DNA from: Pseudomonadota bacterium
GTDB lineage: Bacteria; Pseudomonadota; Gammaproteobacteria; Burkholderiales; Rhodocyclaceae
Length of the DNA: 64,000 nt
Assembly (NCBI GenBank): GCA_018262195.1
Contig: JAGTRS010000013.1
Location: 1 to 64,000 of the forward strand
Reading direction: 5' to 3'
The position numbers and the translations under genes are program-made. This document shows, one piece after another, positions 1-64,000 of the stretch. How positions within the stretch are numbered: the stretch's first letter is position 1; each line of letters begins with the position of its first letter. The notes beneath the pieces are model-generated. The model saw only the letters and a list, made by a program, of their open reading frames with translations, searched no databases and was not told where the DNA came from.

Positions 1-808
1 CTACAACAACATCGCCGACTCCGACGCCGCCTGGGAATGCGTCAAGTCCTTCGACGCCCCGGCCTGCGTCATCGTCAAGCACGCCAACCCGTGCGGCGTG
101 GCCGTTGACGGCACCCTGCTCGGCGCCTACGAAAAGTCCTTCAAGACCGATTCGACCTCGGCGTTCGGCGGCATCATCGCCTTCAACGGCGAAGTCGGCA
201 TCGACGTGGTCAACGCCATGAACGAGCGCAAGCACTTCGTCGAAGTCCTGATCGCCCCGTCCTTCACCGCCGAAGCCAAAGCTGCGCTGGCCAGCAAGGC
301 CAACCTGCGCGTACTGGTCGTGCCGATCTCCCGCGAGCTCAACGCCCTCGAGTACAAGCGCGTCGGTGGCGGCCTGCTCGTCCAGACCCCGGACAACTTC
401 ACAGCCCAGGCATCCGGCCTCAAGGTCGTCACCAAGGTCCAGCCGACTGCCCAGCAAATCGAAGACCTGCTCTTCGCCGAGCGCGTCGCCAAGTTCGTCA
501 AGTCCAACGCCATCGTCTTCTGCGGCAACGGCATGACCCTCGGCGTTGGCGCCGGCCAGATGAGCCGCGTCGATTCGACCAAGATCGCCAGCATCAAGGC
601 GCAGCACGCCGGCTTGTCGCTCCAGGGTTCGGTTGTCGCCTCGGACGCTTTCTTCCCGTTCCGCGACGGCGTCGATGTGCTGGCCGAAGCCGGTGCCAAG
701 GCCGTCATCCAGCCGGGTGGCTCGATGCGCGACGAGGAAGTCATCGCCGCCGCCGACGAGCATGGCCTGGCCATGGTCTTCACCGGCGCCCGCCACTTCC
801 GCCACTAA
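1..808 (+). CDS. purH: PurH, bifunctional AICAR transformylase/IMP cyclohydrolase (5' truncated by window)
   Basis: This is the C-terminal half of the enzyme that performs the last two steps of de novo IMP synthesis in the cytoplasm. The frame is open from base 2, and the first codons already lie in the AICAR formyltransferase domain. The KHANPCGVA motif, with the catalytic Lys-His, and the STSAFGGI motif are both present. The protein ends in the family's typical [11 protein letters not shown]-like tail at a TAA stop. The cyclohydrolase domain lies before the window. purD follows 94 bp downstream on the same strand, the usual purHD pairing. Confidence 0.97.
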
Positions 809-817
809 GCTGGAGTT

Positions 818-851
818 GCTAGCAGCTAGTTGTTAGTTGTTAGCTGCTAGC
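818..851. repeat. Perfect inverted repeat in the purH-purD gap
   Basis: Two 11-bp arms (GCTAGCAGCTA at 818-828 and its complement at 841-851) flank a 12-nt loop made of GTTGTTAGTTGT-type short repeats. No T-run follows, so a plain terminator is unlikely. The repeat could be an mRNA-processing hairpin or a small dispersed palindrome. Similar GTTAGT-type sequence appears again after hemF. Confidence 0.6.
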
Positions 852-902
852 CCCATCCCCAACTGGCAATTCTCCAACTAATAACTAGCTACTCGGTAAA
901 TC

Positions 903-2180
903 ATGAAACTACTGGTAATCGGTTCCGGCGGCCGCGAGCACGCCATGGCCTGGCGCCTGGCGCAGACGCCTGGCCTGCAGAAGGTTTTCGTTGCCCCCGG
1001 CAACGCCGGCACGGCACGTGAGCACGAACTGGAAAACGTCGGCCTCACCGATCCGGAAGCGCTGGCTGATTTCGCCGAGCAAAACAAGGTTCATCTCACC
1101 GTCGTCGGCCCCGAGGCGCCGCTGGCCGCCGGGATCGTCAACGTCTTCCGGGCCCGTGGTCTGAAGATTTTCGGCCCGACCAAGGAAGCCGCCCAACTCG
1201 AATCCTCCAAGGATTTCGCCAAGCGCTTCATGGCCCGCCATAACATTCCGACAGCCGGTTTCGAGACCTTCTCCGATGTCGCCGCCGCCCACGCCTACAT
1301 TGACCGCAAGGGCGCGCCGATTGTCGTCAAGGCCGACGGCCTGGCCGCCGGCAAGGGCGTCGTCGTCGCCATGAGCATCGCGGAAGCCCACGCTGCCATC
1401 GACGACATGCTGTCCGGCAACAAGCTCGGCGATGCCGGCGCTCGCGTCGTCATCGAGGATTTCCTCGACGGCGAGGAAGCCAGCTTCATCGTCATGGTCG
1501 ATGGCAAGAACGTGCTGGCCCTGGCCTCCAGCCAGGATCACAAGCGTATCGGCGACGGCGATACCGGCCCCAACACCGGTGGCATGGGCGCCTATTCGCC
1601 CGCACCATGCGTGACGCCCGAGGTGCACGCCAAGGCCATGCGCGAAATCATCCTGCCGACGGTGCGTGGCATGGCGGCCGATGGCATCCCCTTCACCGGC
1701 TTCCTCTACGCCGGCCTGATGATCGGCAAGGACGGCTCGCTCAAGACGCTCGAATTCAACTGCCGCATGGGCGACCCGGAAACCCAGCCCATCCTGATGC
1801 GCCTGAAGTCCGACTTCGTGAAGCTGCTCGAACACGCCATTGACGGCACACTCGACCAGGTCGAGGCCGAATGGGACCGCCGCGTCGCGTTGGGCGTCGT
1901 TCTCGCCGCCGCGAATTATCCCGAAACACCACGCAAGGGTGACGCAATCATGGGCTTGCCTGCCAGCAACAGTTTTGGCGACGACGCCCATGTCTTCCAT
2001 GCCGGGACAACCGATGCCGACGGCAAGGTCGTGACCAGCGGCGGACGAGTTCTCTGTGTCACGGCGCTGGGCGAAAACGTCAAGCTGGCGCAGAAGCTGG
2101 CCTACGAATCGGCTGCCCAGATCAGTTTCGACGGCATGCAGTTCCGCAAGGATATCGGGCACCGGGCGATTTCCCGCTAA
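903..2180 (+). CDS. purD: PurD, phosphoribosylamine-glycine ligase (GAR synthetase)
   Basis: This is an ATP-grasp enzyme that joins glycine to phosphoribosylamine in the second step of purine synthesis. The 425-residue length is normal. The N-terminus (MKLLVIGSGGREHA) is the classic start. The ATP-grasp core is visible as PIVVKADGLAAGKGV, followed by the GPNTGGMGAYSPAP segment and FNCRMGDPETQ near residue 285, which holds the metal and ATP ligands. It lies directly after purH and is probably co-transcribed with it. Confidence 0.98.
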   Translation: MKLLVIGSGGREHAMAWRLAQTPGLQKVFVAPGNAGTAREHELENVGLTDPEALADFAEQNKVHLTVVGPEAPLAAGIVNVFRARGLKIFGPTKEAAQLESSKDFAKRFMARHNIPTAGFETFSDVAAAHAYIDRKGAPIVVKADGLAAGKGVVVAMSIAEAHAAIDDMLSGNKLGDAGARVVIEDFLDGEEASFIVMVDGKNVLALASSQDHKRIGDGDTGPNTGGMGAYSPAPCVTPEVHAKAMREIILPTVRGMAADGIPFTGFLYAGLMIGKDGSLKTLEFNCRMGDPETQPILMRLKSDFVKLLEHAIDGTLDQVEAEWDRRVALGVVLAAANYPETPRKGDAIMGLPASNSFGDDAHVFHAGTTDADGKVVTSGGRVLCVTALGENVKLAQKLAYESAAQISFDGMQFRKDIGHRAISR

Positions 2181-2192
2181 GGCCAACGGGCC

Positions 2193-3824
2193 ATGATGCC
2201 GATCATCGGCAGCAGCCTCAAAGTACGGATCGCCGTCGTCTCGGTGCTCCTGTTTCTGGCCGGCATCAGCCTGATTACCTTTTTTGCCACGCGCATCCTG
2301 CATGACGACATGCAGGAGATGCTCTCGCAGCAGCAGCTGACGACGGTCAGCTACATTGCGCGGGATATCGACGCCAAGATCACGTTGCGCCTGGAGAGTC
2401 TGAAACGGGTTGCGTTGAACATGCCCGAGGACCTCTTCAACGACCCGCCGCAGATGCAGAAATGGCTCGAAGATCGCAAGGCCATTCATACGCTGTTTCC
2501 CATCGGGCTGATGGTCGTACCGCCGGATGGCGGGCCAACCATCGGCGACGCCCCCCGCCTGAAAACCCGACCGAGGTCCTTTACCGACCGCGACTGGTTC
2601 ATCGGCGCCAAAACGAGCGGACACCCCTTCATCAGCAAACCCCTGATCGCGCGGGCCACCAACCAGCCCGCACTGGTCATCGCCATTCCGGTATTCAATT
2701 CGCAGCAACAGTTGCTCGGCATCATCGCCGGCGTCACCCCGCTGGAAACACCGGGATTCCTCGACCTGATCATGGGGGTCAGCCCGGGCAAGAACGGCAG
2801 CTACCAGCTCGTTTCGCCGCAACACCACCTGTTTGTATTGACCTCCGACGTCCGCCAGGCGGTCACGTCGATGCCGGCGATCAAGGAGGATCCCGTGTTG
2901 GATACCGCCCTCGGCATGCCGGGTGGCATCAGGATCATCCGGAACGCGGCGCATCAGGATGAACTGGTTGCCAGCGCGCCAGTCCCCAGCACCAACTGGG
3001 TGCTGATCGCACGCCAATCGACCGACGATGCCTTCGCGCCGGTCACCAACTCCTTGCGCAATACGCTAGTGATCACGGCGTTGCTTTCGCTGCCGAGCAT
3101 CATCGTCCTGCTTGCCGTACTCAACCGCCTGCTCAAGCCCATCGCCCAACTGGCCGGCGAACTGCACGAGATGGCCGAAGGCAGACGCCCGGTACGCCCT
3201 ATCGAAACCCGCACGGCCGACGAGGTCGCGGACGTGGCCCGCAGCTTCAACCGCCTGCAGGACCGTCTACAGGAACAGGAGCAACGACTGGCCGACATGG
3301 CCCTCCACGACATGCTGACCGGTTTGCCGAATCGGCGGATGATCGACGAGCGGCTGGAAAGCGAGTTGCTCCGCATACAGCGCAGTCGCAAGGGTCTGGC
3401 CCTGCTCTTCCTCGATATCGATGGTTTCAAGCCGGTCAACGACACGCACGGCCACGGCATCGGCGACCTCGTGCTGGCGCAGATCGCGATGCGCCTGCAA
3501 GCAGCGGTGCGTGACGTGGACACCGTCGCCCGCTTGGGCGGCGACGAGTTCCTGATTCTCCTCAACGACACCGAAAAGCCGCAGGAAGCGGCCGAGCGCG
3601 TTGCCCAGCAATGCATCGGCGCCCTGTCCGCCCCCTTCCGCGTCAACGACCTGCAAATCCACATCGGCGTTTCAATTGGCATTGCCACCTGCTGCGGCAC
3701 GCAAGGCATGACAATGACCGCCAAGCACCTGGTCAGCCTGGCGGACAGCGCCATGTACCAGGCCAAGGCGGAAGGCCGGAACCGTTACGTACTCGCATCC
3801 CCCACCACGACAAGCTGCCAATAA
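2193..3824 (+). CDS. Membrane sensor diguanylate cyclase (CACHE-HAMP-GGDEF)
   Basis: The protein probably makes cyclic di-GMP in response to an extracytoplasmic ligand. An N-terminal membrane helix (about residues 8-33) precedes a periplasmic sensor of the double-CACHE type. A second helix follows at about 292-312, then a HAMP segment and a GGDEF domain beginning at [10 protein letters not shown]. The active-site motif is intact as GGDEF (residues 449-453). No RxxD product-inhibition site is obvious just before it. It starts 12 bp after purD and stops 4 bp before hemF, so it may be transcribed with them. The ligand cannot be told from the sequence. Confidence 0.92.
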
Positions 3825-3828
3825 AACA

Positions 3829-4734
3829 ATGAGCATCGACACGACCCAACTGAAAAACTATTTCACCGGCCTGCAGGCCGCCATCGTCGCCGAACTGGAA
3901 GCGTTCGACGGCCAGCCCTTCCGCACCGATGCCTGGGATCGCCCGGAGGGCGGCGGCGGCATTTCACGCCTGATCGAGGAAGGCGCTTTCTTCGAGCGCG
4001 GCGGCGTCAATTTCTCGCACGTCACCGGCAAATCGCTGCCGGCGTCGGCCACGGCGGTTCGCCCGCAACTGGCCGGCCGGGCCTGGGAAGCGATGGGCGT
4101 CTCGCTCGTCCTGCATCCGCGCAATCCGTATTGCCCGACAGCGCACATGAACGTCCGCTGCTTCGTCGCCCGCAAGGAGGGCGAGGAGGATGTCTGGTGG
4201 TTTGGCGGCGGCATGGACATGACGCCCTACTACGGCCAGCGCGAGGATGTCGTTCATTTTCACCAGACCTGCAAGGATGCGCTGGAGCCGTTCGGCGCCG
4301 AGGTGTATCCGAAATACAAGCACTGGTGCGACGAGTACTTCTTCCTGAAACACCGGAACGAGCCGCGTGGCGTGGGTGGCGTCTTTTTCGACGACCTCAA
4401 CGAAGGCAGTTTCGAGCGTTGCTTCGCGTTGACGCAGGCTGTTGGCAATGCGTTTACCCGTGCCTACCTGCCGGTCCTCGCCAGGCGTCGCGAGATGCCC
4501 TACGGTGAGCGTGAACGCGACTTCCAGGCCTACCGGCGTGGCCGTTACGTCGAGTTCAACCTGGTCTGGGACCGTGGCACGCTGTTCGGCCTGCAATCGG
4601 GCGGACGCACCGAATCCATCCTGATGTCCCTGCCACCGATCGTGAAGTGGCGCTACGACTGGACACCTGAGGCCGGCACGCCGGAAGCCGAGCTCTACGA
4701 AGTCTTTCTGAAGCCGCAGGACTGGGTGAGCTAG
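3829..4734 (+). CDS. hemF: HemF, oxygen-dependent coproporphyrinogen III oxidase
   Basis: This enzyme converts coproporphyrinogen III to protoporphyrinogen IX with O2 in haem synthesis. The 301 residues match the family. Diagnostic stretches include the [12 protein letters not shown] block, [13 protein letters not shown], and [31 protein letters not shown] in the C-terminal third (described in parts here; both are contiguous in the protein). It lies 4 bp after the diguanylate cyclase gene, and a strong hairpin follows it. Confidence 0.98.
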
Positions 4735-4763
4735 TTACGAGTTGTTGGTCACCAGTTTTTAGC

Positions 4764-4795
4764 ATAGTCGAGGGCGCCGAAACGCCCTCGACTAT
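4764..4795. terminator. Hairpin between convergent hemF and the zinc-ribbon gene
   Basis: Two perfect 13-bp arms (4764-4776 and 4783-4795, ATAGTCGAGGGCG and its complement) flank a 6-nt loop. The hairpin sits exactly between two converging genes and could end transcription from both sides, although the T-run on the plus side is poor. Confidence 0.75.
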
Positions 4796-4812
4796 CGGTC
4801 AAGAACTAACGA

Positions 4813-5052
4813 CTATTTGAGTTTTCCGCGGACGACCTTGACGCGCAGCGCATCCTTGACCGTCAGCTTGCCACCACTGCCCGCCAGGTTGCCGCAGGCG
4901 CAGGCCGCCTTGATATGCGGGACGGAATTGACGATGACCTGGCAGTCCAGGCACTCGTAGTAGAGATCACCGCCACTCGGCAGGGCCGCAGGATCGGGGG
5001 CTGGCTCGATGGGATAAAAGTTGTAGATCTTGCGCATGTCGATGTTCAGCAT
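4813..5052 (-). CDS. Small zinc-ribbon-like protein
   Basis: The 79-residue protein has two cysteine pairs, ECLDC (about residues 33-37) and CACG (about 50-53). They would form a zinc-ribbon or rubredoxin-like knuckle in a protein with a basic C-terminus. I chose the ATG at 5052 because a GGGGGG stretch sits just upstream; the frame is open further upstream over the end of hemY, but that part is antisense-like. It lies 26 bp after hemY on the same strand and may be the last gene of the hemCDXY operon. Its function is unknown; a nucleic-acid-binding or metal-binding role is only a guess. Confidence 0.65.
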   Translation of the reverse strand: MLNIDMRKIYNFYPIEPAPDPAALPSGGDLYYECLDCQVIVNSVPHIKAACACGNLAGSGGKLTVKDALRVKVVRGKLK

Positions 5053-5078
5053 CTTCCCCCCGGATCTCCGTGCCCAGC

Positions 5079-6263
5079 CTAATGGCTTTCCAGCAAGGCA
5101 CTGGCGCGGTAGTGCTTGTTGGCTTCTTCGGGTTTGTCGAGCAGGTCGAACAGGCGGGCCAGTTCGAGATGCCCCAACTGTGACGGCTGGACTGACAACG
5201 ACGCTTCGAGATAGCTTTGCGCCTTGCCCCACAGGCGCTGGCGCATGCACATCCGACCCAGGGCCTTGAGCAGGCGCGCGTCGTCCGGATGGCTGCGCAG
5301 CCATCCCTCGGCCTTGGCGATGCGCCCAGTCTGCTCGCTGTTCGTCAGGCGGCCATAGATGGCGACGAGTTCCGGTTGCCATTCCTCGTGCTTGACCGTG
5401 TCGAGCACCGACTCGATCAGTTTCTGGGCTTCCGCCTCGGCGCCCAGATCGACCAGTGCTCGCGCCGCGGCGAGCGCGACCCGGCGGCCCCGCTCGTCTT
5501 CGGGAACGGAACGCAGGTAGGCGGTCAGTTTGCCCTGATCGGCCACCCGTTTGGTTATATTTCCCAGATGCGCCTGCGTGCGAATCTCGCGCACGACCTC
5601 GGCCGGCAGCGCATCGCGCTTGACCAGTTGGCGGGCCAGCTTGAGCACACCATCCCAGTCACCGACGCCCTGGCGGGCGCGCAACTCGAGACGTAGCGCA
5701 GCAATGTGGCGCCCCTGCTTGCCTTGCAACTTTTCCAGGGCGCCCAAGGCATCCTCGAAACGACGCGCTTCGTTGGCCATTTCGGCATCGAGCATGAGCG
5801 TTGCCGCTTCGGTCCGCGGATCGTCCGTCTTGGCGTGCTCCAGCCAGTATTGTTGCTTCTCTGGCTCACGCATGCGCTGGGCGGCGCGTGCGGCGATGAG
5901 CGCCGACAGGCCGGGCGCCGTTCCCGAGCCGTGGGCCTCGGTGGCTTTTTTCAGGGCCTGGCCGAAGCGCCCTTCGAAGAGCAGGCGGACTGCATCCTGA
6001 AAGACCATACCGGCATTTTCACGCTGACGCTGCGCCCGATATTCGCGTACTCGCTTGGGCAGGCCGAAGGTGACGAAAAGCAGGCGCATCGCCGCATAGA
6101 AGGCGAGGAAGAGCGCGAGCAAGGCGATGATGAAGAGGTTCAGCGAAATCTCGGCGCGCCAGGGTGGAAAAACAAGCAGCACGTAGCCTTCGTTGTAGCG
6201 GGCACCGAGTGCAACGGCGACCGCCAGCCCGCACAGGGTCAGGATCCAGAACAGCCCTCTCAC
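5079..6263 (-). CDS. hemY: HemY-family inner-membrane TPR protein
   Basis: This is a proteobacterial HemY homologue. The family is tied to haem synthesis by gene order and is unrelated to Bacillus protoporphyrinogen oxidase. Two N-terminal membrane helices (about residues 1-22 and 40-65) precede a long alpha-helical TPR-rich cytoplasmic region. The 394 residues fit the family. Its ATG overlaps the hemX stop by 4 bp, which indicates translational coupling in the order hemC-hemD-hemX-hemY. Its biochemical role is not firmly established. Confidence 0.93.
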   Translation of the reverse strand: MRGLFWILTLCGLAVAVALGARYNEGYVLLVFPPWRAEISLNLFIIALLALFLAFYAAMRLLFVTFGLPKRVREYRAQRQRENAGMVFQDAVRLLFEGRFGQALKKATEAHGSGTAPGLSALIAARAAQRMREPEKQQYWLEHAKTDDPRTEAATLMLDAEMANEARRFEDALGALEKLQGKQGRHIAALRLELRARQGVGDWDGVLKLARQLVKRDALPAEVVREIRTQAHLGNITKRVADQGKLTAYLRSVPEDERGRRVALAAARALVDLGAEAEAQKLIESVLDTVKHEEWQPELVAIYGRLTNSEQTGRIAKAEGWLRSHPDDARLLKALGRMCMRQRLWGKAQSYLEASLSVQPSQLGHLELARLFDLLDKPEEANKHYRASALLESH

Positions 6264-7309
6264 CGCTTTTCCTTGCTCTGACGGACGGCGCGCAGGGCAG
6301 CCTGGCTATCGGCCAGGGTCGGCAGCTCGACGTTGATCTCGGTCGCCGTCATCTGGCGCAGCGTGTTCTGGGCGGCTTGCACGGCCTTGTCGTTGGCTTC
6401 GAAATGGCGGGACAGCAAGTCCTGGGCAACTTTCAATTCGTTGCGGAAGGTCCATTGGTCGTGCGCAAACAGCGCGAGGCGGGCGTTCAGCAGGCGCAGC
6501 TTGAGGTTCTCGCGCAGCAGGTAGCCTTGTTCCGGCGCCAGCAGCAAGGGATCGTCGCGGTCGAAACGCTGGATGCGCACCAGCCCCTTGAGTTCCTGCC
6601 AGATCTGGCCGCCGGCCCGTTCCCACCAGGGCTGGTCGCCCTGGACGGGCATTTCGATTTTGGCCGTTTTTTCCGGTCGACCGTAAGATCCGAGCGGCAG
6701 CTTGTCGATGCCGACCAGGACCTGTTCCAGACGCAGGCTGATGCCCGGCATGTCGACGAACGGCAGCGCACTCAGGCGTGCCAGATCCTTGGCGACCGCC
6801 TTGCGCAGCGGCAGGTATTGCGGCCGATCCAGGCGGGCCAACTGGGCATCCGCCGTCTGCAGCGCGAGGACGGCCACGGGCAGATTGCCAGCCAACTGCA
6901 ACTGCTGGCCAGCCAGCACGATGGCCTGCTCGACCTCGAGCAGCGCGACCTCTTCGCGGCTGCGGGCAATGTCCTGGACCAGCGCCTGCAGCATGGTCGA
7001 CTGCCCCTGGAATTCGGCCAGCTTGCCATCGAGCGCCCCGAGCCGTGCCTGCAGCGCTTCGATCTGCTCGCGCGTCTGCTTCTGGGCGCCCCGGTCTTCC
7101 TTGTTGCCGGTATCGAATTCCGCCAGCTTGCGGCTGACCTCGGTTTGCGTATCGATGAGCTTTTGGCGGGTTTCAAACCACTGCCAGCCGGCCAGCGCCA
7201 GCGCGGCAATCGCCACGAACAGCCACGGTCCCTGACGTTTGTCGCGACGGGTCGGGACGGGGGCAGGAATGGCGTTCGGTGTTTGGGGGGTATCGTTTTC
7301 GGGCATCAT
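6260..7309 (-). CDS. hemX: HemX-family membrane protein
   Basis: One N-terminal membrane helix (near residues 25-42, after a Pro-rich cytoplasmic stretch) is followed by a coiled coil and an alpha-helical periplasmic domain typical of HemX. The family is often mislabelled uroporphyrinogen-III methyltransferase, but the SAM-dependent methylase domain is absent here. I chose the ATG at 7309 because it gives an ATGA overlap with the hemD stop. A copy of a 37-bp dispersed repeat lies inside the gene at 6651-6687 and supplies part of its coding sequence. Confidence 0.9.
   Translation of the reverse strand: MMPENDTPQTPNAIPAPVPTRRDKRQGPWLFVAIAALALAGWQWFETRQKLIDTQTEVSRKLAEFDTGNKEDRGAQKQTREQIEALQARLGALDGKLAEFQGQSTMLQALVQDIARSREEVALLEVEQAIVLAGQQLQLAGNLPVAVLALQTADAQLARLDRPQYLPLRKAVAKDLARLSALPFVDMPGISLRLEQVLVGIDKLPLGSYGRPEKTAKIEMPVQGDQPWWERAGGQIWQELKGLVRIQRFDRDDPLLLAPEQGYLLRENLKLRLLNARLALFAHDQWTFRNELKVAQDLLSRHFEANDKAVQAAQNTLRQMTATEINVELPTLADSQAALRAVRQSKEKR
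6651..6687 (+). repeat. 37-bp dispersed repeat, copy A (inside hemX)
   Basis: The copy reads ATTTCGATTTTGGC, two variable bases, then TTTTTTCCGGTCGACCGTAAG. It matches copy C (24453-24489) at 33 of 37 positions by hand alignment, and copies B and D share the TGGC...TTTCCGGTTGACCGT core. It is translated in hemX on the opposite strand as a peptide close to SYGRPEKTAKIEM. Confidence 0.8.
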
Positions 7310-8121
7310 GCCAGCCAATTATAAGCAACTAAGCCGGCAAGAATGCCGGCATCAGCCGCGTCGGTGAGGATTATGTTGCTTAAACCCAAAGCCCGGGCAT
7401 TGTCGGCAATGCGGGCATGGGGAACGAAAATGGGCGTTTTCTGCAGAAAAGCGCGACCGTCGGCGTCAAGTTGCTCGACCAGATAACGCAGGCCTTCGCT
7501 GCTCGACACCGTCAAGGCATCGAGTTGCCCGGCCCGCCAGGCCGCCATCAATGGCAACAGGCCGGCAGAGGGGCCGGAGCGGTGATAACAGGTGATGCAA
7601 TCGACCGTCGCCCCGCGCTCGCGCAGCGTATCGGCCAGCAATTCGCGACCGCCGTCGCCACGGAAAATCGCCACGCGCTTTCCCGCCATGTTTTCGGCTG
7701 CCAGTTCCGGCAAGGCCAGCAGTGCCTCCGAATCGAAGCGCTCGGTCGGCGCGATGCAGCCCTCGATGCCGCGAGCCGCTAGCGCCCTGACGGTTCCCTG
7801 CCCGACGGCAGCTGGCCGCAGCGTCGACGGCCACGGCGCGTTCGCCAGCAAGGCCGGCAAAGCATGCTCGACCGCATTCGGGCTGATGAAAACGGCGAGC
7901 GCGTAATCGGCCAGCCTTTGCGCGGTAGCGGCCAGTGGCTGCGCGTCGGCGGCCGGCGAAATTTCGAGCAGGGGAAAAATCAGCGGCCTACCACCCGCGG
8001 CCACGATACCCTCGGCCAGCGGCGCCGCCTGAGCCTGCGGCCGGGTGACGACGATGGTTCGGCCAACGAGCGGGCCGCCAGTGCGCGGTTGCATGCTATG
8101 CGGCGCCTGATAGCGATGCAT
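7306..8121 (-). CDS. hemD: HemD, uroporphyrinogen-III synthase
   Basis: The enzyme cyclises hydroxymethylbilane to uroporphyrinogen III with inversion of ring D. Two similar alpha/beta domains can be followed: GRTIVVTRPQAQA near the start, then FISPNAVEHAL, GQGTVRALAARG, VAIFRGDGGRELL and TVSSSEGLRYL. The start is uncertain. ATG 8121 has a GAGG ribosome-binding site about 6 bp upstream and gives 271 residues; ATG 8094 gives a more typical N-terminus. The open frame also runs back to 8238. It sits between hemC and hemX in one operon. Confidence 0.92.
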   Translation of the reverse strand: MHRYQAPHSMQPRTGGPLVGRTIVVTRPQAQAAPLAEGIVAAGGRPLIFPLLEISPAADAQPLAATAQRLADYALAVFISPNAVEHALPALLANAPWPSTLRPAAVGQGTVRALAARGIEGCIAPTERFDSEALLALPELAAENMAGKRVAIFRGDGGRELLADTLRERGATVDCITCYHRSGPSAGLLPLMAAWRAGQLDALTVSSSEGLRYLVEQLDADGRAFLQKTPIFVPHARIADNARALGLSNIILTDAADAGILAGLVAYNWLA

Positions 8122-8243
8122 TTGGCCTCGCGCCAAGGCGAAAGCCGCAGCGACACCGCGCGTTACCGCGAGGACTTGCCACGCCGCCACGGGGGCAAAG
8201 GCGCGGTTCCATGGCCCGAATCGCGTGCAACACCGCACTCAGC

Positions 8244-9179
8244 TCATTTGCAGTGAGCGAGTTTCTCGAGAATGGCGTCGGCGCCCTTGGCGCGGAGTTC
8301 CGCGGCCAGTTTGAGGCCGAGCGCCTCGTCGTCGGCCGGATTGCCGCGCAATTCCGCGCTGACCATTTCCTTGCCGTCGGCCGTCGCGACAAAGCCGCGC
8401 AGCCAGAGCTGACCATTGTCGATGACGGCATAGCCGCCCAGCGGCACCTGGCAACTACCGCCCAGCGCGCGCGAGAATGCCCGTTCGGCCCGAACACAGT
8501 GAGCGGTTTCCGGATCGTTGAGCGGCGCCACGACGTCGAGCATCTCCGCTGCGCCGTCGATGAGTTCGATTCCCAGCGCGCCCTGCCCCGGTGCCGGCAG
8601 CGACTGCTCCGGCGTCAGGATCGACTTGATGCGATCCTTGAGACCGAGGCGGATCAGGCCGGCTGCGGCCAGGATGATCGCGTCGTATTCGCCGGCATCA
8701 AGCTTCTTCAGGCGGGTGTCGAGGTTGCCACGCAGGCTCTTGATGACGAGCTGCGGGTATTTGGCGCGCAGGATGGATTCGCGACGCAGGCTGGAGGTGC
8801 CGACGACGGCGCCCGCCGGCAGGTCGTCGAGCCCGTTGTATTTGTTCGAGACGAAGGCATCGCGCGGATTCTCGCGGGCCGAGATGGCAGCCAGCACGAA
8901 ACCTTCGGGCATGACCATCGGCACATCCTTCATCGAATGCACGGCGAGGTGGGCCTTGCCTTCCTGCATCGCCACTTCGAGTTCCTTGATGAACAGGCCT
9001 TTGCCGCCGATTTCGGCGAGCGGCCGGTCGAGGATCTGGTCGCCCTTGGTGGTCATGCCGAGAATGACAACTTCCGCCCCGGGATTTAAACTCGATAAGC
9101 GATCTCTAACGTGTACCGCCTGCCACATGGCCAGACGGGATTCGCGGGAGGCAATGACAATCTTGGAAGGACGGGGCAT
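8244..9179 (-). CDS. hemC: HemC, hydroxymethylbilane synthase (porphobilinogen deaminase)
   Basis: The enzyme condenses four porphobilinogens into hydroxymethylbilane on a dipyrromethane cofactor. The start [17 protein letters not shown] is the family N-terminus, so the ATG at 9179 is chosen although the frame is open further upstream. Key stretches include the [11 protein letters not shown] segment, the HSMKDVP loop, GTSSLRRE, and the cofactor-cysteine region [12 protein letters not shown] (Cys near residue 242). The 311 residues are normal. The start codon overlaps that of the divergent thioredoxin-like gene. Confidence 0.97.
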
Positions 9180-9660
9180 GATCAGGCAATGGGCAGGGCT
9201 TTTGGGAGGGCTGATTCTAGCATGGCCGGCCGCCCCGTCCTTTGCGGCAACCGACCTCCAGGCTGCAGTCGACCTGCGTACCGAAGCGGCGGCCGCCGCC
9301 AGGCTCGGCGGCCCGCTGATCGTCATCTACAGCCGCAAGGACTGCAAGCATTGCGAGGCCGTCAAGCGCGACTACCTGAAACCGCTGGCCACTCACCCCC
9401 GCTACCGCGACCGACTGCAGATCCGCCAGATCAATCAGGATGGCGACGAACAGGCGCTGACCGACTTTAAAGGCAACGCCTCGACCCATGCCCGCGTGGC
9501 CACGGCCGAAAAGGTAAAGCTGGTTCCGGTCGTCGCCTTCTATGGCCCCGATGGCCGCAAGCTGGCCGACCCGATTATTGGCGCCCGCCTACCCGACTTC
9601 TACCAAAGCTATCTCGAAGACGCCGTCGAACAAGCGACCCGAACCCTGAAAAAACCATGA
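9178..9660 (+). CDS. Periplasmic thioredoxin-fold protein (SoxW/DsbD-C-like)
   Basis: The 160-residue protein starts with a signal peptide ([23 protein letters not shown]). A thioredoxin fold follows, with a CKHC redox motif in [18 protein letters not shown] and the cis-proline region [14 protein letters not shown]. It probably acts as a periplasmic thiol reductase or oxidase; the substrate is unknown. The ATG at 9178 has a good GGAAGGA ribosome-binding site. It shares bases with the hemC start on the other strand and overlaps the next gene by 4 bp. Confidence 0.85.
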
Positions 9661-10262
9661 ACGAGACCATCAAGCCGCCAGCGCAACGCCCCGAACATCC
9701 GGACTTCTGGTGCAAGCGCTTCGGCGAGGGCGTGACGCCCTGGGATGCCGGCAAGGTTCCAGCTGCCTTCGCCGACTTCATCGCCCGCCGGACAACGCCC
9801 GTCAATACACTGATTCCAGGTTGCGGCAGCGCCTGGGAGGCCGCCCATCTGGCAGATCTGGGCTGGCCAGTCGCGGCCCTCGATTTCTCGCCTGCCGCTA
9901 TCGCAAAAGCCCGCGAGGTGCTGGGCGAGGCCAAGGTCGACCTGGTTTGCGCCGATTTCTTTACATTCACGCCGGCGCAACCCATCGCATTGATCTACGA
10001 ACGCGCCTTCCTCTGCGCCCTGCCGCGCAAGCTGTGGGCCGACTGGGGACGGCGCGTCGCCGAACTGCTTCCGCCCGGCGGCTTGCTCGCCGGCTTCTTC
10101 TTTCTGTGCGACCAGCCCAAGGGCCCGCCGTTCGGCATCCTGCCCGAGCAGCTGGACGATTTGCTCGGCGCCCACTTCGAACGCATCGAAGATGCACCGG
10201 TAGGCGACTCCATCCCGGTATTTTCCGGACGGGAACGCTGGCAGGTCTGGCGCCGACGCTGA
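9657..10262 (+). CDS. TPMT-family SAM-dependent methyltransferase
   Basis: The 201 residues resemble the thiopurine/thiol S-methyltransferase family. The N-terminal WCKRFGEGVTPWDAGKVP motif is typical. The SAM-binding glycine motif is LIPGCGSAWEAAHLADLG, with the acidic residue in ALDFSPAA. The family methylates small thiols, halides or selenium/tellurium compounds; the substrate here is unknown. An ATGA overlap with the thioredoxin-like gene suggests a two-gene operon concerned with thiol chemistry. Confidence 0.87.
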   Translation: MNETIKPPAQRPEHPDFWCKRFGEGVTPWDAGKVPAAFADFIARRTTPVNTLIPGCGSAWEAAHLADLGWPVAALDFSPAAIAKAREVLGEAKVDLVCADFFTFTPAQPIALIYERAFLCALPRKLWADWGRRVAELLPPGGLLAGFFFLCDQPKGPPFGILPEQLDDLLGAHFERIEDAPVGDSIPVFSGRERWQVWRRR

Positions 10263-10401
10263 ACCACGCCGACGCCGCACCCGCCAAAATGCCGACAGCA
10301 CGGCCATTACGGGACGATTACAAATTGTTTCAGTAAAAAATGTCATCCCCGCCATACTGCGTCCCGTTAAGCAGACACGAACCATCCAGGAACAATCCGT
10401 C

Positions 10402-10893
10402 ATGAAACGTTTTCTCATTGCCGCCGCGATGGCTGCAGCCACCCTCAGCGCCCCCGCCTCTGCCCAGGTCTCGATCAACATCGGCCAGCCCGGCTTCTAT
10501 GGCCGCCTCGACATCGGCGGCTTCCCGCCACCGCCCCTGCTGTTCCCCGAACCGCTGATGATCCACCGCGGCCCGATCAGCCGTCCGCCGCTCTATTTGC
10601 GCGTCCCGCCCGGCCACGCCCGCGACTGGCGTCGGCATTGCCATCGCTACCACGCCTGCGGCGAACGGGTCTATTTCGTTCAGGACGACTGGTATCGGCA
10701 CGAATACGCACCGCGCTACCAGGAACGTCACATCCATCACCGTAGCTACGAGCGCGACAGCTATCGCGGATATGACCGCGGCTACGATCGCCGCGACGAT
10801 CGCCGGGAATACCGCGGCGATCATGGCGAGGACGACCGTGGTCGGGGACGTGGCCACGGCCATGGTCACGGCCACGACCGCCACGATCACTAA
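10402..10893 (+). CDS. Secreted His/Arg/Asp-rich low-complexity protein
   Basis: A clear signal peptide (MKRFLIAAAMAAATLSAPASA) precedes a Pro-rich stretch with a CHRYHAC segment (two Cys, two His). The second half is almost only Arg, Asp, Tyr, Gly and His in RGYDRGYDRRDDRRE-type repeats, ending in alternating Gly-His. The His-rich tail suggests metal binding or charge-driven interaction in the periplasm, but no family is recognised. An AGGAA ribosome-binding site precedes the ATG. It stands alone between the methyltransferase gene and pepN. Confidence 0.75.
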   Translation: MKRFLIAAAMAAATLSAPASAQVSINIGQPGFYGRLDIGGFPPPPLLFPEPLMIHRGPISRPPLYLRVPPGHARDWRRHCHRYHACGERVYFVQDDWYRHEYAPRYQERHIHHRSYERDSYRGYDRGYDRRDDRREYRGDHGEDDRGRGRGHGHGHGHDRHDH

Positions 10894-11006
10894 TCGCTGC
10901 TGATCCCCGCCCGCAGTTTCCCGACTGCGGGTAAAGGGCGGACCGGATACCAGCGCCCGGGCGCTTTGACGTATCATGGACAGTTACCCCGACTGTCCGT
11001 CCGCCC

Positions 11007-13610
11007 ATGAAATCCGATACCCCCCCAACCGTCTATCTCAAGGACTACGCCGCACCGGCCTACCTGATCGACACCGTCGATCTCGATTTCAGCATCGACA
11101 GCACGGGCACGACGGTCTCCGCCGTGCTCGCCGTGCGCCGCAACCCGGCTGGCGCGGCGCAAGCGCTTGTCCTCGACGGCGAGGAACTGGAAACCCTGAG
11201 TTTGACGGTCAACCGGAAAAAAGTGCCATTTTCGGAATGTGCCGGCAAGCTGACCATCGAAGATCTGCCCGACACCTTCACGCTGGAAACGGTCGTCCGC
11301 ATCGACCCGGACAAGAATACCCGCCTGTCCGGCCTCTATCGTTCCAAGGACGGCTATTTCACGCAGTGCGAAGCCCAGGGCTTCCGCCGCATCACCTGGT
11401 TTCTCGACCGGCCGGACGTCATGTCGACCTACACGGTCACCCTGCACGCTGATAAGGCGACCTACCCGGTCCTCCTTGCCAACGGCAACCCGGTCGCCGC
11501 TGGCGATGAAGCCGATGGCCGCCACTGGGCCAAATGGGTCGATCCGTTCAAGAAGCCGGCCTACCTTTTCGCTGTCGTCGCCGGCAAGCTCGACGTGCTG
11601 CGCGACACCTTCCGCACCGCCTCCGGCCGCAGCGTTCAGCTCGCCATCTACGTCGAGCCGGGCAAGCTCGACCAGTGCCCGCATGCCATGGCCGCCCTGC
11701 AAAAATCCATGAAGTGGGACGAGGAGCGCTTCGGCCTCGAATGCGACCTCGACCATTACATGATCGTCGCTGTTGGCGATTTCAACATGGGCGCCATGGA
11801 GAACAAGGGCCTGAACATCTTCAACACGAAATACGTGCTGGCGCGCAGCGATGTCGCCACCGACGTCGATTTCGAGAACATCGACCGCGTCGTCGCCCAC
11901 GAATATTTCCACAACTGGACCGGCAACCGCGTCACCTGCCGCGACTGGTTCCAGCTCTCGCTCAAGGAAGGCCTGACGGTTTTCCGCGACCAGGAATTCG
12001 GCGCCGACCTGCACAACCGGCAGACCGCCCGCATCCGCGAAGTGCGCGGTCTGCGCGCCGCCCAGTTTCCCGAAGACGCCGGCCCGATGGCCCACCCGAT
12101 CCGCCCGAGCAGCTTCGTCGAGATCAACAACTTCTACACCGCCACGGTCTATGAAAAGGGCGCCGAAGTCATCCGCATGATCCAGACCCTGATCGGCCGC
12201 GACGGCTTCCGCCGGGGCATGGACGAATACTTCCGGCGCCACGACGGCCAGGCCGTGACCTGCGAGGACTTCGTCGCCGCCATGGCCGCCGCTTCCGGTT
12301 TCGACTTCACGCAATTCATGCGCTGGTACAACCAGCCCGGCACGCCGCGCGTCGCCGTCGATGGCCACTTCGACGCCGAGTCGCAAACCTACACGCTGAC
12401 CTGCACGCAATCCAACCCGCGCGCCAGCGACGCCGCCCCCTACCTGATCCCGATCCGCGTCGCCCTGTTCACCGAACAAGGCCAACTCATCGACGGCAGC
12501 GAACGAACCCTGCACCTGACCGCCGCCAGCCAGTCCTTCGTCTTCAACCGGGTTGCGGCCGAGCCCGTCCCCTCACTGCTGCGTGACTTCTCGGCGCCGA
12601 TCTATCTCGACTTCGACTACAGCCCCGAGCAACTCACCCTCCTCCTGGCCCACGAAAGCGATCCGTTCAACGCCTGGGAAGCCGGCCAGCGCCTGGCCAC
12701 GACCCTGATCCTCGACGCCGCAAGCGCCATCGCCGCCGGCCAGACCCCGGTCTGGCCTGACGCCTTCACCGCCGCCTGCCGCCGCCTGCTGCAAACGCAA
12801 GCCCAACGCGGCGCCGCTTTCGTCGCCGAAGCCCTGACCCTGCCTGGCGAAGGCACGCTGGCCGAGTTGCAGGACGTCGTCGATCCGGAAGCCCTGCATG
12901 CCGCCCGCAACGGCCTGCGCCGCCATCTCGCCGAAGAACTCGAAGGCGAATTCGCCGGCCTCTACGCCGCGCTAACCGTCAGCGAACCCTACGCGCCCAA
13001 CAGCGAACAAGCCGGGAAGCGCGCCCTGCGCAACGTCTGCCTTTCTTATTTGCTCGAACTCGAAACCGAGCACGGCAACCAGTTGGCCTATACCCAATTC
13101 CGCAAGGCCGACAACATGACCGAGCAGTTCGCCGCCCTGGCCAGCCTCGCCAACGTCAACGCCGATAACTGCCCGCAACGCGAGCAGGCGCTCGGCGAGT
13201 TCTACGCGCAATGGAAGGATGAAGCGCTGGTCGTCGACAAATGGCTGGCCGCCCAGTCGACCAGTCGCCGGGCGGATACCCTGGCCACGGTGCGCGCGCT
13301 GACCAGCCACCCGGCGTTCGATGCCGGCAACCCGAACAAGATTTACGCCCTGATCCGCAACTTCGGCGCCAACCTGGTCCGTTTCAATGCCGCCGATGGA
13401 AGCGGTTACGCTTTCATGGCCGAGCGCATCCTCGACCTGCACGACAAGAACCCGCAAGTCGCCTCACGACTCGCCCGCAGCTTCGACCGCTGGCGAAAAT
13501 TCGACAGCAATCGCCAGACCAAGGCCCAAGCAGCACTGGAAACCATCCGCGACCATGCCGGGCTGTCGAACGATGTCTTCGAGGTCGTTACCCGCGCACT
13601 GAAGGACTGA
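11007..13610 (+). CDS. pepN: PepN, aminopeptidase N (M1 zinc metallopeptidase)
   Basis: This cytoplasmic peptidase removes N-terminal residues from peptides. The 867 residues match the alanyl-aminopeptidase PepN family. The substrate-anchoring GAMEN motif is at residues 262-266. The zinc site HEYFH is at 298-302, and the third ligand Glu321 (in LKEGLTVF) is at the expected distance. The C-terminal helical DUF3458-like region is complete. Positions 11202-11238 carry an inverted copy of a dispersed repeat, translated here as LTVNRKKVPFSE. Confidence 0.98.
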   Translation: MKSDTPPTVYLKDYAAPAYLIDTVDLDFSIDSTGTTVSAVLAVRRNPAGAAQALVLDGEELETLSLTVNRKKVPFSECAGKLTIEDLPDTFTLETVVRIDPDKNTRLSGLYRSKDGYFTQCEAQGFRRITWFLDRPDVMSTYTVTLHADKATYPVLLANGNPVAAGDEADGRHWAKWVDPFKKPAYLFAVVAGKLDVLRDTFRTASGRSVQLAIYVEPGKLDQCPHAMAALQKSMKWDEERFGLECDLDHYMIVAVGDFNMGAMENKGLNIFNTKYVLARSDVATDVDFENIDRVVAHEYFHNWTGNRVTCRDWFQLSLKEGLTVFRDQEFGADLHNRQTARIREVRGLRAAQFPEDAGPMAHPIRPSSFVEINNFYTATVYEKGAEVIRMIQTLIGRDGFRRGMDEYFRRHDGQAVTCEDFVAAMAAASGFDFTQFMRWYNQPGTPRVAVDGHFDAESQTYTLTCTQSNPRASDAAPYLIPIRVALFTEQGQLIDGSERTLHLTAASQSFVFNRVAAEPVPSLLRDFSAPIYLDFDYSPEQLTLLLAHESDPFNAWEAGQRLATTLILDAASAIAAGQTPVWPDAFTAACRRLLQTQAQRGAAFVAEALTLPGEGTLAELQDVVDPEALHAARNGLRRHLAEELEGEFAGLYAALTVSEPYAPNSEQAGKRALRNVCLSYLLELETEHGNQLAYTQFRKADNMTEQFAALASLANVNADNCPQREQALGEFYAQWKDEALVVDKWLAAQSTSRRADTLATVRALTSHPAFDAGNPNKIYALIRNFGANLVRFNAADGSGYAFMAERILDLHDKNPQVASRLARSFDRWRKFDSNRQTKAQAALETIRDHAGLSNDVFEVVTRALKD
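11202..11238 (-). repeat. 37-bp dispersed repeat, copy B (inside pepN)
   Basis: Read on the minus strand, this copy contains TGGC, two variable bases, TTTTTTCCGGTTGACCGT and then CAA. It shares this core with copies A, C and D. It lies in the N-terminal beta domain of pepN and does not break the frame. Confidence 0.65.
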
Positions 13611-13687
13611 GGAACCGACCGGAAAGAAATATTTCCCGGCCACCCCGAAATAACCGAGAACAAATGCATAAGGCGCTCTAAAATACG

Positions 13688-13743
13688 CGGGTATTTGGTA
13701 GCCGGGAATTTCTGGCATCACAACTGCCAGCGAACAATACCCG
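13688..13743 (+). promoter_or_regulatory. Nested inverted repeats in the leader of the response-regulator gene
   Basis: The outer arms are CGGGTATT (13688-13695) and AATACCCG (13736-13743). The inner arms are CTGGCA (13712-13717) and TGCCAG (13725-13730). The structure could form in the mRNA leader about 35 bp before the GTG start of the response regulator. It matches no riboswitch consensus that I can recall, so it may be an operator or a simple hairpin. Confidence 0.4.
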
Positions 13744-13776
13744 GCGCTAAAAAACGCTTTATTTCAGGGGGCAGTC

Positions 13777-14334
13777 GTGGGTATTCTCGATCAAATTCTT
13801 TCCGTATTCAGGTCCAAAGCACCAAGCGCGCCGCAATCTGCGCCTATCGCCAACAACGTTGCCGTCATCTCGGAGCGCCGAGGCAAAAAGCGGGTCAATG
13901 CCCGCGAAGGGACGCGCGTCCTCATCATCGACGACTCCAAGACCATCGTCTCGGTGCTCAAGAAATTCCTGCGCTCCGCCGGCTACGAAACCATGGAAGC
14001 GCTCGACGCCGAAAGCGGACTGGCGCAGATGCAGCAACAGCCACCGGAATTGATCTTTCTCGACATCATGCTGCCCGGCATGAACGGCTTTGCCGCGCTG
14101 CGCGCCATCCGCCGCGACCCGGCCACCCGCAACATTCCAGTCATCATGATGAGCGGCAACGAGCAGGCGATGGAGCAGTTTTTCGGCACCCGCATCGGCG
14201 CCGACGATTTCATGAAAAAACCGTTCTCGCGCGAAGAGGTTTTCTTCCGGATCGAGCGCCTGCTCGACGCCACCCTCGTCCCGCGACGCGCCGCACCACG
14301 CCCGACGGAACAGGCCGCGCCCGCCGTGGGCTGA
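13777..14334 (+). CDS. Single-domain response regulator (PilG/PilH/CheY-like)
   Basis: The receiver domain starts at about residue 45 (TRVLIIDDSKTIVSVLKKFL). The phosphorylation site is Asp96 in LIFLDIMLPGMNGF, with the conserved Lys in MKKPFSREEV. No output domain follows; the C-terminus is a short Pro/Ala tail. A 44-residue basic N-terminal extension is unusual. The best relatives are twitching-motility regulators such as PilG and PilH, but no other pil gene is nearby. The start is a GTG with a strong AGGGGG ribosome-binding site. Confidence 0.82.
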   Translation: MGILDQILSVFRSKAPSAPQSAPIANNVAVISERRGKKRVNAREGTRVLIIDDSKTIVSVLKKFLRSAGYETMEALDAESGLAQMQQQPPELIFLDIMLPGMNGFAALRAIRRDPATRNIPVIMMSGNEQAMEQFFGTRIGADDFMKKPFSREEVFFRIERLLDATLVPRRAAPRPTEQAAPAVG

Positions 14335-14355
14335 CGCTACCTCCGGCTGGAACGC

Positions 14356-14877
14356 TCAGCTACGTATCCACGGCCCGAGCAACTGCCGCAGAGCCTGTTC
14401 GTTCCAGCCATTGACGACCTCGTCCCCGACGACGATAAGCGGTACGCCGTTGCCGCCCAGCTTCTTGTGGCGCTGCAAGGCCGTCGAACTCTGCTCGATG
14501 TCTTCCTCGGTATAGCGGATACCGTTAGCGGCAAAAAACTCGCGGGTCATCTTGCAGTAGCCGCACCAGCTCGTTGCATACAACACGACCTGCGGCTGCT
14601 CGCTCGATGCGGCCGCAACGCGAGCTGGGCTGTCCAACTGCTGCAGCATGGGTCGCCCGAACCAGAATGCGCCGCCCAGCACGACAGCCATCAAGAACCA
14701 CTTGCCGAGGCCACCGCGCTGTTCGCTTCCCACGGCAGGTCCATACTGGCGCATGGATTCCGGCGGCAATGAACCACCCGCCTTGGCGTAGGCCCTTTCG
14801 CAGGCAGGACACTGCCAGTCCGGCGCAGTATCCTCGGCCTTGCGGGCATAGTTGCAATGGGGGCAGATTCGGCTCAT
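14356..14877 (-). CDS. Membrane-anchored glutaredoxin with N-terminal zinc ribbon
   Basis: The order of parts is unusual. A zinc ribbon with CPHC and CPAC pairs (residues 5-8 and 23-26) is followed by a linker, one membrane helix (about 59-75) and a C-terminal glutaredoxin domain. The CGYC redox motif lies in ATSWCGYCKMTREFF, and the GVPLIVVGDEVVNGW glutathione-site segment is present. It may reduce thiols at the membrane; the target is unknown. It shares the strand with algR but is 22 bp away from it. Confidence 0.82.
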   Translation of the reverse strand: MSRICPHCNYARKAEDTAPDWQCPACERAYAKAGGSLPPESMRQYGPAVGSEQRGGLGKWFLMAVVLGGAFWFGRPMLQQLDSPARVAAASSEQPQVVLYATSWCGYCKMTREFFAANGIRYTEEDIEQSSTALQRHKKLGGNGVPLIVVGDEVVNGWNEQALRQLLGPWIRS

Positions 14878-14899
14878 CGGGTTGTCTCGACTATCGGTT

Positions 14900-15688
14900 T
14901 CAGGAATTCTTGACCAGCGCCTTGGCCGGTCCCCACTGGCGACGACTTACCGGCAACTTCTCCGGCAGGCCACGCAACAACGCCCAACCATAAGCTTCGG
15001 CATCGTCACCGGCGGCTTTTTCGAATCCGGCCAACGCCGACTTGGCGACCAGCACGGCACGATGCAGGCGCAGGAAGCGTTCGGCAAACTCCAGCTCGAG
15101 GTGAGCCAAGGTGTCATCGAGCAGGTATTCGCGCTCCATGGTCCGCGCTGTCACATATTTGAGATCGGCCTTGAAGTAGATGACTTCGGCTATGGGAACC
15201 AGCAGCAAGCGGCCGCGTTCATGGCACGAGAGGTGGGTTCGCCCGCTGCCACGCAGTTCGTGACCGATGCCGGCGAGCAGCGCCGGATCCTGGCGTGCAG
15301 CGGGCACTTTCTGCAGCGCGGAAAGCAGACGCTGCGTCCGCACCGGCTTCAGCAGGTAATCGAGGGCGTTGAGGTCAAAGGCCTGCACGGCGTAGTTGTC
15401 GTAGGCCGTCGTAAAGATCACGGACGGCGGCTTTTCAAGGCGACCAAGATGGGTCGCCAGTTCGATGCCATCCATGCCGGGCATGCGAATATCGGCCAGC
15501 ACCACGTCGACGGCCTTTTCCCGCAGGATATCGAGCGCGGCCAGACCGTTGCCCGCTTCGCCAACCACTTCGCTCGGCATCTGTCCCGCAATGTCGGACA
15601 GCAGCGTGCGCAGTCGGTCGCGCGCCAGCGGCTCGTCATCGACGATCAGTATCTTCAGCGGGGTTGCGTGGGCTGACGGCGTTGGCAT
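14900..15688 (-). CDS. algR: AlgR-like LytTR response regulator
   Basis: This 262-residue regulator has a receiver domain (residues 11-125, phospho-acceptor Asp66 in DVVLADIRMPGMDG, conserved Lys in YLLKPV) and a LytTR DNA-binding domain (about residues 155-250). It overlaps the sensor gene by 34 bp, so the two are translated together. In Pseudomonas the same pair (algZ-algR next to argH and hemC) controls alginate and twitching; here the function is inferred only from homology and gene order. Confidence 0.88.
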   Translation of the reverse strand: MPTPSAHATPLKILIVDDEPLARDRLRTLLSDIAGQMPSEVVGEAGNGLAALDILREKAVDVVLADIRMPGMDGIELATHLGRLEKPPSVIFTTAYDNYAVQAFDLNALDYLLKPVRTQRLLSALQKVPAARQDPALLAGIGHELRGSGRTHLSCHERGRLLLVPIAEVIYFKADLKYVTARTMEREYLLDDTLAHLELEFAERFLRLHRAVLVAKSALAGFEKAAGDDAEAYGWALLRGLPEKLPVSRRQWGPAKALVKNS

Positions 15689-16680
15689 GGCAGGACGATG
15701 CGAACCTCATAGGAATGATCACCGGTCTCGATTTCCAGACGGGCTTCCAGATCGTAATACAAGGCCAGGCGTTCGCGGATATTGGCCACCGCAATCTGGT
15801 TGCCAGCGGCATGCTGGACCTGACCGGCGGTCGGATTGAGGATGGCGATGCGCAGCTCGTCGCCTCGCTGTTCGATGGCGATGCGGATCGTGCCGCCCTC
15901 CGGCGCGGGCTCGATACCGTGATAAACCGCATTCTCCAGCAAGGGCTGCAGCAACAAGGGCGGAATGGGCATCTCCGCGGGAATGTCGCCAAGTTGCCAA
16001 TCAACCGCGAGACGGTCGCCCAGGCGGAGACTTTCGAGTTCGAGGTACTGTTTGCCCAAAGCAATTTCATCGGCCAGGCTCACCATTTCCGCCGGGTCGC
16101 GCATGGCCGCGCGAAAGAGGTCGGACAGTGCTTCCAGCGCTTCTTCGGCCTGTTGCGGCCGGGCGCGAATCAACGACAGGACCGCATTCAGCGAATTGAA
16201 GAGAAAGTGCGGCCTGATGCGCGCATTCAACGCCGCCAGCCGCGCCTCGGTCAGCACCGGCGACATGGCCCCCGAGCGCAACTCGAAATAAACCAGCAGC
16301 GCCGCCGTGGCCGCCATCGCCAGCAAGGCTCCCCGCCATACGCCGGCAGTCTCGGTTAGGCCCAGCGAGGCAGCATAGAGCACCATGGCGCCAGCCAGCA
16401 CCCCGGCCATCAACAGCACGCACGCCTGGCCGAGCCGCAAGGGCAATCGCCACAGCGCGTCACGCAACAGGGAGAGCAGGCCCAGGCCGATCAGCAGCAA
16501 GGGCTCGACCACTGCCGCCAGCTCGATGTAGCGGCTGGCCCAGCCGGCCAGGTCAGGCGCCTGGACGAGCGCAGCGAGTGCCGCCAGGATGTTGATACTG
16601 AGCAGCACACGCAGCATCACCCCGAAATTGCGCCAGTCGGGCAGGGGGTGAGTCGCCGGAAAGTGCCGTATACTTGTCAT
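15655..16680 (-). CDS. algZ: AlgZ/FimS-like sensor histidine kinase (LytS type)
   Basis: Four or more hydrophobic helices occupy residues 20-133. A His_kinase domain of the LytS class follows, with the phospho-accepting His158 in NARIRPHFLFNSLNAV. An HATPase region near LLLQPLLENAVYHGIEP supplies the N-box. The ATG at 16680 fits the family; the frame is open much further upstream, but only as antisense to argH. It is divergent from argH with 57 bp between the starts. Confidence 0.88.
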   Translation of the reverse strand: MTSIRHFPATHPLPDWRNFGVMLRVLLSINILAALAALVQAPDLAGWASRYIELAAVVEPLLLIGLGLLSLLRDALWRLPLRLGQACVLLMAGVLAGAMVLYAASLGLTETAGVWRGALLAMAATAALLVYFELRSGAMSPVLTEARLAALNARIRPHFLFNSLNAVLSLIRARPQQAEEALEALSDLFRAAMRDPAEMVSLADEIALGKQYLELESLRLGDRLAVDWQLGDIPAEMPIPPLLLQPLLENAVYHGIEPAPEGGTIRIAIEQRGDELRIAILNPTAGQVQHAAGNQIAVANIRERLALYYDLEARLEIETGDHSYEVRIVLPCQRRQPTQPR

Positions 16681-16737
16681 CTTTGTTGCGGATTGTTCTT
16701 CAATTCGTCGCCTAACTGCCCATTCTAGACCATAGTC

Positions 16738-18126
16738 ATGACTTCCAACGCCTCGCAATACACCTGGGCCGGACGCTTCTCCGAGCCGGTTTCCGACCTC
16801 GTCAAACGCTATACCGCTTCGGTCGATTTCGACCAACGCATGTGGCGCCAGGATATCCGCGGCTCGCTGGCCCATGCCCGCATGCTGGCCAAGCAGGGCA
16901 TCATCGCCGCCGCCGACCTGGCCGATATCGAGCGCGGCATGGCCATCGTCACGGAAGAAATCGAATCGGGCAAGTTCGAATGGTCGATTGACCTCGAAGA
17001 CGTGCACCTCAATATCGAAAAGCGCCTCACCGCGCTCGTTGGTGATGCCGGCAAACGCCTGCATACCGGCCGTTCGCGCAACGACCAGGTAGCAACCGAC
17101 ATCCGCCTCTACCTGCGCGATTCGATCGACGACATTCTCGTGCTGATCAAGGCCTTCCGCAGCGCCCTCGTCGATCTGGCCGAGAAGGAAGCCGCCACGC
17201 CGATGCCGGGCTTCACGCACCTGCAGGTCGCCCAGCCGGTCACTTTTGGCCATCACGTTCTGGCCTATTTTGAAATGTTCGGCCGCGACGCCGAACGTTT
17301 CGTCGACTGCCGCAAGCGCGTCGCCCGCCTGCCGCTCGGCGCCGCCGCACTGGCCGGTACGACCTACCCGATTGACCGCGAATTCGTCGCCGAACAACTG
17401 GGCTTCGAAGGCGTCTGCGAAAACTCCCTCGACGCCGTGTCCGATCGCGATTTCGCCATCGAATTCACCTCGTCCTGCGCGCTGCTCATGATGCACATCA
17501 GCCGCCTGTCGGAGGAACTGGTCATGTGGATGAGCCCGCGTGTCGGCTTCATCCAGATCGCCGATCGCTTCTGCACCGGCTCGTCGATCATGCCGCAGAA
17601 GAAGAACCCGGACGTGCCGGAACTCGCGCGCGGCAAGACCGGCCGCGTCTACGGCCAGTTGATGAGCCTGCTGACGCTCATGAAGTCGCAGCCGCTGGCC
17701 TACAACAAGGACAACCAGGAAGATAAAGAGCCGCTGTTCGACGCCGTCGACACCGTCACCGACACCCTGCGCATCTTCGCCGACATGGCCGGCGGCATCA
17801 CCGTCAAGCCGGAAGCGATGAAGGCCGCGCTGACCCAGGGCTTCGCCACCGCCACCGACCTCGCCGACTACCTCGTCAAGAAGGGCCTACCCTTCCGCGA
17901 CGCGCACGAAGCGGTCGGACACGCCGTCAAGGCCGCCGAGCAAAAGGGCGTCGACTTACCGCAGTTGTCGCTCGACGAACTCAAGGCCTTCTGCCCGAAT
18001 TTGGAAAATGACGTTTTTTCCGTGTTGACCGTCGAAGGCTCGCTGGCCAGCCGCAACCACATCGGGGGCACGGCCCCGGCCCAGGTCAAAGCCGCCATCG
18101 CCCGCGCCCGCACCCGTCTCGCCTGA
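16738..18126 (+). CDS. argH: ArgH, argininosuccinate lyase
   Basis: The enzyme splits argininosuccinate into arginine and fumarate, the last step of arginine synthesis. The 462 residues are typical. It opens with a TWAGRFSEP motif. Further conserved blocks are [11 protein letters not shown], the [20 protein letters not shown] region with the catalytic His, and the superfamily signature [12 protein letters not shown] at residues 281-292. A rho-independent terminator follows. Confidence 0.98.
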
Positions 18127-18146
18127 TTTCGCGCCCGCAGGAAAGA

Positions 18147-18178
18147 AAAGCCGCCGGCCATCTCCGACGGCTTTTTTT
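18147..18178 (+). terminator. Rho-independent terminator after argH
   Basis: A 9-bp stem with one mismatch (AGCCGCCGG against CCGACGGCT) and a 6-nt loop is followed by seven T residues. It lies 20 bp after the argH stop. Confidence 0.88.
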
Positions 18179-18269
18179 GCGCCAATCATATTAGCGGTTT
18201 ATTATATAAATACTCAGCGATAGCCAATCGCACCCGATTGCAAAACCACTTACCGCAAGGAAGAACAGC

Positions 18270-18647
18270 ATGTACGCCACCGTTGTCGACAGCACCCCCC
18301 TCATCAAGGTCACGACCAGCAAGTTCGAGGCAAACTATGCACTCGACGGCTCCCTGATGAACCCGCTGGAAGCCTTCTATGCTTCGCTTGCCGCCTGTGC
18401 CGCCGTTTATGCCAAGAAGGCCTGCAAGGGCCTGGGCATCTCTGCCGCCGGGATCGAGATCAGCTGCAAACCGTTTGCCGGCCCGGGCGGCCCGCTGACG
18501 CTCGCCAAATTCAAGACCGACGTTCGCTTCCCCGCGAGCTTTACGGCTGAACAGAAGGCCGCGGTTCTCGACAGCATTGCGCACTGCGCCGTGAAGGAAG
18601 TGGTCGCAGACGGCCCCAATATCGAATTTCTGGCCGCCGAAATCTGA
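18270..18647 (+). CDS. OsmC/Ohr-family protein
   Basis: The 125-residue OsmC-like protein has the two conserved cysteines of the peroxide-reducing family: Cys in AACAAVYAKK and Cys in SIAHCAVKEV. The family reduces organic hydroperoxides or acts on unknown thiols. It is short and lacks the N-terminal strand extension of Ohr. The AAGGAAG ribosome-binding site supports the ATG at 18270. It has its own terminator and stands alone. Confidence 0.85.
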   Translation: MYATVVDSTPLIKVTTSKFEANYALDGSLMNPLEAFYASLAACAAVYAKKACKGLGISAAGIEISCKPFAGPGGPLTLAKFKTDVRFPASFTAEQKAAVLDSIAHCAVKEVVADGPNIEFLAAEI

Positions 18648-18658
18648 TTCGGCCAGCC

Positions 18659-18692
18659 AACAAAAAGCCCGCCGATTGGCGGGCTTTTTGTT
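18659..18692. terminator. Bidirectional terminator between osmC-like gene and grxD
   Basis: Perfect 15-bp arms AACAAAAAGCCCGCC and their complement flank a 4-nt GATT loop. There is an A-run on one side and a T-run on the other, suited to ending both convergent genes. Confidence 0.93.
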
Positions 18693-18709
18693 GGTGCAAT
18701 CCACTCCGG

Positions 18710-19033
18710 TCAGACCTTGGCGATCCCTTGCAGCAATTGCTGCAATTCGCCAGCCTGGTACATCTCCTTCATGATGTCGCAACCGCCGATGAACTCACCC
18801 TTGATGTAGAGCTGTGGAATGGTCGGCCAGTTGGCGTATTCCTTGACGCCGTTGCGGATTTCCTCGTCGGCCAGGACATTGACCGTGACGAAGTCTTCAA
18901 CGCCGCAGACCTTGAGGATCTGAACCGCCGTAGCCGAAAAACCGCATTGCGGAAAACGGGCGTCGCCCTTCATGTAAAGGACCACCGGATTGCCGGTGAC
19001 GGTGGCGTGGATACGTTGTTGGACGTCGGACAT
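18710..19033 (-). CDS. grxD: GrxD, monothiol CGFS glutaredoxin
   Basis: The 107-residue class II glutaredoxin carries the CGFS motif at residues 30-33 (FPQCGFSA), which with glutathione ligates a [2Fe-2S] cluster for transfer. The WPTIPQLYIKGEFIGGCDIM segment is typical. The ATG at 19033 has a CAGGAGAG ribosome-binding site. It lies 13 bp downstream of prmC and is probably co-transcribed with it. Confidence 0.96.
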   Translation of the reverse strand: MSDVQQRIHATVTGNPVVLYMKGDARFPQCGFSATAVQILKVCGVEDFVTVNVLADEEIRNGVKEYANWPTIPQLYIKGEFIGGCDIMKEMYQAGELQQLLQGIAKV

Positions 19034-19046
19034 GCTCTCTCCTGAT

Positions 19047-19883
19047 TTATAAATGGGCGCCTGAAACTCGGTCGATACCAGCCAGGTCGGGAAAAGTAAT
19101 CGCGTCTTTGAACCCGGCGGCAGCCAATAAGTTCCGGCTTGCCTCGCCCTGGTCGTAGCCATGCTCGAAAAGCAGCCAGCCCCCAGGCTTCAGACAGACC
19201 GGCGCATCGGCCACGATGCGCCGGATGCAGGCCAGACCGTCAGCACCATCGGTCAGTGCCATCTGCGGCTCGAAAGGCAGGCCATTCAGGGCCAGATGCG
19301 GATCGCCATCGGCGACATAGGGGGGATTCGAGACGATCACATCGAAACGCTCGCCTGCGACCGGGGCCAACCAGTCTCCCTGGCGAAACTCGACCGCCGC
19401 CCCGAGACGCCCGGCATTGTTGCGCGCCACTGAAATCGCAGCTGATGACAGATCTGCGGCCAGAACCGTGGCCGACGGACATTCCAGCGCAAGCGAAATG
19501 GCGATAATGCCGGAGCCGGTACCAAGGTCGATAACGCGCGGCGCGGGCAGGCGATGCATTCGCTCAAGCGCCAGGTCGATCAGAATCTCGGTTTCGGGAC
19601 GTGGAATCAGGACACTCGGGGAGACCTGGAACAAGCGGCCGCGAAACGCCGCCTCGCCCATGACATAGGCAAGCGGCTCACCAGAAGCACGCCGGAGGAG
19701 GCAATGATCGAACGCCTCTTGCGCCGCGATATCCAACGAGCGCTCGGGCGCCATCAAAAGGTCGGCATGGCTGCAAGCAGCAACAAATTCCAGCAACAAA
19801 CGGGCATCCAGACGCGCCGATTCGATGCCGGCTTCGGCAAGCAGTTGTTGGCCTTTACGCCAGTTTTCTCCTAGAGAAGGCAC
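19047..19883 (-). CDS. prmC: PrmC, release-factor glutamine methyltransferase
   Basis: The enzyme methylates the glutamine of the GGQ motif in release factors. The 278 residues show the SAM motif VIDLGTGSGIIAISLA, the catalytic NPPY in VIVSNPPYV, and the N-terminal helical release-factor-binding domain. The start is a GTG with GGAG about 9 bp upstream. prmC usually follows prfA; here about 5 kb with a TonB receptor and PEP-CTERM genes separates them, and a terminator lies directly upstream of prmC. Confidence 0.96.
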   Translation of the reverse strand: MPSLGENWRKGQQLLAEAGIESARLDARLLLEFVAACSHADLLMAPERSLDIAAQEAFDHCLLRRASGEPLAYVMGEAAFRGRLFQVSPSVLIPRPETEILIDLALERMHRLPAPRVIDLGTGSGIIAISLALECPSATVLAADLSSAAISVARNNAGRLGAAVEFRQGDWLAPVAGERFDVIVSNPPYVADGDPHLALNGLPFEPQMALTDGADGLACIRRIVADAPVCLKPGGWLLFEHGYDQGEASRNLLAAAGFKDAITFPDLAGIDRVSGAHL

Positions 19884-19905
19884 GAATCAATGCTCCAACG
19901 CAAAC

Positions 19906-19928
19906 GAAAAAGGCCGCCCAAGCGACCT
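19906..19928 (-). terminator. Minus-strand terminator after the TonB receptor gene
   Basis: On the minus strand, AGGTCGC-TTGG-GCGGCCT forms a 7-bp stem with one G-T pair, followed by five T residues. It lies between the receptor stop (19985) and the prmC start (19883), which leaves only about 22 bp for a separate prmC promoter. Confidence 0.65.
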
Positions 19929-19984
19929 CCTTCATTATAACGGCAGCACGAATCCCACTCGAAAATGCTTCCGCGAAATTGCCT

Positions 19985-22288
19985 TCAGAACGAGAGGTTA
20001 AGCGCCACATTCAATGAACGACCGCGCCCGGGAACGACCATGCCCCATGGCACACCACTGATGGTCATGGAATTTCCCTGACCGACATAGGCCCCGCCCA
20101 GCGGCAGATAGTAGAACTTGTCGAACAGATTCTCGATGGCCAGATCTATGCGCGCATGCTTCCACTCATAACTGCTGCGCAGATTGAAGAGCGTATAGCC
20201 CGGCGTCTCGACTTCGTTTCTGACCTGTGATGTCTTGTGTTTGCCGCCTACGGCATGCATTTCCAGCGTATTCGTCAGACCGGCAAATCTATGCACCAGT
20301 GCCAGCTTCGCGTTCAGCGGCATGATGTGATACAGGTTGTCGCCGGTCGTCCGATTCTCGCCACGGACGTAGCTGACCATGGCGTTGATCGACAGGTTTC
20401 CAAGCCCCTCGCCGCGAGCAAGCAGTCGCTGACCTGACAAATCAAGGCCATAAAGCATCGCGGATTGATTCGCGTAGCGCAGCTTGACGTAACTGTTCGT
20501 CGTTGTTGCATTTGCCGCCGTACATTGCGTATTCATGGCCTGCGTGCAACGCTGCGCGTCAATGTAGTCATCAACGTAGGTCAGATAGGCTGTTGCCTTC
20601 ATCCCCCATCTTTCACGCTCAGGATCGTGCCAGTCACCCGTCGTGCTGATCGTATGGGCAACCTCCGGTCGCAAATCCGGATTGCCGATATAGGCATTGC
20701 CATCGCCGACAAAGTTGTTCATGAGCGCCGCCATCGAGTTGTAGGACCAGGGATAGCGCTCATAAAGATTGGGCGAGCGGGTTTTGCGAGCGATGCCCAA
20801 ATCGTAGTTTTGCGATTGATCCGGGGTGAAACGAAGTAAGGCCATCGCATCGATGTGCTCGTCCTTGCGCTCATGGTCGATGGCATTGAAGCTCGCAGCA
20901 TCGCCGGAATAGCTGTTGCTATACCCTTGGGCTCGTCCGGCATCGGCACGAACACGATCATAGCGAGCGCCAATCAGGCTCATCCACTCGGATGTCCAGT
21001 TGGCCTCCCATTCCGAGAAATAGCCGATTCGGTCACGCTTGCCGTCCCGGATATTCCAGAAATCGTTGCAGCACATCGAAATACCGGCATTGATCGGTGG
21101 CCACCAGTCGGCAAGGCGATATTTCTGAAAATCCGTCCCCAAACGAAGAAGGTGCGAATCCGACAAATTGATGCTGGCTTTGAGCACTCCACCATCGGTA
21201 CTCGCCACGGTATCCATGGGCATCAGCATCCCGAAAAAGCGATCCTGGATGTAATCCATGTGATGCCGCAAATGCTGATGAAAGTAGCGCCCCTCCAGCT
21301 CCCCCCAATCGTAGCGCCCAAGGTAGGAAAGACTGCTCGTCCGATTGACGTTGGAAGGCTTCTTTTTATCGATACTGTAGTCCAGAGGATCGCTCGGCGA
21401 AGGCACGCTGGAAATCATGTCCATGCGCTGGTTCGGAAATCCTTCATAGTCGATTTTTTGTTCGCCGTAACTGAACTGGAACAAGTGATCCCGCTGCGGT
21501 CGCCAGGCCAGTCTGAAGTCCTCATTGACCGATCCCCAGTACTCGGAAACCGCGACGACGTTGTCCTTGATCGGATTTTCGCTAATGGTTTTCCAGACGC
21601 CCGGCTTTTTGAAATCGCTGGCAGCCCAATAATTGTCGGACTCTGAAAACGAACGGGCGTAGCTGAAACTCAGTGTCTGTGTCGCCAAGGTCGCGGCCAC
21701 GTTGTTTCCGTTGGCGTGACCATTGCTGCGATAAAAGGCCCCTATCTGTCCGCTCACAAAATAGTCTTCGTCGCCAGCCGCGAACTTCGGTGGCTGGGGT
21801 TTGACCAGAATACTGCCACCGATGCTGTCACCGCCGATGCTGACTGGCGCAATGCCCGCGTACACCTCGATACTGGCCACCCGCGACGGATCGATGAACG
21901 ACATGGCCGGGTTCATGTGGTTGGGGCAGGCAGTCATCAAATCCATCCCGTCCACCTGGGTTCTCAACCGGTCGTCGGCGATTCCCTGGACCACCGGCAG
22001 GCTCGAAATGCCCCCCGCACCGTAGGTACTCACCCCGGGAATATTTTCAAGCAGGCGTGCGGTATCGCTCGTATTGGCGCGTTCCGCCTTGAGCACTCGC
22101 CGATCAAGGCTGCGTGCGCCGACAGGCTGCTCCACGAATCGGCTTCCGTTGACCGTGACGGTATCCATCACGGTCAACGAATCGACAGCCTCTCCGGCCG
22201 GCGCAGTCGCCTCATCGGCCAAGGCGATCAACGGCAGGCAAGCCAGAAAGACGACGGCTGCCTCGTTCATTTTCATATTGCAGGACAT
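19985..22288 (-). CDS. TonB-dependent outer-membrane receptor, OprC/NosA-like (probable copper)
   Basis: The 767-residue receptor has a short signal peptide, a plug domain from about residue 41 (DTVTVNGSRF, then VVQGIADDRLRTQVDGMD) and a long beta-barrel ending in the aromatic NVALNLSF tail. The plug contains CPNHM (Cys121, Met125), a CxxxM arrangement, and a loop holds HHM (His342, Met344), an HxM arrangement. OprC, the copper receptor of Pseudomonas, binds copper through a CxxxM-HxM site, so copper import is a reasoned inference. Several Met residues follow the HxM. The ATG at 22288 lacks a clear ribosome-binding site. It is the third gene after two PEP-CTERM genes. Confidence 0.85.
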   Translation of the reverse strand: MSCNMKMNEAAVVFLACLPLIALADEATAPAGEAVDSLTVMDTVTVNGSRFVEQPVGARSLDRRVLKAERANTSDTARLLENIPGVSTYGAGGISSLPVVQGIADDRLRTQVDGMDLMTACPNHMNPAMSFIDPSRVASIEVYAGIAPVSIGGDSIGGSILVKPQPPKFAAGDEDYFVSGQIGAFYRSNGHANGNNVAATLATQTLSFSYARSFSESDNYWAASDFKKPGVWKTISENPIKDNVVAVSEYWGSVNEDFRLAWRPQRDHLFQFSYGEQKIDYEGFPNQRMDMISSVPSPSDPLDYSIDKKKPSNVNRTSSLSYLGRYDWGELEGRYFHQHLRHHMDYIQDRFFGMLMPMDTVASTDGGVLKASINLSDSHLLRLGTDFQKYRLADWWPPINAGISMCCNDFWNIRDGKRDRIGYFSEWEANWTSEWMSLIGARYDRVRADAGRAQGYSNSYSGDAASFNAIDHERKDEHIDAMALLRFTPDQSQNYDLGIARKTRSPNLYERYPWSYNSMAALMNNFVGDGNAYIGNPDLRPEVAHTISTTGDWHDPERERWGMKATAYLTYVDDYIDAQRCTQAMNTQCTAANATTTNSYVKLRYANQSAMLYGLDLSGQRLLARGEGLGNLSINAMVSYVRGENRTTGDNLYHIMPLNAKLALVHRFAGLTNTLEMHAVGGKHKTSQVRNEVETPGYTLFNLRSSYEWKHARIDLAIENLFDKFYYLPLGGAYVGQGNSMTISGVPWGMVVPGRGRSLNVALNLSF

Positions 22289-22304
22289 AGAATTTTCTAA
22301 CGGT

Positions 22305-22329
22305 AAACGGCCAGGAAACCTGGCCGTTT
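22305..22329 (-). terminator. Intercistronic hairpin between PEP-CTERM gene and TonB receptor
   Basis: Perfect 11-bp arms AAACGGCCAGG and complement surround a 3-nt loop. Only three T residues follow on the minus strand, so partial read-through into the receptor gene is likely. The hairpin could make receptor expression lower than that of the PEP-CTERM gene. Confidence 0.65.
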
Positions 22330-22356
22330 GCGAATACCGGTTGAAAGTCCGGAGGC

Positions 22357-23157
22357 TTATTTCTTGCGGCGACGAGCAACTCCACCAACGACTGCCAGGC
22401 CAGCCAGCAACATGGCGTAGGTTTCCGGCTCGGGAACCGCAGCCACGGCGGTAATGCTCTGCGACAGTGGCACGCCACTCATCGTCCCGACCGCGCCGTA
22501 GACCGACTCCGAGGTCGCCGTCATGCAAACGGCACCCATCATGCCGCCTGGTGCGCAGTCGGCATATGCCGTGCTGGCGAGGCCTTTGCTGCCAACCCTA
22601 GTCTTTTCGTCCCAGTTCAAGGTCAGCGGATTGCTGTCATTGTTCGCCGAGGACAGGCTGTATGGCACAAAGATCAGGGCATACGAGTTTTGGGTGGATT
22701 TTGCATAGTTCGACATGCGTGGACCGCCATCAAACACACCGCCAACATCGACACCATCGGCCGGCAACCAGGTGTTGCCCATGAAAGTGACCGTCGTATT
22801 TTTGGAGAAAACTGCAGCAAAGGTGCCGCCCAGGACCTCATCTTTCCAAGTCTGCAACTGATAGGTCAGCGGCACCTGCGTCTGATCGTAGTACGGCGCA
22901 TTCGGGCCGTTAACCGGCATCGGGAACACCCCGGTCATCGATTCGGTCAAGGTACCCGACAGATTGGTCACCGTATGGGTGACATCATCAAAGGTAAAAC
23001 TTCCCGTGAAAATCGTGTTCTTGGGTTGGGTATCCGGCTCGAACCAGGTGGTGACGACGTTGTAGGTATTGGATGCCGCGTGAGCCAGCGGTGCGCCGGC
23101 CAACAGGGCAAGCGCCGAAACGGCAAGCGCCAGATGGCGCTTTTTAGCTAATTGCAT
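22357..23157 (-). CDS. PEP-CTERM exported protein
   Basis: The 266-residue protein has a signal peptide (cleavage likely after LAHA, about residue 27) and a complete PEP-CTERM sorting tail: VPEPETYAM, a hydrophobic helix and a RRRKK end. Such proteins are cut by exosortase (EpsH/XrtA) and linked to exopolysaccharide. The mature part is Thr/Asn/Ser-rich and beta-like, with no named domain. A GGAG ribosome-binding site precedes the ATG. No exosortase gene is in the window. It sits just before the TonB receptor gene. Confidence 0.87.
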   Translation of the reverse strand: MQLAKKRHLALAVSALALLAGAPLAHAASNTYNVVTTWFEPDTQPKNTIFTGSFTFDDVTHTVTNLSGTLTESMTGVFPMPVNGPNAPYYDQTQVPLTYQLQTWKDEVLGGTFAAVFSKNTTVTFMGNTWLPADGVDVGGVFDGGPRMSNYAKSTQNSYALIFVPYSLSSANNDSNPLTLNWDEKTRVGSKGLASTAYADCAPGGMMGAVCMTATSESVYGAVGTMSGVPLSQSITAVAAVPEPETYAMLLAGLAVVGGVARRRKK

Positions 23158-23275
23158 GCAGTTCTCCTTTCGAGAGCAGGTTCAGGATTCGCCACAGTGA
23201 TGTGGTGCTTGCACACAGGCATGCCGATTTCACCGACACGCCTGCTCACAAGAAGGATGTGACCGGAACCCCGGG

Positions 23276-24124
23276 TCAAACCGCGCGACGGCGGCGGGCA
23301 ATTGCGCCGATCAGGCCGATACCGACCAGGAACATGGCATAGGTCTCAGGTTCGGGAACCGGCACGACAGCGGGGGCTTTCCAGGTCCAGCTCTCGACCG
23401 TGCTCTTGCCAACGGCGGAGGCCAGTTCGTTGCCCATGCTGTCGCCGATATACACCTTGTAGGTCGCCGAATAGAGGGCATTCGGGATCAGACTGGACTG
23501 GGCGACGGCGTAGACGTTGTGATCCATCTGGTAATCCCATTGCCACTTGCTCGAACTGCCCGCTGTGCCGAACAGGCCTTGGTAGGCGCCTATAGTCGGA
23601 TCGACGGTCGTCGTATTATTGGCATTGACACCGAACTTGCCGACTGCCTTGTAGGTTTCGAGGCCGGCCGATTGGTTCTGCAGTTCGATCCAGATGCTGG
23701 CACCGGCGCCGTAGGTCGTTTCAACATTGCTCTTGAGTGTCGCCGGCGCTGTACCTGCCCCGCCCCACCAGCCAAATTCGCGGCTGAATCCCTTGTTCTG
23801 AAGGACAGACCACGGCTGCGCCGGATCCCATTGGGCGAACGTTGTCGCTGCAACATCCGGATTCCCGGAAGCCAGCACATTGGTCGTCAGCGGCAGCGGA
23901 TTCGACGAGAAGCAGCCGCTGCTCCATCCCGGACAGCGCGGCAAGAAGGTACTTTGATCGACCATCGACAATGCACCAGCGCTGTCGAGTGAAATGGTCG
24001 CCATGACCATCGGCATCCAGGCCGGCGGCAGTGCATAATCCGCTTGGGCGGAAGTGGCGGCACCCACCAGGCCAGCGGCAAGCGTACCGACGAGCGCTGC
24101 ATGCTTAAGCGATTTGAATTGCAT
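23276..24124 (-). CDS. PEP-CTERM exported protein (second)
   Basis: The 282-residue protein has a signal peptide (cleavage near TSAQA) and a VPEPETYAMFLVG tail followed by an Arg-rich end. The mature domain is Trp/Asn/Ser-rich; no catalytic motif is evident. The ATG at 24124 has a GGGGAG ribosome-binding site. It is the first gene of the likely unit PEP-CTERM, PEP-CTERM, TonB receptor, so surface proteins and metal uptake may be expressed together. Confidence 0.86.
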   Translation of the reverse strand: MQFKSLKHAALVGTLAAGLVGAATSAQADYALPPAWMPMVMATISLDSAGALSMVDQSTFLPRCPGWSSGCFSSNPLPLTTNVLASGNPDVAATTFAQWDPAQPWSVLQNKGFSREFGWWGGAGTAPATLKSNVETTYGAGASIWIELQNQSAGLETYKAVGKFGVNANNTTTVDPTIGAYQGLFGTAGSSSKWQWDYQMDHNVYAVAQSSLIPNALYSATYKVYIGDSMGNELASAVGKSTVESWTWKAPAVVPVPEPETYAMFLVGIGLIGAIARRRRAV

Positions 24125-24452
24125 CAATACTCCCCTTTTAGGTTGCGATTCTTATTTCAGCCCAAACGGAAAAAGATGCATGTTCTGCAACGAAATTTCA
24201 GCAAAAAGCGCGCCTCCCGAAACTCGCTCTTTTGACCCATTTTGGCTGTTTTTTGATTATATCCACGGGCATTCCGCACCACACTGTGGCATTTTGTCGC
24301 ATCAAAACAGTAATTTGCGGATCAATATCACTCACCAGAATTAGATCAAATGTCATTAATCGACATAAAACACGAGGCAGGCAACACTACCTCCCAGAAA
24401 CCTCGCGCTTGCCAGATGAAATAGCACCCGGTCAGATCACCAGCTCCATGGA

Positions 24453-24489
24453 ATTTCAATTTTGGCGCTTTTTTCCGGTTGACCGTAAG
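24453..24489 (+). repeat. 37-bp dispersed repeat, copy C (intergenic)
   Basis: This copy contains AATTTTGGCGCTTTTTTCC followed by GGTTGACCGTAAG. It matches copy A in hemX at 33 of 37 positions by hand alignment. It lies between two minus-strand transcription units and is not translated. Confidence 0.8.
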
Positions 24490-24518
24490 AGGCGGCAAAA
24501 CAGCGCCACCCCAAAGCA

Positions 24519-24544
24519 AAACAGGCCGCAAAAGCGGCCTGTTT
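24519..24544 (-). terminator. Terminator downstream of the PEP-CTERM micro-gene
   Basis: Perfect 11-bp arms AAACAGGCCGC and complement flank an AAAA loop. The minus strand then reads TTTTG. The hairpin lies 31 bp beyond the stop of the 47-residue gene, which supports that gene being transcribed. Confidence 0.8.
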
Positions 24545-24575
24545 AATTTTCTGGAAGAGCCGGCAACCCCAATAA

Positions 24576-24719
24576 TCAATACGGCCCTGCGCGTCGTCGC
24601 AGCACAGCCCCGATAACACAAAGGCCGGCCAGCAACATGGCATAGGACTTCGGGTCGACGGCGCGGGCCAAAGCGTCAAAGGCTGCGGCAAGCATCGGTG
24701 AAAGCAGGATTTTCTTCAT
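24576..24719 (-). CDS. PEP-CTERM-only microprotein (47 aa)
   Basis: This short frame encodes MKKILLSPMLAAAF, a brief linker, then DPKSYAMLLAGL, a hydrophobic helix and a LRRRAGPY end. The second half aligns with the PEP-CTERM tails of the two neighbouring proteins, but the PEP core is replaced by DPK. Almost nothing remains between the N-terminus and the sorting tail. It may be a decayed PEP-CTERM gene or a real small membrane protein. It has a terminator but only a weak ribosome-binding site. Confidence 0.55.
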   Translation of the reverse strand: MKKILLSPMLAAAFDALARAVDPKSYAMLLAGLCVIGAVLRRRAGPY

Positions 24720-24823
24720 GGCAATATCCGGCAAATGGTCGATGCCGGTTTATTGGTCGGTCGCGAATCGCGCCGCGAAAAATCTTTCACAAAACCGCGC
24801 AGAATCCTTGCGGCTCGGGGGAT

Positions 24824-25909
24824 TTAGCCGTTCGTCTCGGCCAGCTCTGCCAGCAGGTCGGCCTGATGTTCGGCGGCCAGCGCGTCGAGCAACTCATCCA
24901 TGTCGCCATCCATGATGGCGGCAATCTTGTACAGGGTCAGGTTGATGCGGTGATCGGTAATCCGCCCCTGCGGGAAGTTGTAGGTCCTGATCCGTTCCGA
25001 GCGGTCGCCCGAACCGATCAGGCTCTTGCGGGTGCTCGAGATATGCGCCTGCTGGGCACGCACCTGGACATCCTTGATGCGCGCCGCCAGAACCCGCATG
25101 GCGGACGCCTTGTTGGCGTGCTGTGAGCGGCCGTCCTGGCACTCGGCGACAATGCCGGTCGGAAGGTGCGTGATGCGCACGGCCGAGTCGGTCTTGTTGA
25201 TGTGCTGGCCGCCGGCGCCGGAGGCACGGAAGGTGTCGATGCGCAAGTCGGCCGGATTGAGGTTGACGTCCTCGACCTCGTCGGCTTCCGGCATCACCGC
25301 GACCGTGCAGGCGGAGGTGTGGATTCGCCCCTGCGTTTCCGTCTCGGGCACGCGCTGAACGCGATGACCGCCGGATTCGAACTTCAGGCGAGAGTAGGCG
25401 CCATTGCCGGCCAGACGGCAGATGATTTCCCGATAGCCGCCCAGTTCCGATTCGTTCGCCGACATGATTTCGACCTGCCAGCGCTGGCGCTCGGCGTAGC
25501 GCGAGTACATGCGAAAGAGGTCGCCGGCAAACAGCGCCGACTCGTCGCCCCCGGTGCCCGCGCGAATTTCGAGCAAAACGCTGCGCTCATCGTTGGGGTC
25601 TTTGGGCAACAGCAGCTTCTGCAATTCTATTTCCAGTTCCGGCAAGCGCGCCTTGGCTGCCGCAATCTCTTCCTCGGCGAAGTCGCGCATTTCCGGGTCG
25701 TCGCGCATCGCTTCCGCCTCGGCCAGATCGCTCTCGGCCTGGCGGAAGGCATTGAAATGAGCGATCACCGGCTCGATTTCCGAACGCTCGCGCGACAACT
25801 TGCGGAACTGATCCATGTCCCCCGCCGTGCTCGGCGCCGACAACATGCGGTCAATTTCATCGAGGCGATCGACCAGCAACTCCAGTTTTTGGCGAATACT
25901 CGATTTCAT
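24824..25909 (-). CDS. prfA: PrfA, peptide chain release factor 1
   Basis: The 361-residue release factor reads UAG and UAA. The GGQ motif that triggers peptide release lies in [18 protein letters not shown], and the PxT-type stop-codon-recognition region precedes it. All domains are present. It lies apart from hemA and prmC, which normally flank it. Confidence 0.98.
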
Positions 25910-26042
25910 AGAAATTCAGCAGGCAGATATGGGAACAAGGGGGCGTAATGTTACCCGAGAACACCTCTCGTCGGCGATGAAAGGCAATTGCCATACAAAG
26001 ATTCGACAAGCATAATTGGCCGATTGCGGATTTGACCACTCG

Positions 26043-27737
26043 ATGCCCCATATTCCTCATTCCATCATTGCGCTGGCAGCCACCCTGGAGTCGCGCTGGG
26101 AAAACTATCGGACGCAGGGTGACGTCGATCATTTCGTCGAATTCACACTCTCCCTCAACGGCCTGACCGAGCAACTCAATCGCCGCCACCTGCCGGGCCT
26201 CGTCCGCGCCTGCCAGGAACTGGAAAACACCGCGCTGACCCTGTTCGGCGACAGTTCGATGCACCCCATCCCGCGCGACCAGGCCAATGCCATCAGCCGC
26301 CAGCTGAGCATCATCCTGACCGAATTGCGGCGGCACGAAACGCCGGCCACGCTGACGCGGCGCCAGACGGATGACCCGGGCGACCGCGACAATGCCTGCC
26401 ACCAACCGCGGCTGGTGGTGATCGTTGGTCCGGCGCATCACGTGGCCACGCAGGCGTTGAGCGAGCAACTGAGCTTTTTTGGCTTCACGCCCAGGCAAAT
26501 TCGCTGGAACGAAATGCCGAACACCGATGAACCGCCGCTGGCCATCGTCTTCATTCCGGAACAGGAAGGCCGGGCTTACCCGCCCAATGCCGTGACCGGC
26601 ATCATGTCGCTGCGAACCGAGTTCCCGACCAGCTATTTCTATTGCCTGTCGGTACCTACCAACCTGCAGAGCATCGTCCTGCTCCAGCGTGCCGGCGCCG
26701 ATGCCTGCCTGCCACTTGGCAACAAGGTGAACGATGTCCTGTCACGCATTCTCGACCTGGCACAGACGCGCGAGCAGGAGATGCATCGCGTCCTGATCGT
26801 CGAGGATTCGGCAACGGCCATCGCCCACGTCCGCCGCTCGCTGTCCCAGCATGGCATCGACAGTCGCGCCATCAGCGATCCCCGGCTGCTGCTGGAAGTG
26901 GCCGCCGAGTACAAACCCGATGCCATCCTGATGGACATGTACATGCCCTTCTGCAACGGCGTTGAAGTGACCAGCGCATTGCGCCAGGTCCCCGAATACC
27001 ATTCCTTGCCCGTCATCTACCTGTCGAGCGAAAGCGACATCGCCCAGCAAGTCGAAGCCTTGCGCCTGGGCGGCGACCAGTTCCTGACCAAGCCGACCAA
27101 CCCCATCATCCTGGCGGCCGTCGTCAAGACCAAGATCGAGCGCTACCGGGAAATGCTCAGCTCAACCCGCCACGACAGCCTGACCGGCCTGTTCAACCAC
27201 GCCACGGCCAAGGACCAGATCGAACGCATGCTCTACGACGCCATGCCCGACGGTCGGCTGGTGGTCGCCATGATCGACATCGACCGCTTCAAATCGATCA
27301 ACGACCGCTTCGGTCACCCGGTCGGCGACCAGGTCATCCGCAGCCTGGCCTGGCTGCTCCGCGGTCGCCTGCGCAACACCGACCTGATCGGACGCTATGG
27401 CGGCGAGGAGTTCATCGTCGCCCTGCCCGACACCGGGCTGGAGCGCGCCACGCAACTGCTTGACCAGATTCGCGAGGATTTTTCCACGCTGCCGCACGCG
27501 CACGCGCAGGGAACGGTTCGCGCCACATTCAGCTGCGGCGTCGCCGCACTGCCCAATTTCACCACGCCGTCCAGCATCATCGAGGCAGCCGACGCCGCCC
27601 TGCTGCATGCCAAGCGCAGCGGCCGCAACTGCCTGCTCGTCGCCACGCCGGACAACGAGCGTTCAGTCGTTTGTATGCAGATGGAACAGACGGCTCACCG
27701 CGGACTGCAATTCGGTCCGTTCGCCACCGTCAGCTGA
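26043..27737 (+). CDS. GGDEF response regulator (PleD-like diguanylate cyclase)
   Basis: The 564-residue protein has three parts. A conserved helical N-terminal region (about 1-125) and a degenerate receiver-like segment come first. A full receiver domain (phospho-acceptor Asp298 in [15 protein letters not shown]) is next. A GGDEF domain follows with an intact GGEEF motif at residues 453-457. It should make cyclic di-GMP when phosphorylated. ATG 26043 is chosen; a TTG at 26016 is possible. Its last 75 bp overlap the 3' end of hemA on the other strand. Confidence 0.9.
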
Positions 27738-28913
27738 ATTGAGCGCCTGCATGGGCGCATGCAGCAACTTGTTGGTCAGTCGCTGCGAGAGGTGCTCGAG
27801 CACTTTTTCCGGCGCCTCGCCCTTGGCCAGGAGCTTCATTGCATGTTCCATCTCGTGCCGGCGCATGCGTTCGGCCGAGTCGCGCAGCGAGCGGATGACC
27901 GGCACGGTATCGCGCGATTCGAGCCAGCCGAGAAAATCCTGTACCCGGTTGGCGATGATGGCTTCGGCATCGATCACCGCGGCCTGACGCGACTCCAGAC
28001 CACTTTCGACGACCTGGGCCAGATCGTCGACCGTGTACAGGAACACGTCGTCCATTTTCCCGACTTCTTCCTCGATGTCGCGCGGCACGGCGAGGTCGAC
28101 CATGAACATCGGGCGATGACGACGCGCCTTGACGGCGCGCTCGACCATGCCCAGGCCGATGATCGGCAAGGGGCTGGCCGTGCAGGACACCACGATGTCG
28201 TGGGCGGCCAGATGCTCGCCCAGCTCATCAAGTCGGATTGCCATGCCGCCGTACTGTTCGGCCAGGGCACGACCACGCTCCAGGGTGCGATTGGCAATCG
28301 TCACCTGCTTGGGCTTGCCGGCGCAGAAGTGGGCTGCGCACAGCTCGATCATTTCGCCCGCCCCAATGAACAGGATGCGTTGCCCGGCGATCGATTCGAA
28401 GATGCGCTCGGCGAGATGGACACCGGCGGCAGCCATCGAAACGATATTGGCGCCGATGGCCGTGGTGCTGCGGACTTCCTTGGCGACCGAGAAGGAACGC
28501 TGGAAAAGCTTGTGCAACTGCGTGCCGAGCGTGCCGTTTTCTTCGGCGGCGCGCACCGCATCCTTCATCTGGCCGAGAATCTGCGGCTCGCCGATGACCA
28601 TCGAATCAAGGCCGCTGGCGACGCGGAAGGCGTGGCGAATGGCTTCCGGCTGATCGTGGGCGTAGACGTAGGGCGCCAGTTCGTCGCGGCTCACCTGGTG
28701 GTACTGCGCCAGCCAGTCGATGACGACTTCGGGCGATTCGGCTGAGCAGTAGATTTCGGTGCGATTGCAGGTAGACAGAATCGCCGCCTCGCGCACCGGG
28801 CGGTCGCGCGTCAGGTCGGCCAGCGCATGCGGCAGCTTGTCGGCGCCAAACGCCACGCGCTCGCGGATGGCGAGCGGCGCGGAATGATGGTTGATGCCGA
28901 GGGTAAAAATCAC
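27663..28913 (-). CDS. hemA: HemA, glutamyl-tRNA reductase
   Basis: The enzyme makes glutamate-1-semialdehyde from glutamyl-tRNA and so commits carbon to haem synthesis. The catalytic Cys lies in [13 protein letters not shown], and the NADPH-binding [13 protein letters not shown] motif and C-terminal dimerisation helix are present. I prefer the GTG at 28913, which gives the family-length N-terminus before LGINHHSAP; a TTG at 28931 is also open. The C-terminus ends inside the convergent GGDEF gene. Confidence 0.96.
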
Positions 28914-28985
28914 CGGATAGGGCTGGCGCAAATGAAATGGGGGCCGATTATAACACCCGCCCCTGCCGGCCTTATTTCTCTGGCA

Positions 28986-30053
28986 TCAGAACAGGAATGC
29001 CTGCTTTTCCGGCGCCCCCCTGGCCGAGGCATCTGCCCCGAAGACCTTCATCTGGCGCGGCCGGAACCAGACCGACTGGCCGACGGCCAATTGCAGGGCT
29101 TCGTGCCGCTCGCGCGACAGTTCGACTTCGACGATCTCGCTGCCGTGCAGCAGTTCGACACGGACCACCGGGCCAATTGGATGGACGTGCTGGACACTGG
29201 CCTGAAGGCCGTCTTCGGCCGGTTGATGGGTGATGTCGATATCGTGCGGCCGGACGAAGGCGGTCGCCTTTTCGGCCACTTCACCCCGCTCGACCTCGGC
29301 GTAGGCGCCCTGCTGGCGGCTGTGGAATACATTCACGTTGCCGAGGAATTGATAGACGAAGGGCGAGGCCGGACTCGAGTAGACCTCGTCCGGCGAACCG
29401 ATCTGCTCGATCTTGCCGTGGTTCATGACGACGACGCGGTCGGCGACTTCGAGGGCCTCCTCCTGGTCATGCGTAACGAAAACGCTGGAGATGTGCATGT
29501 CGTCGTGCAGGCGACGCAGCCAGCGGCGCAGCTCCTTGCGCACCTTGGTATCGAGGGCGCCGAAGGGTTCGTCGAGCAGCAGCACCTTGGGTTCGACGGC
29601 CAGGGCGCGGGCCAGCGCGATGCGCTGACGCTGACCGCCGGACAGTTGCGACGGGTAGCGGTCGGCCAGCCAGTCGAGCTGGACGAGGCCGAGCAATTCC
29701 ATGACCCGGCGCTTGATGTCGGCGTCCGACGGGCGCTCCTTGCGCGGTTTGACGCGCAAGCCAAAGGCGACGTTTTCGAACACGGTCATGTGGCGGAACA
29801 ACGCGTAATGCTGGAAGACGAAGCCGACATTGCGGTCGCGAGCGTGCAGGTGGGTCGCTTCGGCCCCGGAGAACAGGATGTCGCCCTGGTCGGCCGTTTC
29901 CATGCCGGCGATGATGCGCAGGAGCGTGGTCTTGCCACAACCGGACGGGCCGAGCAGGGCAACGAGTTCGCCGGTCGGGATGTCGAGGTTGATGTTGTCG
30001 AGCGCGACGAAGTTGCCGAAGCGCTTGGAGATGTTGCGGATTTCGATGCTCAT
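28986..30053 (-). CDS. cysA: CysA, sulfate/thiosulfate ABC transporter ATPase
   Basis: The ATP-binding subunit has 355 residues. Walker A is GPSGCGKTT (residues 34-42), the signature is LSGGQRQR, Walker B is [12 protein letters not shown], and a C-terminal TOBE-like regulatory domain is present. It overlaps cysW by 4 bp and is the last gene of the sbp-cysT-cysW-cysA operon. Confidence 0.97.
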
Positions 30054-30916
30054 GAGGTTTTTTCACCGGGTAGTACGGCATTCAGCATGTCGGTCTCGGC
30101 CTTCATGCGCCATTCGACGACCGTCTTGGCGACCAGCGTGACCAGGGCCAGCAGGGCAAGGATGGAAGCTGCAGCAAAGGCGCCGATGGCGTTGTATTCG
30201 TTGTAGAGGATCTCGACGTGCAGCGGCAGGGTGTTGGTTTCGCCGCGGATGTGGCCGGAGACGACCGAGACGGCGCCGAATTCGCCCATGGCCCGGGCGT
30301 TGGAGAGGATGACGCCGTAGAGCAGGCCCCACTTGATGTTGGGCAGGGTCACGCGCCAGAACATCTGCCAGCCGGAAGCGCCGAGCGAAACGGCAGCCTC
30401 TTCCTCGTCCTTGCCCTGCGACTGCATCAGCGGAATCAGCTCGCGGGCGATGAACGGGAAAGTGATGAACAGCGTGGCGATGATCATCCCCGGCACGGCG
30501 AAGATGATTTTCAGGTCGTGCGCGGCGAGCCATTCGCCGAAGGTGCCTTGCGATCCGAAGAGCAGGATGAAGATCAGGCCGGCGACGACGGGGCTGACGG
30601 CAAACGGCAGGTCGATCAGCGTGATGAGCAGGCTCTTGCCGCGGAACTCGAATTTGGCGATAGCCCAGGCAGCAGCGACGCCGAAGACGATATTGAAGGG
30701 CAGCACGGCAAGGGCGATGCCGATGGTCAGGCCGATGGCTGAGCGGGTTTCCGGCTCCTTGAGGGCCTCGATGTAGAGCGGCACGCCCTGCGCCAGCGCC
30801 TCGACGAAAACGGCGACCAGCGGCAGGCCGAGGAAGAAGAAGAGGAAGCCGAGGCCGACGGCCATCAGGCTGTAACGAACCCAGACGGGTTCCTGCGTGG
30901 CGCGGGTCGATTTCAT
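30050..30916 (-). CDS. cysW: CysW, sulfate ABC transporter permease
   Basis: The 288-residue permease has six predicted membrane helices. The ABC-coupling EAA loop reads [20 protein letters not shown]. The ATG at 30916 gives ATGA coupling with cysT. It pairs with CysT to form the membrane channel. Confidence 0.96.
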
Positions 30917-31788
30917 GCCGCCACCCCGCTCGCCTTGCCCGCCGCCACTTCCAGCGGCTCGCTGTTCTTGTGCCGATTGGCCGTCCACCATTGCAGCACA
31001 TTGACCGCCAGCAGCAGGATGAAGGAGAGCGCCAGCATCACCACGGCCAGCGCCGTGGCGCCGAGCACGTCGTATTGCTCCAGCTTGGAGATGATGAGCA
31101 GCGGCGTGATTTCGGAAATCAGCGGCAGGTTGCCGGCGATGAAGATGACCGAGCCGTATTCGCCGACGGCGCGGGCAAAGGCCAGCGCAAAGCCGGTGAG
31201 CAGTGCCGGGAAGATGGCGGGGAAAATGACTTTGACGAAGGTCTGCCAGCGCGATGCACCGAGCGAAGCGGCGGCCTCCTCGACTTCGGTTTCGATGTCC
31301 TCGATCACCGGCTGCAGGGTGCGCACGACGAAAGGCAGCGTGATGAAGGTCAGCGCAAAAACGATGCCGAGCGGCGTGTAGGCGACCTTGATGCCGAGCG
31401 GTTCAAGATACTGGCCGAGCCAGCCGTTGCCGGCATAGAGCGTGGCCAGCGTGATGCCGGCCACCGCCGTCGGCAGCGCGAAAGGCAGGTCGACCAGTGC
31501 ATCGACGAAACGCTTGCCGGGGAAGGGATAGCGCACGAGCACCCAGGCCACGATGAGACCGAAAAAGGCGTTGATCGTCGCCGCCAGGAAGGAGGCGCCG
31601 AAGGTCACGCGAAAGGCGGCCAGCGACCGCTCGCCGAGGGCGATATCGATGATCTGGCCGAAACCGAGTTCGGATGCCTTGAGGATCATGCCGCCCAGCG
31701 GCAGCAGGATGAGCAGCGAGAGATAGACCAGCGTGTAGCCCAGCGCCAGGCCGAAGCCGGGCAACACGCGTTGCGTTTTAGCGGACAT
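30913..31788 (-). CDS. cysT: CysT (CysU), sulfate ABC transporter permease
   Basis: The 291-residue permease has an EAA loop reading EEAAASLGASRWQTFVKVIFP. I chose the ATG at 31788 (MSAKTQRVLPGFG) because it matches the family start. Its expected ribosome-binding region is occupied by dispersed-repeat copy D, and no good Shine-Dalgarno sequence is visible. Translation might therefore depend on an unusual leader. Confidence 0.95.
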   Translation of the reverse strand: MSAKTQRVLPGFGLALGYTLVYLSLLILLPLGGMILKASELGFGQIIDIALGERSLAAFRVTFGASFLAATINAFFGLIVAWVLVRYPFPGKRFVDALVDLPFALPTAVAGITLATLYAGNGWLGQYLEPLGIKVAYTPLGIVFALTFITLPFVVRTLQPVIEDIETEVEEAAASLGASRWQTFVKVIFPAIFPALLTGFALAFARAVGEYGSVIFIAGNLPLISEITPLLIISKLEQYDVLGATALAVVMLALSFILLLAVNVLQWWTANRHKNSEPLEVAAGKASGVAA

Positions 31789-31790
31789 GG

Positions 31791-31827
31791 ATTTTGATTT
31801 TGGCCGAAATTTCCGGTTGACCGTCAA
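31791..31827 (+). repeat. 37-bp dispersed repeat, copy D (cysT leader)
   Basis: This copy contains GATTTTGGCCGAAATTTCC followed by GGTTGACCGTCAA. It has AAA where copies A to C have TTT. It ends 3 bp before the cysT start codon and so forms most of the cysT leader on the opposite strand. Confidence 0.75.
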
Positions 31828-31831
31828 ATCA

Positions 31832-31854
31832 GGCTGACAGGGTCGCTGTCAGCC
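31832..31854 (-). terminator. Intercistronic hairpin between sbp and cysT
   Basis: Perfect 9-bp arms GGCTGACAG and complement flank a 5-nt loop, with no T-run. Such hairpins between a binding-protein gene and permease genes commonly stabilise the upstream mRNA. That would give more Sbp than CysT. Confidence 0.6.
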
Positions 31855-31875
31855 ATTCCGACGGTGCGTTGCGGA

Positions 31876-32874
31876 TTACTTGCTAACGTAGATCTGGTCG
31901 AAGCTGCCGCCATCCTTGAAGTGCGTCGCGAACGCCTTGTTGGCGTTGCCGAACACCTCATCGACGGTGAAGGTCTTCACCGGAGGGAAGAAGGTCGCGT
32001 ACTTCTTGAGCAACTCGGCATCACGCGGTCGCAGGTAGTTCTGGGCGGCGTTCTCCTGCCCTTCCTTCGACCACAGGTATTCCAGATAGGCCGTCGCCTG
32101 CTTGCGCGTGCCCTTCTTGTCGACGACCTTCTCGATGACCGCGACCGGGAATTCGGTCTGCATGGTCAGGCTCGGATAAACCACCTCGAACTCGCCCTTG
32201 CCGAATTCCTTGGCAATCATTTCGGCCTCGGACTCGAAGGTGATCAGGACATCGCCGAGACGACGCTGCATGAAGGTCGTCGTCGCATCGCGCCCGCCAG
32301 CCGCAAACAGCGGGGCGTTCTTGAGCAACTTGCCGACGAATTCCTGCGCCTTGGCATCGCTGCCGCCCGGCTGCTTGAGCGCCCAGGCCCAGGCCGACAA
32401 ATAGGTATTACGGCCGTTGCCGGTGTTCTTCGGATGCGGAATGATCAGTTGCACACCCGGCGCGGCAACGTCGGACCAATCCTTGATCGCCTTCGGGTTG
32501 CCCTTGCGCACGATGAACACCATGGTCGAGGTATAGGGCGAGGCGTTGTTCGGGAATTTCTTCGCCCAGTCCTTGGCGACCAGCCCCTTTTCCGCCAGGA
32601 ACTCGATGTCGTTGGCCTGGTTCATGGTCACCACATCGGCTTCCAGACCATCGGCCACAGCGCGCACCTGCTTGGTCGAACCGCCGTGCGACTGTTTCAA
32701 CTCGACACTCTCGTTCGCCTTGGCCTTCCAGTACTTCTGGAACAAGGGGTTGTAATCCTTATAGACGTCGCGCGCCACATCGTAGGAGGCGTTCAACAGG
32801 GAGGCATCGGCCAGGGCGGCACTCGCCACAAGAGCCAGAAAGCTTGAAACGATGGATTTGCGGAATTGGGTCAT
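31876..32874 (-). CDS. sbp: Sbp, periplasmic sulfate-binding protein
   Basis: The 332-residue binding protein has a signal peptide ending near ALADA. Family motifs include NASYDVARDVYKDYN, QSHGGSTKQ and the PKNTGNGRNTYL sulfate-site region. It delivers sulfate or thiosulfate to CysTWA. It is the first gene of the operon. Confidence 0.96.
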   Translation of the reverse strand: MTQFRKSIVSSFLALVASAALADASLLNASYDVARDVYKDYNPLFQKYWKAKANESVELKQSHGGSTKQVRAVADGLEADVVTMNQANDIEFLAEKGLVAKDWAKKFPNNASPYTSTMVFIVRKGNPKAIKDWSDVAAPGVQLIIPHPKNTGNGRNTYLSAWAWALKQPGGSDAKAQEFVGKLLKNAPLFAAGGRDATTTFMQRRLGDVLITFESEAEMIAKEFGKGEFEVVYPSLTMQTEFPVAVIEKVVDKKGTRKQATAYLEYLWSKEGQENAAQNYLRPRDAELLKKYATFFPPVKTFTVDEVFGNANKAFATHFKDGGSFDQIYVSK

Positions 32875-33066
32875 GGGTCACCTCGCAGGACAATGCTGCG
32901 CAATTTACCCGCCCCCTTTATAACCACAAAGACGAAATAAGCATTTGATTATTCCAATTCTGGAAATGCATGACGCCCGCCCACGGCAATGCGCGTTCGC
33001 CCCTGTTCTCGGACCATGCCAAGGGCTATGATTCGGAATCATTCACGCCGCCGAAAACAAGCAAAG

Positions 33067-33666
33067 ATGCGCGCCACCCTGCCAGCTGTTTTACTGATCG
33101 CCACACTGACTTCCGCCTGCTCCTTCAAGGGTGAAATACCGCCGAGCAAGAACATCGCCCAGGAAGGCGTGTTCAGGGTACATCCCGGCCTGCTTGGCAA
33201 GCCGGTTCCCGCCGAACTGGCTACGCCAGTCAGCCAGCCCGTTGCAGCCGCCCCCGCGCCCGCTGCCGCCCCCGCAACCGCTAGCGCGACGACCGACACG
33301 CCGATCAAAATGGACGCCGTCGGCCTGCGTACCCAGCGCAGTGTCTACTTCGACCTGAACCGCGCCGACATCAAGGCCGACTATGATCCGGCCCTGCGCG
33401 CCCACGCCCGCTACCTCGCCGAACACCCGAAGGCGCGCGTTCGCATCGAAGGCAATGCCGACGAACGCGGCAGCGCCGACTACAACAACCGCCTGGGCCT
33501 GAAGCGCGCTGAAAACGTGCGCAACCGGCTGATCAGCCACGGCGCGGGCAAAAAACAACTCTCGATCAAGACGCTCGGCGCCAGCAGCCCGAGGAAAACC
33601 GGACACGACGAAGAATCCTGGGCGGAAAACCGACGCTCGGACGTCGTCTACGAGCGCGAAGAGTAA
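33067..33666 (+). CDS. OmpA/Pal-like peptidoglycan-binding lipoprotein
   Basis: The N-terminus (MRATLPAVLLIATLTSAC) is a lipoprotein signal with the acylated Cys at residue 18, although position -3 is Thr. An Ala/Pro-rich linker leads to an OmpA C-terminal domain (VYFDLNRADIK through RVRIEGNADERGSADYN). The motif that binds diaminopimelate is present. No tol genes are adjacent, so this may not be the main Pal. The ATG at 33067 is chosen for the signal peptide. Confidence 0.87.
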   Translation: MRATLPAVLLIATLTSACSFKGEIPPSKNIAQEGVFRVHPGLLGKPVPAELATPVSQPVAAAPAPAAAPATASATTDTPIKMDAVGLRTQRSVYFDLNRADIKADYDPALRAHARYLAEHPKARVRIEGNADERGSADYNNRLGLKRAENVRNRLISHGAGKKQLSIKTLGASSPRKTGHDEESWAENRRSDVVYEREE

Positions 33667-33680
33667 ATTCGGCACCCGGA

Positions 33681-33720
33681 CATGAAAAAGGCCTCGCCAA
33701 TCGGCGAGGCCTTTTTCATG
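33681..33720. terminator. Bidirectional terminator after the Pal-like gene
   Basis: Perfect 18-bp arms CATGAAAAAGGCCTCGCC and complement surround a 4-nt loop. Five A residues stand on one side and five T residues on the other. It serves the Pal-like gene and the convergent small gene. Confidence 0.95.
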
Positions 33721-33729
33721 GAATCCAGA

Positions 33730-33912
33730 TTATTTCTGCGGTTCTGTTTCTGCATGGGCCGGCAGGTGGGCCAGCCATTCGGAAAACGGAATCTCGTTGA
33801 CTTCAAGCAAGCGCCGCTCAACCCGCTTGCGACGCTCCCGCCAGCCACTCGGCGGTCCGGATTCGCAGGCGCGGCGATCATTGCCAACACGCTTTTCATT
33901 CTTGACGATCAT
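33730..33912 (-). CDS. Small basic conserved protein (60 aa)
   Basis: The protein is rich in Arg and Glu (WRERRKRVERRLLEV) and ends in an EIPFSEWLAHL segment. The ATG at 33912 has GAGG upstream, and a terminator follows the stop. It looks like a real single-copy small gene of unknown function. It is the last chromosomal gene before the Tn7-like element. Confidence 0.6.
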   Translation of the reverse strand: MIVKNEKRVGNDRRACESGPPSGWRERRKRVERRLLEVNEIPFSEWLAHLPAHAETEPQK

Positions 33913-34018
33913 CGCACACCTCGTTTTCCAATCAGCTCGGGTCTAACTATTTCCCGGGACGATTTCAGGATAGGAAAATGCGACTTGAACGTCAGTGAAG
34001 AAACTCACAGGCGCAAAA

Positions 34019-34043
34019 AAAGGCCCGAATTGTTCGGGCCTTT
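34019..34043 (-). terminator. Orphan terminator at the Tn7-like element boundary
   Basis: Perfect 11-bp arms AAAGGCCCGAA and complement flank a TTG loop, with seven T residues on the minus strand. It is built to end a minus-strand transcript arriving from higher coordinates, yet no core gene lies there. The original gene may be on the far side of the inserted element. Confidence 0.75.
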
Positions 34044-34045
34044 CT

Positions 34046-34422
34046 GATCGACAACGTGAAAAATTGATCTTAAAAACAAAGTCAGTAACAAGCGCACCGC
34101 TAGCTGAGAGCCTTCGTAATCCATAAAAAATTGAATGAGTCTGTAACAAGATTGGTTCACCGTGCAGTCCCGTATGTATCGAAAAATATAGTCCGTAACA
34201 CGAGGGCCTCTGCAAGAAAATTAGGCCGCCAGCCCCTTCATCAGCGTGGTTGTACTACCGTTTCTCGGAATCAGTTTGCTGCTAAGGATTAGCCACGCTT
34301 TGTCCGATTAAAGGAGAAACGCTGCTATTTTTCGACTCGTTTCAAGTGGATAGGAGTATTGGCAAAAGTTTTTCGATCGCCATTAATTGAGCACATTCCT
34401 TCTTTATCCTATCCGATGCACG
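34046..34422. other. Probable left end of the Tn7-like transposon
   Basis: No gene is seen in this AT-rich gap. It holds three spaced 13-bp direct repeats (34080-34092, 34138-34150, 34190-34202), the arrangement expected for TnsB-binding sites at a transposon end. The exact terminus and target-site duplication could not be placed. Confidence 0.55.
34080..34202 (+). repeat. Three direct repeats AGTCNGTAACAMG
   Basis: The copies are AGTCAGTAACAAG (34080), AGTCTGTAACAAG (34138) and AGTCCGTAACACG (34190). Their starts are 58 and 52 bp apart. They occur at the junction between core genes and the tns gene cluster, so transposase binding is the most likely role. Confidence 0.7.
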
Positions 34423-35862
34423 TCAATTTGTTTCCAACCATTCAAGCTCCCGCCCATTCACGAAAAAGTGTAATGAGGCTCTCTCTGCCGGTTTGTGAAC
34501 AACGATCTCAAAGCGCGACTCATCGTTTTCAGGAATGCCATTCCACACTTTGTCGGAAATGATGACTTTCGACATTGCAAGCTTCCCATCAGGGCCGACA
34601 CCGCCAAATACGAGCGTACGGTCGCTACCCGAAGCATCAAATGCGACTGTCTCTGGACGTATCCAATCAGATGCAGGTCGAACACCTAAACTTGCTCCCC
34701 GCTTTGTAACGAAGAAACTAGATGTTGAGATTGCGCTGCCAAAGTCGATGCTTTTCAAGCCAACACCCAAATTGTTCCATTTGGCATTTTTTAGTGCATC
34801 AAGTCGATACTTCAAAGAAGCCTTTTCTTTTTCGGACAATACAGCGCTTTTCGCTAGAACCTTTACGCGCCGCTCATCCGGCTCCTTAAGGGCTGATTTG
34901 ACTAAAAGCAGTTTATCTAAGATGCCACGAGAATCATGTGCTCCATGGTTAAAGGCGCCTCCACCGATAGTCCACTCGTGCTTGTCTAGCAAACCAAGCT
35001 CAACAAGAATTTGCTCTGCCAACACTCGATAGATAGAGCCGAGGCCATCTAAATACGACCCACCAACGTCAGAATGAACTCCAGGCAAAGTAATTTCCGT
35101 AAGGCGATCTGAGTGCCGACAGTCACTTGATGGGAGAGAAATAAAATCCCAATCATCGTCAACAACTACGTGAAATAGGCCACGACGCTCATCTCTTGCT
35201 AATAAATGAATTAGATGGTCAGTAGTTGGTGCAATTCCCAATTCGAGAGCAGTTTCCTTACCGGTAGCAACAGTATCGAATAGCAACCCAACAGTTCTAA
35301 CTATCTGATGGCCATCTCTTATTTCTCCAGGCGAAATATAGGGCGGCCATTTTTGACTCACTAAATTCATAAAGTGCCGCCCTATTGCAGCTCCACGACT
35401 AAACCCTAAAACTAAAACCCTTATTTCAAGATTTGGGCTCTGCGCCCAGCTACCCTCGACTTTTTTTCTCAGTCTATCTAGTGCCTCTTCGGCTTTTGGA
35501 ATACAAGTGAAACAAAGTGCTGCGTCTGCCTTTGAGCCTGTCCCAGGACCTGGAATATAGTCGACGTCATAGCCGCCGCTATGTAGTAGCCGAGCTAATG
35601 CAGCGGTTACTGTTTCTCGCTCAATCGCCCCATCTACCGAGTCTCGATCATTCTCCGTACCGTCAAATGCGACGACAATGATTTTGATAGACTCATTCGA
35701 TAACTTGGTGGTCATAGAAGGAATACCCGACAGATAAAGCGACGCGTTCCTTACTCGCCCCCTATCATCTTCGACAACAGGCTGCGGAGCACTACCAGAA
35801 AAGAACGAAGAGCACGCAGATAACAAAAGCGCACCCAAGATAGAAAAGATAATATTTTTCAT
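34423..35862 (-). CDS. DUF2235-family lipoprotein (alpha/beta-hydrolase-like)
   Basis: The 479-residue protein begins with a lipobox (LLLSAC, Cys17). A region typical of DUF2235 follows: VAFDGTEND (64-72), then a GFSRG nucleophile elbow with Ser155, and a PGVHSDVGGSY segment with likely catalytic His/Asp. The family includes type VI secretion phospholipase-like proteins. Here it is probably a surface-attached cargo enzyme of the Tn7-like element. No secretion gene or immunity gene is adjacent. Codon use is much more AT-rich than in the core genes. Confidence 0.8.
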   Translation of the reverse strand: MKNIIFSILGALLLSACSSFFSGSAPQPVVEDDRGRVRNASLYLSGIPSMTTKLSNESIKIIVVAFDGTENDRDSVDGAIERETVTAALARLLHSGGYDVDYIPGPGTGSKADAALCFTCIPKAEEALDRLRKKVEGSWAQSPNLEIRVLVLGFSRGAAIGRHFMNLVSQKWPPYISPGEIRDGHQIVRTVGLLFDTVATGKETALELGIAPTTDHLIHLLARDERRGLFHVVVDDDWDFISLPSSDCRHSDRLTEITLPGVHSDVGGSYLDGLGSIYRVLAEQILVELGLLDKHEWTIGGGAFNHGAHDSRGILDKLLLVKSALKEPDERRVKVLAKSAVLSEKEKASLKYRLDALKNAKWNNLGVGLKSIDFGSAISTSSFFVTKRGASLGVRPASDWIRPETVAFDASGSDRTLVFGGVGPDGKLAMSKVIISDKVWNGIPENDESRFEIVVHKPAERASLHFFVNGRELEWLETN

Positions 35863-36153
35863 ATTTTTACAACAAAAAGACTATGGCATTCGCCCCGAAA
35901 AACTAGCAGTGGTTAAACGTAGAATTTTCTCCGCAGCAGTAAAAACGGTAGGCAAGCAGCGCCATCTCCTATTGCAATAAAAATATCGTGTGTAACACGC
36001 AGACTTGTGCCACATGCCGCCGTCACAAGATGTACCAAGTGACATCGCCAATATGGATTGGCGTGAGAAATTTCTGGCGGGGCAGAATGCATGGAGAAGA
36101 TTTCAAATCGACCGCACACATTTTATGCCATCGGAAATTATGTATCGCACTGA
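35863..36153. other. AT-rich gap with a small palindrome
   Basis: No gene is seen. The palindrome CGTGTGTAACACG (35987-35999) could be an operator for the DUF2235 gene. It resembles, but does not match, the 13-bp repeats near 34100. Confidence 0.4.
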
Positions 36154-36498
36154 CTAGCAGTTTAGGTTCGTTCGAATTCGTCCCATTATCCAACCCTGCT
36201 CATCTACTGTGACATCCCACTCCCCACTCTGTCCTTTGCCTGCCAAGGCTTTTTCAAGACGCTTAAGATTGAACTCAATTGTCCAGTCGGGATTTTCTAA
36301 GGCTTTGCGGCTCACATAGGTAGTCAGTTGCTGGACAAGGTCTTCGCAATTGGTATAACGAACGAGCAATTCTTCATTCGTCCACCCTGCAACATATTTT
36401 CCGTCGACCAGACGGACACAGAGCTTTGGTTGGACGCCAGGTACAGCTGCGAGGATACCTCTTGGAAAGTCCTCCGGAATTGACGGCAGAGTTGTCAT
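36154..36498 (-). CDS. Unknown small protein downstream of tnsC
   Basis: The 114-residue protein has an N-terminal segment AAVPGVQPKLCVRLVDGKYV and a helical, acidic-basic middle. I recognise no family. The ATG at 36498 is used; the frame also opens at a TTG 15 bp earlier. It follows tnsC by 27 bp and is probably the last gene of the transposition operon. Confidence 0.6.
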   Translation of the reverse strand: MTTLPSIPEDFPRGILAAVPGVQPKLCVRLVDGKYVAGWTNEELLVRYTNCEDLVQQLTTYVSRKALENPDWTIEFNLKRLEKALAGKGQSGEWDVTVDEQGWIMGRIRTNLNC

Positions 36499-36525
36499 AT
36501 TGAGCAAACGCAAAGCGGCAAATTG

Positions 36526-37854
36526 TCATTCACCACGATACTGATCCAAAAGGGCAGCACCGGCAGACTGAAGACCAGATAGGGACTTGTCTGCTTTCCC
36601 AAACCTGACCACCCTCGACTTTTTGTCTCCCGTATCTGATTCTTGTTTCGACAGCGCATCGTAAGCCTCCCGGTCCTCGGGACTCATCGTAGATCGCGAC
36701 AATTCAGCTGCAATGCGTTTGTTTCTCTCATTCTCAAACTCCTGCACATACACTACGTTGCTTGGTTCCATCGGGACGTAGTCACACCACAGGTCGTCTC
36801 TGATTTTTTTCTTCTGAAAAACCTGCTGCTTAAGGATTTCCACCTCCTTCCGGTGACTTGTAAAACATTCTGATTCGTAAGCCTTTTTGATATGTGAAAA
36901 GCGAAGAGTTTTATCGCCTTCCCATCGAGCGAATCGCCAAGCCCACTGCAGCAAGGTGGCAGATTTGCGAGAGATCCCGAACACGTAGTTATGTATTTCA
37001 TCTGCATAACGCTCGGCCTTTACTGCTCCTTCGTGACTAGTTGCGTCGCCGAACACCCGCAGCTGCGCATCGAGAATATCTGCAAATCCCTTACTGCCTT
37101 TCGCTTCTGGAACGATAGCAATCACATTCGACAAGAGCCGATCCCGTTCTTGATTCGGCCGTTTACCCAGCTTTTGAATCAAGCTGTAATTTGCGCAGTA
37201 AAGCAAGGGAGGGCCAATATACGTAGCCTGCATAAGCGTTTTTGCTGATTTGGCATGACCTCCCTGGGTTGACGTAACAAACTGACTTTCATCTAGGATT
37301 GCAAGTCCCGTACCCTGAGTGTAGGCATTCTTGGCAGCCTGAATTTGAACCGTATCGGCGTTACTTGCGCTTCCTGCAAAGGGCGTCAGGAGCTTTGTCA
37401 GCGTTGTTCCCTGGGCCATAGTCATCACGATTAACGGCTGAATGGCGTACATGGGCAATCCATCCACAGAAACGGTAGCCCCTTTCGGATCGAGCAGCCT
37501 TTGAATTGCCCTGATCAATTGAGTTTTCCCTGTCCCCCCCAACCCTACCAGGGCGACAGCATCCCATGGGGTTGCGGGTCTGAGGTCAAAGCAATGGCAA
37601 CGTTTTTTGTAGGTGGACTCATCGGGATAAGCAGATCGAAGATGCCCCCGCCCGATACCAACTATCCGCCTGATCAGGGATATACCTTGTGCCGTCGCAA
37701 CATAACTCTCCTTAAATGCCCGTTCGAGTAGCTTTATAGCCTCCTCGACCTCATACTTGGCGATATCAATTATGGGGGACGGCGAGACTTCAATTGTCCG
37801 CGCAATTTCCTCATCGCTATTTGGCAGCTCAAAGTAGGAAGCAAAATTAATCAT
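36526..37854 (-). CDS. tnsC: TnsC-like AAA+ transposition regulator
   Basis: The 442-residue ATPase has Walker A GLGGTGKT (residues 104-111) and Walker B LAILDES (184-190). Its position directly after tnsB, with an ATGA overlap, identifies it as the TnsC/TniB-type protein. Such proteins connect the target selector (TniQ/TnsD) to the transposase. The C-terminal tail is charged and may contact TnsA and TnsB. Confidence 0.9.
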   Translation of the reverse strand: MINFASYFELPNSDEEIARTIEVSPSPIIDIAKYEVEEAIKLLERAFKESYVATAQGISLIRRIVGIGRGHLRSAYPDESTYKKRCHCFDLRPATPWDAVALVGLGGTGKTQLIRAIQRLLDPKGATVSVDGLPMYAIQPLIVMTMAQGTTLTKLLTPFAGSASNADTVQIQAAKNAYTQGTGLAILDESQFVTSTQGGHAKSAKTLMQATYIGPPLLYCANYSLIQKLGKRPNQERDRLLSNVIAIVPEAKGSKGFADILDAQLRVFGDATSHEGAVKAERYADEIHNYVFGISRKSATLLQWAWRFARWEGDKTLRFSHIKKAYESECFTSHRKEVEILKQQVFQKKKIRDDLWCDYVPMEPSNVVYVQEFENERNKRIAAELSRSTMSPEDREAYDALSKQESDTGDKKSRVVRFGKADKSLSGLQSAGAALLDQYRGE

Positions 37855-39902
37855 GCTGCGTTCCGCCGAGAACGAGGCGACTTTGGCGAAAGAATCGTTT
37901 TCTCAACGCTAGCATCATCTGATTTTCTAGGGCGCCCACTTTTACGGGATCCCCCTCCCCAACGAGCCCCAGTAGTAGCTTCATATCGCGCCCGCGCCTC
38001 CACCTCAGCGGCTTTCGCACTCCGTCGATGCTCAGCATCCAAGGCTCGCTTTAGTTCAACTTCTCGCTTTATTTCCTCTGAACTGAGCATCTTTTCGTGT
38101 TCGCCCATCCTGAACGGCATTTTTTGCTTGAGCTGGATAAGCTTTCCGCGAAATTCAATCCAAGCCCACATCAGATTCATGGGAAGTTGGTAACCATTCA
38201 CTTTAATGGTTTGCCCTGGATTCAGATCACGGTAGATATCCGCCTCTTCGATCTCATCGGACGAATAACACCTTGTTTCGTACCAAAACCCACCATCCCG
38301 CAATTCGTATTTCACAGGCAGCAGAAAAGCACGTGCTGCATCCTCGAATGAGATGGATATCGAGTCATTTAGCCCCTGGCGATCAAGCAATTGCCCCAAG
38401 GCATAGGGCGATGCAACTGTTTCGCTTGTTGCACGAGATCCAATAATCAGACCGCCAACGTAACTCCGATGGTTATCGAGTGCTGCGGTACAAATCTCAC
38501 GCTGTATCAGTTGAATGACATTCTTGTCACTGACAACGTAAGTTGGTGGCCCGTCGATGTGCACATCCCGTGGATGCCCTGATTCGACACTGGCTTTAGA
38601 TTGTCCGGAATACGTTGGAGCCAATTCCTTAACAGGAAATTTTATCGACATGTTTTTCAGGATCGCCGCGATCGGAGCTTTCCCGCGATCCGAAATCAAG
38701 TGGGAGGGCAAGCCTTTCAATGGGGCATCGAGTAATACACCGGCACTTAGCCCCCAAAGTTCAGCGAACTTTTCTAAGCCGATCGCAGCTGAAAACAACA
38801 TTGTTCGGTAGGCATCGGCAGTCTCGTTTTCAAAAGAAAAGCCAACACCAATTACGTTTTTAGAAGCAATACAAACCGCTCTCGCGACACACAGTCGCTT
38901 CGAGTTTTCCGCGCCTCTAGCCAACTTCGGGAGTTCGCCCAAATAGTAGGCATCCACCTCGACATCGCTAAGTAGAGTGCCGATTTCTTCGGCATAGCTT
39001 CCGATACTTCCGGCCTTAGACCGCATACGGTACTCGCCGTACAGTGAAGTGTTCGTCTGTCGAATGTCGACAATTTTGTGCCATGCATACCAAAACTTGC
39101 CATATGTATCCGGAAATGGCTTGCCTTCAGGATGATAGAACTCCCAATCCCCACGCTCGTTCATTCGGGAGCGGCACCCCCAGTCCTCCTTCAGCGCATC
39201 CTCATAGATCGCCGTCTTGGTATTGCCTAGAGCAAGCCTCGCTCGTACCGATTTTTCAATTTGAGCAGTAAACATCGCACTGGGCCAACCATAGTGCTTG
39301 CCCTTGTCGGCAGAAGGTCTTCCCCAGGGAGAATCAAAATACTGGGGGTCGGACTTATCGTAGATGCCAATATTGGGGTACTCAGGATAGAGCGCGATGA
39401 GTTTTTCACCAAAGCAAACGTAAGCGAAAAACCATTCAGCAAGCCGTGTGCGATTTTGTTTTGGCTGTGATTCCTCGGCATGCTTGTTAATGATGCTAAA
39501 TGGATTTTTTGAACGGAGTATTTCAAGCATCTTCGGCAACAGTTGAGCAATATGCCCGTATTTTTTTTCCGCCCGCTCACGGTGGGCCTTCACAGCCCCA
39601 ACCCTATTGAGATCGATTTCGTCGAGATCGCTGCCTTCGATGTTCGCTAACCAAGGCGGAAGGGACATTTGAACCTCAGCGACGACAAGACGCTTGCCAC
39701 CCAGATTGCCGGGATCAATTGCCCGAAGAAACTGATCAGATGAAATCCGATGCACTTTGACACGACGTCCCTTTGTCTGCGTCGTGAACTCTATGAGCGT
39801 CACCCAGCCCGTTTCCCGATCATTTTTTAAAAATGAATAACGATGCCCCTTCTTCAGGGTGGCAAATCCCTCGGGAGCAACAAGCTGACACCCAATATTC
39901 AC
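37851..39902 (-). CDS. tnsB: TnsB-like DDE transposase
   Basis: The 683-residue protein carries a retroviral-integrase-type core with a catalytic triad at Asp317 (EVDAYYLGELP), Asp405 (LISDRGKAPI) and Glu440 (SKASVESGH). N-terminal helical DNA-binding segments and a basic Arg/Lys-rich C-terminus fit TnsB. I chose the GTG at 39902 because it overlaps the tnsA stop as GTGA and has GGAGG upstream; a GTG at 39923 is also open. Confidence 0.92.
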   Translation of the reverse strand: MNIGCQLVAPEGFATLKKGHRYSFLKNDRETGWVTLIEFTTQTKGRRVKVHRISSDQFLRAIDPGNLGGKRLVVAEVQMSLPPWLANIEGSDLDEIDLNRVGAVKAHRERAEKKYGHIAQLLPKMLEILRSKNPFSIINKHAEESQPKQNRTRLAEWFFAYVCFGEKLIALYPEYPNIGIYDKSDPQYFDSPWGRPSADKGKHYGWPSAMFTAQIEKSVRARLALGNTKTAIYEDALKEDWGCRSRMNERGDWEFYHPEGKPFPDTYGKFWYAWHKIVDIRQTNTSLYGEYRMRSKAGSIGSYAEEIGTLLSDVEVDAYYLGELPKLARGAENSKRLCVARAVCIASKNVIGVGFSFENETADAYRTMLFSAAIGLEKFAELWGLSAGVLLDAPLKGLPSHLISDRGKAPIAAILKNMSIKFPVKELAPTYSGQSKASVESGHPRDVHIDGPPTYVVSDKNVIQLIQREICTAALDNHRSYVGGLIIGSRATSETVASPYALGQLLDRQGLNDSISISFEDAARAFLLPVKYELRDGGFWYETRCYSSDEIEEADIYRDLNPGQTIKVNGYQLPMNLMWAWIEFRGKLIQLKQKMPFRMGEHEKMLSSEEIKREVELKRALDAEHRRSAKAAEVEARARYEATTGARWGGGSRKSGRPRKSDDASVEKTILSPKSPRSRRNAA

Positions 39903-40891
39903 AGTGCCTCCCTCGCAAACCACACCGCATACCGCTCAAAGGGAGATTCTCGTTCAGGAAACAAAGGGAGGTTATCGGTAACCGCTTGGAACAAGTCCAC
40001 GAGAAGGCAGCGGGAAAATATACCTTTCTTCAAGACCCACTTGGCGTCATAAACAGAGGTCTTGAATTTTTTCGCACCATCATTTGCCAGATCGAACTGA
40101 ATGCGAATCTTAGGAATTTGTTCTCGATACCAGGCCAGCATCTCTTTTTCGATGCTCAAGGTTGCAATGCTTTCCGGATTTCTCGCCCACCAGTAGTGCA
40201 ATGTTTGGAGATTGATCCTAAGTTCACGATCAATCATCGACGGCACAAGTGCATGCGTCTGAATATTTCCATCCAAGTAGCAACGCTTCTCGATTTCGAA
40301 CCTGATTTGCGCAGACTCTTTGTCCTCGTCAGAGGGGGGCTTATTGCGGTTTTTGAAAGTCCGCTCAAAATCCTGCATGGTTTTCTTGATTGTCCAGTTC
40401 TTGCAATAGGGACCTCTGAGGTCTGACAGAACAAGCAAAACATCGCCAACGTATGGGTACGGTAAAAGTTGATTCGGGCTTATCGGATGATCGCGCGGCG
40501 CTCGGACCATCGGATGGCGGTTCAGAACGCCCATTTCGTCGGCGATTGCCAAAGTGCCGCGCATCGGTGGCAAAACAAGTCCCTCCGCCCTCGGATGCCC
40601 AGTCAATAGGTGAGGAGCAGAATTGAAGGGAAGCATTTTTTGCTCAAGCAATTCCGATAGCCAAGTGCAATGCAAGGCAAGAAGTATGAAAGGACGTTCG
40701 GTTAGAGCCTGGGCTTGTATGTAGCGAGCAACGAGTGGCCAAAAAACTTCCGACGGCCTCGTTACCTTTGGCGTATCTGGATCGCTAAGAAAGTGCGAAG
40801 GCAAATAGTCGGCGCCCCATTTTGGCAATCCTGCTTGCCGGCCAAGGATGCGAAGAAGGCTGGTGTAGCTTGGGTTTGGTCCAAATCCCAT
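39899..40891 (-). CDS. tnsA: TnsA-like heteromeric transposase endonuclease
   Basis: The 330-residue protein lies directly before tnsB. A segment around residues 150-169 (YVGDVLLVLSD, then NWTIKK) resembles the D...xK core of TnsA nucleases, with Asp150 and Lys169 as candidates. The usual Gln before that Lys is Thr here, so activity is not certain. TnsA cuts the 5' ends to give cut-and-paste movement. A winged-helix-like C-terminal half fits the TnsA C-domain. Confidence 0.75.
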   Translation of the reverse strand: MGFGPNPSYTSLLRILGRQAGLPKWGADYLPSHFLSDPDTPKVTRPSEVFWPLVARYIQAQALTERPFILLALHCTWLSELLEQKMLPFNSAPHLLTGHPRAEGLVLPPMRGTLAIADEMGVLNRHPMVRAPRDHPISPNQLLPYPYVGDVLLVLSDLRGPYCKNWTIKKTMQDFERTFKNRNKPPSDEDKESAQIRFEIEKRCYLDGNIQTHALVPSMIDRELRINLQTLHYWWARNPESIATLSIEKEMLAWYREQIPKIRIQFDLANDGAKKFKTSVYDAKWVLKKGIFSRCLLVDLFQAVTDNLPLFPERESPFERYAVWFAREAL

Positions 40892-40896
40892 GCGTA

Positions 40897-41181
40897 CTAA
40901 ATGCCTATTACATTCAATCGCATACCGGTATGCCGAGCCTTATTTGCCAGTGCACGCGACGTTATTCCCAGATTGGGACTACATTTCTGTCCGTTAGACG
41001 TGGAAACATGGTGGGGTTGGCCCTGGTCGCCACGCGTTTGTCCTGCACGCGAGACGTAGATCGCATCCGGCTGTAAAACAGCGTGGCTAGCCCAGTCTGA
41101 TGGCGTGCCCCCCTCACCAAAAAACAGCTTGGGAATATCAGCCATCGATCCTGGATTCGGAAACGTCAACTTTGCGCTCAT
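40897..41181 (-). CDS. Unknown small protein upstream of tnsA
   Basis: The 94-residue frame ends 5 bp before tnsA and starts 74 bp from the divergent XRE gene, so it fills the promoter-proximal position of the tns operon. It has no membrane helix and no family I recognise. The ribosome-binding site is weak. It may be a real small transposon gene or a chance frame. Confidence 0.45.
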   Translation of the reverse strand: MSAKLTFPNPGSMADIPKLFFGEGGTPSDWASHAVLQPDAIYVSRAGQTRGDQGQPHHVSTSNGQKCSPNLGITSRALANKARHTGMRLNVIGI

Positions 41182-41255
41182 TAGATTCTGGACTTCAAAA
41201 CGATTTTATGGAAAGTTATAACCGTTAATGCAAACCGTCAACTACAATTCCGACC

Positions 41256-41669
41256 ATGAGTAAAGAAATCCGACCTTACGCAAGCCGACTCCGTAGCGAG
41301 CGCTCTCGGCTGGGCATGTCACAAGTACAGCTAGCCCTTGCCGGCGGACTATCAAAAGCAACCCAGGTTGCCTATGAAGCAGATACCCACGTTCCGGACC
41401 TCGAATATCTGGATCGAATTGCCACCGCTGGGGCCGACAAAATCTATCTGTGCACAGGCGTCGCCGAAGCAGAATTCGTCGCCCAAAAATTTGACTGGGG
41501 ACTACATAACGACATTGTTTTGGCGATTCACGAGTGGGCGGAAGAGCATGACGTCAGGGTGCCTCCTGCCAAGCTGACCGATTTGATCCACCTGCTTTAC
41601 GATGAATTTGTTCGAACGGGAACCGTAGAGCCCGAAGTGCTTGCCCGAGCCTTGCGCTTGGTCGCTTAG
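41256..41669 (+). CDS. XRE-family transcriptional regulator
   Basis: The 137-residue protein has an N-terminal helix-turn-helix (SRLRSERSRLGMSQVQLALAGGLSKATQVAYEADTHVPDLEYLDRI region; quoted in short form: LGMSQVQLALAGG). It is divergent from the tns operon and probably represses it, as XRE regulators do in several Tn7-like elements. The C-terminal half is helical and may dimerise or sense. Confidence 0.82.
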   Translation: MSKEIRPYASRLRSERSRLGMSQVQLALAGGLSKATQVAYEADTHVPDLEYLDRIATAGADKIYLCTGVAEAEFVAQKFDWGLHNDIVLAIHEWAEEHDVRVPPAKLTDLIHLLYDEFVRTGTVEPEVLARALRLVA

Positions 41670-41684
41670 TTTTTGGAGGCAGCC

Positions 41685-41966
41685 GTGAACGAGAATGAAT
41701 CAAGGATCTCCAAACTGAAATCCAGGATGGACTCTCTAGTAGATCCCCGCACTTTTGAAAAAAAGCCTTCTGGGAACCCGTCGCACGGAGACGAGCGAGC
41801 CAAGACGTTTGGAAAATCGATGCTAATCATCGCCGTATTTATCTTGGCTGCCGGGCAGTATTTGCCCGTGAGCGATGTACCGGGTAGAACGATTTTCCTC
41901 ATAGCGGCTATCGCACATCTATGCGTTGGCGGATATTTTATTGGCCGTTCAAATCGCGACAAATAG
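41685..41966 (+). CDS. Small two-helix membrane protein
   Basis: The 93-residue protein has a charged N-terminal half and two hydrophobic helices (about residues 47-62 and 68-86). The GTG at 41685 has a GGAGG ribosome-binding site 5 bp upstream. It sits between the XRE gene and tniQ on the same strand. Its function is unknown. Confidence 0.65.
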   Translation: MNENESRISKLKSRMDSLVDPRTFEKKPSGNPSHGDERAKTFGKSMLIIAVFILAAGQYLPVSDVPGRTIFLIAAIAHLCVGGYFIGRSNRDK

Positions 41967-42005
41967 CGTTACGCCAGTCAACAAGTTCGGAAAACTTTCA
42001 CTACC

Positions 42006-43520
42006 ATGGGAACACCCAATCGAGGTCTGTTTCCTTCTGACAAACTCCTACTGCCGCCCATTCGGGAAGGTGAGACTTTATATAGCTGGTGCGCCCATTA
42101 CCACGTATTAACGAGTAACTCTCGCTCCGTTCAGACCAGCCGGCAGCTGTTTGGACATCCATCTGCCGCTTTACGGCCAGACTTTCCCATTTGCCTGAAC
42201 GCATTGGTTGATCGGACTGGTGAAAGCTTAGGTACCAGCCGAGAAATTATTTTCCGGCGAACACCATTCGGTATCTTTGCCAGATTTCTGGCCCCTCAAC
42301 GAATCGAAGCTGCAATCGAGTCAATGACTCATGGCAGCACAACTCCGATCCCTCAGTCGCTCGGTCTAACTGCCAGCGGCCTTGGGCCGCCAGCAGTGCT
42401 TAAGGCATGTCCGAAATGTATAGAGATTGATTTCACCGAGACGGGTACATCACGCTGGATTTTGGAGCATCAACTCCCCGGTGTTTCTCTTTGCAGCACA
42501 CATCGCTGCTTGCTACGCGTAGCAACAAACGAAGCTCATGCGCGGGCGCGTAAGGAGTTTTGCCAACCACACAGATTTAGGAGAGCTGATTGGCAAGAAA
42601 ATCCGTTTCTCTTGGACAAAGATCTTGAAACTCTTCAAACCTTGTCTGCTTGGTCCTGCGCTCTCGCACTTCGCGACGACCAAGTAGATACGGCATTCAA
42701 TAGCAAGGCGGTACAGGATATATGCCACCTTAGGGCCTTAAACCGCGGGTGGATTTGTATGGATGGCACGTTACGCTTTAAGCAAATCCGCGATGTTTTT
42801 CTAGCAAGCCACGGGCGCTTATCAAATGTTCCAACCCTGCGTTTTATCGAGGATCTTCGCAAAGACAGCGGAGGTTTTCTGGGATTGCTCATGCGCCGAT
42901 ATGAAGGATTCCACCATCCCCTCATGTACTTGGTGCTGCTGACTTTCCTCTTCGAATCGCTGGATGATTTCATGAGCGCCTACAACGACGCATTGGTTTG
43001 CTCTCAGAACGAGCGAAGGAAGCCTCTTACATACAAACGAGATGCCGTAATCCAATCAATTGCCATGAAGATCGGCGATGGCGGTATGTCGGTTAATCGC
43101 GCTTCTGATGCATTGGGGCTACCTGTTGGCCAAGCAATTTCATACCTCAAAGAAAATGGAATAAGTTACAAAAGGCGTCCGCATATCGTTGGTACCGCCA
43201 AGGAAATTGCTCTGATTGATCATCTTCAGCGCGGTGACGACCCCAATGTCGTTGCAGCAGAACTATCTATCCGTCGTGGATATATCAAGGACTATCTGGC
43301 ATCAAGACCGGAATTGCGGAAGCAATTCGAATCGAAATGCCTAGAACGTCGCCGACAAGAATATCGGACAAAATTTTTGAAGGTACTTGCGGACAATCCC
43401 TCGCTACCGATTAAACGAATTCGCCAAGAAACAAACAGCGGCTTTCAGTGGCTTTATTACAATGATCGAGAGTGGCTTGAAGAGAGCCTGCCTGGTCTTT
43501 GGCACAGACCCAAGACGTAA
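42006..43520 (+). CDS. TnsD/TniQ-family target-selection protein (first)
   Basis: The 504-residue protein opens with the TniQ-type sequence LPPIREGETLYSWCAHYH. Zinc-binding positions are visible in LKACPKCIEID and LPGVSLCSTHRCLL. Long C-terminal helix-turn-helix segments (DGGMSVNRASDALGLPVGQAISYL) resemble TnsD DNA-binding repeats. It probably recognises a fixed chromosomal site for insertion. It lies convergent to a second TniQ gene. Confidence 0.87.
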   Translation: MGTPNRGLFPSDKLLLPPIREGETLYSWCAHYHVLTSNSRSVQTSRQLFGHPSAALRPDFPICLNALVDRTGESLGTSREIIFRRTPFGIFARFLAPQRIEAAIESMTHGSTTPIPQSLGLTASGLGPPAVLKACPKCIEIDFTETGTSRWILEHQLPGVSLCSTHRCLLRVATNEAHARARKEFCQPHRFRRADWQENPFLLDKDLETLQTLSAWSCALALRDDQVDTAFNSKAVQDICHLRALNRGWICMDGTLRFKQIRDVFLASHGRLSNVPTLRFIEDLRKDSGGFLGLLMRRYEGFHHPLMYLVLLTFLFESLDDFMSAYNDALVCSQNERRKPLTYKRDAVIQSIAMKIGDGGMSVNRASDALGLPVGQAISYLKENGISYKRRPHIVGTAKEIALIDHLQRGDDPNVVAAELSIRRGYIKDYLASRPELRKQFESKCLERRRQEYRTKFLKVLADNPSLPIKRIRQETNSGFQWLYYNDREWLEESLPGLWHRPKT

Positions 43521-43592
43521 TTCCCGGCAGCACGAAGTCATACGTTTCCGAGCTCATCGCATCACTGAATCTAACGTGGACCACACCGACAT

Positions 43593-44669
43593 TCAGGCCA
43601 AAAGCAATTGCCGCTCACTTTGGAAGGCATGAAGCTGTTGCCCTGTAGACTTGTGAAGACGTTGTTCGGCCGTAACAGCAGACACCGATTGCCGATACTC
43701 ACCAATGGAATCAAAAAGTGCTGCGACAACAATGCAATTGGAAATTGGGGCAGCGTTACCAAACCAGCCCTGAATCAACGACTTTTGCCACGTGTCAGAA
43801 GTCAGATGAAATGAATCAAGACGCTGTCGTCCAAAATTAGCGCTAATGCAATTCAACAAGTGATCTCGAACATCAAGCATCGTGCTTCCAGTCAATTCTT
43901 CAATTCTGGCCTCCACAACTGCCAGACGCGTTGCCTCATCCAATACGGGGAAGCTTCCATCCAAACACGCAGCGACGACTTCTACGTAACTGGTGATAAA
44001 TTTAGCAGCTTGGCTAGAGAGAAACTCACTCTCGCAAGGGCGAAGTAGCGAACTACATGCGTGACAGTGCCTATTAGGCAATGCAGCAAAGTCCATAGAT
44101 GCACCACAGGTCTGACACTTCGTAACCAATTGACTTCCATGGCGAGGGCAGACTCGTACACCAATCACTTGGTGAACTCTTCGGTAATAGGCGATACCAA
44201 TCCCTTCGTCTGCAATGTCCTCCTCTATGCAGTCGAGACAAGCTGCTGGAGTTTGACGAGTCGTCCTAGCTTTGGCCCCAATCAGCCGTAAGAACCCCCA
44301 TCCAGGCGCATTGTTTGCCAAAACAATAGCTTCTCTGAAAAGGCTGGAATCAACAAAGGGGCGATAAAAAGACAACATGGTGTGCTTTTCGGCCAGATCA
44401 GTGATCGGCTCACCATCAGAACTCGCCAACAGCCGCTCCAATCGGCCAAGTCCCCCATGCAAACCAAAATCAATTAGCGAATAATCAGTAACACCGAATA
44501 GCTCACCCGCCAGCCTAGAGCGACTCGAAGTTGCCGTTAGCAACCCGATGCGCGTTAAATAGCTAAAAGTAGGCTCGTCAGGAAAGAGGCGCACTCGCGT
44601 TATCGGCGTTTTCGAAGGCGACCAGTTCGTTGAGATAGAGCAGCTATCACTTATCGCCTGTTGGTGCAT
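43593..44669 (-). CDS. TniQ-family protein (second)
   Basis: The 358-residue protein has RLFPDEPTFSYLTRIGLL near its start. Four paired Cys/His zinc motifs are visible: PAACLDCIEED, RVCPRHGSQL, TKCQTCGAS and RHCHACSSLL. It is shorter than the first TniQ and lacks the long C-terminal DNA-binding array. Two TniQ proteins in one element suggest two target pathways, one site-specific and one unknown. The ATG at 44669 has GGAGG upstream and overlaps the XRE gene by 19 bp. Confidence 0.83.
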   Translation of the reverse strand: MHQQAISDSCSISTNWSPSKTPITRVRLFPDEPTFSYLTRIGLLTATSSRSRLAGELFGVTDYSLIDFGLHGGLGRLERLLASSDGEPITDLAEKHTMLSFYRPFVDSSLFREAIVLANNAPGWGFLRLIGAKARTTRQTPAACLDCIEEDIADEGIGIAYYRRVHQVIGVRVCPRHGSQLVTKCQTCGASMDFAALPNRHCHACSSLLRPCESEFLSSQAAKFITSYVEVVAACLDGSFPVLDEATRLAVVEARIEELTGSTMLDVRDHLLNCISANFGRQRLDSFHLTSDTWQKSLIQGWFGNAAPISNCIVVAALFDSIGEYRQSVSAVTAEQRLHKSTGQQLHAFQSERQLLLA

Positions 44670-44992
44670 GCCAGCCTCCAAGCACGAAGGCCCGCCACGA
44701 TCTGCCTGAGTGCAGCATCTTCTTCGACGCTTTTACCCGTTAGTTCGAGAAGCGCGTCCATGGAGTTCCCAATTGAGGACTCCTCACTCTCTCCCTGCGT
44801 CCCCAGAGAATCTGCATATTTGCATAGCTTCAGGACATTTTGTGACGCTCGGCGAACATGGCCAGAAATGATTCTACTAATCTGCGACTGATGAACCCCA
44901 GTCGCATCGGCAAGATCTGTCTGGCGAATTTTCCTAGATTTCAGAAGCTTAGATAGCTTAGCAAGGAGTTCAATTTGGTGAGCAGTAAGCAT
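44651..44992 (-). CDS. XRE-family regulator upstream of second tniQ
   Basis: The 113-residue helix-turn-helix protein has an RQTDLADATGVHQSQISRIISG motif (shown in part as QTDLADATGVHQSQ). It is co-translated with the second tniQ. Palindromes 27-51 bp before its start are a likely autoregulatory operator. Confidence 0.83.
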   Translation of the reverse strand: MLTAHQIELLAKLSKLLKSRKIRQTDLADATGVHQSQISRIISGHVRRASQNVLKLCKYADSLGTQGESEESSIGNSMDALLELTGKSVEEDAALRQIVAGLRAWRLACTNRR

Positions 44993-45286
44993 TGGTAGGC
45001 ATTATCAATCCCAATCCCTGCATATTATGCAAATTTATATGCAAAACCAAGCCCAATAATCACCCCTGCTCCACCGTCTTCATCTTTTTCAGCAAGCAGT
45101 TCCGTATCTTCACCAAGACCTATCACCGCGAGAGCCCCTACCAGCTACGGATGCCATGACCGGCATTGTTATAGTTTGGTCGAAAGCACTGCACATTTTT
45201 GTGTGCTCGCGATGAAGAAAAGCTTTTAAATCGACGGTCAATAAAAAAGATAAAAATCTTTACCTGGCAGCCGTTATCATTTCGGC
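44993..45286. other. Gap between the Tn7-like core and the defence island
   Basis: No complete gene is seen. It holds the operator-like palindromes at 45019-45043 and a more GC-rich stretch (45080-45160). That stretch translates to a SKQFRIFTKTYHRESPYQL-like tail ending at a TGA, possibly a gene remnant. The promoter of the CARF activator must lie in the last 100 bp. Confidence 0.45.
45019..45043 (-). promoter_or_regulatory. Palindromic operator candidate for the XRE regulator
   Basis: TGCATATTATGCA (45019-45031) is a perfect palindrome with a one-base centre. The sequence then continues to a further ATATGCA arm at 45037-45043. The position just upstream of the XRE start fits autorepression. 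Confidence 0.6.
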
Positions 45287-46810
45287 ATGAACCCTAAACG
45301 ATGGCTTGTCTCTTGGATCGGAAAAACAGACCATGACTGCGCAGAGGGGCGGAATGGTGGTGATTTAGGGCCAATTGCGTCAGCGATTAAGGCTCTCCCT
45401 TCCTTTGACCGCATTTATCTCCTTACGAACTACGAGTATGAGCGCAGTAAGAAATACTGCGATTGGCTGGAGTCGACTACTAACTGCGTCGAGGCAGACC
45501 TCTATAGCATTGATCTAAGTAGTCCAATCGATTACGCAGACATCTACGAAAAAGTCTGCGCTGAGCTTAAGCAGGCTCGACTTCCAAGTGACGATGTTGA
45601 ATTGACGTTCCACTTGAGTCCTGGAACGCCGGCAATGGCAGCGATCTGGATCATTTTGGCAAAGACGCGTTTCCCCGCAAAACTGATTCAGACATCCAAA
45701 GAGCAGGGATGCCAGCAGGTAGATTTCTTCTTCGACTTGGCAAATGAGTTTCTGCCAGAGTTTCTCCAGCGCTCAAGTGATCGAATCAAGCGCTTGAGTG
45801 ACTCACATTCTGAGACCGCACCTGAGTTCAACAAGATAATTTTTCGTTGCGCTGAAATGGCCGAGCAGGTCTCGTTGGCACGAAAAATTGCTGCCCATGA
45901 TGTGCCCGTATTGATCCTTGGCGAGACTGGGACGGGCAAAGAGCTCTTTGCCGAAGCAATTCACGCTGCGAGCGATAGAAAAGACAAGCCGTTTATTGCA
46001 GTCAATTGCGGAGCGATTCCGAGAGAGTTGGCCAATTCAGAACTATTCGGCCATAAGAAGGGGGCTTTTACCGGGGCTGACTCAAATCGCCTGGGGCACT
46101 TTCGAGAGGCCGAAGGGGGAACGCTATTCCTTGACGAAATTGGCGACCTTCCTCTCGAATCACAGGTTCGGCTGTTACGCGCATTACAACAGCAAGAAAT
46201 TACCCCCGTTGGTGAATCGAAATCGATTAAAACGAATGTGCGCATTCTCGCTGCGACCCATCGCAGTCTTGGACAGGATGTCGCTGCTGGCCGTTTTCGT
46301 GAAGACCTTTTCCATCGTATCGCTGTCGGCATCATCAACCTACCAGCGTTACGGCATAGAGGAGATGATATCGATCTCCTCATTGGGCGTTTCCTATCCA
46401 AAGTAAATGCCGATGCCGCAGGCAAGCCAGAGGCGCAATATAAAGAATTTTCTGAAGAAGCTAAAAATCTTCTTCTCGCTTATCCTTGGCCAGGTAATGT
46501 GCGGGAGCTTTACCACACGATCCTGCGTGCTGCGATCTGGTCATCTGGCTCTGTGATTGAGGCCAATGATGTTGAGCGATCGCTTCTCACAATTAGACAA
46601 AGTGGTGATGGACTTCTGGATAGACCCCTTGGCAATGGCTTTGATTTGCAAGACGTTCTGGATGATGTCTCTCGCAGATACATAACAAAAGCGTATGCGG
46701 CGAGCGGCGGGAAGAAGAAGCGTGCCGCGGAGTTGTTGGGGTTCTCCAACTATCAAACGCTGGGAAATTGGGCCGAAAGACTCGGTGTCGGAATCGACGA
46801 AAACGACTAA
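45287..46810 (+). CDS. Sigma-54-dependent activator with CARF-like sensor domain (RtcR-like)
   Basis: The 507-residue protein has three parts. The N-terminal domain (1-165) has a Rossmann-like pattern and an HLSPGTPAM motif (109-117) that resembles the ligand-binding loop of CARF domains, which sense cyclic oligonucleotides. An AAA+ domain follows with Walker A GETGTGKE (212-219), the sigma-54 contact loop GAFTGAD (259-265) and Walker B FLDE (281-284). A Fis-type helix-turn-helix ends the protein (about 465-507). RtcR has the same layout but controls RNA repair; here the neighbours are defence genes. It likely activates the sigma-54 promoters before hsdR and thsB. Confidence 0.87.
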   Translation: MNPKRWLVSWIGKTDHDCAEGRNGGDLGPIASAIKALPSFDRIYLLTNYEYERSKKYCDWLESTTNCVEADLYSIDLSSPIDYADIYEKVCAELKQARLPSDDVELTFHLSPGTPAMAAIWIILAKTRFPAKLIQTSKEQGCQQVDFFFDLANEFLPEFLQRSSDRIKRLSDSHSETAPEFNKIIFRCAEMAEQVSLARKIAAHDVPVLILGETGTGKELFAEAIHAASDRKDKPFIAVNCGAIPRELANSELFGHKKGAFTGADSNRLGHFREAEGGTLFLDEIGDLPLESQVRLLRALQQQEITPVGESKSIKTNVRILAATHRSLGQDVAAGRFREDLFHRIAVGIINLPALRHRGDDIDLLIGRFLSKVNADAAGKPEAQYKEFSEEAKNLLLAYPWPGNVRELYHTILRAAIWSSGSVIEANDVERSLLTIRQSGDGLLDRPLGNGFDLQDVLDDVSRRYITKAYAASGGKKKRAAELLGFSNYQTLGNWAERLGVGIDEND

Positions 46811-46819
46811 TAAGGGAGC

Positions 46820-46834
46820 TGGCATGGTTATCGC
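46820..46834 (+). promoter_or_regulatory. Sigma-54-type promoter candidate before hsdR
   Basis: TGGCATG-N4-TCGC has GG at 46821-46822 and GC at 46833-46834, exactly the -24/-12 spacing. It ends 41 bp before the hsdR start and lies directly after the sigma-54 activator gene. The -12 box differs from TTGC at one base. Confidence 0.6.
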
Positions 46835-46875
46835 GGATAGGTGAGCCAACATATCCGCTGCAAAGACCACCAGAA

Positions 46876-49800
46876 ATGCTGATGCAAGACATCAAATCGC
46901 TGAATTTTGAGCCGCTCAGAGCCGCTTATCCCGAGCTCGCCAACATGGGCGGCTATGCGGAGAATTACGTGTACTCCGACCCGGAGAGCGCACTGGTCAA
47001 GCTTCGCAACTTTGCCGAGCGGATGGTGGACGTTCTCTATACGCGCCTTCGTCTGCCCCAAGCTCCATTGTCAAACTTTGTCGATCTGCTCAAGAACGAG
47101 AGTTTTCGAATGGTGGCCGACCCATTGGTGCAAGATAAGCTGCATCTGATTCGGCGCCTTGGTAATCGTGCTGCACATGGAGAGGATGTCGCCGCGAGTG
47201 ATGCACTGCGTAGTGTGCATGAGGCTTGGCAGTTGGCGCGCTGGCTTCATGTCTCTCAGCTCCAAGGAAAACTCAGCGATTTTTCAGACTACCGTGAGCC
47301 GCCTCGCGATGGCATTGACGGCAAGGCGGAGATTCGCCGAGAGCACAAAAAACTCGCGGAAGAAAACGAGATCAAGGAAGCTCGTATCAAGCAAATGCTT
47401 GATGAGTTACAAGCGCTTCGTGAGGCTGAAAAGGCGCTGCGAGATCAGATTAATGCCAATGCTCAACCGCTTTCTGCCGCTGAAATTGGGGCGCTGAGTG
47501 CAGCAAGTAATGTCGCCACACAGCAACTAAATTTCTCTGAAGACAATACTCGCAAATGGCTTATTGACCGTGACTTGCGTATGGCTGGCTGGGTGGTAGG
47601 ACACAACGGATCCAGTACAGCTCAAGTCGGTCAAGAGATTGAAGTTCTGCATCAGGGTACGCAAACTGGCCTAGGCTACGCCGACTATGTACTTTGGGAC
47701 GACAACGGCAAACCGCTGGCTGTCGTTGAAGCAAAGAAGACCTGCAAGGATGCTCGACTGGGTCAGCAGCAGGCCAAAGACTACGCCGATGGGCTTGAGA
47801 AGATGCATGGCCAGCGGCCGATGATCTTCTATACCAATGGTCACGATATCTGGGTTTGGGACGACGCTGCCGGTTATCCTCCTCGCAAGCTCTACGGTTT
47901 CTGCTCGAAAGATACTCTCCAATACCGCGTCAGTTTTCAGCGTCATGAACGCCGGGATCTTCTTGCCCTGACTCCTGATCCGGTCATTGCCGGGCGTCTT
48001 TATCAGATTGAGACACTACGTCGCGTGCAGGAGCGTTTTGCATCAAAGCATCGCAGAGCACTGGTCGTTCAAGCGACCGGAACTGGCAAGACTCGTGTGG
48101 CCATCGCCCTTGCCAAGCTCCTAATCGAAGCTCGTTGGGCTAAACGCGTTCTTTTTCTGTGTGATCGTCGTGAGTTGCGCAAACAAGCAAAGAACGCCTT
48201 CAACGAATTCCTGAAAGAGCCAATTTACGTCATCGGGCAAAAGAATGATGTAAGCAAGCAGGATGCTCGTATCTACATTGGGATCTACCAGGGACTCATC
48301 AACGACTACGAGAATTTCGATGTCGGCTTCTTCGATTTGGTTATTGCCGACGAATCGCATCGCTCCATCTACAACCTGTATGGCGACCTCTTCCGTTATT
48401 TCGACGCCCTTCAGGTTGGCCTAACCGCTACGCCGGTCGAAATGGTGAGTCGCAGCACATGTCAGCTCTTCGGTTGCGACTACAAGACTCCCACCGCAAA
48501 TTACACCCTGGAACAAGCGGTCGCCCAGAAAAACCTGGTGCCATACCGCATCGTTGCGCACACCACAAAGTTCCTACGGGATGGCATCAAGGCCGCCCAT
48601 CTAACAGATGAGCAAATCGCCCAGTTGGAGGATCAGGGCATTGATCCGAACGAACTCGATTTCGATGGCAAAGACATTGATGACGCCATTTACAACAAGG
48701 ACACCAATCGAATCATCCTGCGGAATCTGATGGAAAACGGCATTCGGGATTCAGATGGCCAGTTGCCAGGTAAGTCGATCATATTCGCTCGCAACATCGA
48801 CCATGCACGCTTACTTCATGGGCTGTTCGATGAAATGTATCCCCAGTTTGCCGGCAAATTCTGTGCAGTGATCCACTCCAAAGAGCCTCGCGCTGAACAA
48901 TTGATTGACGACTTCAAGGGCGGAGCGAACAGCAAAAATGAGCAGCTGCGTATCGCCATCTCGGTAGATATGCTGGATACCGGAATCGACGTGCCGGAAG
49001 TGGTCAACCTCGTCTTTGCCAAGCCCGTCAAATCACGGGTCAAATTCTGGCAAATGATTGGGCGTGGCACGCGTCTGTGCAGCAACCTGTTCGGCCCTGG
49101 ACTGGATAAGACCGAGTTTCTTATCTTCGACCACTGGGGAAACTTCGATTATCACGAGATGAACCCAGAAGAGGTCGAGCCACAACCGCCCAAATCGCTT
49201 ACCCAGAGGCGTTACGAGCTTAGGCTCGAGCTGGCTAAACTTGCCTTGAAGCGTTCAGAGCTCGAGGCATTCTCCGCACTCACCGCCTTAATCAAAGCCG
49301 ATGCAGATGGGCTGGAGGACGACAGCATTTCCGTTCGAGATAATTGGCAGGCCGTTCAACTTGCCCGTGACCCGGTGTTGCTTGACCAGTTTGCGCCAGC
49401 GACTGTGCAGGTGCTCATCGACACGGTTGCACCGCTACTAATTGGGCTTGATGTGCGTGGTCAGGGCGATGCACTGCGTTGGGATATCTTGCTTGGCAAT
49501 GCCCAAGAAGCTTCGCTGTCAAAGCCTGGTCAGGAAAATCCGCTCAAGGGGACTATCCTCGAATGGTTAGATCGCTTGCCTGCCAACCTTAGTCAGGTAC
49601 GGGCCAAAGCTTCGGCGCTCAAGGAAATCCGCAGCGATGCCTTCTGGTCTGAGGCCGACTTTGCAAAACTTGAAGCGCAACGGATTGCTTTGCGTAGCAT
49701 TGTCCATCTAGCCGAGGCTCCGGTGCTTCCACCTCCGTTGCCCGTCACTATCCTTGATATCAAGGAAGATCCGGCCGAATACCGTATTGAAGATCGACAG

Positions 49801-50319
49801 TCCAACGTCAAGAGCATCGACGCCCGCATCTACCAGCAGTCAGTCGAGGCTGCGCTAAAACCGCTATTTGACTCAGATCCGGTGCTCGCCAAAATCCGTC
49901 GTGGGGAGCCCGTTAGCGAAACCGAATTGGAACAACTCAATAGCCTTGTCCACACTCGCAATCCAAGTGTCGACCTGCATGTTCTCGCTGAGTTTTATGC
50001 AGATACAGCCGTGCCGCTGGCTCAAATCCTGCGCGGATTGGTCGGCATGGAAAGTAAGGCAGTTGAGGCACGTTTCACTACCTTTGCACAAAAACACCCG
50101 CTCACAGCAACTCAGTTGCGATTTCTGGACATGCTCAAAGAGCATATAGCCCAGTTCGGAGCGATACGCCTGGAGCAGCTCTTTGCTGCCCCCTTTACCC
50201 GCTTGCACGACGAAGGCATTACCGGCGTTTTTGCGCTTGACGGCCAGCTTGATGAACTCATTGGCATCGTCCGCAGCTTCGGCGAACCGCTGCCAAGCGC
50301 ACAAGCACCCACACAATAA
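46876..50319 (+). CDS. hsdR: HsdR, type I restriction endonuclease subunit
   Basis: The 1147-residue subunit cuts unmethylated DNA after translocation. It starts with a DUF4145-like N-domain. A PD-(D/E)xK nuclease core follows with Asp270 (GLGYADYVLW) and Glu285-Ala-Lys287 (AVVEAKKT). The SF2 helicase then shows ATGTGKT (400-406), DESHRSIYN and the QMIGRGTRL motif VI. The C-terminal part binds HsdM. ATG 46876 is chosen; the frame is open further upstream across the promoter. Confidence 0.95.
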   Translation: MLMQDIKSLNFEPLRAAYPELANMGGYAENYVYSDPESALVKLRNFAERMVDVLYTRLRLPQAPLSNFVDLLKNESFRMVADPLVQDKLHLIRRLGNRAAHGEDVAASDALRSVHEAWQLARWLHVSQLQGKLSDFSDYREPPRDGIDGKAEIRREHKKLAEENEIKEARIKQMLDELQALREAEKALRDQINANAQPLSAAEIGALSAASNVATQQLNFSEDNTRKWLIDRDLRMAGWVVGHNGSSTAQVGQEIEVLHQGTQTGLGYADYVLWDDNGKPLAVVEAKKTCKDARLGQQQAKDYADGLEKMHGQRPMIFYTNGHDIWVWDDAAGYPPRKLYGFCSKDTLQYRVSFQRHERRDLLALTPDPVIAGRLYQIETLRRVQERFASKHRRALVVQATGTGKTRVAIALAKLLIEARWAKRVLFLCDRRELRKQAKNAFNEFLKEPIYVIGQKNDVSKQDARIYIGIYQGLINDYENFDVGFFDLVIADESHRSIYNLYGDLFRYFDALQVGLTATPVEMVSRSTCQLFGCDYKTPTANYTLEQAVAQKNLVPYRIVAHTTKFLRDGIKAAHLTDEQIAQLEDQGIDPNELDFDGKDIDDAIYNKDTNRIILRNLMENGIRDSDGQLPGKSIIFARNIDHARLLHGLFDEMYPQFAGKFCAVIHSKEPRAEQLIDDFKGGANSKNEQLRIAISVDMLDTGIDVPEVVNLVFAKPVKSRVKFWQMIGRGTRLCSNLFGPGLDKTEFLIFDHWGNFDYHEMNPEEVEPQPPKSLTQRRYELRLELAKLALKRSELEAFSALTALIKADADGLEDDSISVRDNWQAVQLARDPVLLDQFAPATVQVLIDTVAPLLIGLDVRGQGDALRWDILLGNAQEASLSKPGQENPLKGTILEWLDRLPANLSQVRAKASALKEIRSDAFWSEADFAKLEAQRIALRSIVHLAEAPVLPPPLPVTILDIKEDPAEYRIEDRQSNVKSIDARIYQQSVEAALKPLFDSDPVLAKIRRGEPVSETELEQLNSLVHTRNPSVDLHVLAEFYADTAVPLAQILRGLVGMESKAVEARFTTFAQKHPLTATQLRFLDMLKEHIAQFGAIRLEQLFAAPFTRLHDEGITGVFALDGQLDELIGIVRSFGEPLPSAQAPTQ

Positions 50320-50330
50320 CGAGATAAAAC

Positions 50331-51860
50331 ATGATTACTGGCGAACTCAAGAACCGCATCGACAGCCTCTGGACCGAATTTTGGGTCGGGGGCATTACCA
50401 ATCCGCTCACCGTGATCGAGCAGATTACTTTCCTCATGTACGCCCGCATGCTGGACATGATGGAGCGTCGAGACGAGCGGAAATCGCAGCTTGCAGGCGG
50501 CACGTTCAAGCGCCGCTTCAACACCGACGAGCAGGTTTGCCGATGGGAAACATGGCGCCACTATGGCGCAGAGGAAATGCTCCCGCATGTGCGCGACAAA
50601 GTTTTTGCGCACTTTCGCCGCCTCGCCTCAGAGGCGGGCGACAATCCCTTTGCCGAATTCATGAAAGACGCCCAGCTCATGATCCAGAAGCCTTCGCTAC
50701 TGGTCAAAGCCGTCGCCATGATTGGCGAATTGCCGCTCGAAAAAGGCGATACAAAGGGCGATCTCTATGAATACCTGCTCGGCAAGCTGACCACCGCAGG
50801 TATCAATGGCCAGTTCCGCACCCCGCGCCACATCATCCGCATGATGGTCGAACTCATGGCCCCGCAGCCGACCGACCGCATCTGCGACCCTGCCTGCGGC
50901 ACTGCCGGCTTTCTCATCGAGAGCTACGACTACCTGCTGCGTAAATATTCAAGCCCCGCTGGCACCCATACCGAAATCGTCGATGGCGAAATGGTCACCC
51001 TCTACAGCGGGGATTTGCTTCAGGAACATCGCCAGCACGTGGACACCGACATGTTCCACGCATTCGATTTCGATGCCACCATGCTGCGCATCGCCACCAT
51101 GAACCTCGTCATGCACGGCGTCGCCGAGCCGGACGTGCACTACCAGGACACCCTCAGCCAGAAATTCGAAGAACGTTATCCGCGCGCTGCCAAGAGCGGC
51201 TTCGACCTCATCCTTGCCAACCCTCCCTTCAAGGGCAGCCTGGACGAGCAGGACGTCGCCCCTGACATCCTCCGCACCGTAAAGACCAAGAAGACCGAGC
51301 TTCTCTTCGTCGCCCTCATCCTGCGCATGCTCAAGGTGGGTGGGCGCAGCGCCACCATCGTGCCCGATGGCGTGCTCTTCGGTTCCAGCAAGGCTCACGT
51401 GCAGCTGCGCAAACACCTGGTGGAAGACAACCAGCTCGAAGCCGTAATCTCGCTGCCCTCTGGCGTCTTCAAACCCTATGCCGGCGTCTCTACGGCCATC
51501 ATCGTTTTCAGTAAGGGTGGTAAAACCGACGAAGTCTTCTTCTACGACGTCGAGAGCGACGGCTTCTCACTGGACGACAAGCGCCAGCCGCTCAAAGACA
51601 ACGACCTCCCCGACGTCCTTGACCAATGGCAGCAGTGGTGTGATCGCAAGGCCGACATCACCGATCGCACGCAGAAAGCCTTCAGCGTGCCGCTCGCCGA
51701 CATCGCCGCGCAGAACTACGACCTCTCCATCAATCGCTACAAGCAGCAGGTGCATGTGGCCGAGCAGCATGAAGACCCGCGCGAGATCCTCCAGCGCCTG
51801 AAGGCGCTGGAGAGCGAGATCCAGAAGGAGTTGGCTGAGCTGGAGGGGATGTTGGAATGA
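50331..51860 (+). CDS. hsdM: HsdM, type I DNA adenine methyltransferase
   Basis: The 509-residue N6-adenine methylase has a SAM motif DPACGTAGF (186-194) and the catalytic NPPF (297-300). The N-terminal helical HsdM_N domain is present. This gene is more GC-rich than hsdR and hsdS, a sign of mosaic origin. It overlaps hsdS by 4 bp. Confidence 0.96.
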
Positions 51861-52990
51861 TTGGCCGACGTAATGTTTTGCTTGGAAAGGTTGCCAAGGC
51901 GGTCAGTGTTCGTGCAAGTACCGACTGCACAGACCCGGTTTACTCCGTAACTAAGCATGCTGGCATGGTGCCAAGCAGTGAGTATTTCAAGAAGCAGGTA
52001 TTCAGCCGAGATATCGAAGGATACAAGGTTGTTCGCCGCGGACAGTTTGCATACGCAACGATCCATTTGGACGAAGGTTCCATTGGGCTACTTGATACGG
52101 TAGATAGAGCCGTCGTAAGCCCAATGTACACAGTATTCGAGACGGACTCCGCGCAGGTTTATGGGCCGTATCTACTTCGCCTACTCAAGTCAGAAAGGGC
52201 TCTTTCTCGTTACCAAACTATGGGAAATGGCTCGGTTCATCGGCGAAGGGCCATTCCGTTCGAGACGCTAGAGAAACTTGAAATAGCGTTACCAGATGTC
52301 GAAGAACAAAAACGCATCGCTGCCATTCTCGATAAGGCCGACAGCCTGCGCCGCAAGCGCCGGCAAGCTATCCGCCTCGCCGACGATTTCCTCCGGGCTG
52401 TCTTCCTCGACATGTTCGGCGATCCACTCACCAATCCGAAGGGGTGGCCGGTAAGCGAATTAAAAGCTTTGGGCCAAGTCAGCACAGGCAGAACACCTCC
52501 TGGAGACAAGCCCGGTATGTTCGGCGGCGAAACCCCATTCGTCACGCCAGGAGACCTTGAAAGCGAAGCCCCTGCAAAGCGAAGTCTGACGGAGGCAGGG
52601 GTCGCCGAAGTCAATACCGTCAGATCTGGTGCCGCGTTGGTGTGCTGTATTGGCGCGACGATTGGCAAAATGGGGAAAGCAACGAAGCGCAGCGCATTCA
52701 ATCAACAGATCAACGCTGTGGAATGGAATGGCTTGATTGATGACGATTACGGACTTGCCGCTTTGAGGTTCTTCAAGGCGGAAATTGCACGGCAAGGAGC
52801 ATCCACCACGCTGCCGATTCTAAAGAAATCCTCTTTTGAAAAACTCCGGATCACTGTTCCGCCAATTAAATTGCAGCAAGCGTTCACGGCTCAGGTTGCG
52901 ACGGCCGAACGATTGAGATCTTCGTCGAACAGATCCTTGGCCGAGATTGAGTCGCTGCAAGCGGCACTTCAAAACGAGTCTTTTGCATAA
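51857..52990 (+). CDS. hsdS: HsdS, type I specificity subunit
   Basis: The 377-residue protein has two target-recognition domains (about 1-145 and 190-330). Each is followed by a coiled-coil conserved region: [21 protein letters not shown], and the final EIESLQAAL part. The target sequence cannot be read from the protein. It lies 5 bp before the ATPase gene, so the next two genes share the operon. Confidence 0.93.
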
Positions 52991-52995
52991 CACCT

Positions 52996-54636
52996 ATGCC
53001 ATCCCTGATTAAATCAATATCCCTTAAGAACTTCAAAGGTTTCTCCGAAGAAGTTCGCATCGACCTGTGCCCAATCACGCTGCTCTTCGGGGCCAACAGC
53101 GCCGGCAAGAGCACGATCCTGCAGTCACTTCAACTTATTCGCGAAGTTCTGGAACGCGGATCACCGGATGTTGACTCAACCCTACAGGGAGGCAAAGCAG
53201 TTGATTTGGGCGGATTCCGAAACTTCATTCATAGGCATGAGACCGACCGCGTAATTGAAATCGGATTTGGCATCGAACTCGGTGACGAATCCCTACCAGA
53301 ACTCTCCGGTGATGCCATCGAAGACCTTTCACTGGCTGATGCCGAGGTGTGGCATTTTCATGAAACGCTAAATTCCATTCGGGCCTGTGTTTTAACCCTG
53401 GAAGTCAAGCTGAGCATGTCGTGGAGCGATCTGCGTAACGAAGCTGTCGTCAGCGCCTACAAGTTAAGCTTCAACAACATCTGGTGTGCCGATATTTCGA
53501 CCGGGGCCGATGGTAGGCAACCACGTTTGCGGATTAACGCAAACCATCCCATTTTTCTGGCAAATGACATTGAAGGGGAGACCTTGTTCCTCGAGCTGGC
53601 GGACTGGGTTCTGCCGGGCCAGGGCGCCGAGGGATTCCGCACCGAGTTGGGCCTCACCGCTGATGATAACGGTGGCGACAAGGCTCCAGAGATCCCCCCC
53701 TCAGTTCTTCTTGCTGTTCTGGAAGTTGTTCGTGCCGCTTCTGCGGATAGCCCAAACCCTGGATTCGCAGCATGGCTGCATAGATTCAAGGGCGCCATAC
53801 CTGAGCTCGACCGGCAGATCCTGATTCCAGCGAACAGCCCTGAATCAGCCAAGGACATATTCGTCCTGCAGGCGTTCTCGGGCTTCATGTCCTGGATGCT
53901 GGTTGGCCCCTTGCGGCTGCTACGCGAGCAGTTGGAAAAATCCCGTTACCTGGGCCCGCTGCGTTGCATCCCACCCCGTGGTTTTGAAGCCTCGCTCTCC
54001 AGAAACGACGCTGCTTGGTCGGACGGCATGGCCGCCTGGGAGACCTTGCTTTCCTCGCCGCAGGAAATGCTCGAACGCTGCAGCCACTGGATGCAGCGTG
54101 CCGATCGCCTGAATTCAGGCTACGGCCTAGTGCGCACCGAAGTGCAGGAAATCGACTACAACACTCGAACCCCGCTTGGTCGGGCCAAACCCCGCATTGC
54201 TCTGGTCGATCAGGCAGGCCTGACGCATCAGGCGCTAGATGTTGGTGTCGGCATCTCGCAGGTGCTGCCCGTAGTAGTCGCCGCGCAAGACGACCGCGCC
54301 AGCATTGTCTCCATCGAGCAACCCGAACTCCACGTCCACCCGGCAGTGCAAGTGGGCCTCGGTGACCTCTTCATCGACGGCGCCATCGAGCGCGGCCTCA
54401 GCTTCCTGCTCGAAACACACAGCGAGCATTTGATCTTGCGTCTGCTGCGCCGCATCCGCGAGGCGGCCGAAGAAGGTGACACCGAGCACATCAACCCGGA
54501 CCTGCTCGGCGTGTATTACCTCGCCAACGAAGACGGCCGCATCACCGCCACACGCCTGCCAGTGAACGCCGAGGGCGATTTCGACACTCCCTGGCCGAAA
54601 GGTTTCTTCGAAGAGCGTGGCCCGGAGCTCTTCTGA
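52996..54636 (+). CDS. AAA ATPase of the DUF3696 type
   Basis: The 546-residue ABC-class ATPase has Walker A FGANSAGKST (31-40), a long insert, a Walker B-like SIEQPELHVHP and an LETHSEHLILRLL block. The C-terminus WPKGFFEERG is typical of DUF3696. Its architecture resembles OLD-family ATPases without the TOPRIM nuclease. Such ATPases sense infection in several two-gene defence systems. The one-base overlap with the PLD-like gene implies the two act together. Confidence 0.87.
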   Translation: MPSLIKSISLKNFKGFSEEVRIDLCPITLLFGANSAGKSTILQSLQLIREVLERGSPDVDSTLQGGKAVDLGGFRNFIHRHETDRVIEIGFGIELGDESLPELSGDAIEDLSLADAEVWHFHETLNSIRACVLTLEVKLSMSWSDLRNEAVVSAYKLSFNNIWCADISTGADGRQPRLRINANHPIFLANDIEGETLFLELADWVLPGQGAEGFRTELGLTADDNGGDKAPEIPPSVLLAVLEVVRAASADSPNPGFAAWLHRFKGAIPELDRQILIPANSPESAKDIFVLQAFSGFMSWMLVGPLRLLREQLEKSRYLGPLRCIPPRGFEASLSRNDAAWSDGMAAWETLLSSPQEMLERCSHWMQRADRLNSGYGLVRTEVQEIDYNTRTPLGRAKPRIALVDQAGLTHQALDVGVGISQVLPVVVAAQDDRASIVSIEQPELHVHPAVQVGLGDLFIDGAIERGLSFLLETHSEHLILRLLRRIREAAEEGDTEHINPDLLGVYYLANEDGRITATRLPVNAEGDFDTPWPKGFFEERGPELF

Positions 54637-55517
54637 TGATCAAGGAATTTGCCGTCGAACCAGAGGCTATCGTCAGCAGCTACCGGGATTTCAGCTACGT
54701 TGTCGAGAAATTCGGCGTTTGCGAAGGGAGGGTTATCTCCCGATTCCCTAAGACCTGGAAACGGCTTGTGTATGAAGCCGCACAGGAACGGCATCAGGGG
54801 AAGGTTGAGGGCAAAAGAATCGAGGAACGCTTGCGGCGGTTGCCGGACGAAGTCCTGGTTGCCATGTCCAGGCCAGCAGGTGACGGCGAATGGATAGAAG
54901 TCGCCATCGCAGAACACCAACGTCAGCCTTTCGATTACCTACTTATCAATGACCCGCAAGGCATCGCAGAAGCAGTTCCGGTTGAAAACCTGGACGGGGA
55001 GCATCCTTGCCTGCAAATCACACGCGAGATATCGATTCCTCGCGAGCCCGAAGCAATGGCCGGCGCCTGCTCATTCCTGCTCAAGACTGCGAAAGTGATC
55101 AAGCTGATTGACCCTCATCTGGATTTCTCTGTCCGCCGCTTCCGCGAGCCCTTCAAGGCATTCATGAAGCACGTTCGTGCCGGCACACAGATCGAGATCT
55201 ACCGCGGCATTCGGGATGATGGCATAACGCGGGTTTTTCTGCGGCAGAACGCAGAGCAGTTCTTGCTGGCATCTCTTCCCGCCGGGGTTCGAGCACGCAT
55301 TGTTTTGCTGCCCGCAGACACCATGCACAACCGTTTTCTGCTGACAGACTTGGGGGGCATTAAATTCGGCGTTGGTCTGGACGCCGCAGGCGACAACGCC
55401 GCACCCGATGATGAACTCTCGCTGATGGTGCCCGATGTGTGGCAGGCGCGCTGGGGCCAGTATTCGGGGGGCGAACTGCTGGGAGAGTGGCAGGGTCAAG
55501 TTGTGGACGCTAATTGA
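54636..55517 (+). CDS. PLD-like protein paired with the DUF3696 ATPase
   Basis: The 293-residue protein has a VIKLIDPHLDF strand-turn (155-164) and MHNRFLLTD with His231, Arg233 and Asp238. This matches the spacing of the HxK(x)4D motif of phospholipase D-like nucleases, with Arg in place of Lys. It would be the effector, a nuclease or lipase, regulated by the ATPase. Only one HxK-like motif is present, so a dimer would form the active site, as in Nuc-type enzymes. The function is an inference from motif and gene pairing. Confidence 0.65.
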   Translation: MIKEFAVEPEAIVSSYRDFSYVVEKFGVCEGRVISRFPKTWKRLVYEAAQERHQGKVEGKRIEERLRRLPDEVLVAMSRPAGDGEWIEVAIAEHQRQPFDYLLINDPQGIAEAVPVENLDGEHPCLQITREISIPREPEAMAGACSFLLKTAKVIKLIDPHLDFSVRRFREPFKAFMKHVRAGTQIEIYRGIRDDGITRVFLRQNAEQFLLASLPAGVRARIVLLPADTMHNRFLLTDLGGIKFGVGLDAAGDNAAPDDELSLMVPDVWQARWGQYSGGELLGEWQGQVVDAN

Positions 55518-55636
55518 CTTTTCAAGAAGCGGATTTGCATAAGAAATATTACCAAAGGTAAAAATAATTACTCAATTGTCTCTGATGGCAGGTGTTTTAT
55601 GTCTTTAACTTATTGATTTTTATAGAACATAGCGTA

Positions 55637-55651
55637 TGGCATGGATCTGGC
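55637..55651 (+). promoter_or_regulatory. Sigma-54-type promoter candidate before thsB
   Basis: TGGCATG-N4-TGGC has GG at 55638-55639 and GC at 55650-55651, again at exact -24/-12 spacing. It shares TGGCATGG and T-N-GC with the hsdR site. It ends 56 bp before the thsB start. Confidence 0.55.
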
Positions 55652-55707
55652 CTTAATGGATTTACCCCGCCGGGGAAATTTAAAGCCAATATGAAAGGAT
55701 CCAAGCC

Positions 55708-56205
55708 ATGGCGCGTCGCATCTTCTACAGTTTCCACTACCTTCCCGATAACTGGCGTGTTTCGCAAGTACGAAATATCGGTGCCATTGAAGGCAACAAG
55801 CCTGCCTCTGATAACGACTGGGAAACGATCACCAAGGGTGGCGACAAGGCCATCGAAAAATGGATCGACGAGCAGATGAGTGGACGCAGCTGCGTCGTAG
55901 TGCTCATCGGTTCCGCTACTGCCAATCGCAAGTGGATTAACCACGAGATCGTGAAAGCCTGGAACGCAGGCAAAGGCGTGCTCGGAATCCATATCCAGAA
56001 CCTGAAGGATCGCGAAGGCAAGACCTGCAAGAAGGGCAACAATCCTTTCGACCACATCGAACTCAAAGCGTCAGGCAAAAAGCTCTCTTCCATCGCCAAA
56101 GTGTACGATCCGCCGGGCGCGGAAAGCACTGATGTCTACAACCACATCAAGAACAACCTCGAAAAGTGGATCGAAGTTGCCATCGACATCAGGAGCAAAA
56201 ATTGA
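55708..56205 (+). CDS. thsB: ThsB, Thoeris TIR-like sensor
   Basis: The 165-residue protein matches the ThsB (MTH538 TIR-like) family. It starts MARRIFYSFHYLPDNWRVSQ and has GRSCVVVLIGSATANRKWINHEI, the TIR core with the conserved Trp and Glu (quoted in parts). In known Thoeris systems ThsB detects phage and makes an NAD-derived cyclic ADP-ribose signal. A GGATCC-rich leader and a weak ribosome-binding site precede it. It is coupled to thsA. Confidence 0.88.
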   Translation: MARRIFYSFHYLPDNWRVSQVRNIGAIEGNKPASDNDWETITKGGDKAIEKWIDEQMSGRSCVVVLIGSATANRKWINHEIVKAWNAGKGVLGIHIQNLKDREGKTCKKGNNPFDHIELKASGKKLSSIAKVYDPPGAESTDVYNHIKNNLEKWIEVAIDIRSKN

Positions 56206-57704
56206 GTTCGGCAAAGCCGGTCTGGGTGGCTTCCCGAGAGCAGCGCCGCTTCATCTGCAATTTCGGCGACAAGGTACTGAATGGGGAAGCCTCGCTGTTC
56301 GTCGGCGCCGGAGCATCCAGGAGCGCAGGGTTCGTGGACTGGAAGGCGCTCCTAACCGATGTTGCGGATGAACTTGACTTGGACATCGGTAAGGAACATG
56401 ACCTCTTGGCATTGGCCCAGTATCACGTCAATGGACATGGTGGCCGAGGGGAACTCAATCAGCAGCTCATTGACGCATTTACGCGTGATGCAGAACGAAC
56501 CGAGGTGCACGACGTCGTGGCGCGCCTACCAATCGATTCTGTCTGGACGACGAACTATGACCAACTGCTTGAAAAAGCCTATGAGGCAGTCGGTCGATGC
56601 GTCGAGGTCAAGCTGTCGATCCAAAACCTTGCGCAGGCAAAAAAAGGGCGGGATGTAACGCTCTACAAGATGCATGGATGCGTCACGCAGCCCCATGAAG
56701 CCGTGCTGACCAAGCAAGATTATGAAATCTACGACGTATCCAGACGGCTGTTCACCGACAGTCTGAAAGGCGATTTCATCGAGAAAACGCTGCTCTTCTT
56801 GGGGTTTAGTTTTGCCGACCCCAACGTTGAGCGAATTCTGGCGAAGGTCCGCGAGCAACTTGGACAGAACCAGCGGACGCATTACTGGATTACCAAACGC
56901 CCACCACAAACCTGCCCGATGGGTGTGCGCTCAAGGGATGAGATGGAATACGACCGCCGCAAAGCTGAACTGCAAAGTGCTGATCTGAAGCGGTATGGAA
57001 TCCAGACAATTTGGGTTGATGACTATGCCGATGTTCCGCAATTGCTAAGGGCTCTGGAGTCATACGTAACCCGAAAAGGTGTGTTCGTGTCGGGGGCTGC
57101 GCACGAGCCGGGGTTGCTTGGATGGGATCAACTGAACGAATTGAGCCGTGCGCTTGGTGCAGAGATTATCAAGCGTGGTTTTAATCTGGTCTCTGGCTTT
57201 GGTATCGGCATCGCGGAGCAAACCATAATCGGGGCGTTCAGAGCGGTCTATGAAAGCTCCAAACCCCAGCCAGCTGAGCGCGTCCTTATTCGTCCCTTCC
57301 CTGGCAGCGCCCCTCCGGAGCGACGTGCCGAGATTTTCCGTCGTCACCGCGAGGATCTAATTTCCCAAGTGGGAGCACTTGTGGTGATTGCGGGCAACAA
57401 AGTGGGCAGTGACGGCTCGGTGGTTCTGTCCAGTGGTGTTGAAGAAGAGGTGCAGATTGCGCTACGTCTTGGCAAGCCGGTAATCCCTGTGGGAATGACA
57501 GGATATGTGGCGCAGGCCGTGTGGGAGGAGGCGCATGAAGCGCCTGGCCGCTATCTGCCAGGAATTGATTGCAAGGCTGAACTCGAGATCCTGGGCAATT
57601 CGACTGCAACGGTTCAGGAGATTGTTCAGGCTGTTTCCAGCCTCTTGATCAAGGCTGAGCAAATTGCTTCTGCGAGATGCCGGGATAACCCGAAATCATC
57701 GTAG
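56202..57704 (+). CDS. thsA: ThsA, Thoeris SIR2-SLOG NADase effector
   Basis: The 500-residue protein has an N-terminal SIR2 domain (SLFVGAGASRSAG, catalytic Asn118 in TTNYDQLLE and His158 in KMHGC) and a C-terminal SLOG domain (about 293-480, with SGFGIGIAEQ and GVEEEVQIALRLGKPVIPVG). The spacing between Asn and His is 40 residues, as in the studied Bacillus cereus ThsA. It destroys NAD when the SLOG domain binds the ThsB signal. The start is a TTG overlapping the thsB stop as TTGA, with AGGAG 6 bp upstream. Confidence 0.88.
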   Translation: MSSAKPVWVASREQRRFICNFGDKVLNGEASLFVGAGASRSAGFVDWKALLTDVADELDLDIGKEHDLLALAQYHVNGHGGRGELNQQLIDAFTRDAERTEVHDVVARLPIDSVWTTNYDQLLEKAYEAVGRCVEVKLSIQNLAQAKKGRDVTLYKMHGCVTQPHEAVLTKQDYEIYDVSRRLFTDSLKGDFIEKTLLFLGFSFADPNVERILAKVREQLGQNQRTHYWITKRPPQTCPMGVRSRDEMEYDRRKAELQSADLKRYGIQTIWVDDYADVPQLLRALESYVTRKGVFVSGAAHEPGLLGWDQLNELSRALGAEIIKRGFNLVSGFGIGIAEQTIIGAFRAVYESSKPQPAERVLIRPFPGSAPPERRAEIFRRHREDLISQVGALVVIAGNKVGSDGSVVLSSGVEEEVQIALRLGKPVIPVGMTGYVAQAVWEEAHEAPGRYLPGIDCKAELEILGNSTATVQEIVQAVSSLLIKAEQIASARCRDNPKSS

Positions 57705-57798
57705 GCATTCAATCGCCAGGGATTGATGGCCGATTTGGAAGGCCAAGATCTGATTCAAATACATCGCTAGTCCATTGACTGCCAATTGGAGACCACAA

Positions 57799-58605
57799 AT
57801 GCAAAAAACTGAAATTATCTACACAAACTTTAATAAGTTTTCGGACCATCTTGCGCAATTGGGTGAGGCTGGAGTCGGCAATTCGATTTTCTCTCTGGGC
57901 TCGGAGTCTCGTTACCAACTTCAGTACATCCCTTTTGAGCACGTCAATCGCGACGCCTGCCTTGTGGTTATTGGTATTACACCTGGCATGAACCAACTTC
58001 GCCTCGCCTATGAGGCAGCGAAAGTCGGACTGAATGCCAACTGGGGGAATGAAAAAACGCTGAAGTACATCAAGCAGCAAGGGGCATTCGGCGGAAGTGC
58101 AATGCGGCCCAATCTTCTAAAAATGCTGCGCCACTTCGATTTCGAACGTCTGCTGGGAATAGGTGATGTGACCTCACTTTGGGGCAGCAATTCACATCTC
58201 TTGCAAACGACATCCGTGGTGCCTCACGCCGCCTTCAAGGCTGGAAAAATGTTTGCTGGTTCCTTTGACGAGGTCATGCGCTCTCGTTTGTTGCGCGAAT
58301 GTTTTGAGGAGAGTTTCTTGCCGACGCTCGCCGAGCTTCCGCCGGATGCAATGTATGTGGGTCTTGGCCCTTGCCCGCTTGATGCGCTGAAATGGTGCGC
58401 TGATCGCGGCTTGATCAAACGTAGCCAACTGCTCGGCGCTTTTTGCCACCCCTCGAGTTCGGGTGGGAGTATGACTCGCTATTTCCTCCGCGAAGTTGCC
58501 AAGAGTGATCTCAAGCCAAAGGATCCTGTTCGGAGTCGCTGTGATTGGCTGGACGAGGCATATCGGATGATGTCTTTGAACATCTCGCAGAGGCTGCTTG
58601 CGTAG
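57799..58605 (+). CDS. Uracil-DNA-glycosylase-like superfamily protein
   Basis: The 268-residue protein has a VVIGITPGMNQ strand-loop near residue 55 and GAFCHPSSSGGS near residue 215. These resemble motif A and the HPS motif B of the uracil-DNA glycosylase fold, so nucleic-acid base recognition is possible. The catalytic polar residues are not clear. ATG 57799 has GGAG upstream. It lies between Thoeris and the Druantia-like pair, and its link to either is unknown. Confidence 0.5.
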   Translation: MQKTEIIYTNFNKFSDHLAQLGEAGVGNSIFSLGSESRYQLQYIPFEHVNRDACLVVIGITPGMNQLRLAYEAAKVGLNANWGNEKTLKYIKQQGAFGGSAMRPNLLKMLRHFDFERLLGIGDVTSLWGSNSHLLQTTSVVPHAAFKAGKMFAGSFDEVMRSRLLRECFEESFLPTLAELPPDAMYVGLGPCPLDALKWCADRGLIKRSQLLGAFCHPSSSGGSMTRYFLREVAKSDLKPKDPVRSRCDWLDEAYRMMSLNISQRLLA

Positions 58606-58619
58606 CTTGAAGCCATGTA

Positions 58620-58648
58620 TTGACGGCCATTTCCATCGTTCTTATATG
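58620..58648 (+). promoter_or_regulatory. Sigma-70 promoter candidate before the Druantia-like pair
   Basis: TTGACG (58620-58625) and TATATG (58643-58648) are 17 bp apart, close to the housekeeping consensus. A palindrome lies just downstream. Confidence 0.55.
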
Positions 58649-58668
58649 ACATAGAAAAGATCGGCATG

Positions 58669-58685
58669 GCAAAATGACATTTTGC
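58669..58685 (+). promoter_or_regulatory. Operator-like palindrome GCAAAATG-A-CATTTTGC
   Basis: Perfect 8-bp arms flank a one-base centre. It lies about 20 bp after the -10 box, where a bound repressor would block transcription of the Druantia-like genes. Confidence 0.6.
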
Positions 58686-58757
58686 TGGAGTCCTTTATTT
58701 CTGTGCGCGACGCCGAGCGATTAATGACTGGTGGTTCCTGAAAAGGGTGAATACATC

Positions 58758-61700
58758 ATGCTGATGCAGAGCTGGTTGCATGAAATGCTGCAACAACGAA
58801 ACTGTCCTCAACCGGATCGCCGATGGTTATATGCCTATCGACTTGATCTTGATGAGTATCGTTCCTTGAAAGCTGTGTTGTGCGATGCCTTACAGGGCGC
58901 CCAAGTGGCGGTGCTTGTAAAGCGGAATCGTATGTTTTCAGCTCTCTTTGTGCTCTATGCTGCTGAGTGGTGGCGCCGTGAATATTCGGGTGGTGCTTGG
59001 AGATGGAGTCCGATCCTTGAGTCTCTAGGCATCAAATCAGAACAGCTAGCACCAAATGAGCGTACTGCTGCTGTGCTAACGGGGTTTGCCTATTGGGGAC
59101 TTCGGCCAACGGGCGAGGGGAAAAAATATTTCGGGGCGATTGTTGCTCACGGTGGCCTGCCGTTAAAAATGATTGGTCATGGTGATGGCAAGCTTGCCGC
59201 GATTATGGCGACGGTTTTAAGGCAGGCTGCGCGTTATCGGTGGAACGAAGGACAGGTCGCCGACGCAGTTGCTGATCATGCGCACGGCTTGCCAGAGAGC
59301 TTGTGTCAGCGCGAGATCTATGAACTTGTTGCTCAAATGGTAATGACTGCGCTGCGTCTCAAGCAGGAATACCGGATTGAGGGAACGGCGGATCCGATTT
59401 CCGCTCTCGACCAAGCCTATCCTGATTGGCGTGGCGAATTTCCACTTGCGTTGGACGACGATGCTGCGCAGCGATTACTAGCTGGCCTGGTTAGAGAGGC
59501 AAACCAAACCTCACTCGCAAACGAACTCGCAGCTTTTTCTGTAATAAGAGTGCTGGTGCCAATTGCGGACGGGATGTATGCCCTGCAGTCTTCAATTGCC
59601 CATCCGTCGGTATTGTCTGCTGAGTCGTTGGTCGCACAGTTCGAACTCGCTTCTGCGGAGGACTTGCCTAGGTATTTCAATATTGATGTTGCCGTTAATG
59701 AGCGGGTTCCGCTAACGGTTGGTCGCCAAATATTGGGGACACAGAACGCTTCTGTTTCTCTTGCCGCGCAACGTTCTAAGTGGGTGGCAAGCGATGCACT
59801 TAACGAGCATCTCCTGTACCTGAGAGATACGACAGGCGACCTTCACGATGGCCCCGTTGCAATCCCTGGTGGGGAATCAATTTGCCTTGACGAGCCATTG
59901 GTCTTTGCAGATCGCGATCACATGCTTCGGTTTGTCGGCTCAGGAAATCTTCGTCTCCCAGAGGCAGAGGTCTTTTTGGCAATATCTGATGACGCACTGA
60001 TTCAGAATACGGATCAAGGAAACTCCCCCCAGCTGATTGGCAGGGTAGATTTCAGTTCGTGCTCGTTAAGGGTGTTCAGGATCACGGCAGGAGCAGTGGT
60101 TAGCCAAAATGGCGAAGAGTGGCATGTAAAACTTAACCAGACTTCAAAGCTTGCCTCAAATTACGTCCTCGAAGGTCAGCGCCTTCCGTTTCACAGCCGG
60201 CCATGGCCCGTGTTCAAAGGCATGCCGAAACTTGCTCGTTACAGCGAGTCTGGCGAGCGCGCCCTTATTTCGTCGGCGAGTCAGAAGCTGTATGTGGCGG
60301 GCACCGATCGAGCGGTTAAAGCCATCGACGCTCGTGGCCTACTAGATCTCATCGTGACAGATGGCGAGGAACAACTAGCCCGCCTTAGATTCGTTGTTAT
60401 TGATAAGCGAGCTGAAGAGAGCTTTGTCTCAGCAGCGGTCCCAACAGAAGGGGAAATCCGACTCTCGGGGTGGCATGTCAATGATATTGCTCTGGCCCGT
60501 GCTGATGACGTTAATGCTCAGCTGTCATTTGATGGTGATAGTGTTTCCATAAAGCTAAACGCTGCGGACGCTCCACCCGACCAGATCCGGTTGGCCATGA
60601 AGTGGCCAAATAGTCGCTACGACGTCCAAGTATCTTTGCCATTTCCTGCGACAGGTGGGCGAGTTTACGATGTCGATGGAAATTCCATTGAGTCTGGTCA
60701 AACCCTTGCGCTCAGAGGGCTGGCAGGGACACGTGTTCAAATTTTTGATCAAAACCCGAACACCCCGAAGCGCTATGAAATCGCCTTGTCTTTGTCGGGT
60801 ACAAGCTCAATTGGACACCGCTCGGGTCTAGATTTGAAGATTCCGATCGATCTCAAAAAGGGCGTGGCAGAAGTTAGGTTGCTAGACCTTTATCCTGAAA
60901 TCGAGTCGCTACTAGGCTTCTCTGAGGAACTGGACGCATCAGTCAAACTGACCTTGCTCATCAGTGACCGTCCGGGTCTGTGGCTAAAAGTCGTACGTTA
61001 TGACTCGCTTTTGGAACACCACGTGATGTCAGTTGCGCTACCCCAGACGTATCTGAAGAATCACGGGCCTGACGAGCTGTTCAATATTCAAGTCTTGGCA
61101 ACTCCTCTGACTATCGCCAGATCAGAACATGTGGCATTAACGCAAGTTTGTTCTGAAGGTGTACCGACGGGAATGTGGGGCATCGAAGAGCTGGATGCGG
61201 GGTTGTCTCCGTGGCTGATCTTTCCAGGACAGAATTCCCCCGTGCAATTTCGTCCATTGCTTTTTGACGGCGGAATTGGAACGGGGGGCAATAGTTCCGA
61301 TGCCGAAGTTGCCCGATGCGCCTTGGCTCTCGCAATGCTAATCCCTGATCAAACGTTGAGGTCAGAGGCTATTGCTGGGGCTATTGATGAAATGGTCTTG
61401 GACTTCATGCACCCCTCCTGGCTATTTCTGGATCAGCTATGGACTTCATTTGGCAAACTCCCTCTCTGCAGCATCGATCCCTTCAAAATTCTAGCTGCCA
61501 GGCCTGATTGGGTAGTTGCTGTGCTCATGCGTAGTCAATTGCCGCTGCCGGACCTATTCGATTTTGTCAGCAAATTGAAGCGTCAACTCGGATTGGTCCT
61601 GGAGCTTGCCTCGATATCTGCCTGGCGAGATGCAATCAACCACCTAAGAAAATATTGGGTTCAATTAGTTGGAGAAGAGGTCGCCAAACTTACCTTCAAC

Positions 61701-62342
61701 ATGGTTGTGAAAGAACGACTGGAGGGAATCGCTTTCGAGTTTCAGTCGCTTCAAGTAATCCTCGATCTGTTGTTGTTCGAAACCGTCGGGGATATTGGTC
61801 AAAGTTTGATTGAAATTCAGCGAAAGTCAGCCAGTGATCCTGCTGCATTTTCACGAGAGCTATGGTCTGGCGCCGACTCAACGTTGATGCGTTACCTTTT
61901 GCGGACACATGCAGATGACCGGCATTGGCCCGAGCAAAGGTTCTTCAAAGAGCAAGCTCTTCCAGCCCTGTTAGAGGGCCTAGGCAATGAGATCAAATTG
62001 AAACTCGAGCCGAGAATGAGGTCATTGTTTTGGGTCGCCACAAATGATTTCAAAATGTCAGTTGCCAATGCCCCCGTTATTTGTGCGATCTGGGTAGTAG
62101 CAAACGTCGATTTGGATTGGTGGCTTGACCCCGCCCGGAGAGCTGCACTGCGGCGACTCCGCGCATTCGATACTGCCTGGTTTGATGAGTGCTACAGGAA
62201 GACCCTAGCTTCCTGTATGGCGTTCGGATTGCTGCAGCCCCGAGCGGTTTCATCATCTTCGACTGATTCCATCTCATCTGCAAAGCCAACGATTCGCCGT
62301 ATTCCTGCTGGATCAAAAACCGTAATTAGAACGAGTCCTTAA
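58758..62342 (+). CDS. Druantia type III DruH-like (YjiT/STY4851-like) protein
   Basis: The 1194-residue protein has an N-terminus (SWLHEMLQQRNCPQPDRRWLYAY, in part) like the YjiT/STY4851 family. It is followed directly by a large DEAD/DEAH helicase gene, the arrangement of Druantia type III (druH-druE). No catalytic motif is seen; the middle part looks beta-rich. Its role in phage defence is inferred from family and neighbour. ATG 58758 is chosen; a GTG at 58731 is open. Confidence 0.65.
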   Translation: MLMQSWLHEMLQQRNCPQPDRRWLYAYRLDLDEYRSLKAVLCDALQGAQVAVLVKRNRMFSALFVLYAAEWWRREYSGGAWRWSPILESLGIKSEQLAPNERTAAVLTGFAYWGLRPTGEGKKYFGAIVAHGGLPLKMIGHGDGKLAAIMATVLRQAARYRWNEGQVADAVADHAHGLPESLCQREIYELVAQMVMTALRLKQEYRIEGTADPISALDQAYPDWRGEFPLALDDDAAQRLLAGLVREANQTSLANELAAFSVIRVLVPIADGMYALQSSIAHPSVLSAESLVAQFELASAEDLPRYFNIDVAVNERVPLTVGRQILGTQNASVSLAAQRSKWVASDALNEHLLYLRDTTGDLHDGPVAIPGGESICLDEPLVFADRDHMLRFVGSGNLRLPEAEVFLAISDDALIQNTDQGNSPQLIGRVDFSSCSLRVFRITAGAVVSQNGEEWHVKLNQTSKLASNYVLEGQRLPFHSRPWPVFKGMPKLARYSESGERALISSASQKLYVAGTDRAVKAIDARGLLDLIVTDGEEQLARLRFVVIDKRAEESFVSAAVPTEGEIRLSGWHVNDIALARADDVNAQLSFDGDSVSIKLNAADAPPDQIRLAMKWPNSRYDVQVSLPFPATGGRVYDVDGNSIESGQTLALRGLAGTRVQIFDQNPNTPKRYEIALSLSGTSSIGHRSGLDLKIPIDLKKGVAEVRLLDLYPEIESLLGFSEELDASVKLTLLISDRPGLWLKVVRYDSLLEHHVMSVALPQTYLKNHGPDELFNIQVLATPLTIARSEHVALTQVCSEGVPTGMWGIEELDAGLSPWLIFPGQNSPVQFRPLLFDGGIGTGGNSSDAEVARCALALAMLIPDQTLRSEAIAGAIDEMVLDFMHPSWLFLDQLWTSFGKLPLCSIDPFKILAARPDWVVAVLMRSQLPLPDLFDFVSKLKRQLGLVLELASISAWRDAINHLRKYWVQLVGEEVAKLTFNMVVKERLEGIAFEFQSLQVILDLLLFETVGDIGQSLIEIQRKSASDPAAFSRELWSGADSTLMRYLLRTHADDRHWPEQRFFKEQALPALLEGLGNEIKLKLEPRMRSLFWVATNDFKMSVANAPVICAIWVVANVDLDWWLDPARRAALRRLRAFDTAWFDECYRKTLASCMAFGLLQPRAVSSSSTDSISSAKPTIRRIPAGSKTVIRTSP

Positions 62343-62344
62343 AA

Positions 62345-64000
62345 TTGAAAAATCGCTATTTTTCCACCTTGCTTCCGGAACTCGCTACGCGTGCCACTCG
62401 CGCTACAGTTAGCCGATTAGGCTTCTCAAACCCTGCACTCAGAGCTCATTTAACTGAATTATTTTCTGCAGGCTATGGGGAAAAAGGTTGTTTTCTAGGT
62501 GATCCTGTCTTTGAGGCGACCTTCGGCTGGGAGGAGGCATCTGCCAAGATGGAAAACTTGGCACCTGGTTTGCTGACCCCTTCGCTGGTTGAGGCGTTGG
62601 ATAAACCTGGCGGGGGAAAAAGCGAAGACTATCGCTTTCCAAAAACAGCTCATCCATATCGGCATCAGCTAGAGGCATGGAATATCTTATGCTCTGAGAA
62701 ACCTCAGTCGGTCGTAGTTACCAGTGGCACTGGTTCCGGTAAAACCGAGTGTTTCATGGTTCCAATTTTGAATCAGTTAGCGCGGGAATATGAGTCGCGT
62801 AAAGCAAAGCTTGTCGGCGTTGAAGCCCTGTTTCTTTACCCTCTTAATGCGCTAATCCAGAGCCAGCGCGAACGTTTGGATGCATGGACTGCGAGTTTTG
62901 GTGATGGGGTACGTTTTTGTCTCTATAACGGACTAACACCACAAACGGAAAAGCAGTTTCATCGAGATCAGACGCCAAACCAGGTTATCGATCGTGAGGC
63001 ACTCAGAGCGGCGCCGCCTCCAATACTTGTGACGAATGCAACCATGCTTGAGTACATGCTGGTGCGCGCACAAGATGCATCAATTCTGGATGCCTCAAAA
63101 GGGAAACTGAAATGGATTGTGCTGGATGAGGCGCATACATATATCGGCTCCCAGGCTGCGGAACTCGCCCTTCTGCTTCGCCGAGTTCTCCATGCCTTTG
63201 GCGTTACGCCCGAACAGGTCCGTTTTGTAGCAACGTCTGCCACGATCGGCGGTAAAGAGTCTGAAGAGCAGTTGCGGGAATTCCTTGCCCGGCTTTCCGG
63301 TTTGCCGTTGGATCAAGTTCATGTCGTATCCGGAACACGAAAAATCCCCCTACTGGAAGGCGGCAATTCCTCATATGCATCTGCATTACTCGACGAGTTA
63401 GAAGTCCTTCAAAACGACTCTAATGAGCGTTATGAAGCTTTATGTGCCAACAAAGTGGCTCTCGGATTGCGAGGAATGTTTGTGCCTCCTGCTGCCCGAG
63501 CGACCAATTTGTCGGAGATAAAAAGGGCACTCGTCGGATCAGCCTCTTCCGGGATCACTGACAGTACAGACCACGCGTTACGCTGGCTTGATCTGCTGAC
63601 TGCGACGACAAAGCATAGCAAATCAGGAACCATACCTTTCTTGCCGCTTCGTCTTCATGCTTTCCACAATGTTCTTCAGGGACTATGGGCATGCTCAGAC
63701 CCTGACTGCCATTGCAAGCGAGGTACAGCCCTTGACGCTGACGAGTGGCAATACGGCATGGTTTATGGAGAGCCGCGACAACACTGTGATTGCGGGTCTC
63801 CCGTCTACGAGCTCCGCTCTTGCAACGACTGCAATACCACCTATCTTTGGGCTCGTCGGGTTCTTAACAAAGTAGATGCTCGTTATCGCTTGGTGCAAGG
63901 CGAGGAAGATACTCAGGACGAATTCTCTCTTGACGTCGAGGTGCCTGAAGAGGAGAAGGTGGGGGCTGACGGTGTGATAGATGACTCTCCCGTTCTGATT
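62345..64000 (+). CDS. DruE-like DEAD/DEAH helicase with DUF1998 family features (3' cut by window)
   Basis: The 552 visible residues run open to the window end. They show a Q-like HPYRHQ motif, Walker A TSGTGSGKT (126-134), VTNATMLEYML, DEAH at 261-264 and a VATSATIGG motif III. A Cys-rich zinc region (CSDPDCHC ... CDCG ... CNDC) lies near residues 455-505. The start is a TTG 2 bp after the druH-like stop; the conserved RYFSTLLPEL N-terminus supports it. The C-terminal DUF1998 part would lie beyond the window. Confidence 0.75.
   Translation, partial: MKNRYFSTLLPELATRATRATVSRLGFSNPALRAHLTELFSAGYGEKGCFLGDPVFEATFGWEEASAKMENLAPGLLTPSLVEALDKPGGGKSEDYRFPKTAHPYRHQLEAWNILCSEKPQSVVVTSGTGSGKTECFMVPILNQLAREYESRKAKLVGVEALFLYPLNALIQSQRERLDAWTASFGDGVRFCLYNGLTPQTEKQFHRDQTPNQVIDREALRAAPPPILVTNATMLEYMLVRAQDASILDASKGKLKWIVLDEAHTYIGSQAAELALLLRRVLHAFGVTPEQVRFVATSATIGGKESEEQLREFLARLSGLPLDQVHVVSGTRKIPLLEGGNSSYASALLDELEVLQNDSNERYEALCANKVALGLRGMFVPPAARATNLSEIKRALVGSASSGITDSTDHALRWLDLLTATTKHSKSGTIPFLPLRLHAFHNVLQGLWACSDPDCHCKRGTALDADEWQYGMVYGEPRQHCDCGSPVYELRSCNDCNTTYLWARRVLNKVDARYRLVQGEEDTQDEFSLDVEVPEEEKVGADGVIDDSPVLI

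Follow-up and report, generated by a model that had tools for sequence, protein, structure and literature searches.

Gene content of the cluster and its activator

The DNA under study, referred to here as the window, was the first 64,000 nucleotides of a 76.7-kb contig (JAGTRS010000013.1) from a Rhodocyclaceae bacterium (assembly GCA_018262195.1, 4.23 Mb). From position 45287 onward all the named genes were on the plus strand (Table 1), and amtB, identified by sequence reading, was next after druE on the opposite strand. The largest gap in this run of genes was located between the ATPase partner and thsB, and each of the two proposed promoters heads one of the two resulting gene blocks. The first block contained a complete type I restriction-modification set (hsdR, hsdM and hsdS), followed by an OLD-like ATPase and its partner. 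No match was obtained for the partner in the Pfam and PADLOC scans; relatives of it stand after the ATPase in many homologous loci. The second block starts with a ThsB TIR protein adjoining a ThsA SIR2-STALD protein, the arrangement by which Thoeris, a defence of the suicide type, is recognised, and thsA may in reality start further downstream than its ORF. The following ORF of about 270 amino acids, also without a match in the Pfam and PADLOC scans, has a 91% relative at the equivalent place in the genome of L040, a near twin of the window. The last two genes were tentatively assigned to Druantia III, with DruH identified by PADLOC DruH3 and DruE by Helicase_C and MZB alone. The gene set looks like the cargo of a Tn7-like element.

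Table 1. Coordinates of the genes and putative control sites, in positions of the window
Feature	Position	Strand	Basis or remark
Putative activator-binding palindrome ahead of the activator gene	45247..45266		Top match in contig
CARF - AAA+ (GAFTGA) - HTH sigma-54 activator, RtcR_PspF2	45287..46810	+	Pfam, PADLOC PDLC01995, CARF fold
Putative intragenic enhancer: strong palindrome at 46437, weak partner 20 bp further	46437..46476		15.8 and 4.9 bits
Promoter 1 (sigma-54-type), TGGCATG-N4-TCGC	46820..46834	+	9 bp past the activator stop
hsdR	46876..50319	+	Pfam, PADLOC; first ATG at 46876
hsdM	50331..51860	+	Pfam, PADLOC
hsdS	51857..52990	+	Pfam, PADLOC
AAA_15/AAA_21 (OLD-like) ATPase	52996..54636	+	Pfam, PADLOC
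ATPase partner (PLD in the first-pass annotation)	54636..55517	+	Position after the ATPase
Putative tandem activator-binding palindromes, 19 bp apart	55536..55574		15.5 and 13.4 bits
IHF-consensus-like site AATCAATAAGTTA	55606..55618	-	Between tandem palindromes and promoter 2
Promoter 2 (sigma-54-type), TGGCATG-N4-TGGC	55637..55651	+	Start 71 bp ahead of thsB
thsB (TIR)	55708..56205	+	Pfam ThsB_TIR, PADLOC ThsB1
thsA (SIR2-STALD)	56166..57704	+	Pfam, PADLOC
ORF, about 270 aa	57793..58605	+	In the thsB-thsA run of genes
druH (Druantia III)	58758..62342	+	PADLOC DruH3, E 4.3e-127
druE-like helicase	62345..64000, continuing to contig position 68659	+	ORFs; Helicase_C and MZB past the window end

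The activator, a protein of 507 amino acids, was matched over residues 4-501 by PADLOC PDLC01995 (RtcR_PspF2, CARF_AAA_HTH) with an E value of 7.5e-195. In the Pfam scan Sigma54_activat was matched, the RtcR family was matched on the N-domain slightly above its cut-off (24.9 and 23.1 bits, respectively), and the Fis-type HTH was found slightly under its cut-off (20.8 and 22 bits, respectively). The GAFTGA loop, a mark of sigma-54 activators, is intact in the translation. An alignment of the CARF domain from 50 sequences was used as the input for an AlphaFold model of the N-domain (mean pLDDT 83), and the best matches of this model in the PDB were CARF proteins, e.g. Csm6, Can2, Card1 and Cam1. 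All of the 30 matches at E ≤ 0.001 (chains of Csm6, Can2, Card1, Cam1, Cdn1, Cad1, a ring nuclease and SSO1393) are presumably CARF proteins, and a profile match of the N-domain to Csm6 (6tug) had an E value of 4.4e-4. The N-domain as modelled is a CARF fold, and the CARF-like domain and the intact GAFTGA loop claimed in the first-pass annotation agree with PADLOC, Pfam, the model and the translation. The activator was its own sole full-length match in the assembly, the 17 others starting at residue 106 or beyond, and RpoN is encoded in the same genome.

Putative promoter and enhancer sites compared across genomes

The two TGGCATG-N4 sites ahead of hsdR and thsB were found exactly as first annotated. 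Both have GG at -24 and GC at -12 with the fixed spacing of sigma-54 promoters; their -12 elements, TCGC and TGGC, are not the full TTGC, and those of the homologs are TCGC, TTGC, GTGC and others. The narrow TGGCATG pattern, derived post hoc from the two sites, is expected 0.21 times by chance, and the sigma-54 consensus with at most 2 mismatches gave 32 matches in the window, with 34 expected in shuffles, i.e., no excess. The two sites taken alone are no more than chance, and they become credible through the comparison of genomes because their place and context are conserved.

For this comparison, 413 relatives were collected by a CARF-only scan and the best 80 of the 413 were kept; 11 further genomes were added, and a twelfth, G471 (a 50-aa partial CARF match), was left out. 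Together with the window this gave 92 loci, five of which were unusable (3 with cut ORFs and 2 with too little sequence). A post-activator site, defined as TGGC[AC][CT][GA]-N4-NNGC in the interval from -40 to +250 relative to the activator stop, was present in 58 of the remaining 87 loci and, after removal of the duplicates L114 and L063, in 57/85 loci versus 7/541 other genes of the same loci (Fisher 2e-51, assuming independent loci, which these are not because they share descent). The strict site was missing in 28/85 loci, about 6-7 of which (L055, L068, L072, L085, L086, L098, G408) have short, broken activator ORFs, so that the stop used was not the true one. When 19 loci with a missing or atypical site were re-examined, a TGGCACG site was seen on the divergent side in three (L109, L111, L101) and a weaker TGGCGCG site in one (L099).

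A palindrome, RTAA-N6-TTAY, was first noticed by eye in the post-activator intergenic regions and ahead of thsB, and the first model was seeded from it. Because the seeded model risked circularity, de novo discovery of palindromic motifs was performed on 85 activator-upstream regions, with the window and its near twin L040 excluded, and the best motif of 250 random starts was ATAAaaatttTTAT. In the 76.7-kb contig this motif scored highest at 45247, 46437, 55536 and 55555, the same four places as with the seeded model. The highest score in the contig was that of the 45247 palindrome (16.7 bits seeded, 16.5 bits de novo), which by its place is likely to serve autoregulation. With the seeded model, the activator-upstream and thsB values were reached in 4/2000 and 18/2000 dinucleotide shuffles of the region, respectively, and a palindrome of at least 12 bits within 150 bp upstream was present at 45/87 activators (mostly training data) versus 20/520 other genes. 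The first-pass annotation called for a search for activator-binding repeats 80-200 bp upstream: the tandem palindromes lie in this range, 101 and 82 bp ahead of the -24 site of promoter 2, and the repeat of the hsdR unit is found instead 383 bp upstream of promoter 1, inside the activator gene.

The tandem pair pattern with a 5-bp gap and at most 2 mismatches occurred in one place of the 4.23-Mb genome, the thsB site itself, with 0 mismatches (3 places for the reversed control); with a 6-bp gap and at most 3 mismatches 17 places were found, all with 3 mismatches and fewer than in the control (45). Both patterns demand two half-pairs of good quality, so that weak pairs like that at 46437 would be missed and further targets are possible. 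Over all loci, most of which cover only about 9 kb downstream of the activator, three tandem pairs were located more than 300 bp past the activator, and only that of the window adjoins a promoter.

The intragenic position recurs among the relatives. In 80 activator genes, 65 of the 73 coding-sequence palindromes of at least 11 bits sit 331-390 bp before the stop, and in 44/80 loci no more than 3/300 shuffles of synonymous codons, in which the protein is kept, reached the observed score. For the activator gene of the window the single-site score was reached in 0/300 and the tandem score in 6/300 such shuffles. In 57/76 homologs the site had a fixed codon position, preceding the WPGN codons by 50, 30 or, in a single case, 27 nt; it was present in 0/7 other sigma-54 activators of the source genome (17 stretches fetched, 7 of them passing the motif filter). 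Its distance to the -24 site was 360-415 bp in 50/56 loci, the remaining six being without such a -24 site; helical phasing of these distances (24 distinct ones) was not significant. In the 13 'long' loci with a control region after the gene, a class defined after earlier results had been seen, the intragenic score was at most 4.2 bits, and 3/13 were reached in at most 15/300 shuffles. In the stretch separating the intragenic enhancer from promoter 1, an IHF-like site was found in 12/50 loci, the window not being one of them. Post-activator site and intragenic palindrome occur together in, among others, Betaproteobacteria, Geobacter-like bacteria, Latescibacterota and Binatota.

Ahead of thsB the order is tandem palindromes, IHF-like site and -24/-12 site. 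The same module stands directly after the activator in other loci, with a spacing of -101/-81 or shifted by about 10 bp, and most modules of either kind, post-activator or thsB, carry the palindrome 71-111 bp upstream of their -24 site; in L077 and G189 a post-activator promoter was seen and no palindrome. The IHF-like core also recurs in post-activator promoters. Genes for thsB were sought in 395 genomes of the family, 16 of which had one (the window's own included), and in 49 activator-locus genomes, 9 of which had one; L136 and L157 were left out of the promoter comparison. In the seven cases with thsB no more than 20 kb away from the activator (window, G723, L040, L079, L073, L050, L067), the -24/-12 site was present in 7/7, the palindrome in 6/7 and the IHF-like site, 30-31 bp ahead of the -24 site, in 6/7. 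Among the 17 copies elsewhere the -24/-12 site was found in one (L133) and the palindrome in none. Twelve of these 17 come from genomes in which the activator had no match, G578 has its activator on another contig, and the remaining four (L153-L156) are at different places of activator-holding genomes; L126 and L154, with identical coordinates, are probably one genome counted twice. L151, the thsB of the L050 genome, has the promoter and a palindrome of only 4.7 bits, and the L122 thsB promoter has no IHF consensus.

The proposed co-occurrence in other genomes was thus borne out, the activator and a sigma-54-type promoter before thsB being found together in six others (co-location by gene order). 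In four of these six (L040, L079, L067 and L050, the last with hsdR split into two ORFs) the interval from activator to thsB holds restriction and ATPase genes; an hsdR fragment alone remains in G723, and mostly reversed genes are found in L073. Because the thsB promoter and its palindrome track co-location with the activator, both units are probably driven by it.

Proposed regulon and alternative explanations

Judged from the DNA, the RtcR_PspF2-type activator probably acts as the local master switch of the defence cluster through two promoters. The conservation, spacing and co-location of the motifs across genomes support this regulon well; binding by the activator, use of IHF, transcription by sigma-54, induction by infection and the nature of the ligand are inferences. 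In the resting cell the CARF domain would hold the activator inactive, and the activator would probably keep down its own expression through the palindrome located 40 bp upstream of the start codon. The CARF ligand would most likely be a product of RNA damage, e.g. a cyclic-phosphate RNA end, by analogy with RtcR. Upon ligand binding, the AAA+ ring would assemble on the RTAA-N6-TTAY palindromes and remodel the sigma-54 RNA polymerase at both promoters. With the intragenic enhancer, promoter 1 would be read into hsdR-hsdM-hsdS-ATPase-partner; with the tandem enhancer and an IHF-like bend between, promoter 2 would be read into thsB-thsA-orf-druH-druE. The joint programme of type I restriction, the ATPase pair and Thoeris under one activator and two promoters, as first proposed, is supported by the comparison, and its second unit is larger than had been noted, Druantia III having been missed.

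That both -24/-12 sites are chance matches, with ordinary sigma-70 promoters serving the operons, would fit the lack of excess over shuffles and the imperfect -12 elements, and we consider it very improbable in view of the enrichment of the site after activators (57/85 versus 7/541) and at co-located thsB genes (7/7 versus 1/17), and of the fixed spacing of the -24/-12 site to the palindrome and the IHF-like core. A simple sigma-70 scan ahead of both units gave 0 sites, with 0.8 and 2.3 expected, respectively; this says little because few were expected and none was found at the activator's own gene either. The palindrome might also be the operator of another regulator, or serve only autorepression of the activator, with sigma-54 activation from unseen sites. 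In many loci it precedes the start of the activator by about 30-50 bp, as a repressor site would, and its binding by the activator itself is a prediction; the recurrence of the palindrome upstream of the -24 site in the majority of modules, both post-activator and thsB, its constant distance to promoter 1 in 50/56 loci with an intragenic site, and its occurrence at 0/17 thsB copies elsewhere nevertheless make this explanation improbable.

It is also possible, though on balance unlikely, that the regulon is real and its CARF domain is controlled by a protein partner and not by nucleotide sensing; RtcR is reported to require RtcAB. RtcAB is reported to bind the CARF domain of RtcR, and the basic residue that other CARF pockets have is described as mostly missing in the RtcR family (Makarova 2014, PMC4012209); none is visible in the SPGTPAM stretch of the activator. 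On the other hand, 19 columns were invariant over the 50 sequences of the CARF alignment, many of them within WIG.TD and HLSPGTPAM, which suggests a conserved pocket, and RtcR itself is reported to bind cyclic-phosphate tRNA halves.

Relation to known systems and significance

The activator family and the type of cluster are already known, and the statement of the first-pass annotation that no system with this layout had been described does not hold. RtcR-like CARF-NtrC-HTH proteins adjoining restriction-modification systems were described, with sigma-54 control predicted, by Makarova 2014 (PMC4012209), whose family is, as far as can be judged, that of PADLOC PDLC01995; a map of promoter, enhancer and target genes, as proposed here, is absent from its account of the RtcR-like proteins. 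In the CoCoNuT superoperons of Bell 2024 (PMC11090510) an RtcR homolog comes first, type I RM follows directly after the CARF gene, and PLD and, in some, Druantia III genes are in the same direction; a UAS was proposed for them, together with internal promoters that are likely independent of RtcR. The superoperons contain Cnu/McrB-like genes, whereas none was recognised here, where druE is the last gene of the cluster and amtB comes next, and no McrB-like family was matched among the cluster proteins scanned. The second promoter with the same enhancer is proposed here and not in the superoperon account, in the main text of which the word 'Thoeris' does not occur.

The nearest studied relative is RtcR, the reported ligand of which is tRNA 5' halves with cyclic phosphate ends; it shares with the present activator the CARF-AAA-HTH architecture, and the rtcBA promoter, like the modules described here, is reported to have a UAS, an IHF site and a -24/-12 site. 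RtcR lacking its CARF domain is reported to be constitutively active. In contrast to the rtcBA RNA-repair operon, the targets here are defence genes, no RtcA or RtcB was found among the cluster proteins scanned, and the putative enhancer of promoter 1 is inside the activator gene. PspF of the psp operon is likewise described as a sigma-54 activator tied to phage stress, but it consists of AAA and HTH only, without CARF, and has phage shock protein genes as targets. With known Thoeris the cluster shares ThsB TIR and ThsA SIR2-STALD, and differs in the conserved sigma-54-type promoter and putative enhancer that belong to thsB alone. Neither RtcR nor Thoeris occurs in a 2025 preprint on YprA helicases, and no published description of the promoter code was found among the best-ranked literature matches, judged by their titles and the beginnings of their abstracts. 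Within the reach of these literature searches, the new elements are the cis-code, the enhancer inside the activator gene and the conserved promoter of Thoeris.

Clustered defence genes are in most cases not known to be switched on jointly. A conserved cis-code would allow the defence genes and units under one sensor to be predicted from sequence. With it, the published proposal of restriction clusters being governed by RtcR-like CARF proteins becomes a model that can be tested directly at named sites. The keeping of an enhancer within the reading frame of the activator across distant bacteria is unusual in itself. There is about an even chance that the finding extends to an inducible immune regulon across many bacterial groups, in which an RNA-damage-sensing CARF activator, with its main enhancer within its own coding sequence, would drive restriction and then recruited systems, e.g. 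Thoeris, via portable enhancer-IHF-sigma-54 cassettes.

Variant layouts of the activator loci

In two of the compared loci (L109 and L111), the activator gene was convergent with a defence operon, a strong enhancer-like palindrome (RTAA-N6-TTAY) was located upstream of the activator, and the divergent TGGCACG site, a -24/-12-type promoter match, preceded a different gene. Only a short hsdR fragment was kept in the activator-to-thsB interval of L139 (genome G723), and thus Thoeris and Druantia III adjoin the activator there without restriction genes. In the activator-headed operon of locus L046, the gene directly 3' of hsdS encoded a product resembling ThsA (70% over 449 aa); no additional tandem palindrome was found at this locus by the tandem-palindrome search.

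Leader and promoter region of thsB

At least 18 bases, AACTTATTGATTTTTATA, including the IHF-like core, were identical between the region after the activator of L027 (genome G189) and that before thsB of the window, despite only 28% identity of the CARF domain of the L027 activator. A small G+C-rich hairpin, with a counterpart recognized by eye in locus L148, was present in the thsB leader (55660-55680) and was not flagged by the terminator scan.

A putative Tn7-like element around the cluster

The entire defence cluster was bracketed by inverted GTTACAGACTT-like repeats, between which two TnsD/TniQ genes (Table) and a gene for a 442-aa ATPase were located. The latter matched Pfam AAA families only weakly, and was read as TnsC-like. 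The defence genes look like the cargo of a Tn7-like element of about 35 kb, with its insertion adjoining amtB.

Features of the putative Tn7-like element
Feature	Coordinates	Location
Inverted GTTACAGACTT-like repeat	window 34081-34200	one flank of the cluster
TnsD/TniQ gene	42006-43520	between the repeats
TnsD/TniQ gene	43593-44681	between the repeats
Inverted GTTACAGACTT-like repeat	contig 68837-68867 (L008 4837-4867)	other flank of the cluster

Within the same element, an enhancer-like palindrome at window 35846-35865 (12.1 bits, ranking fifth in the contig) was located at the start of a minus-strand gene (34423-35862), which is a possible additional target.
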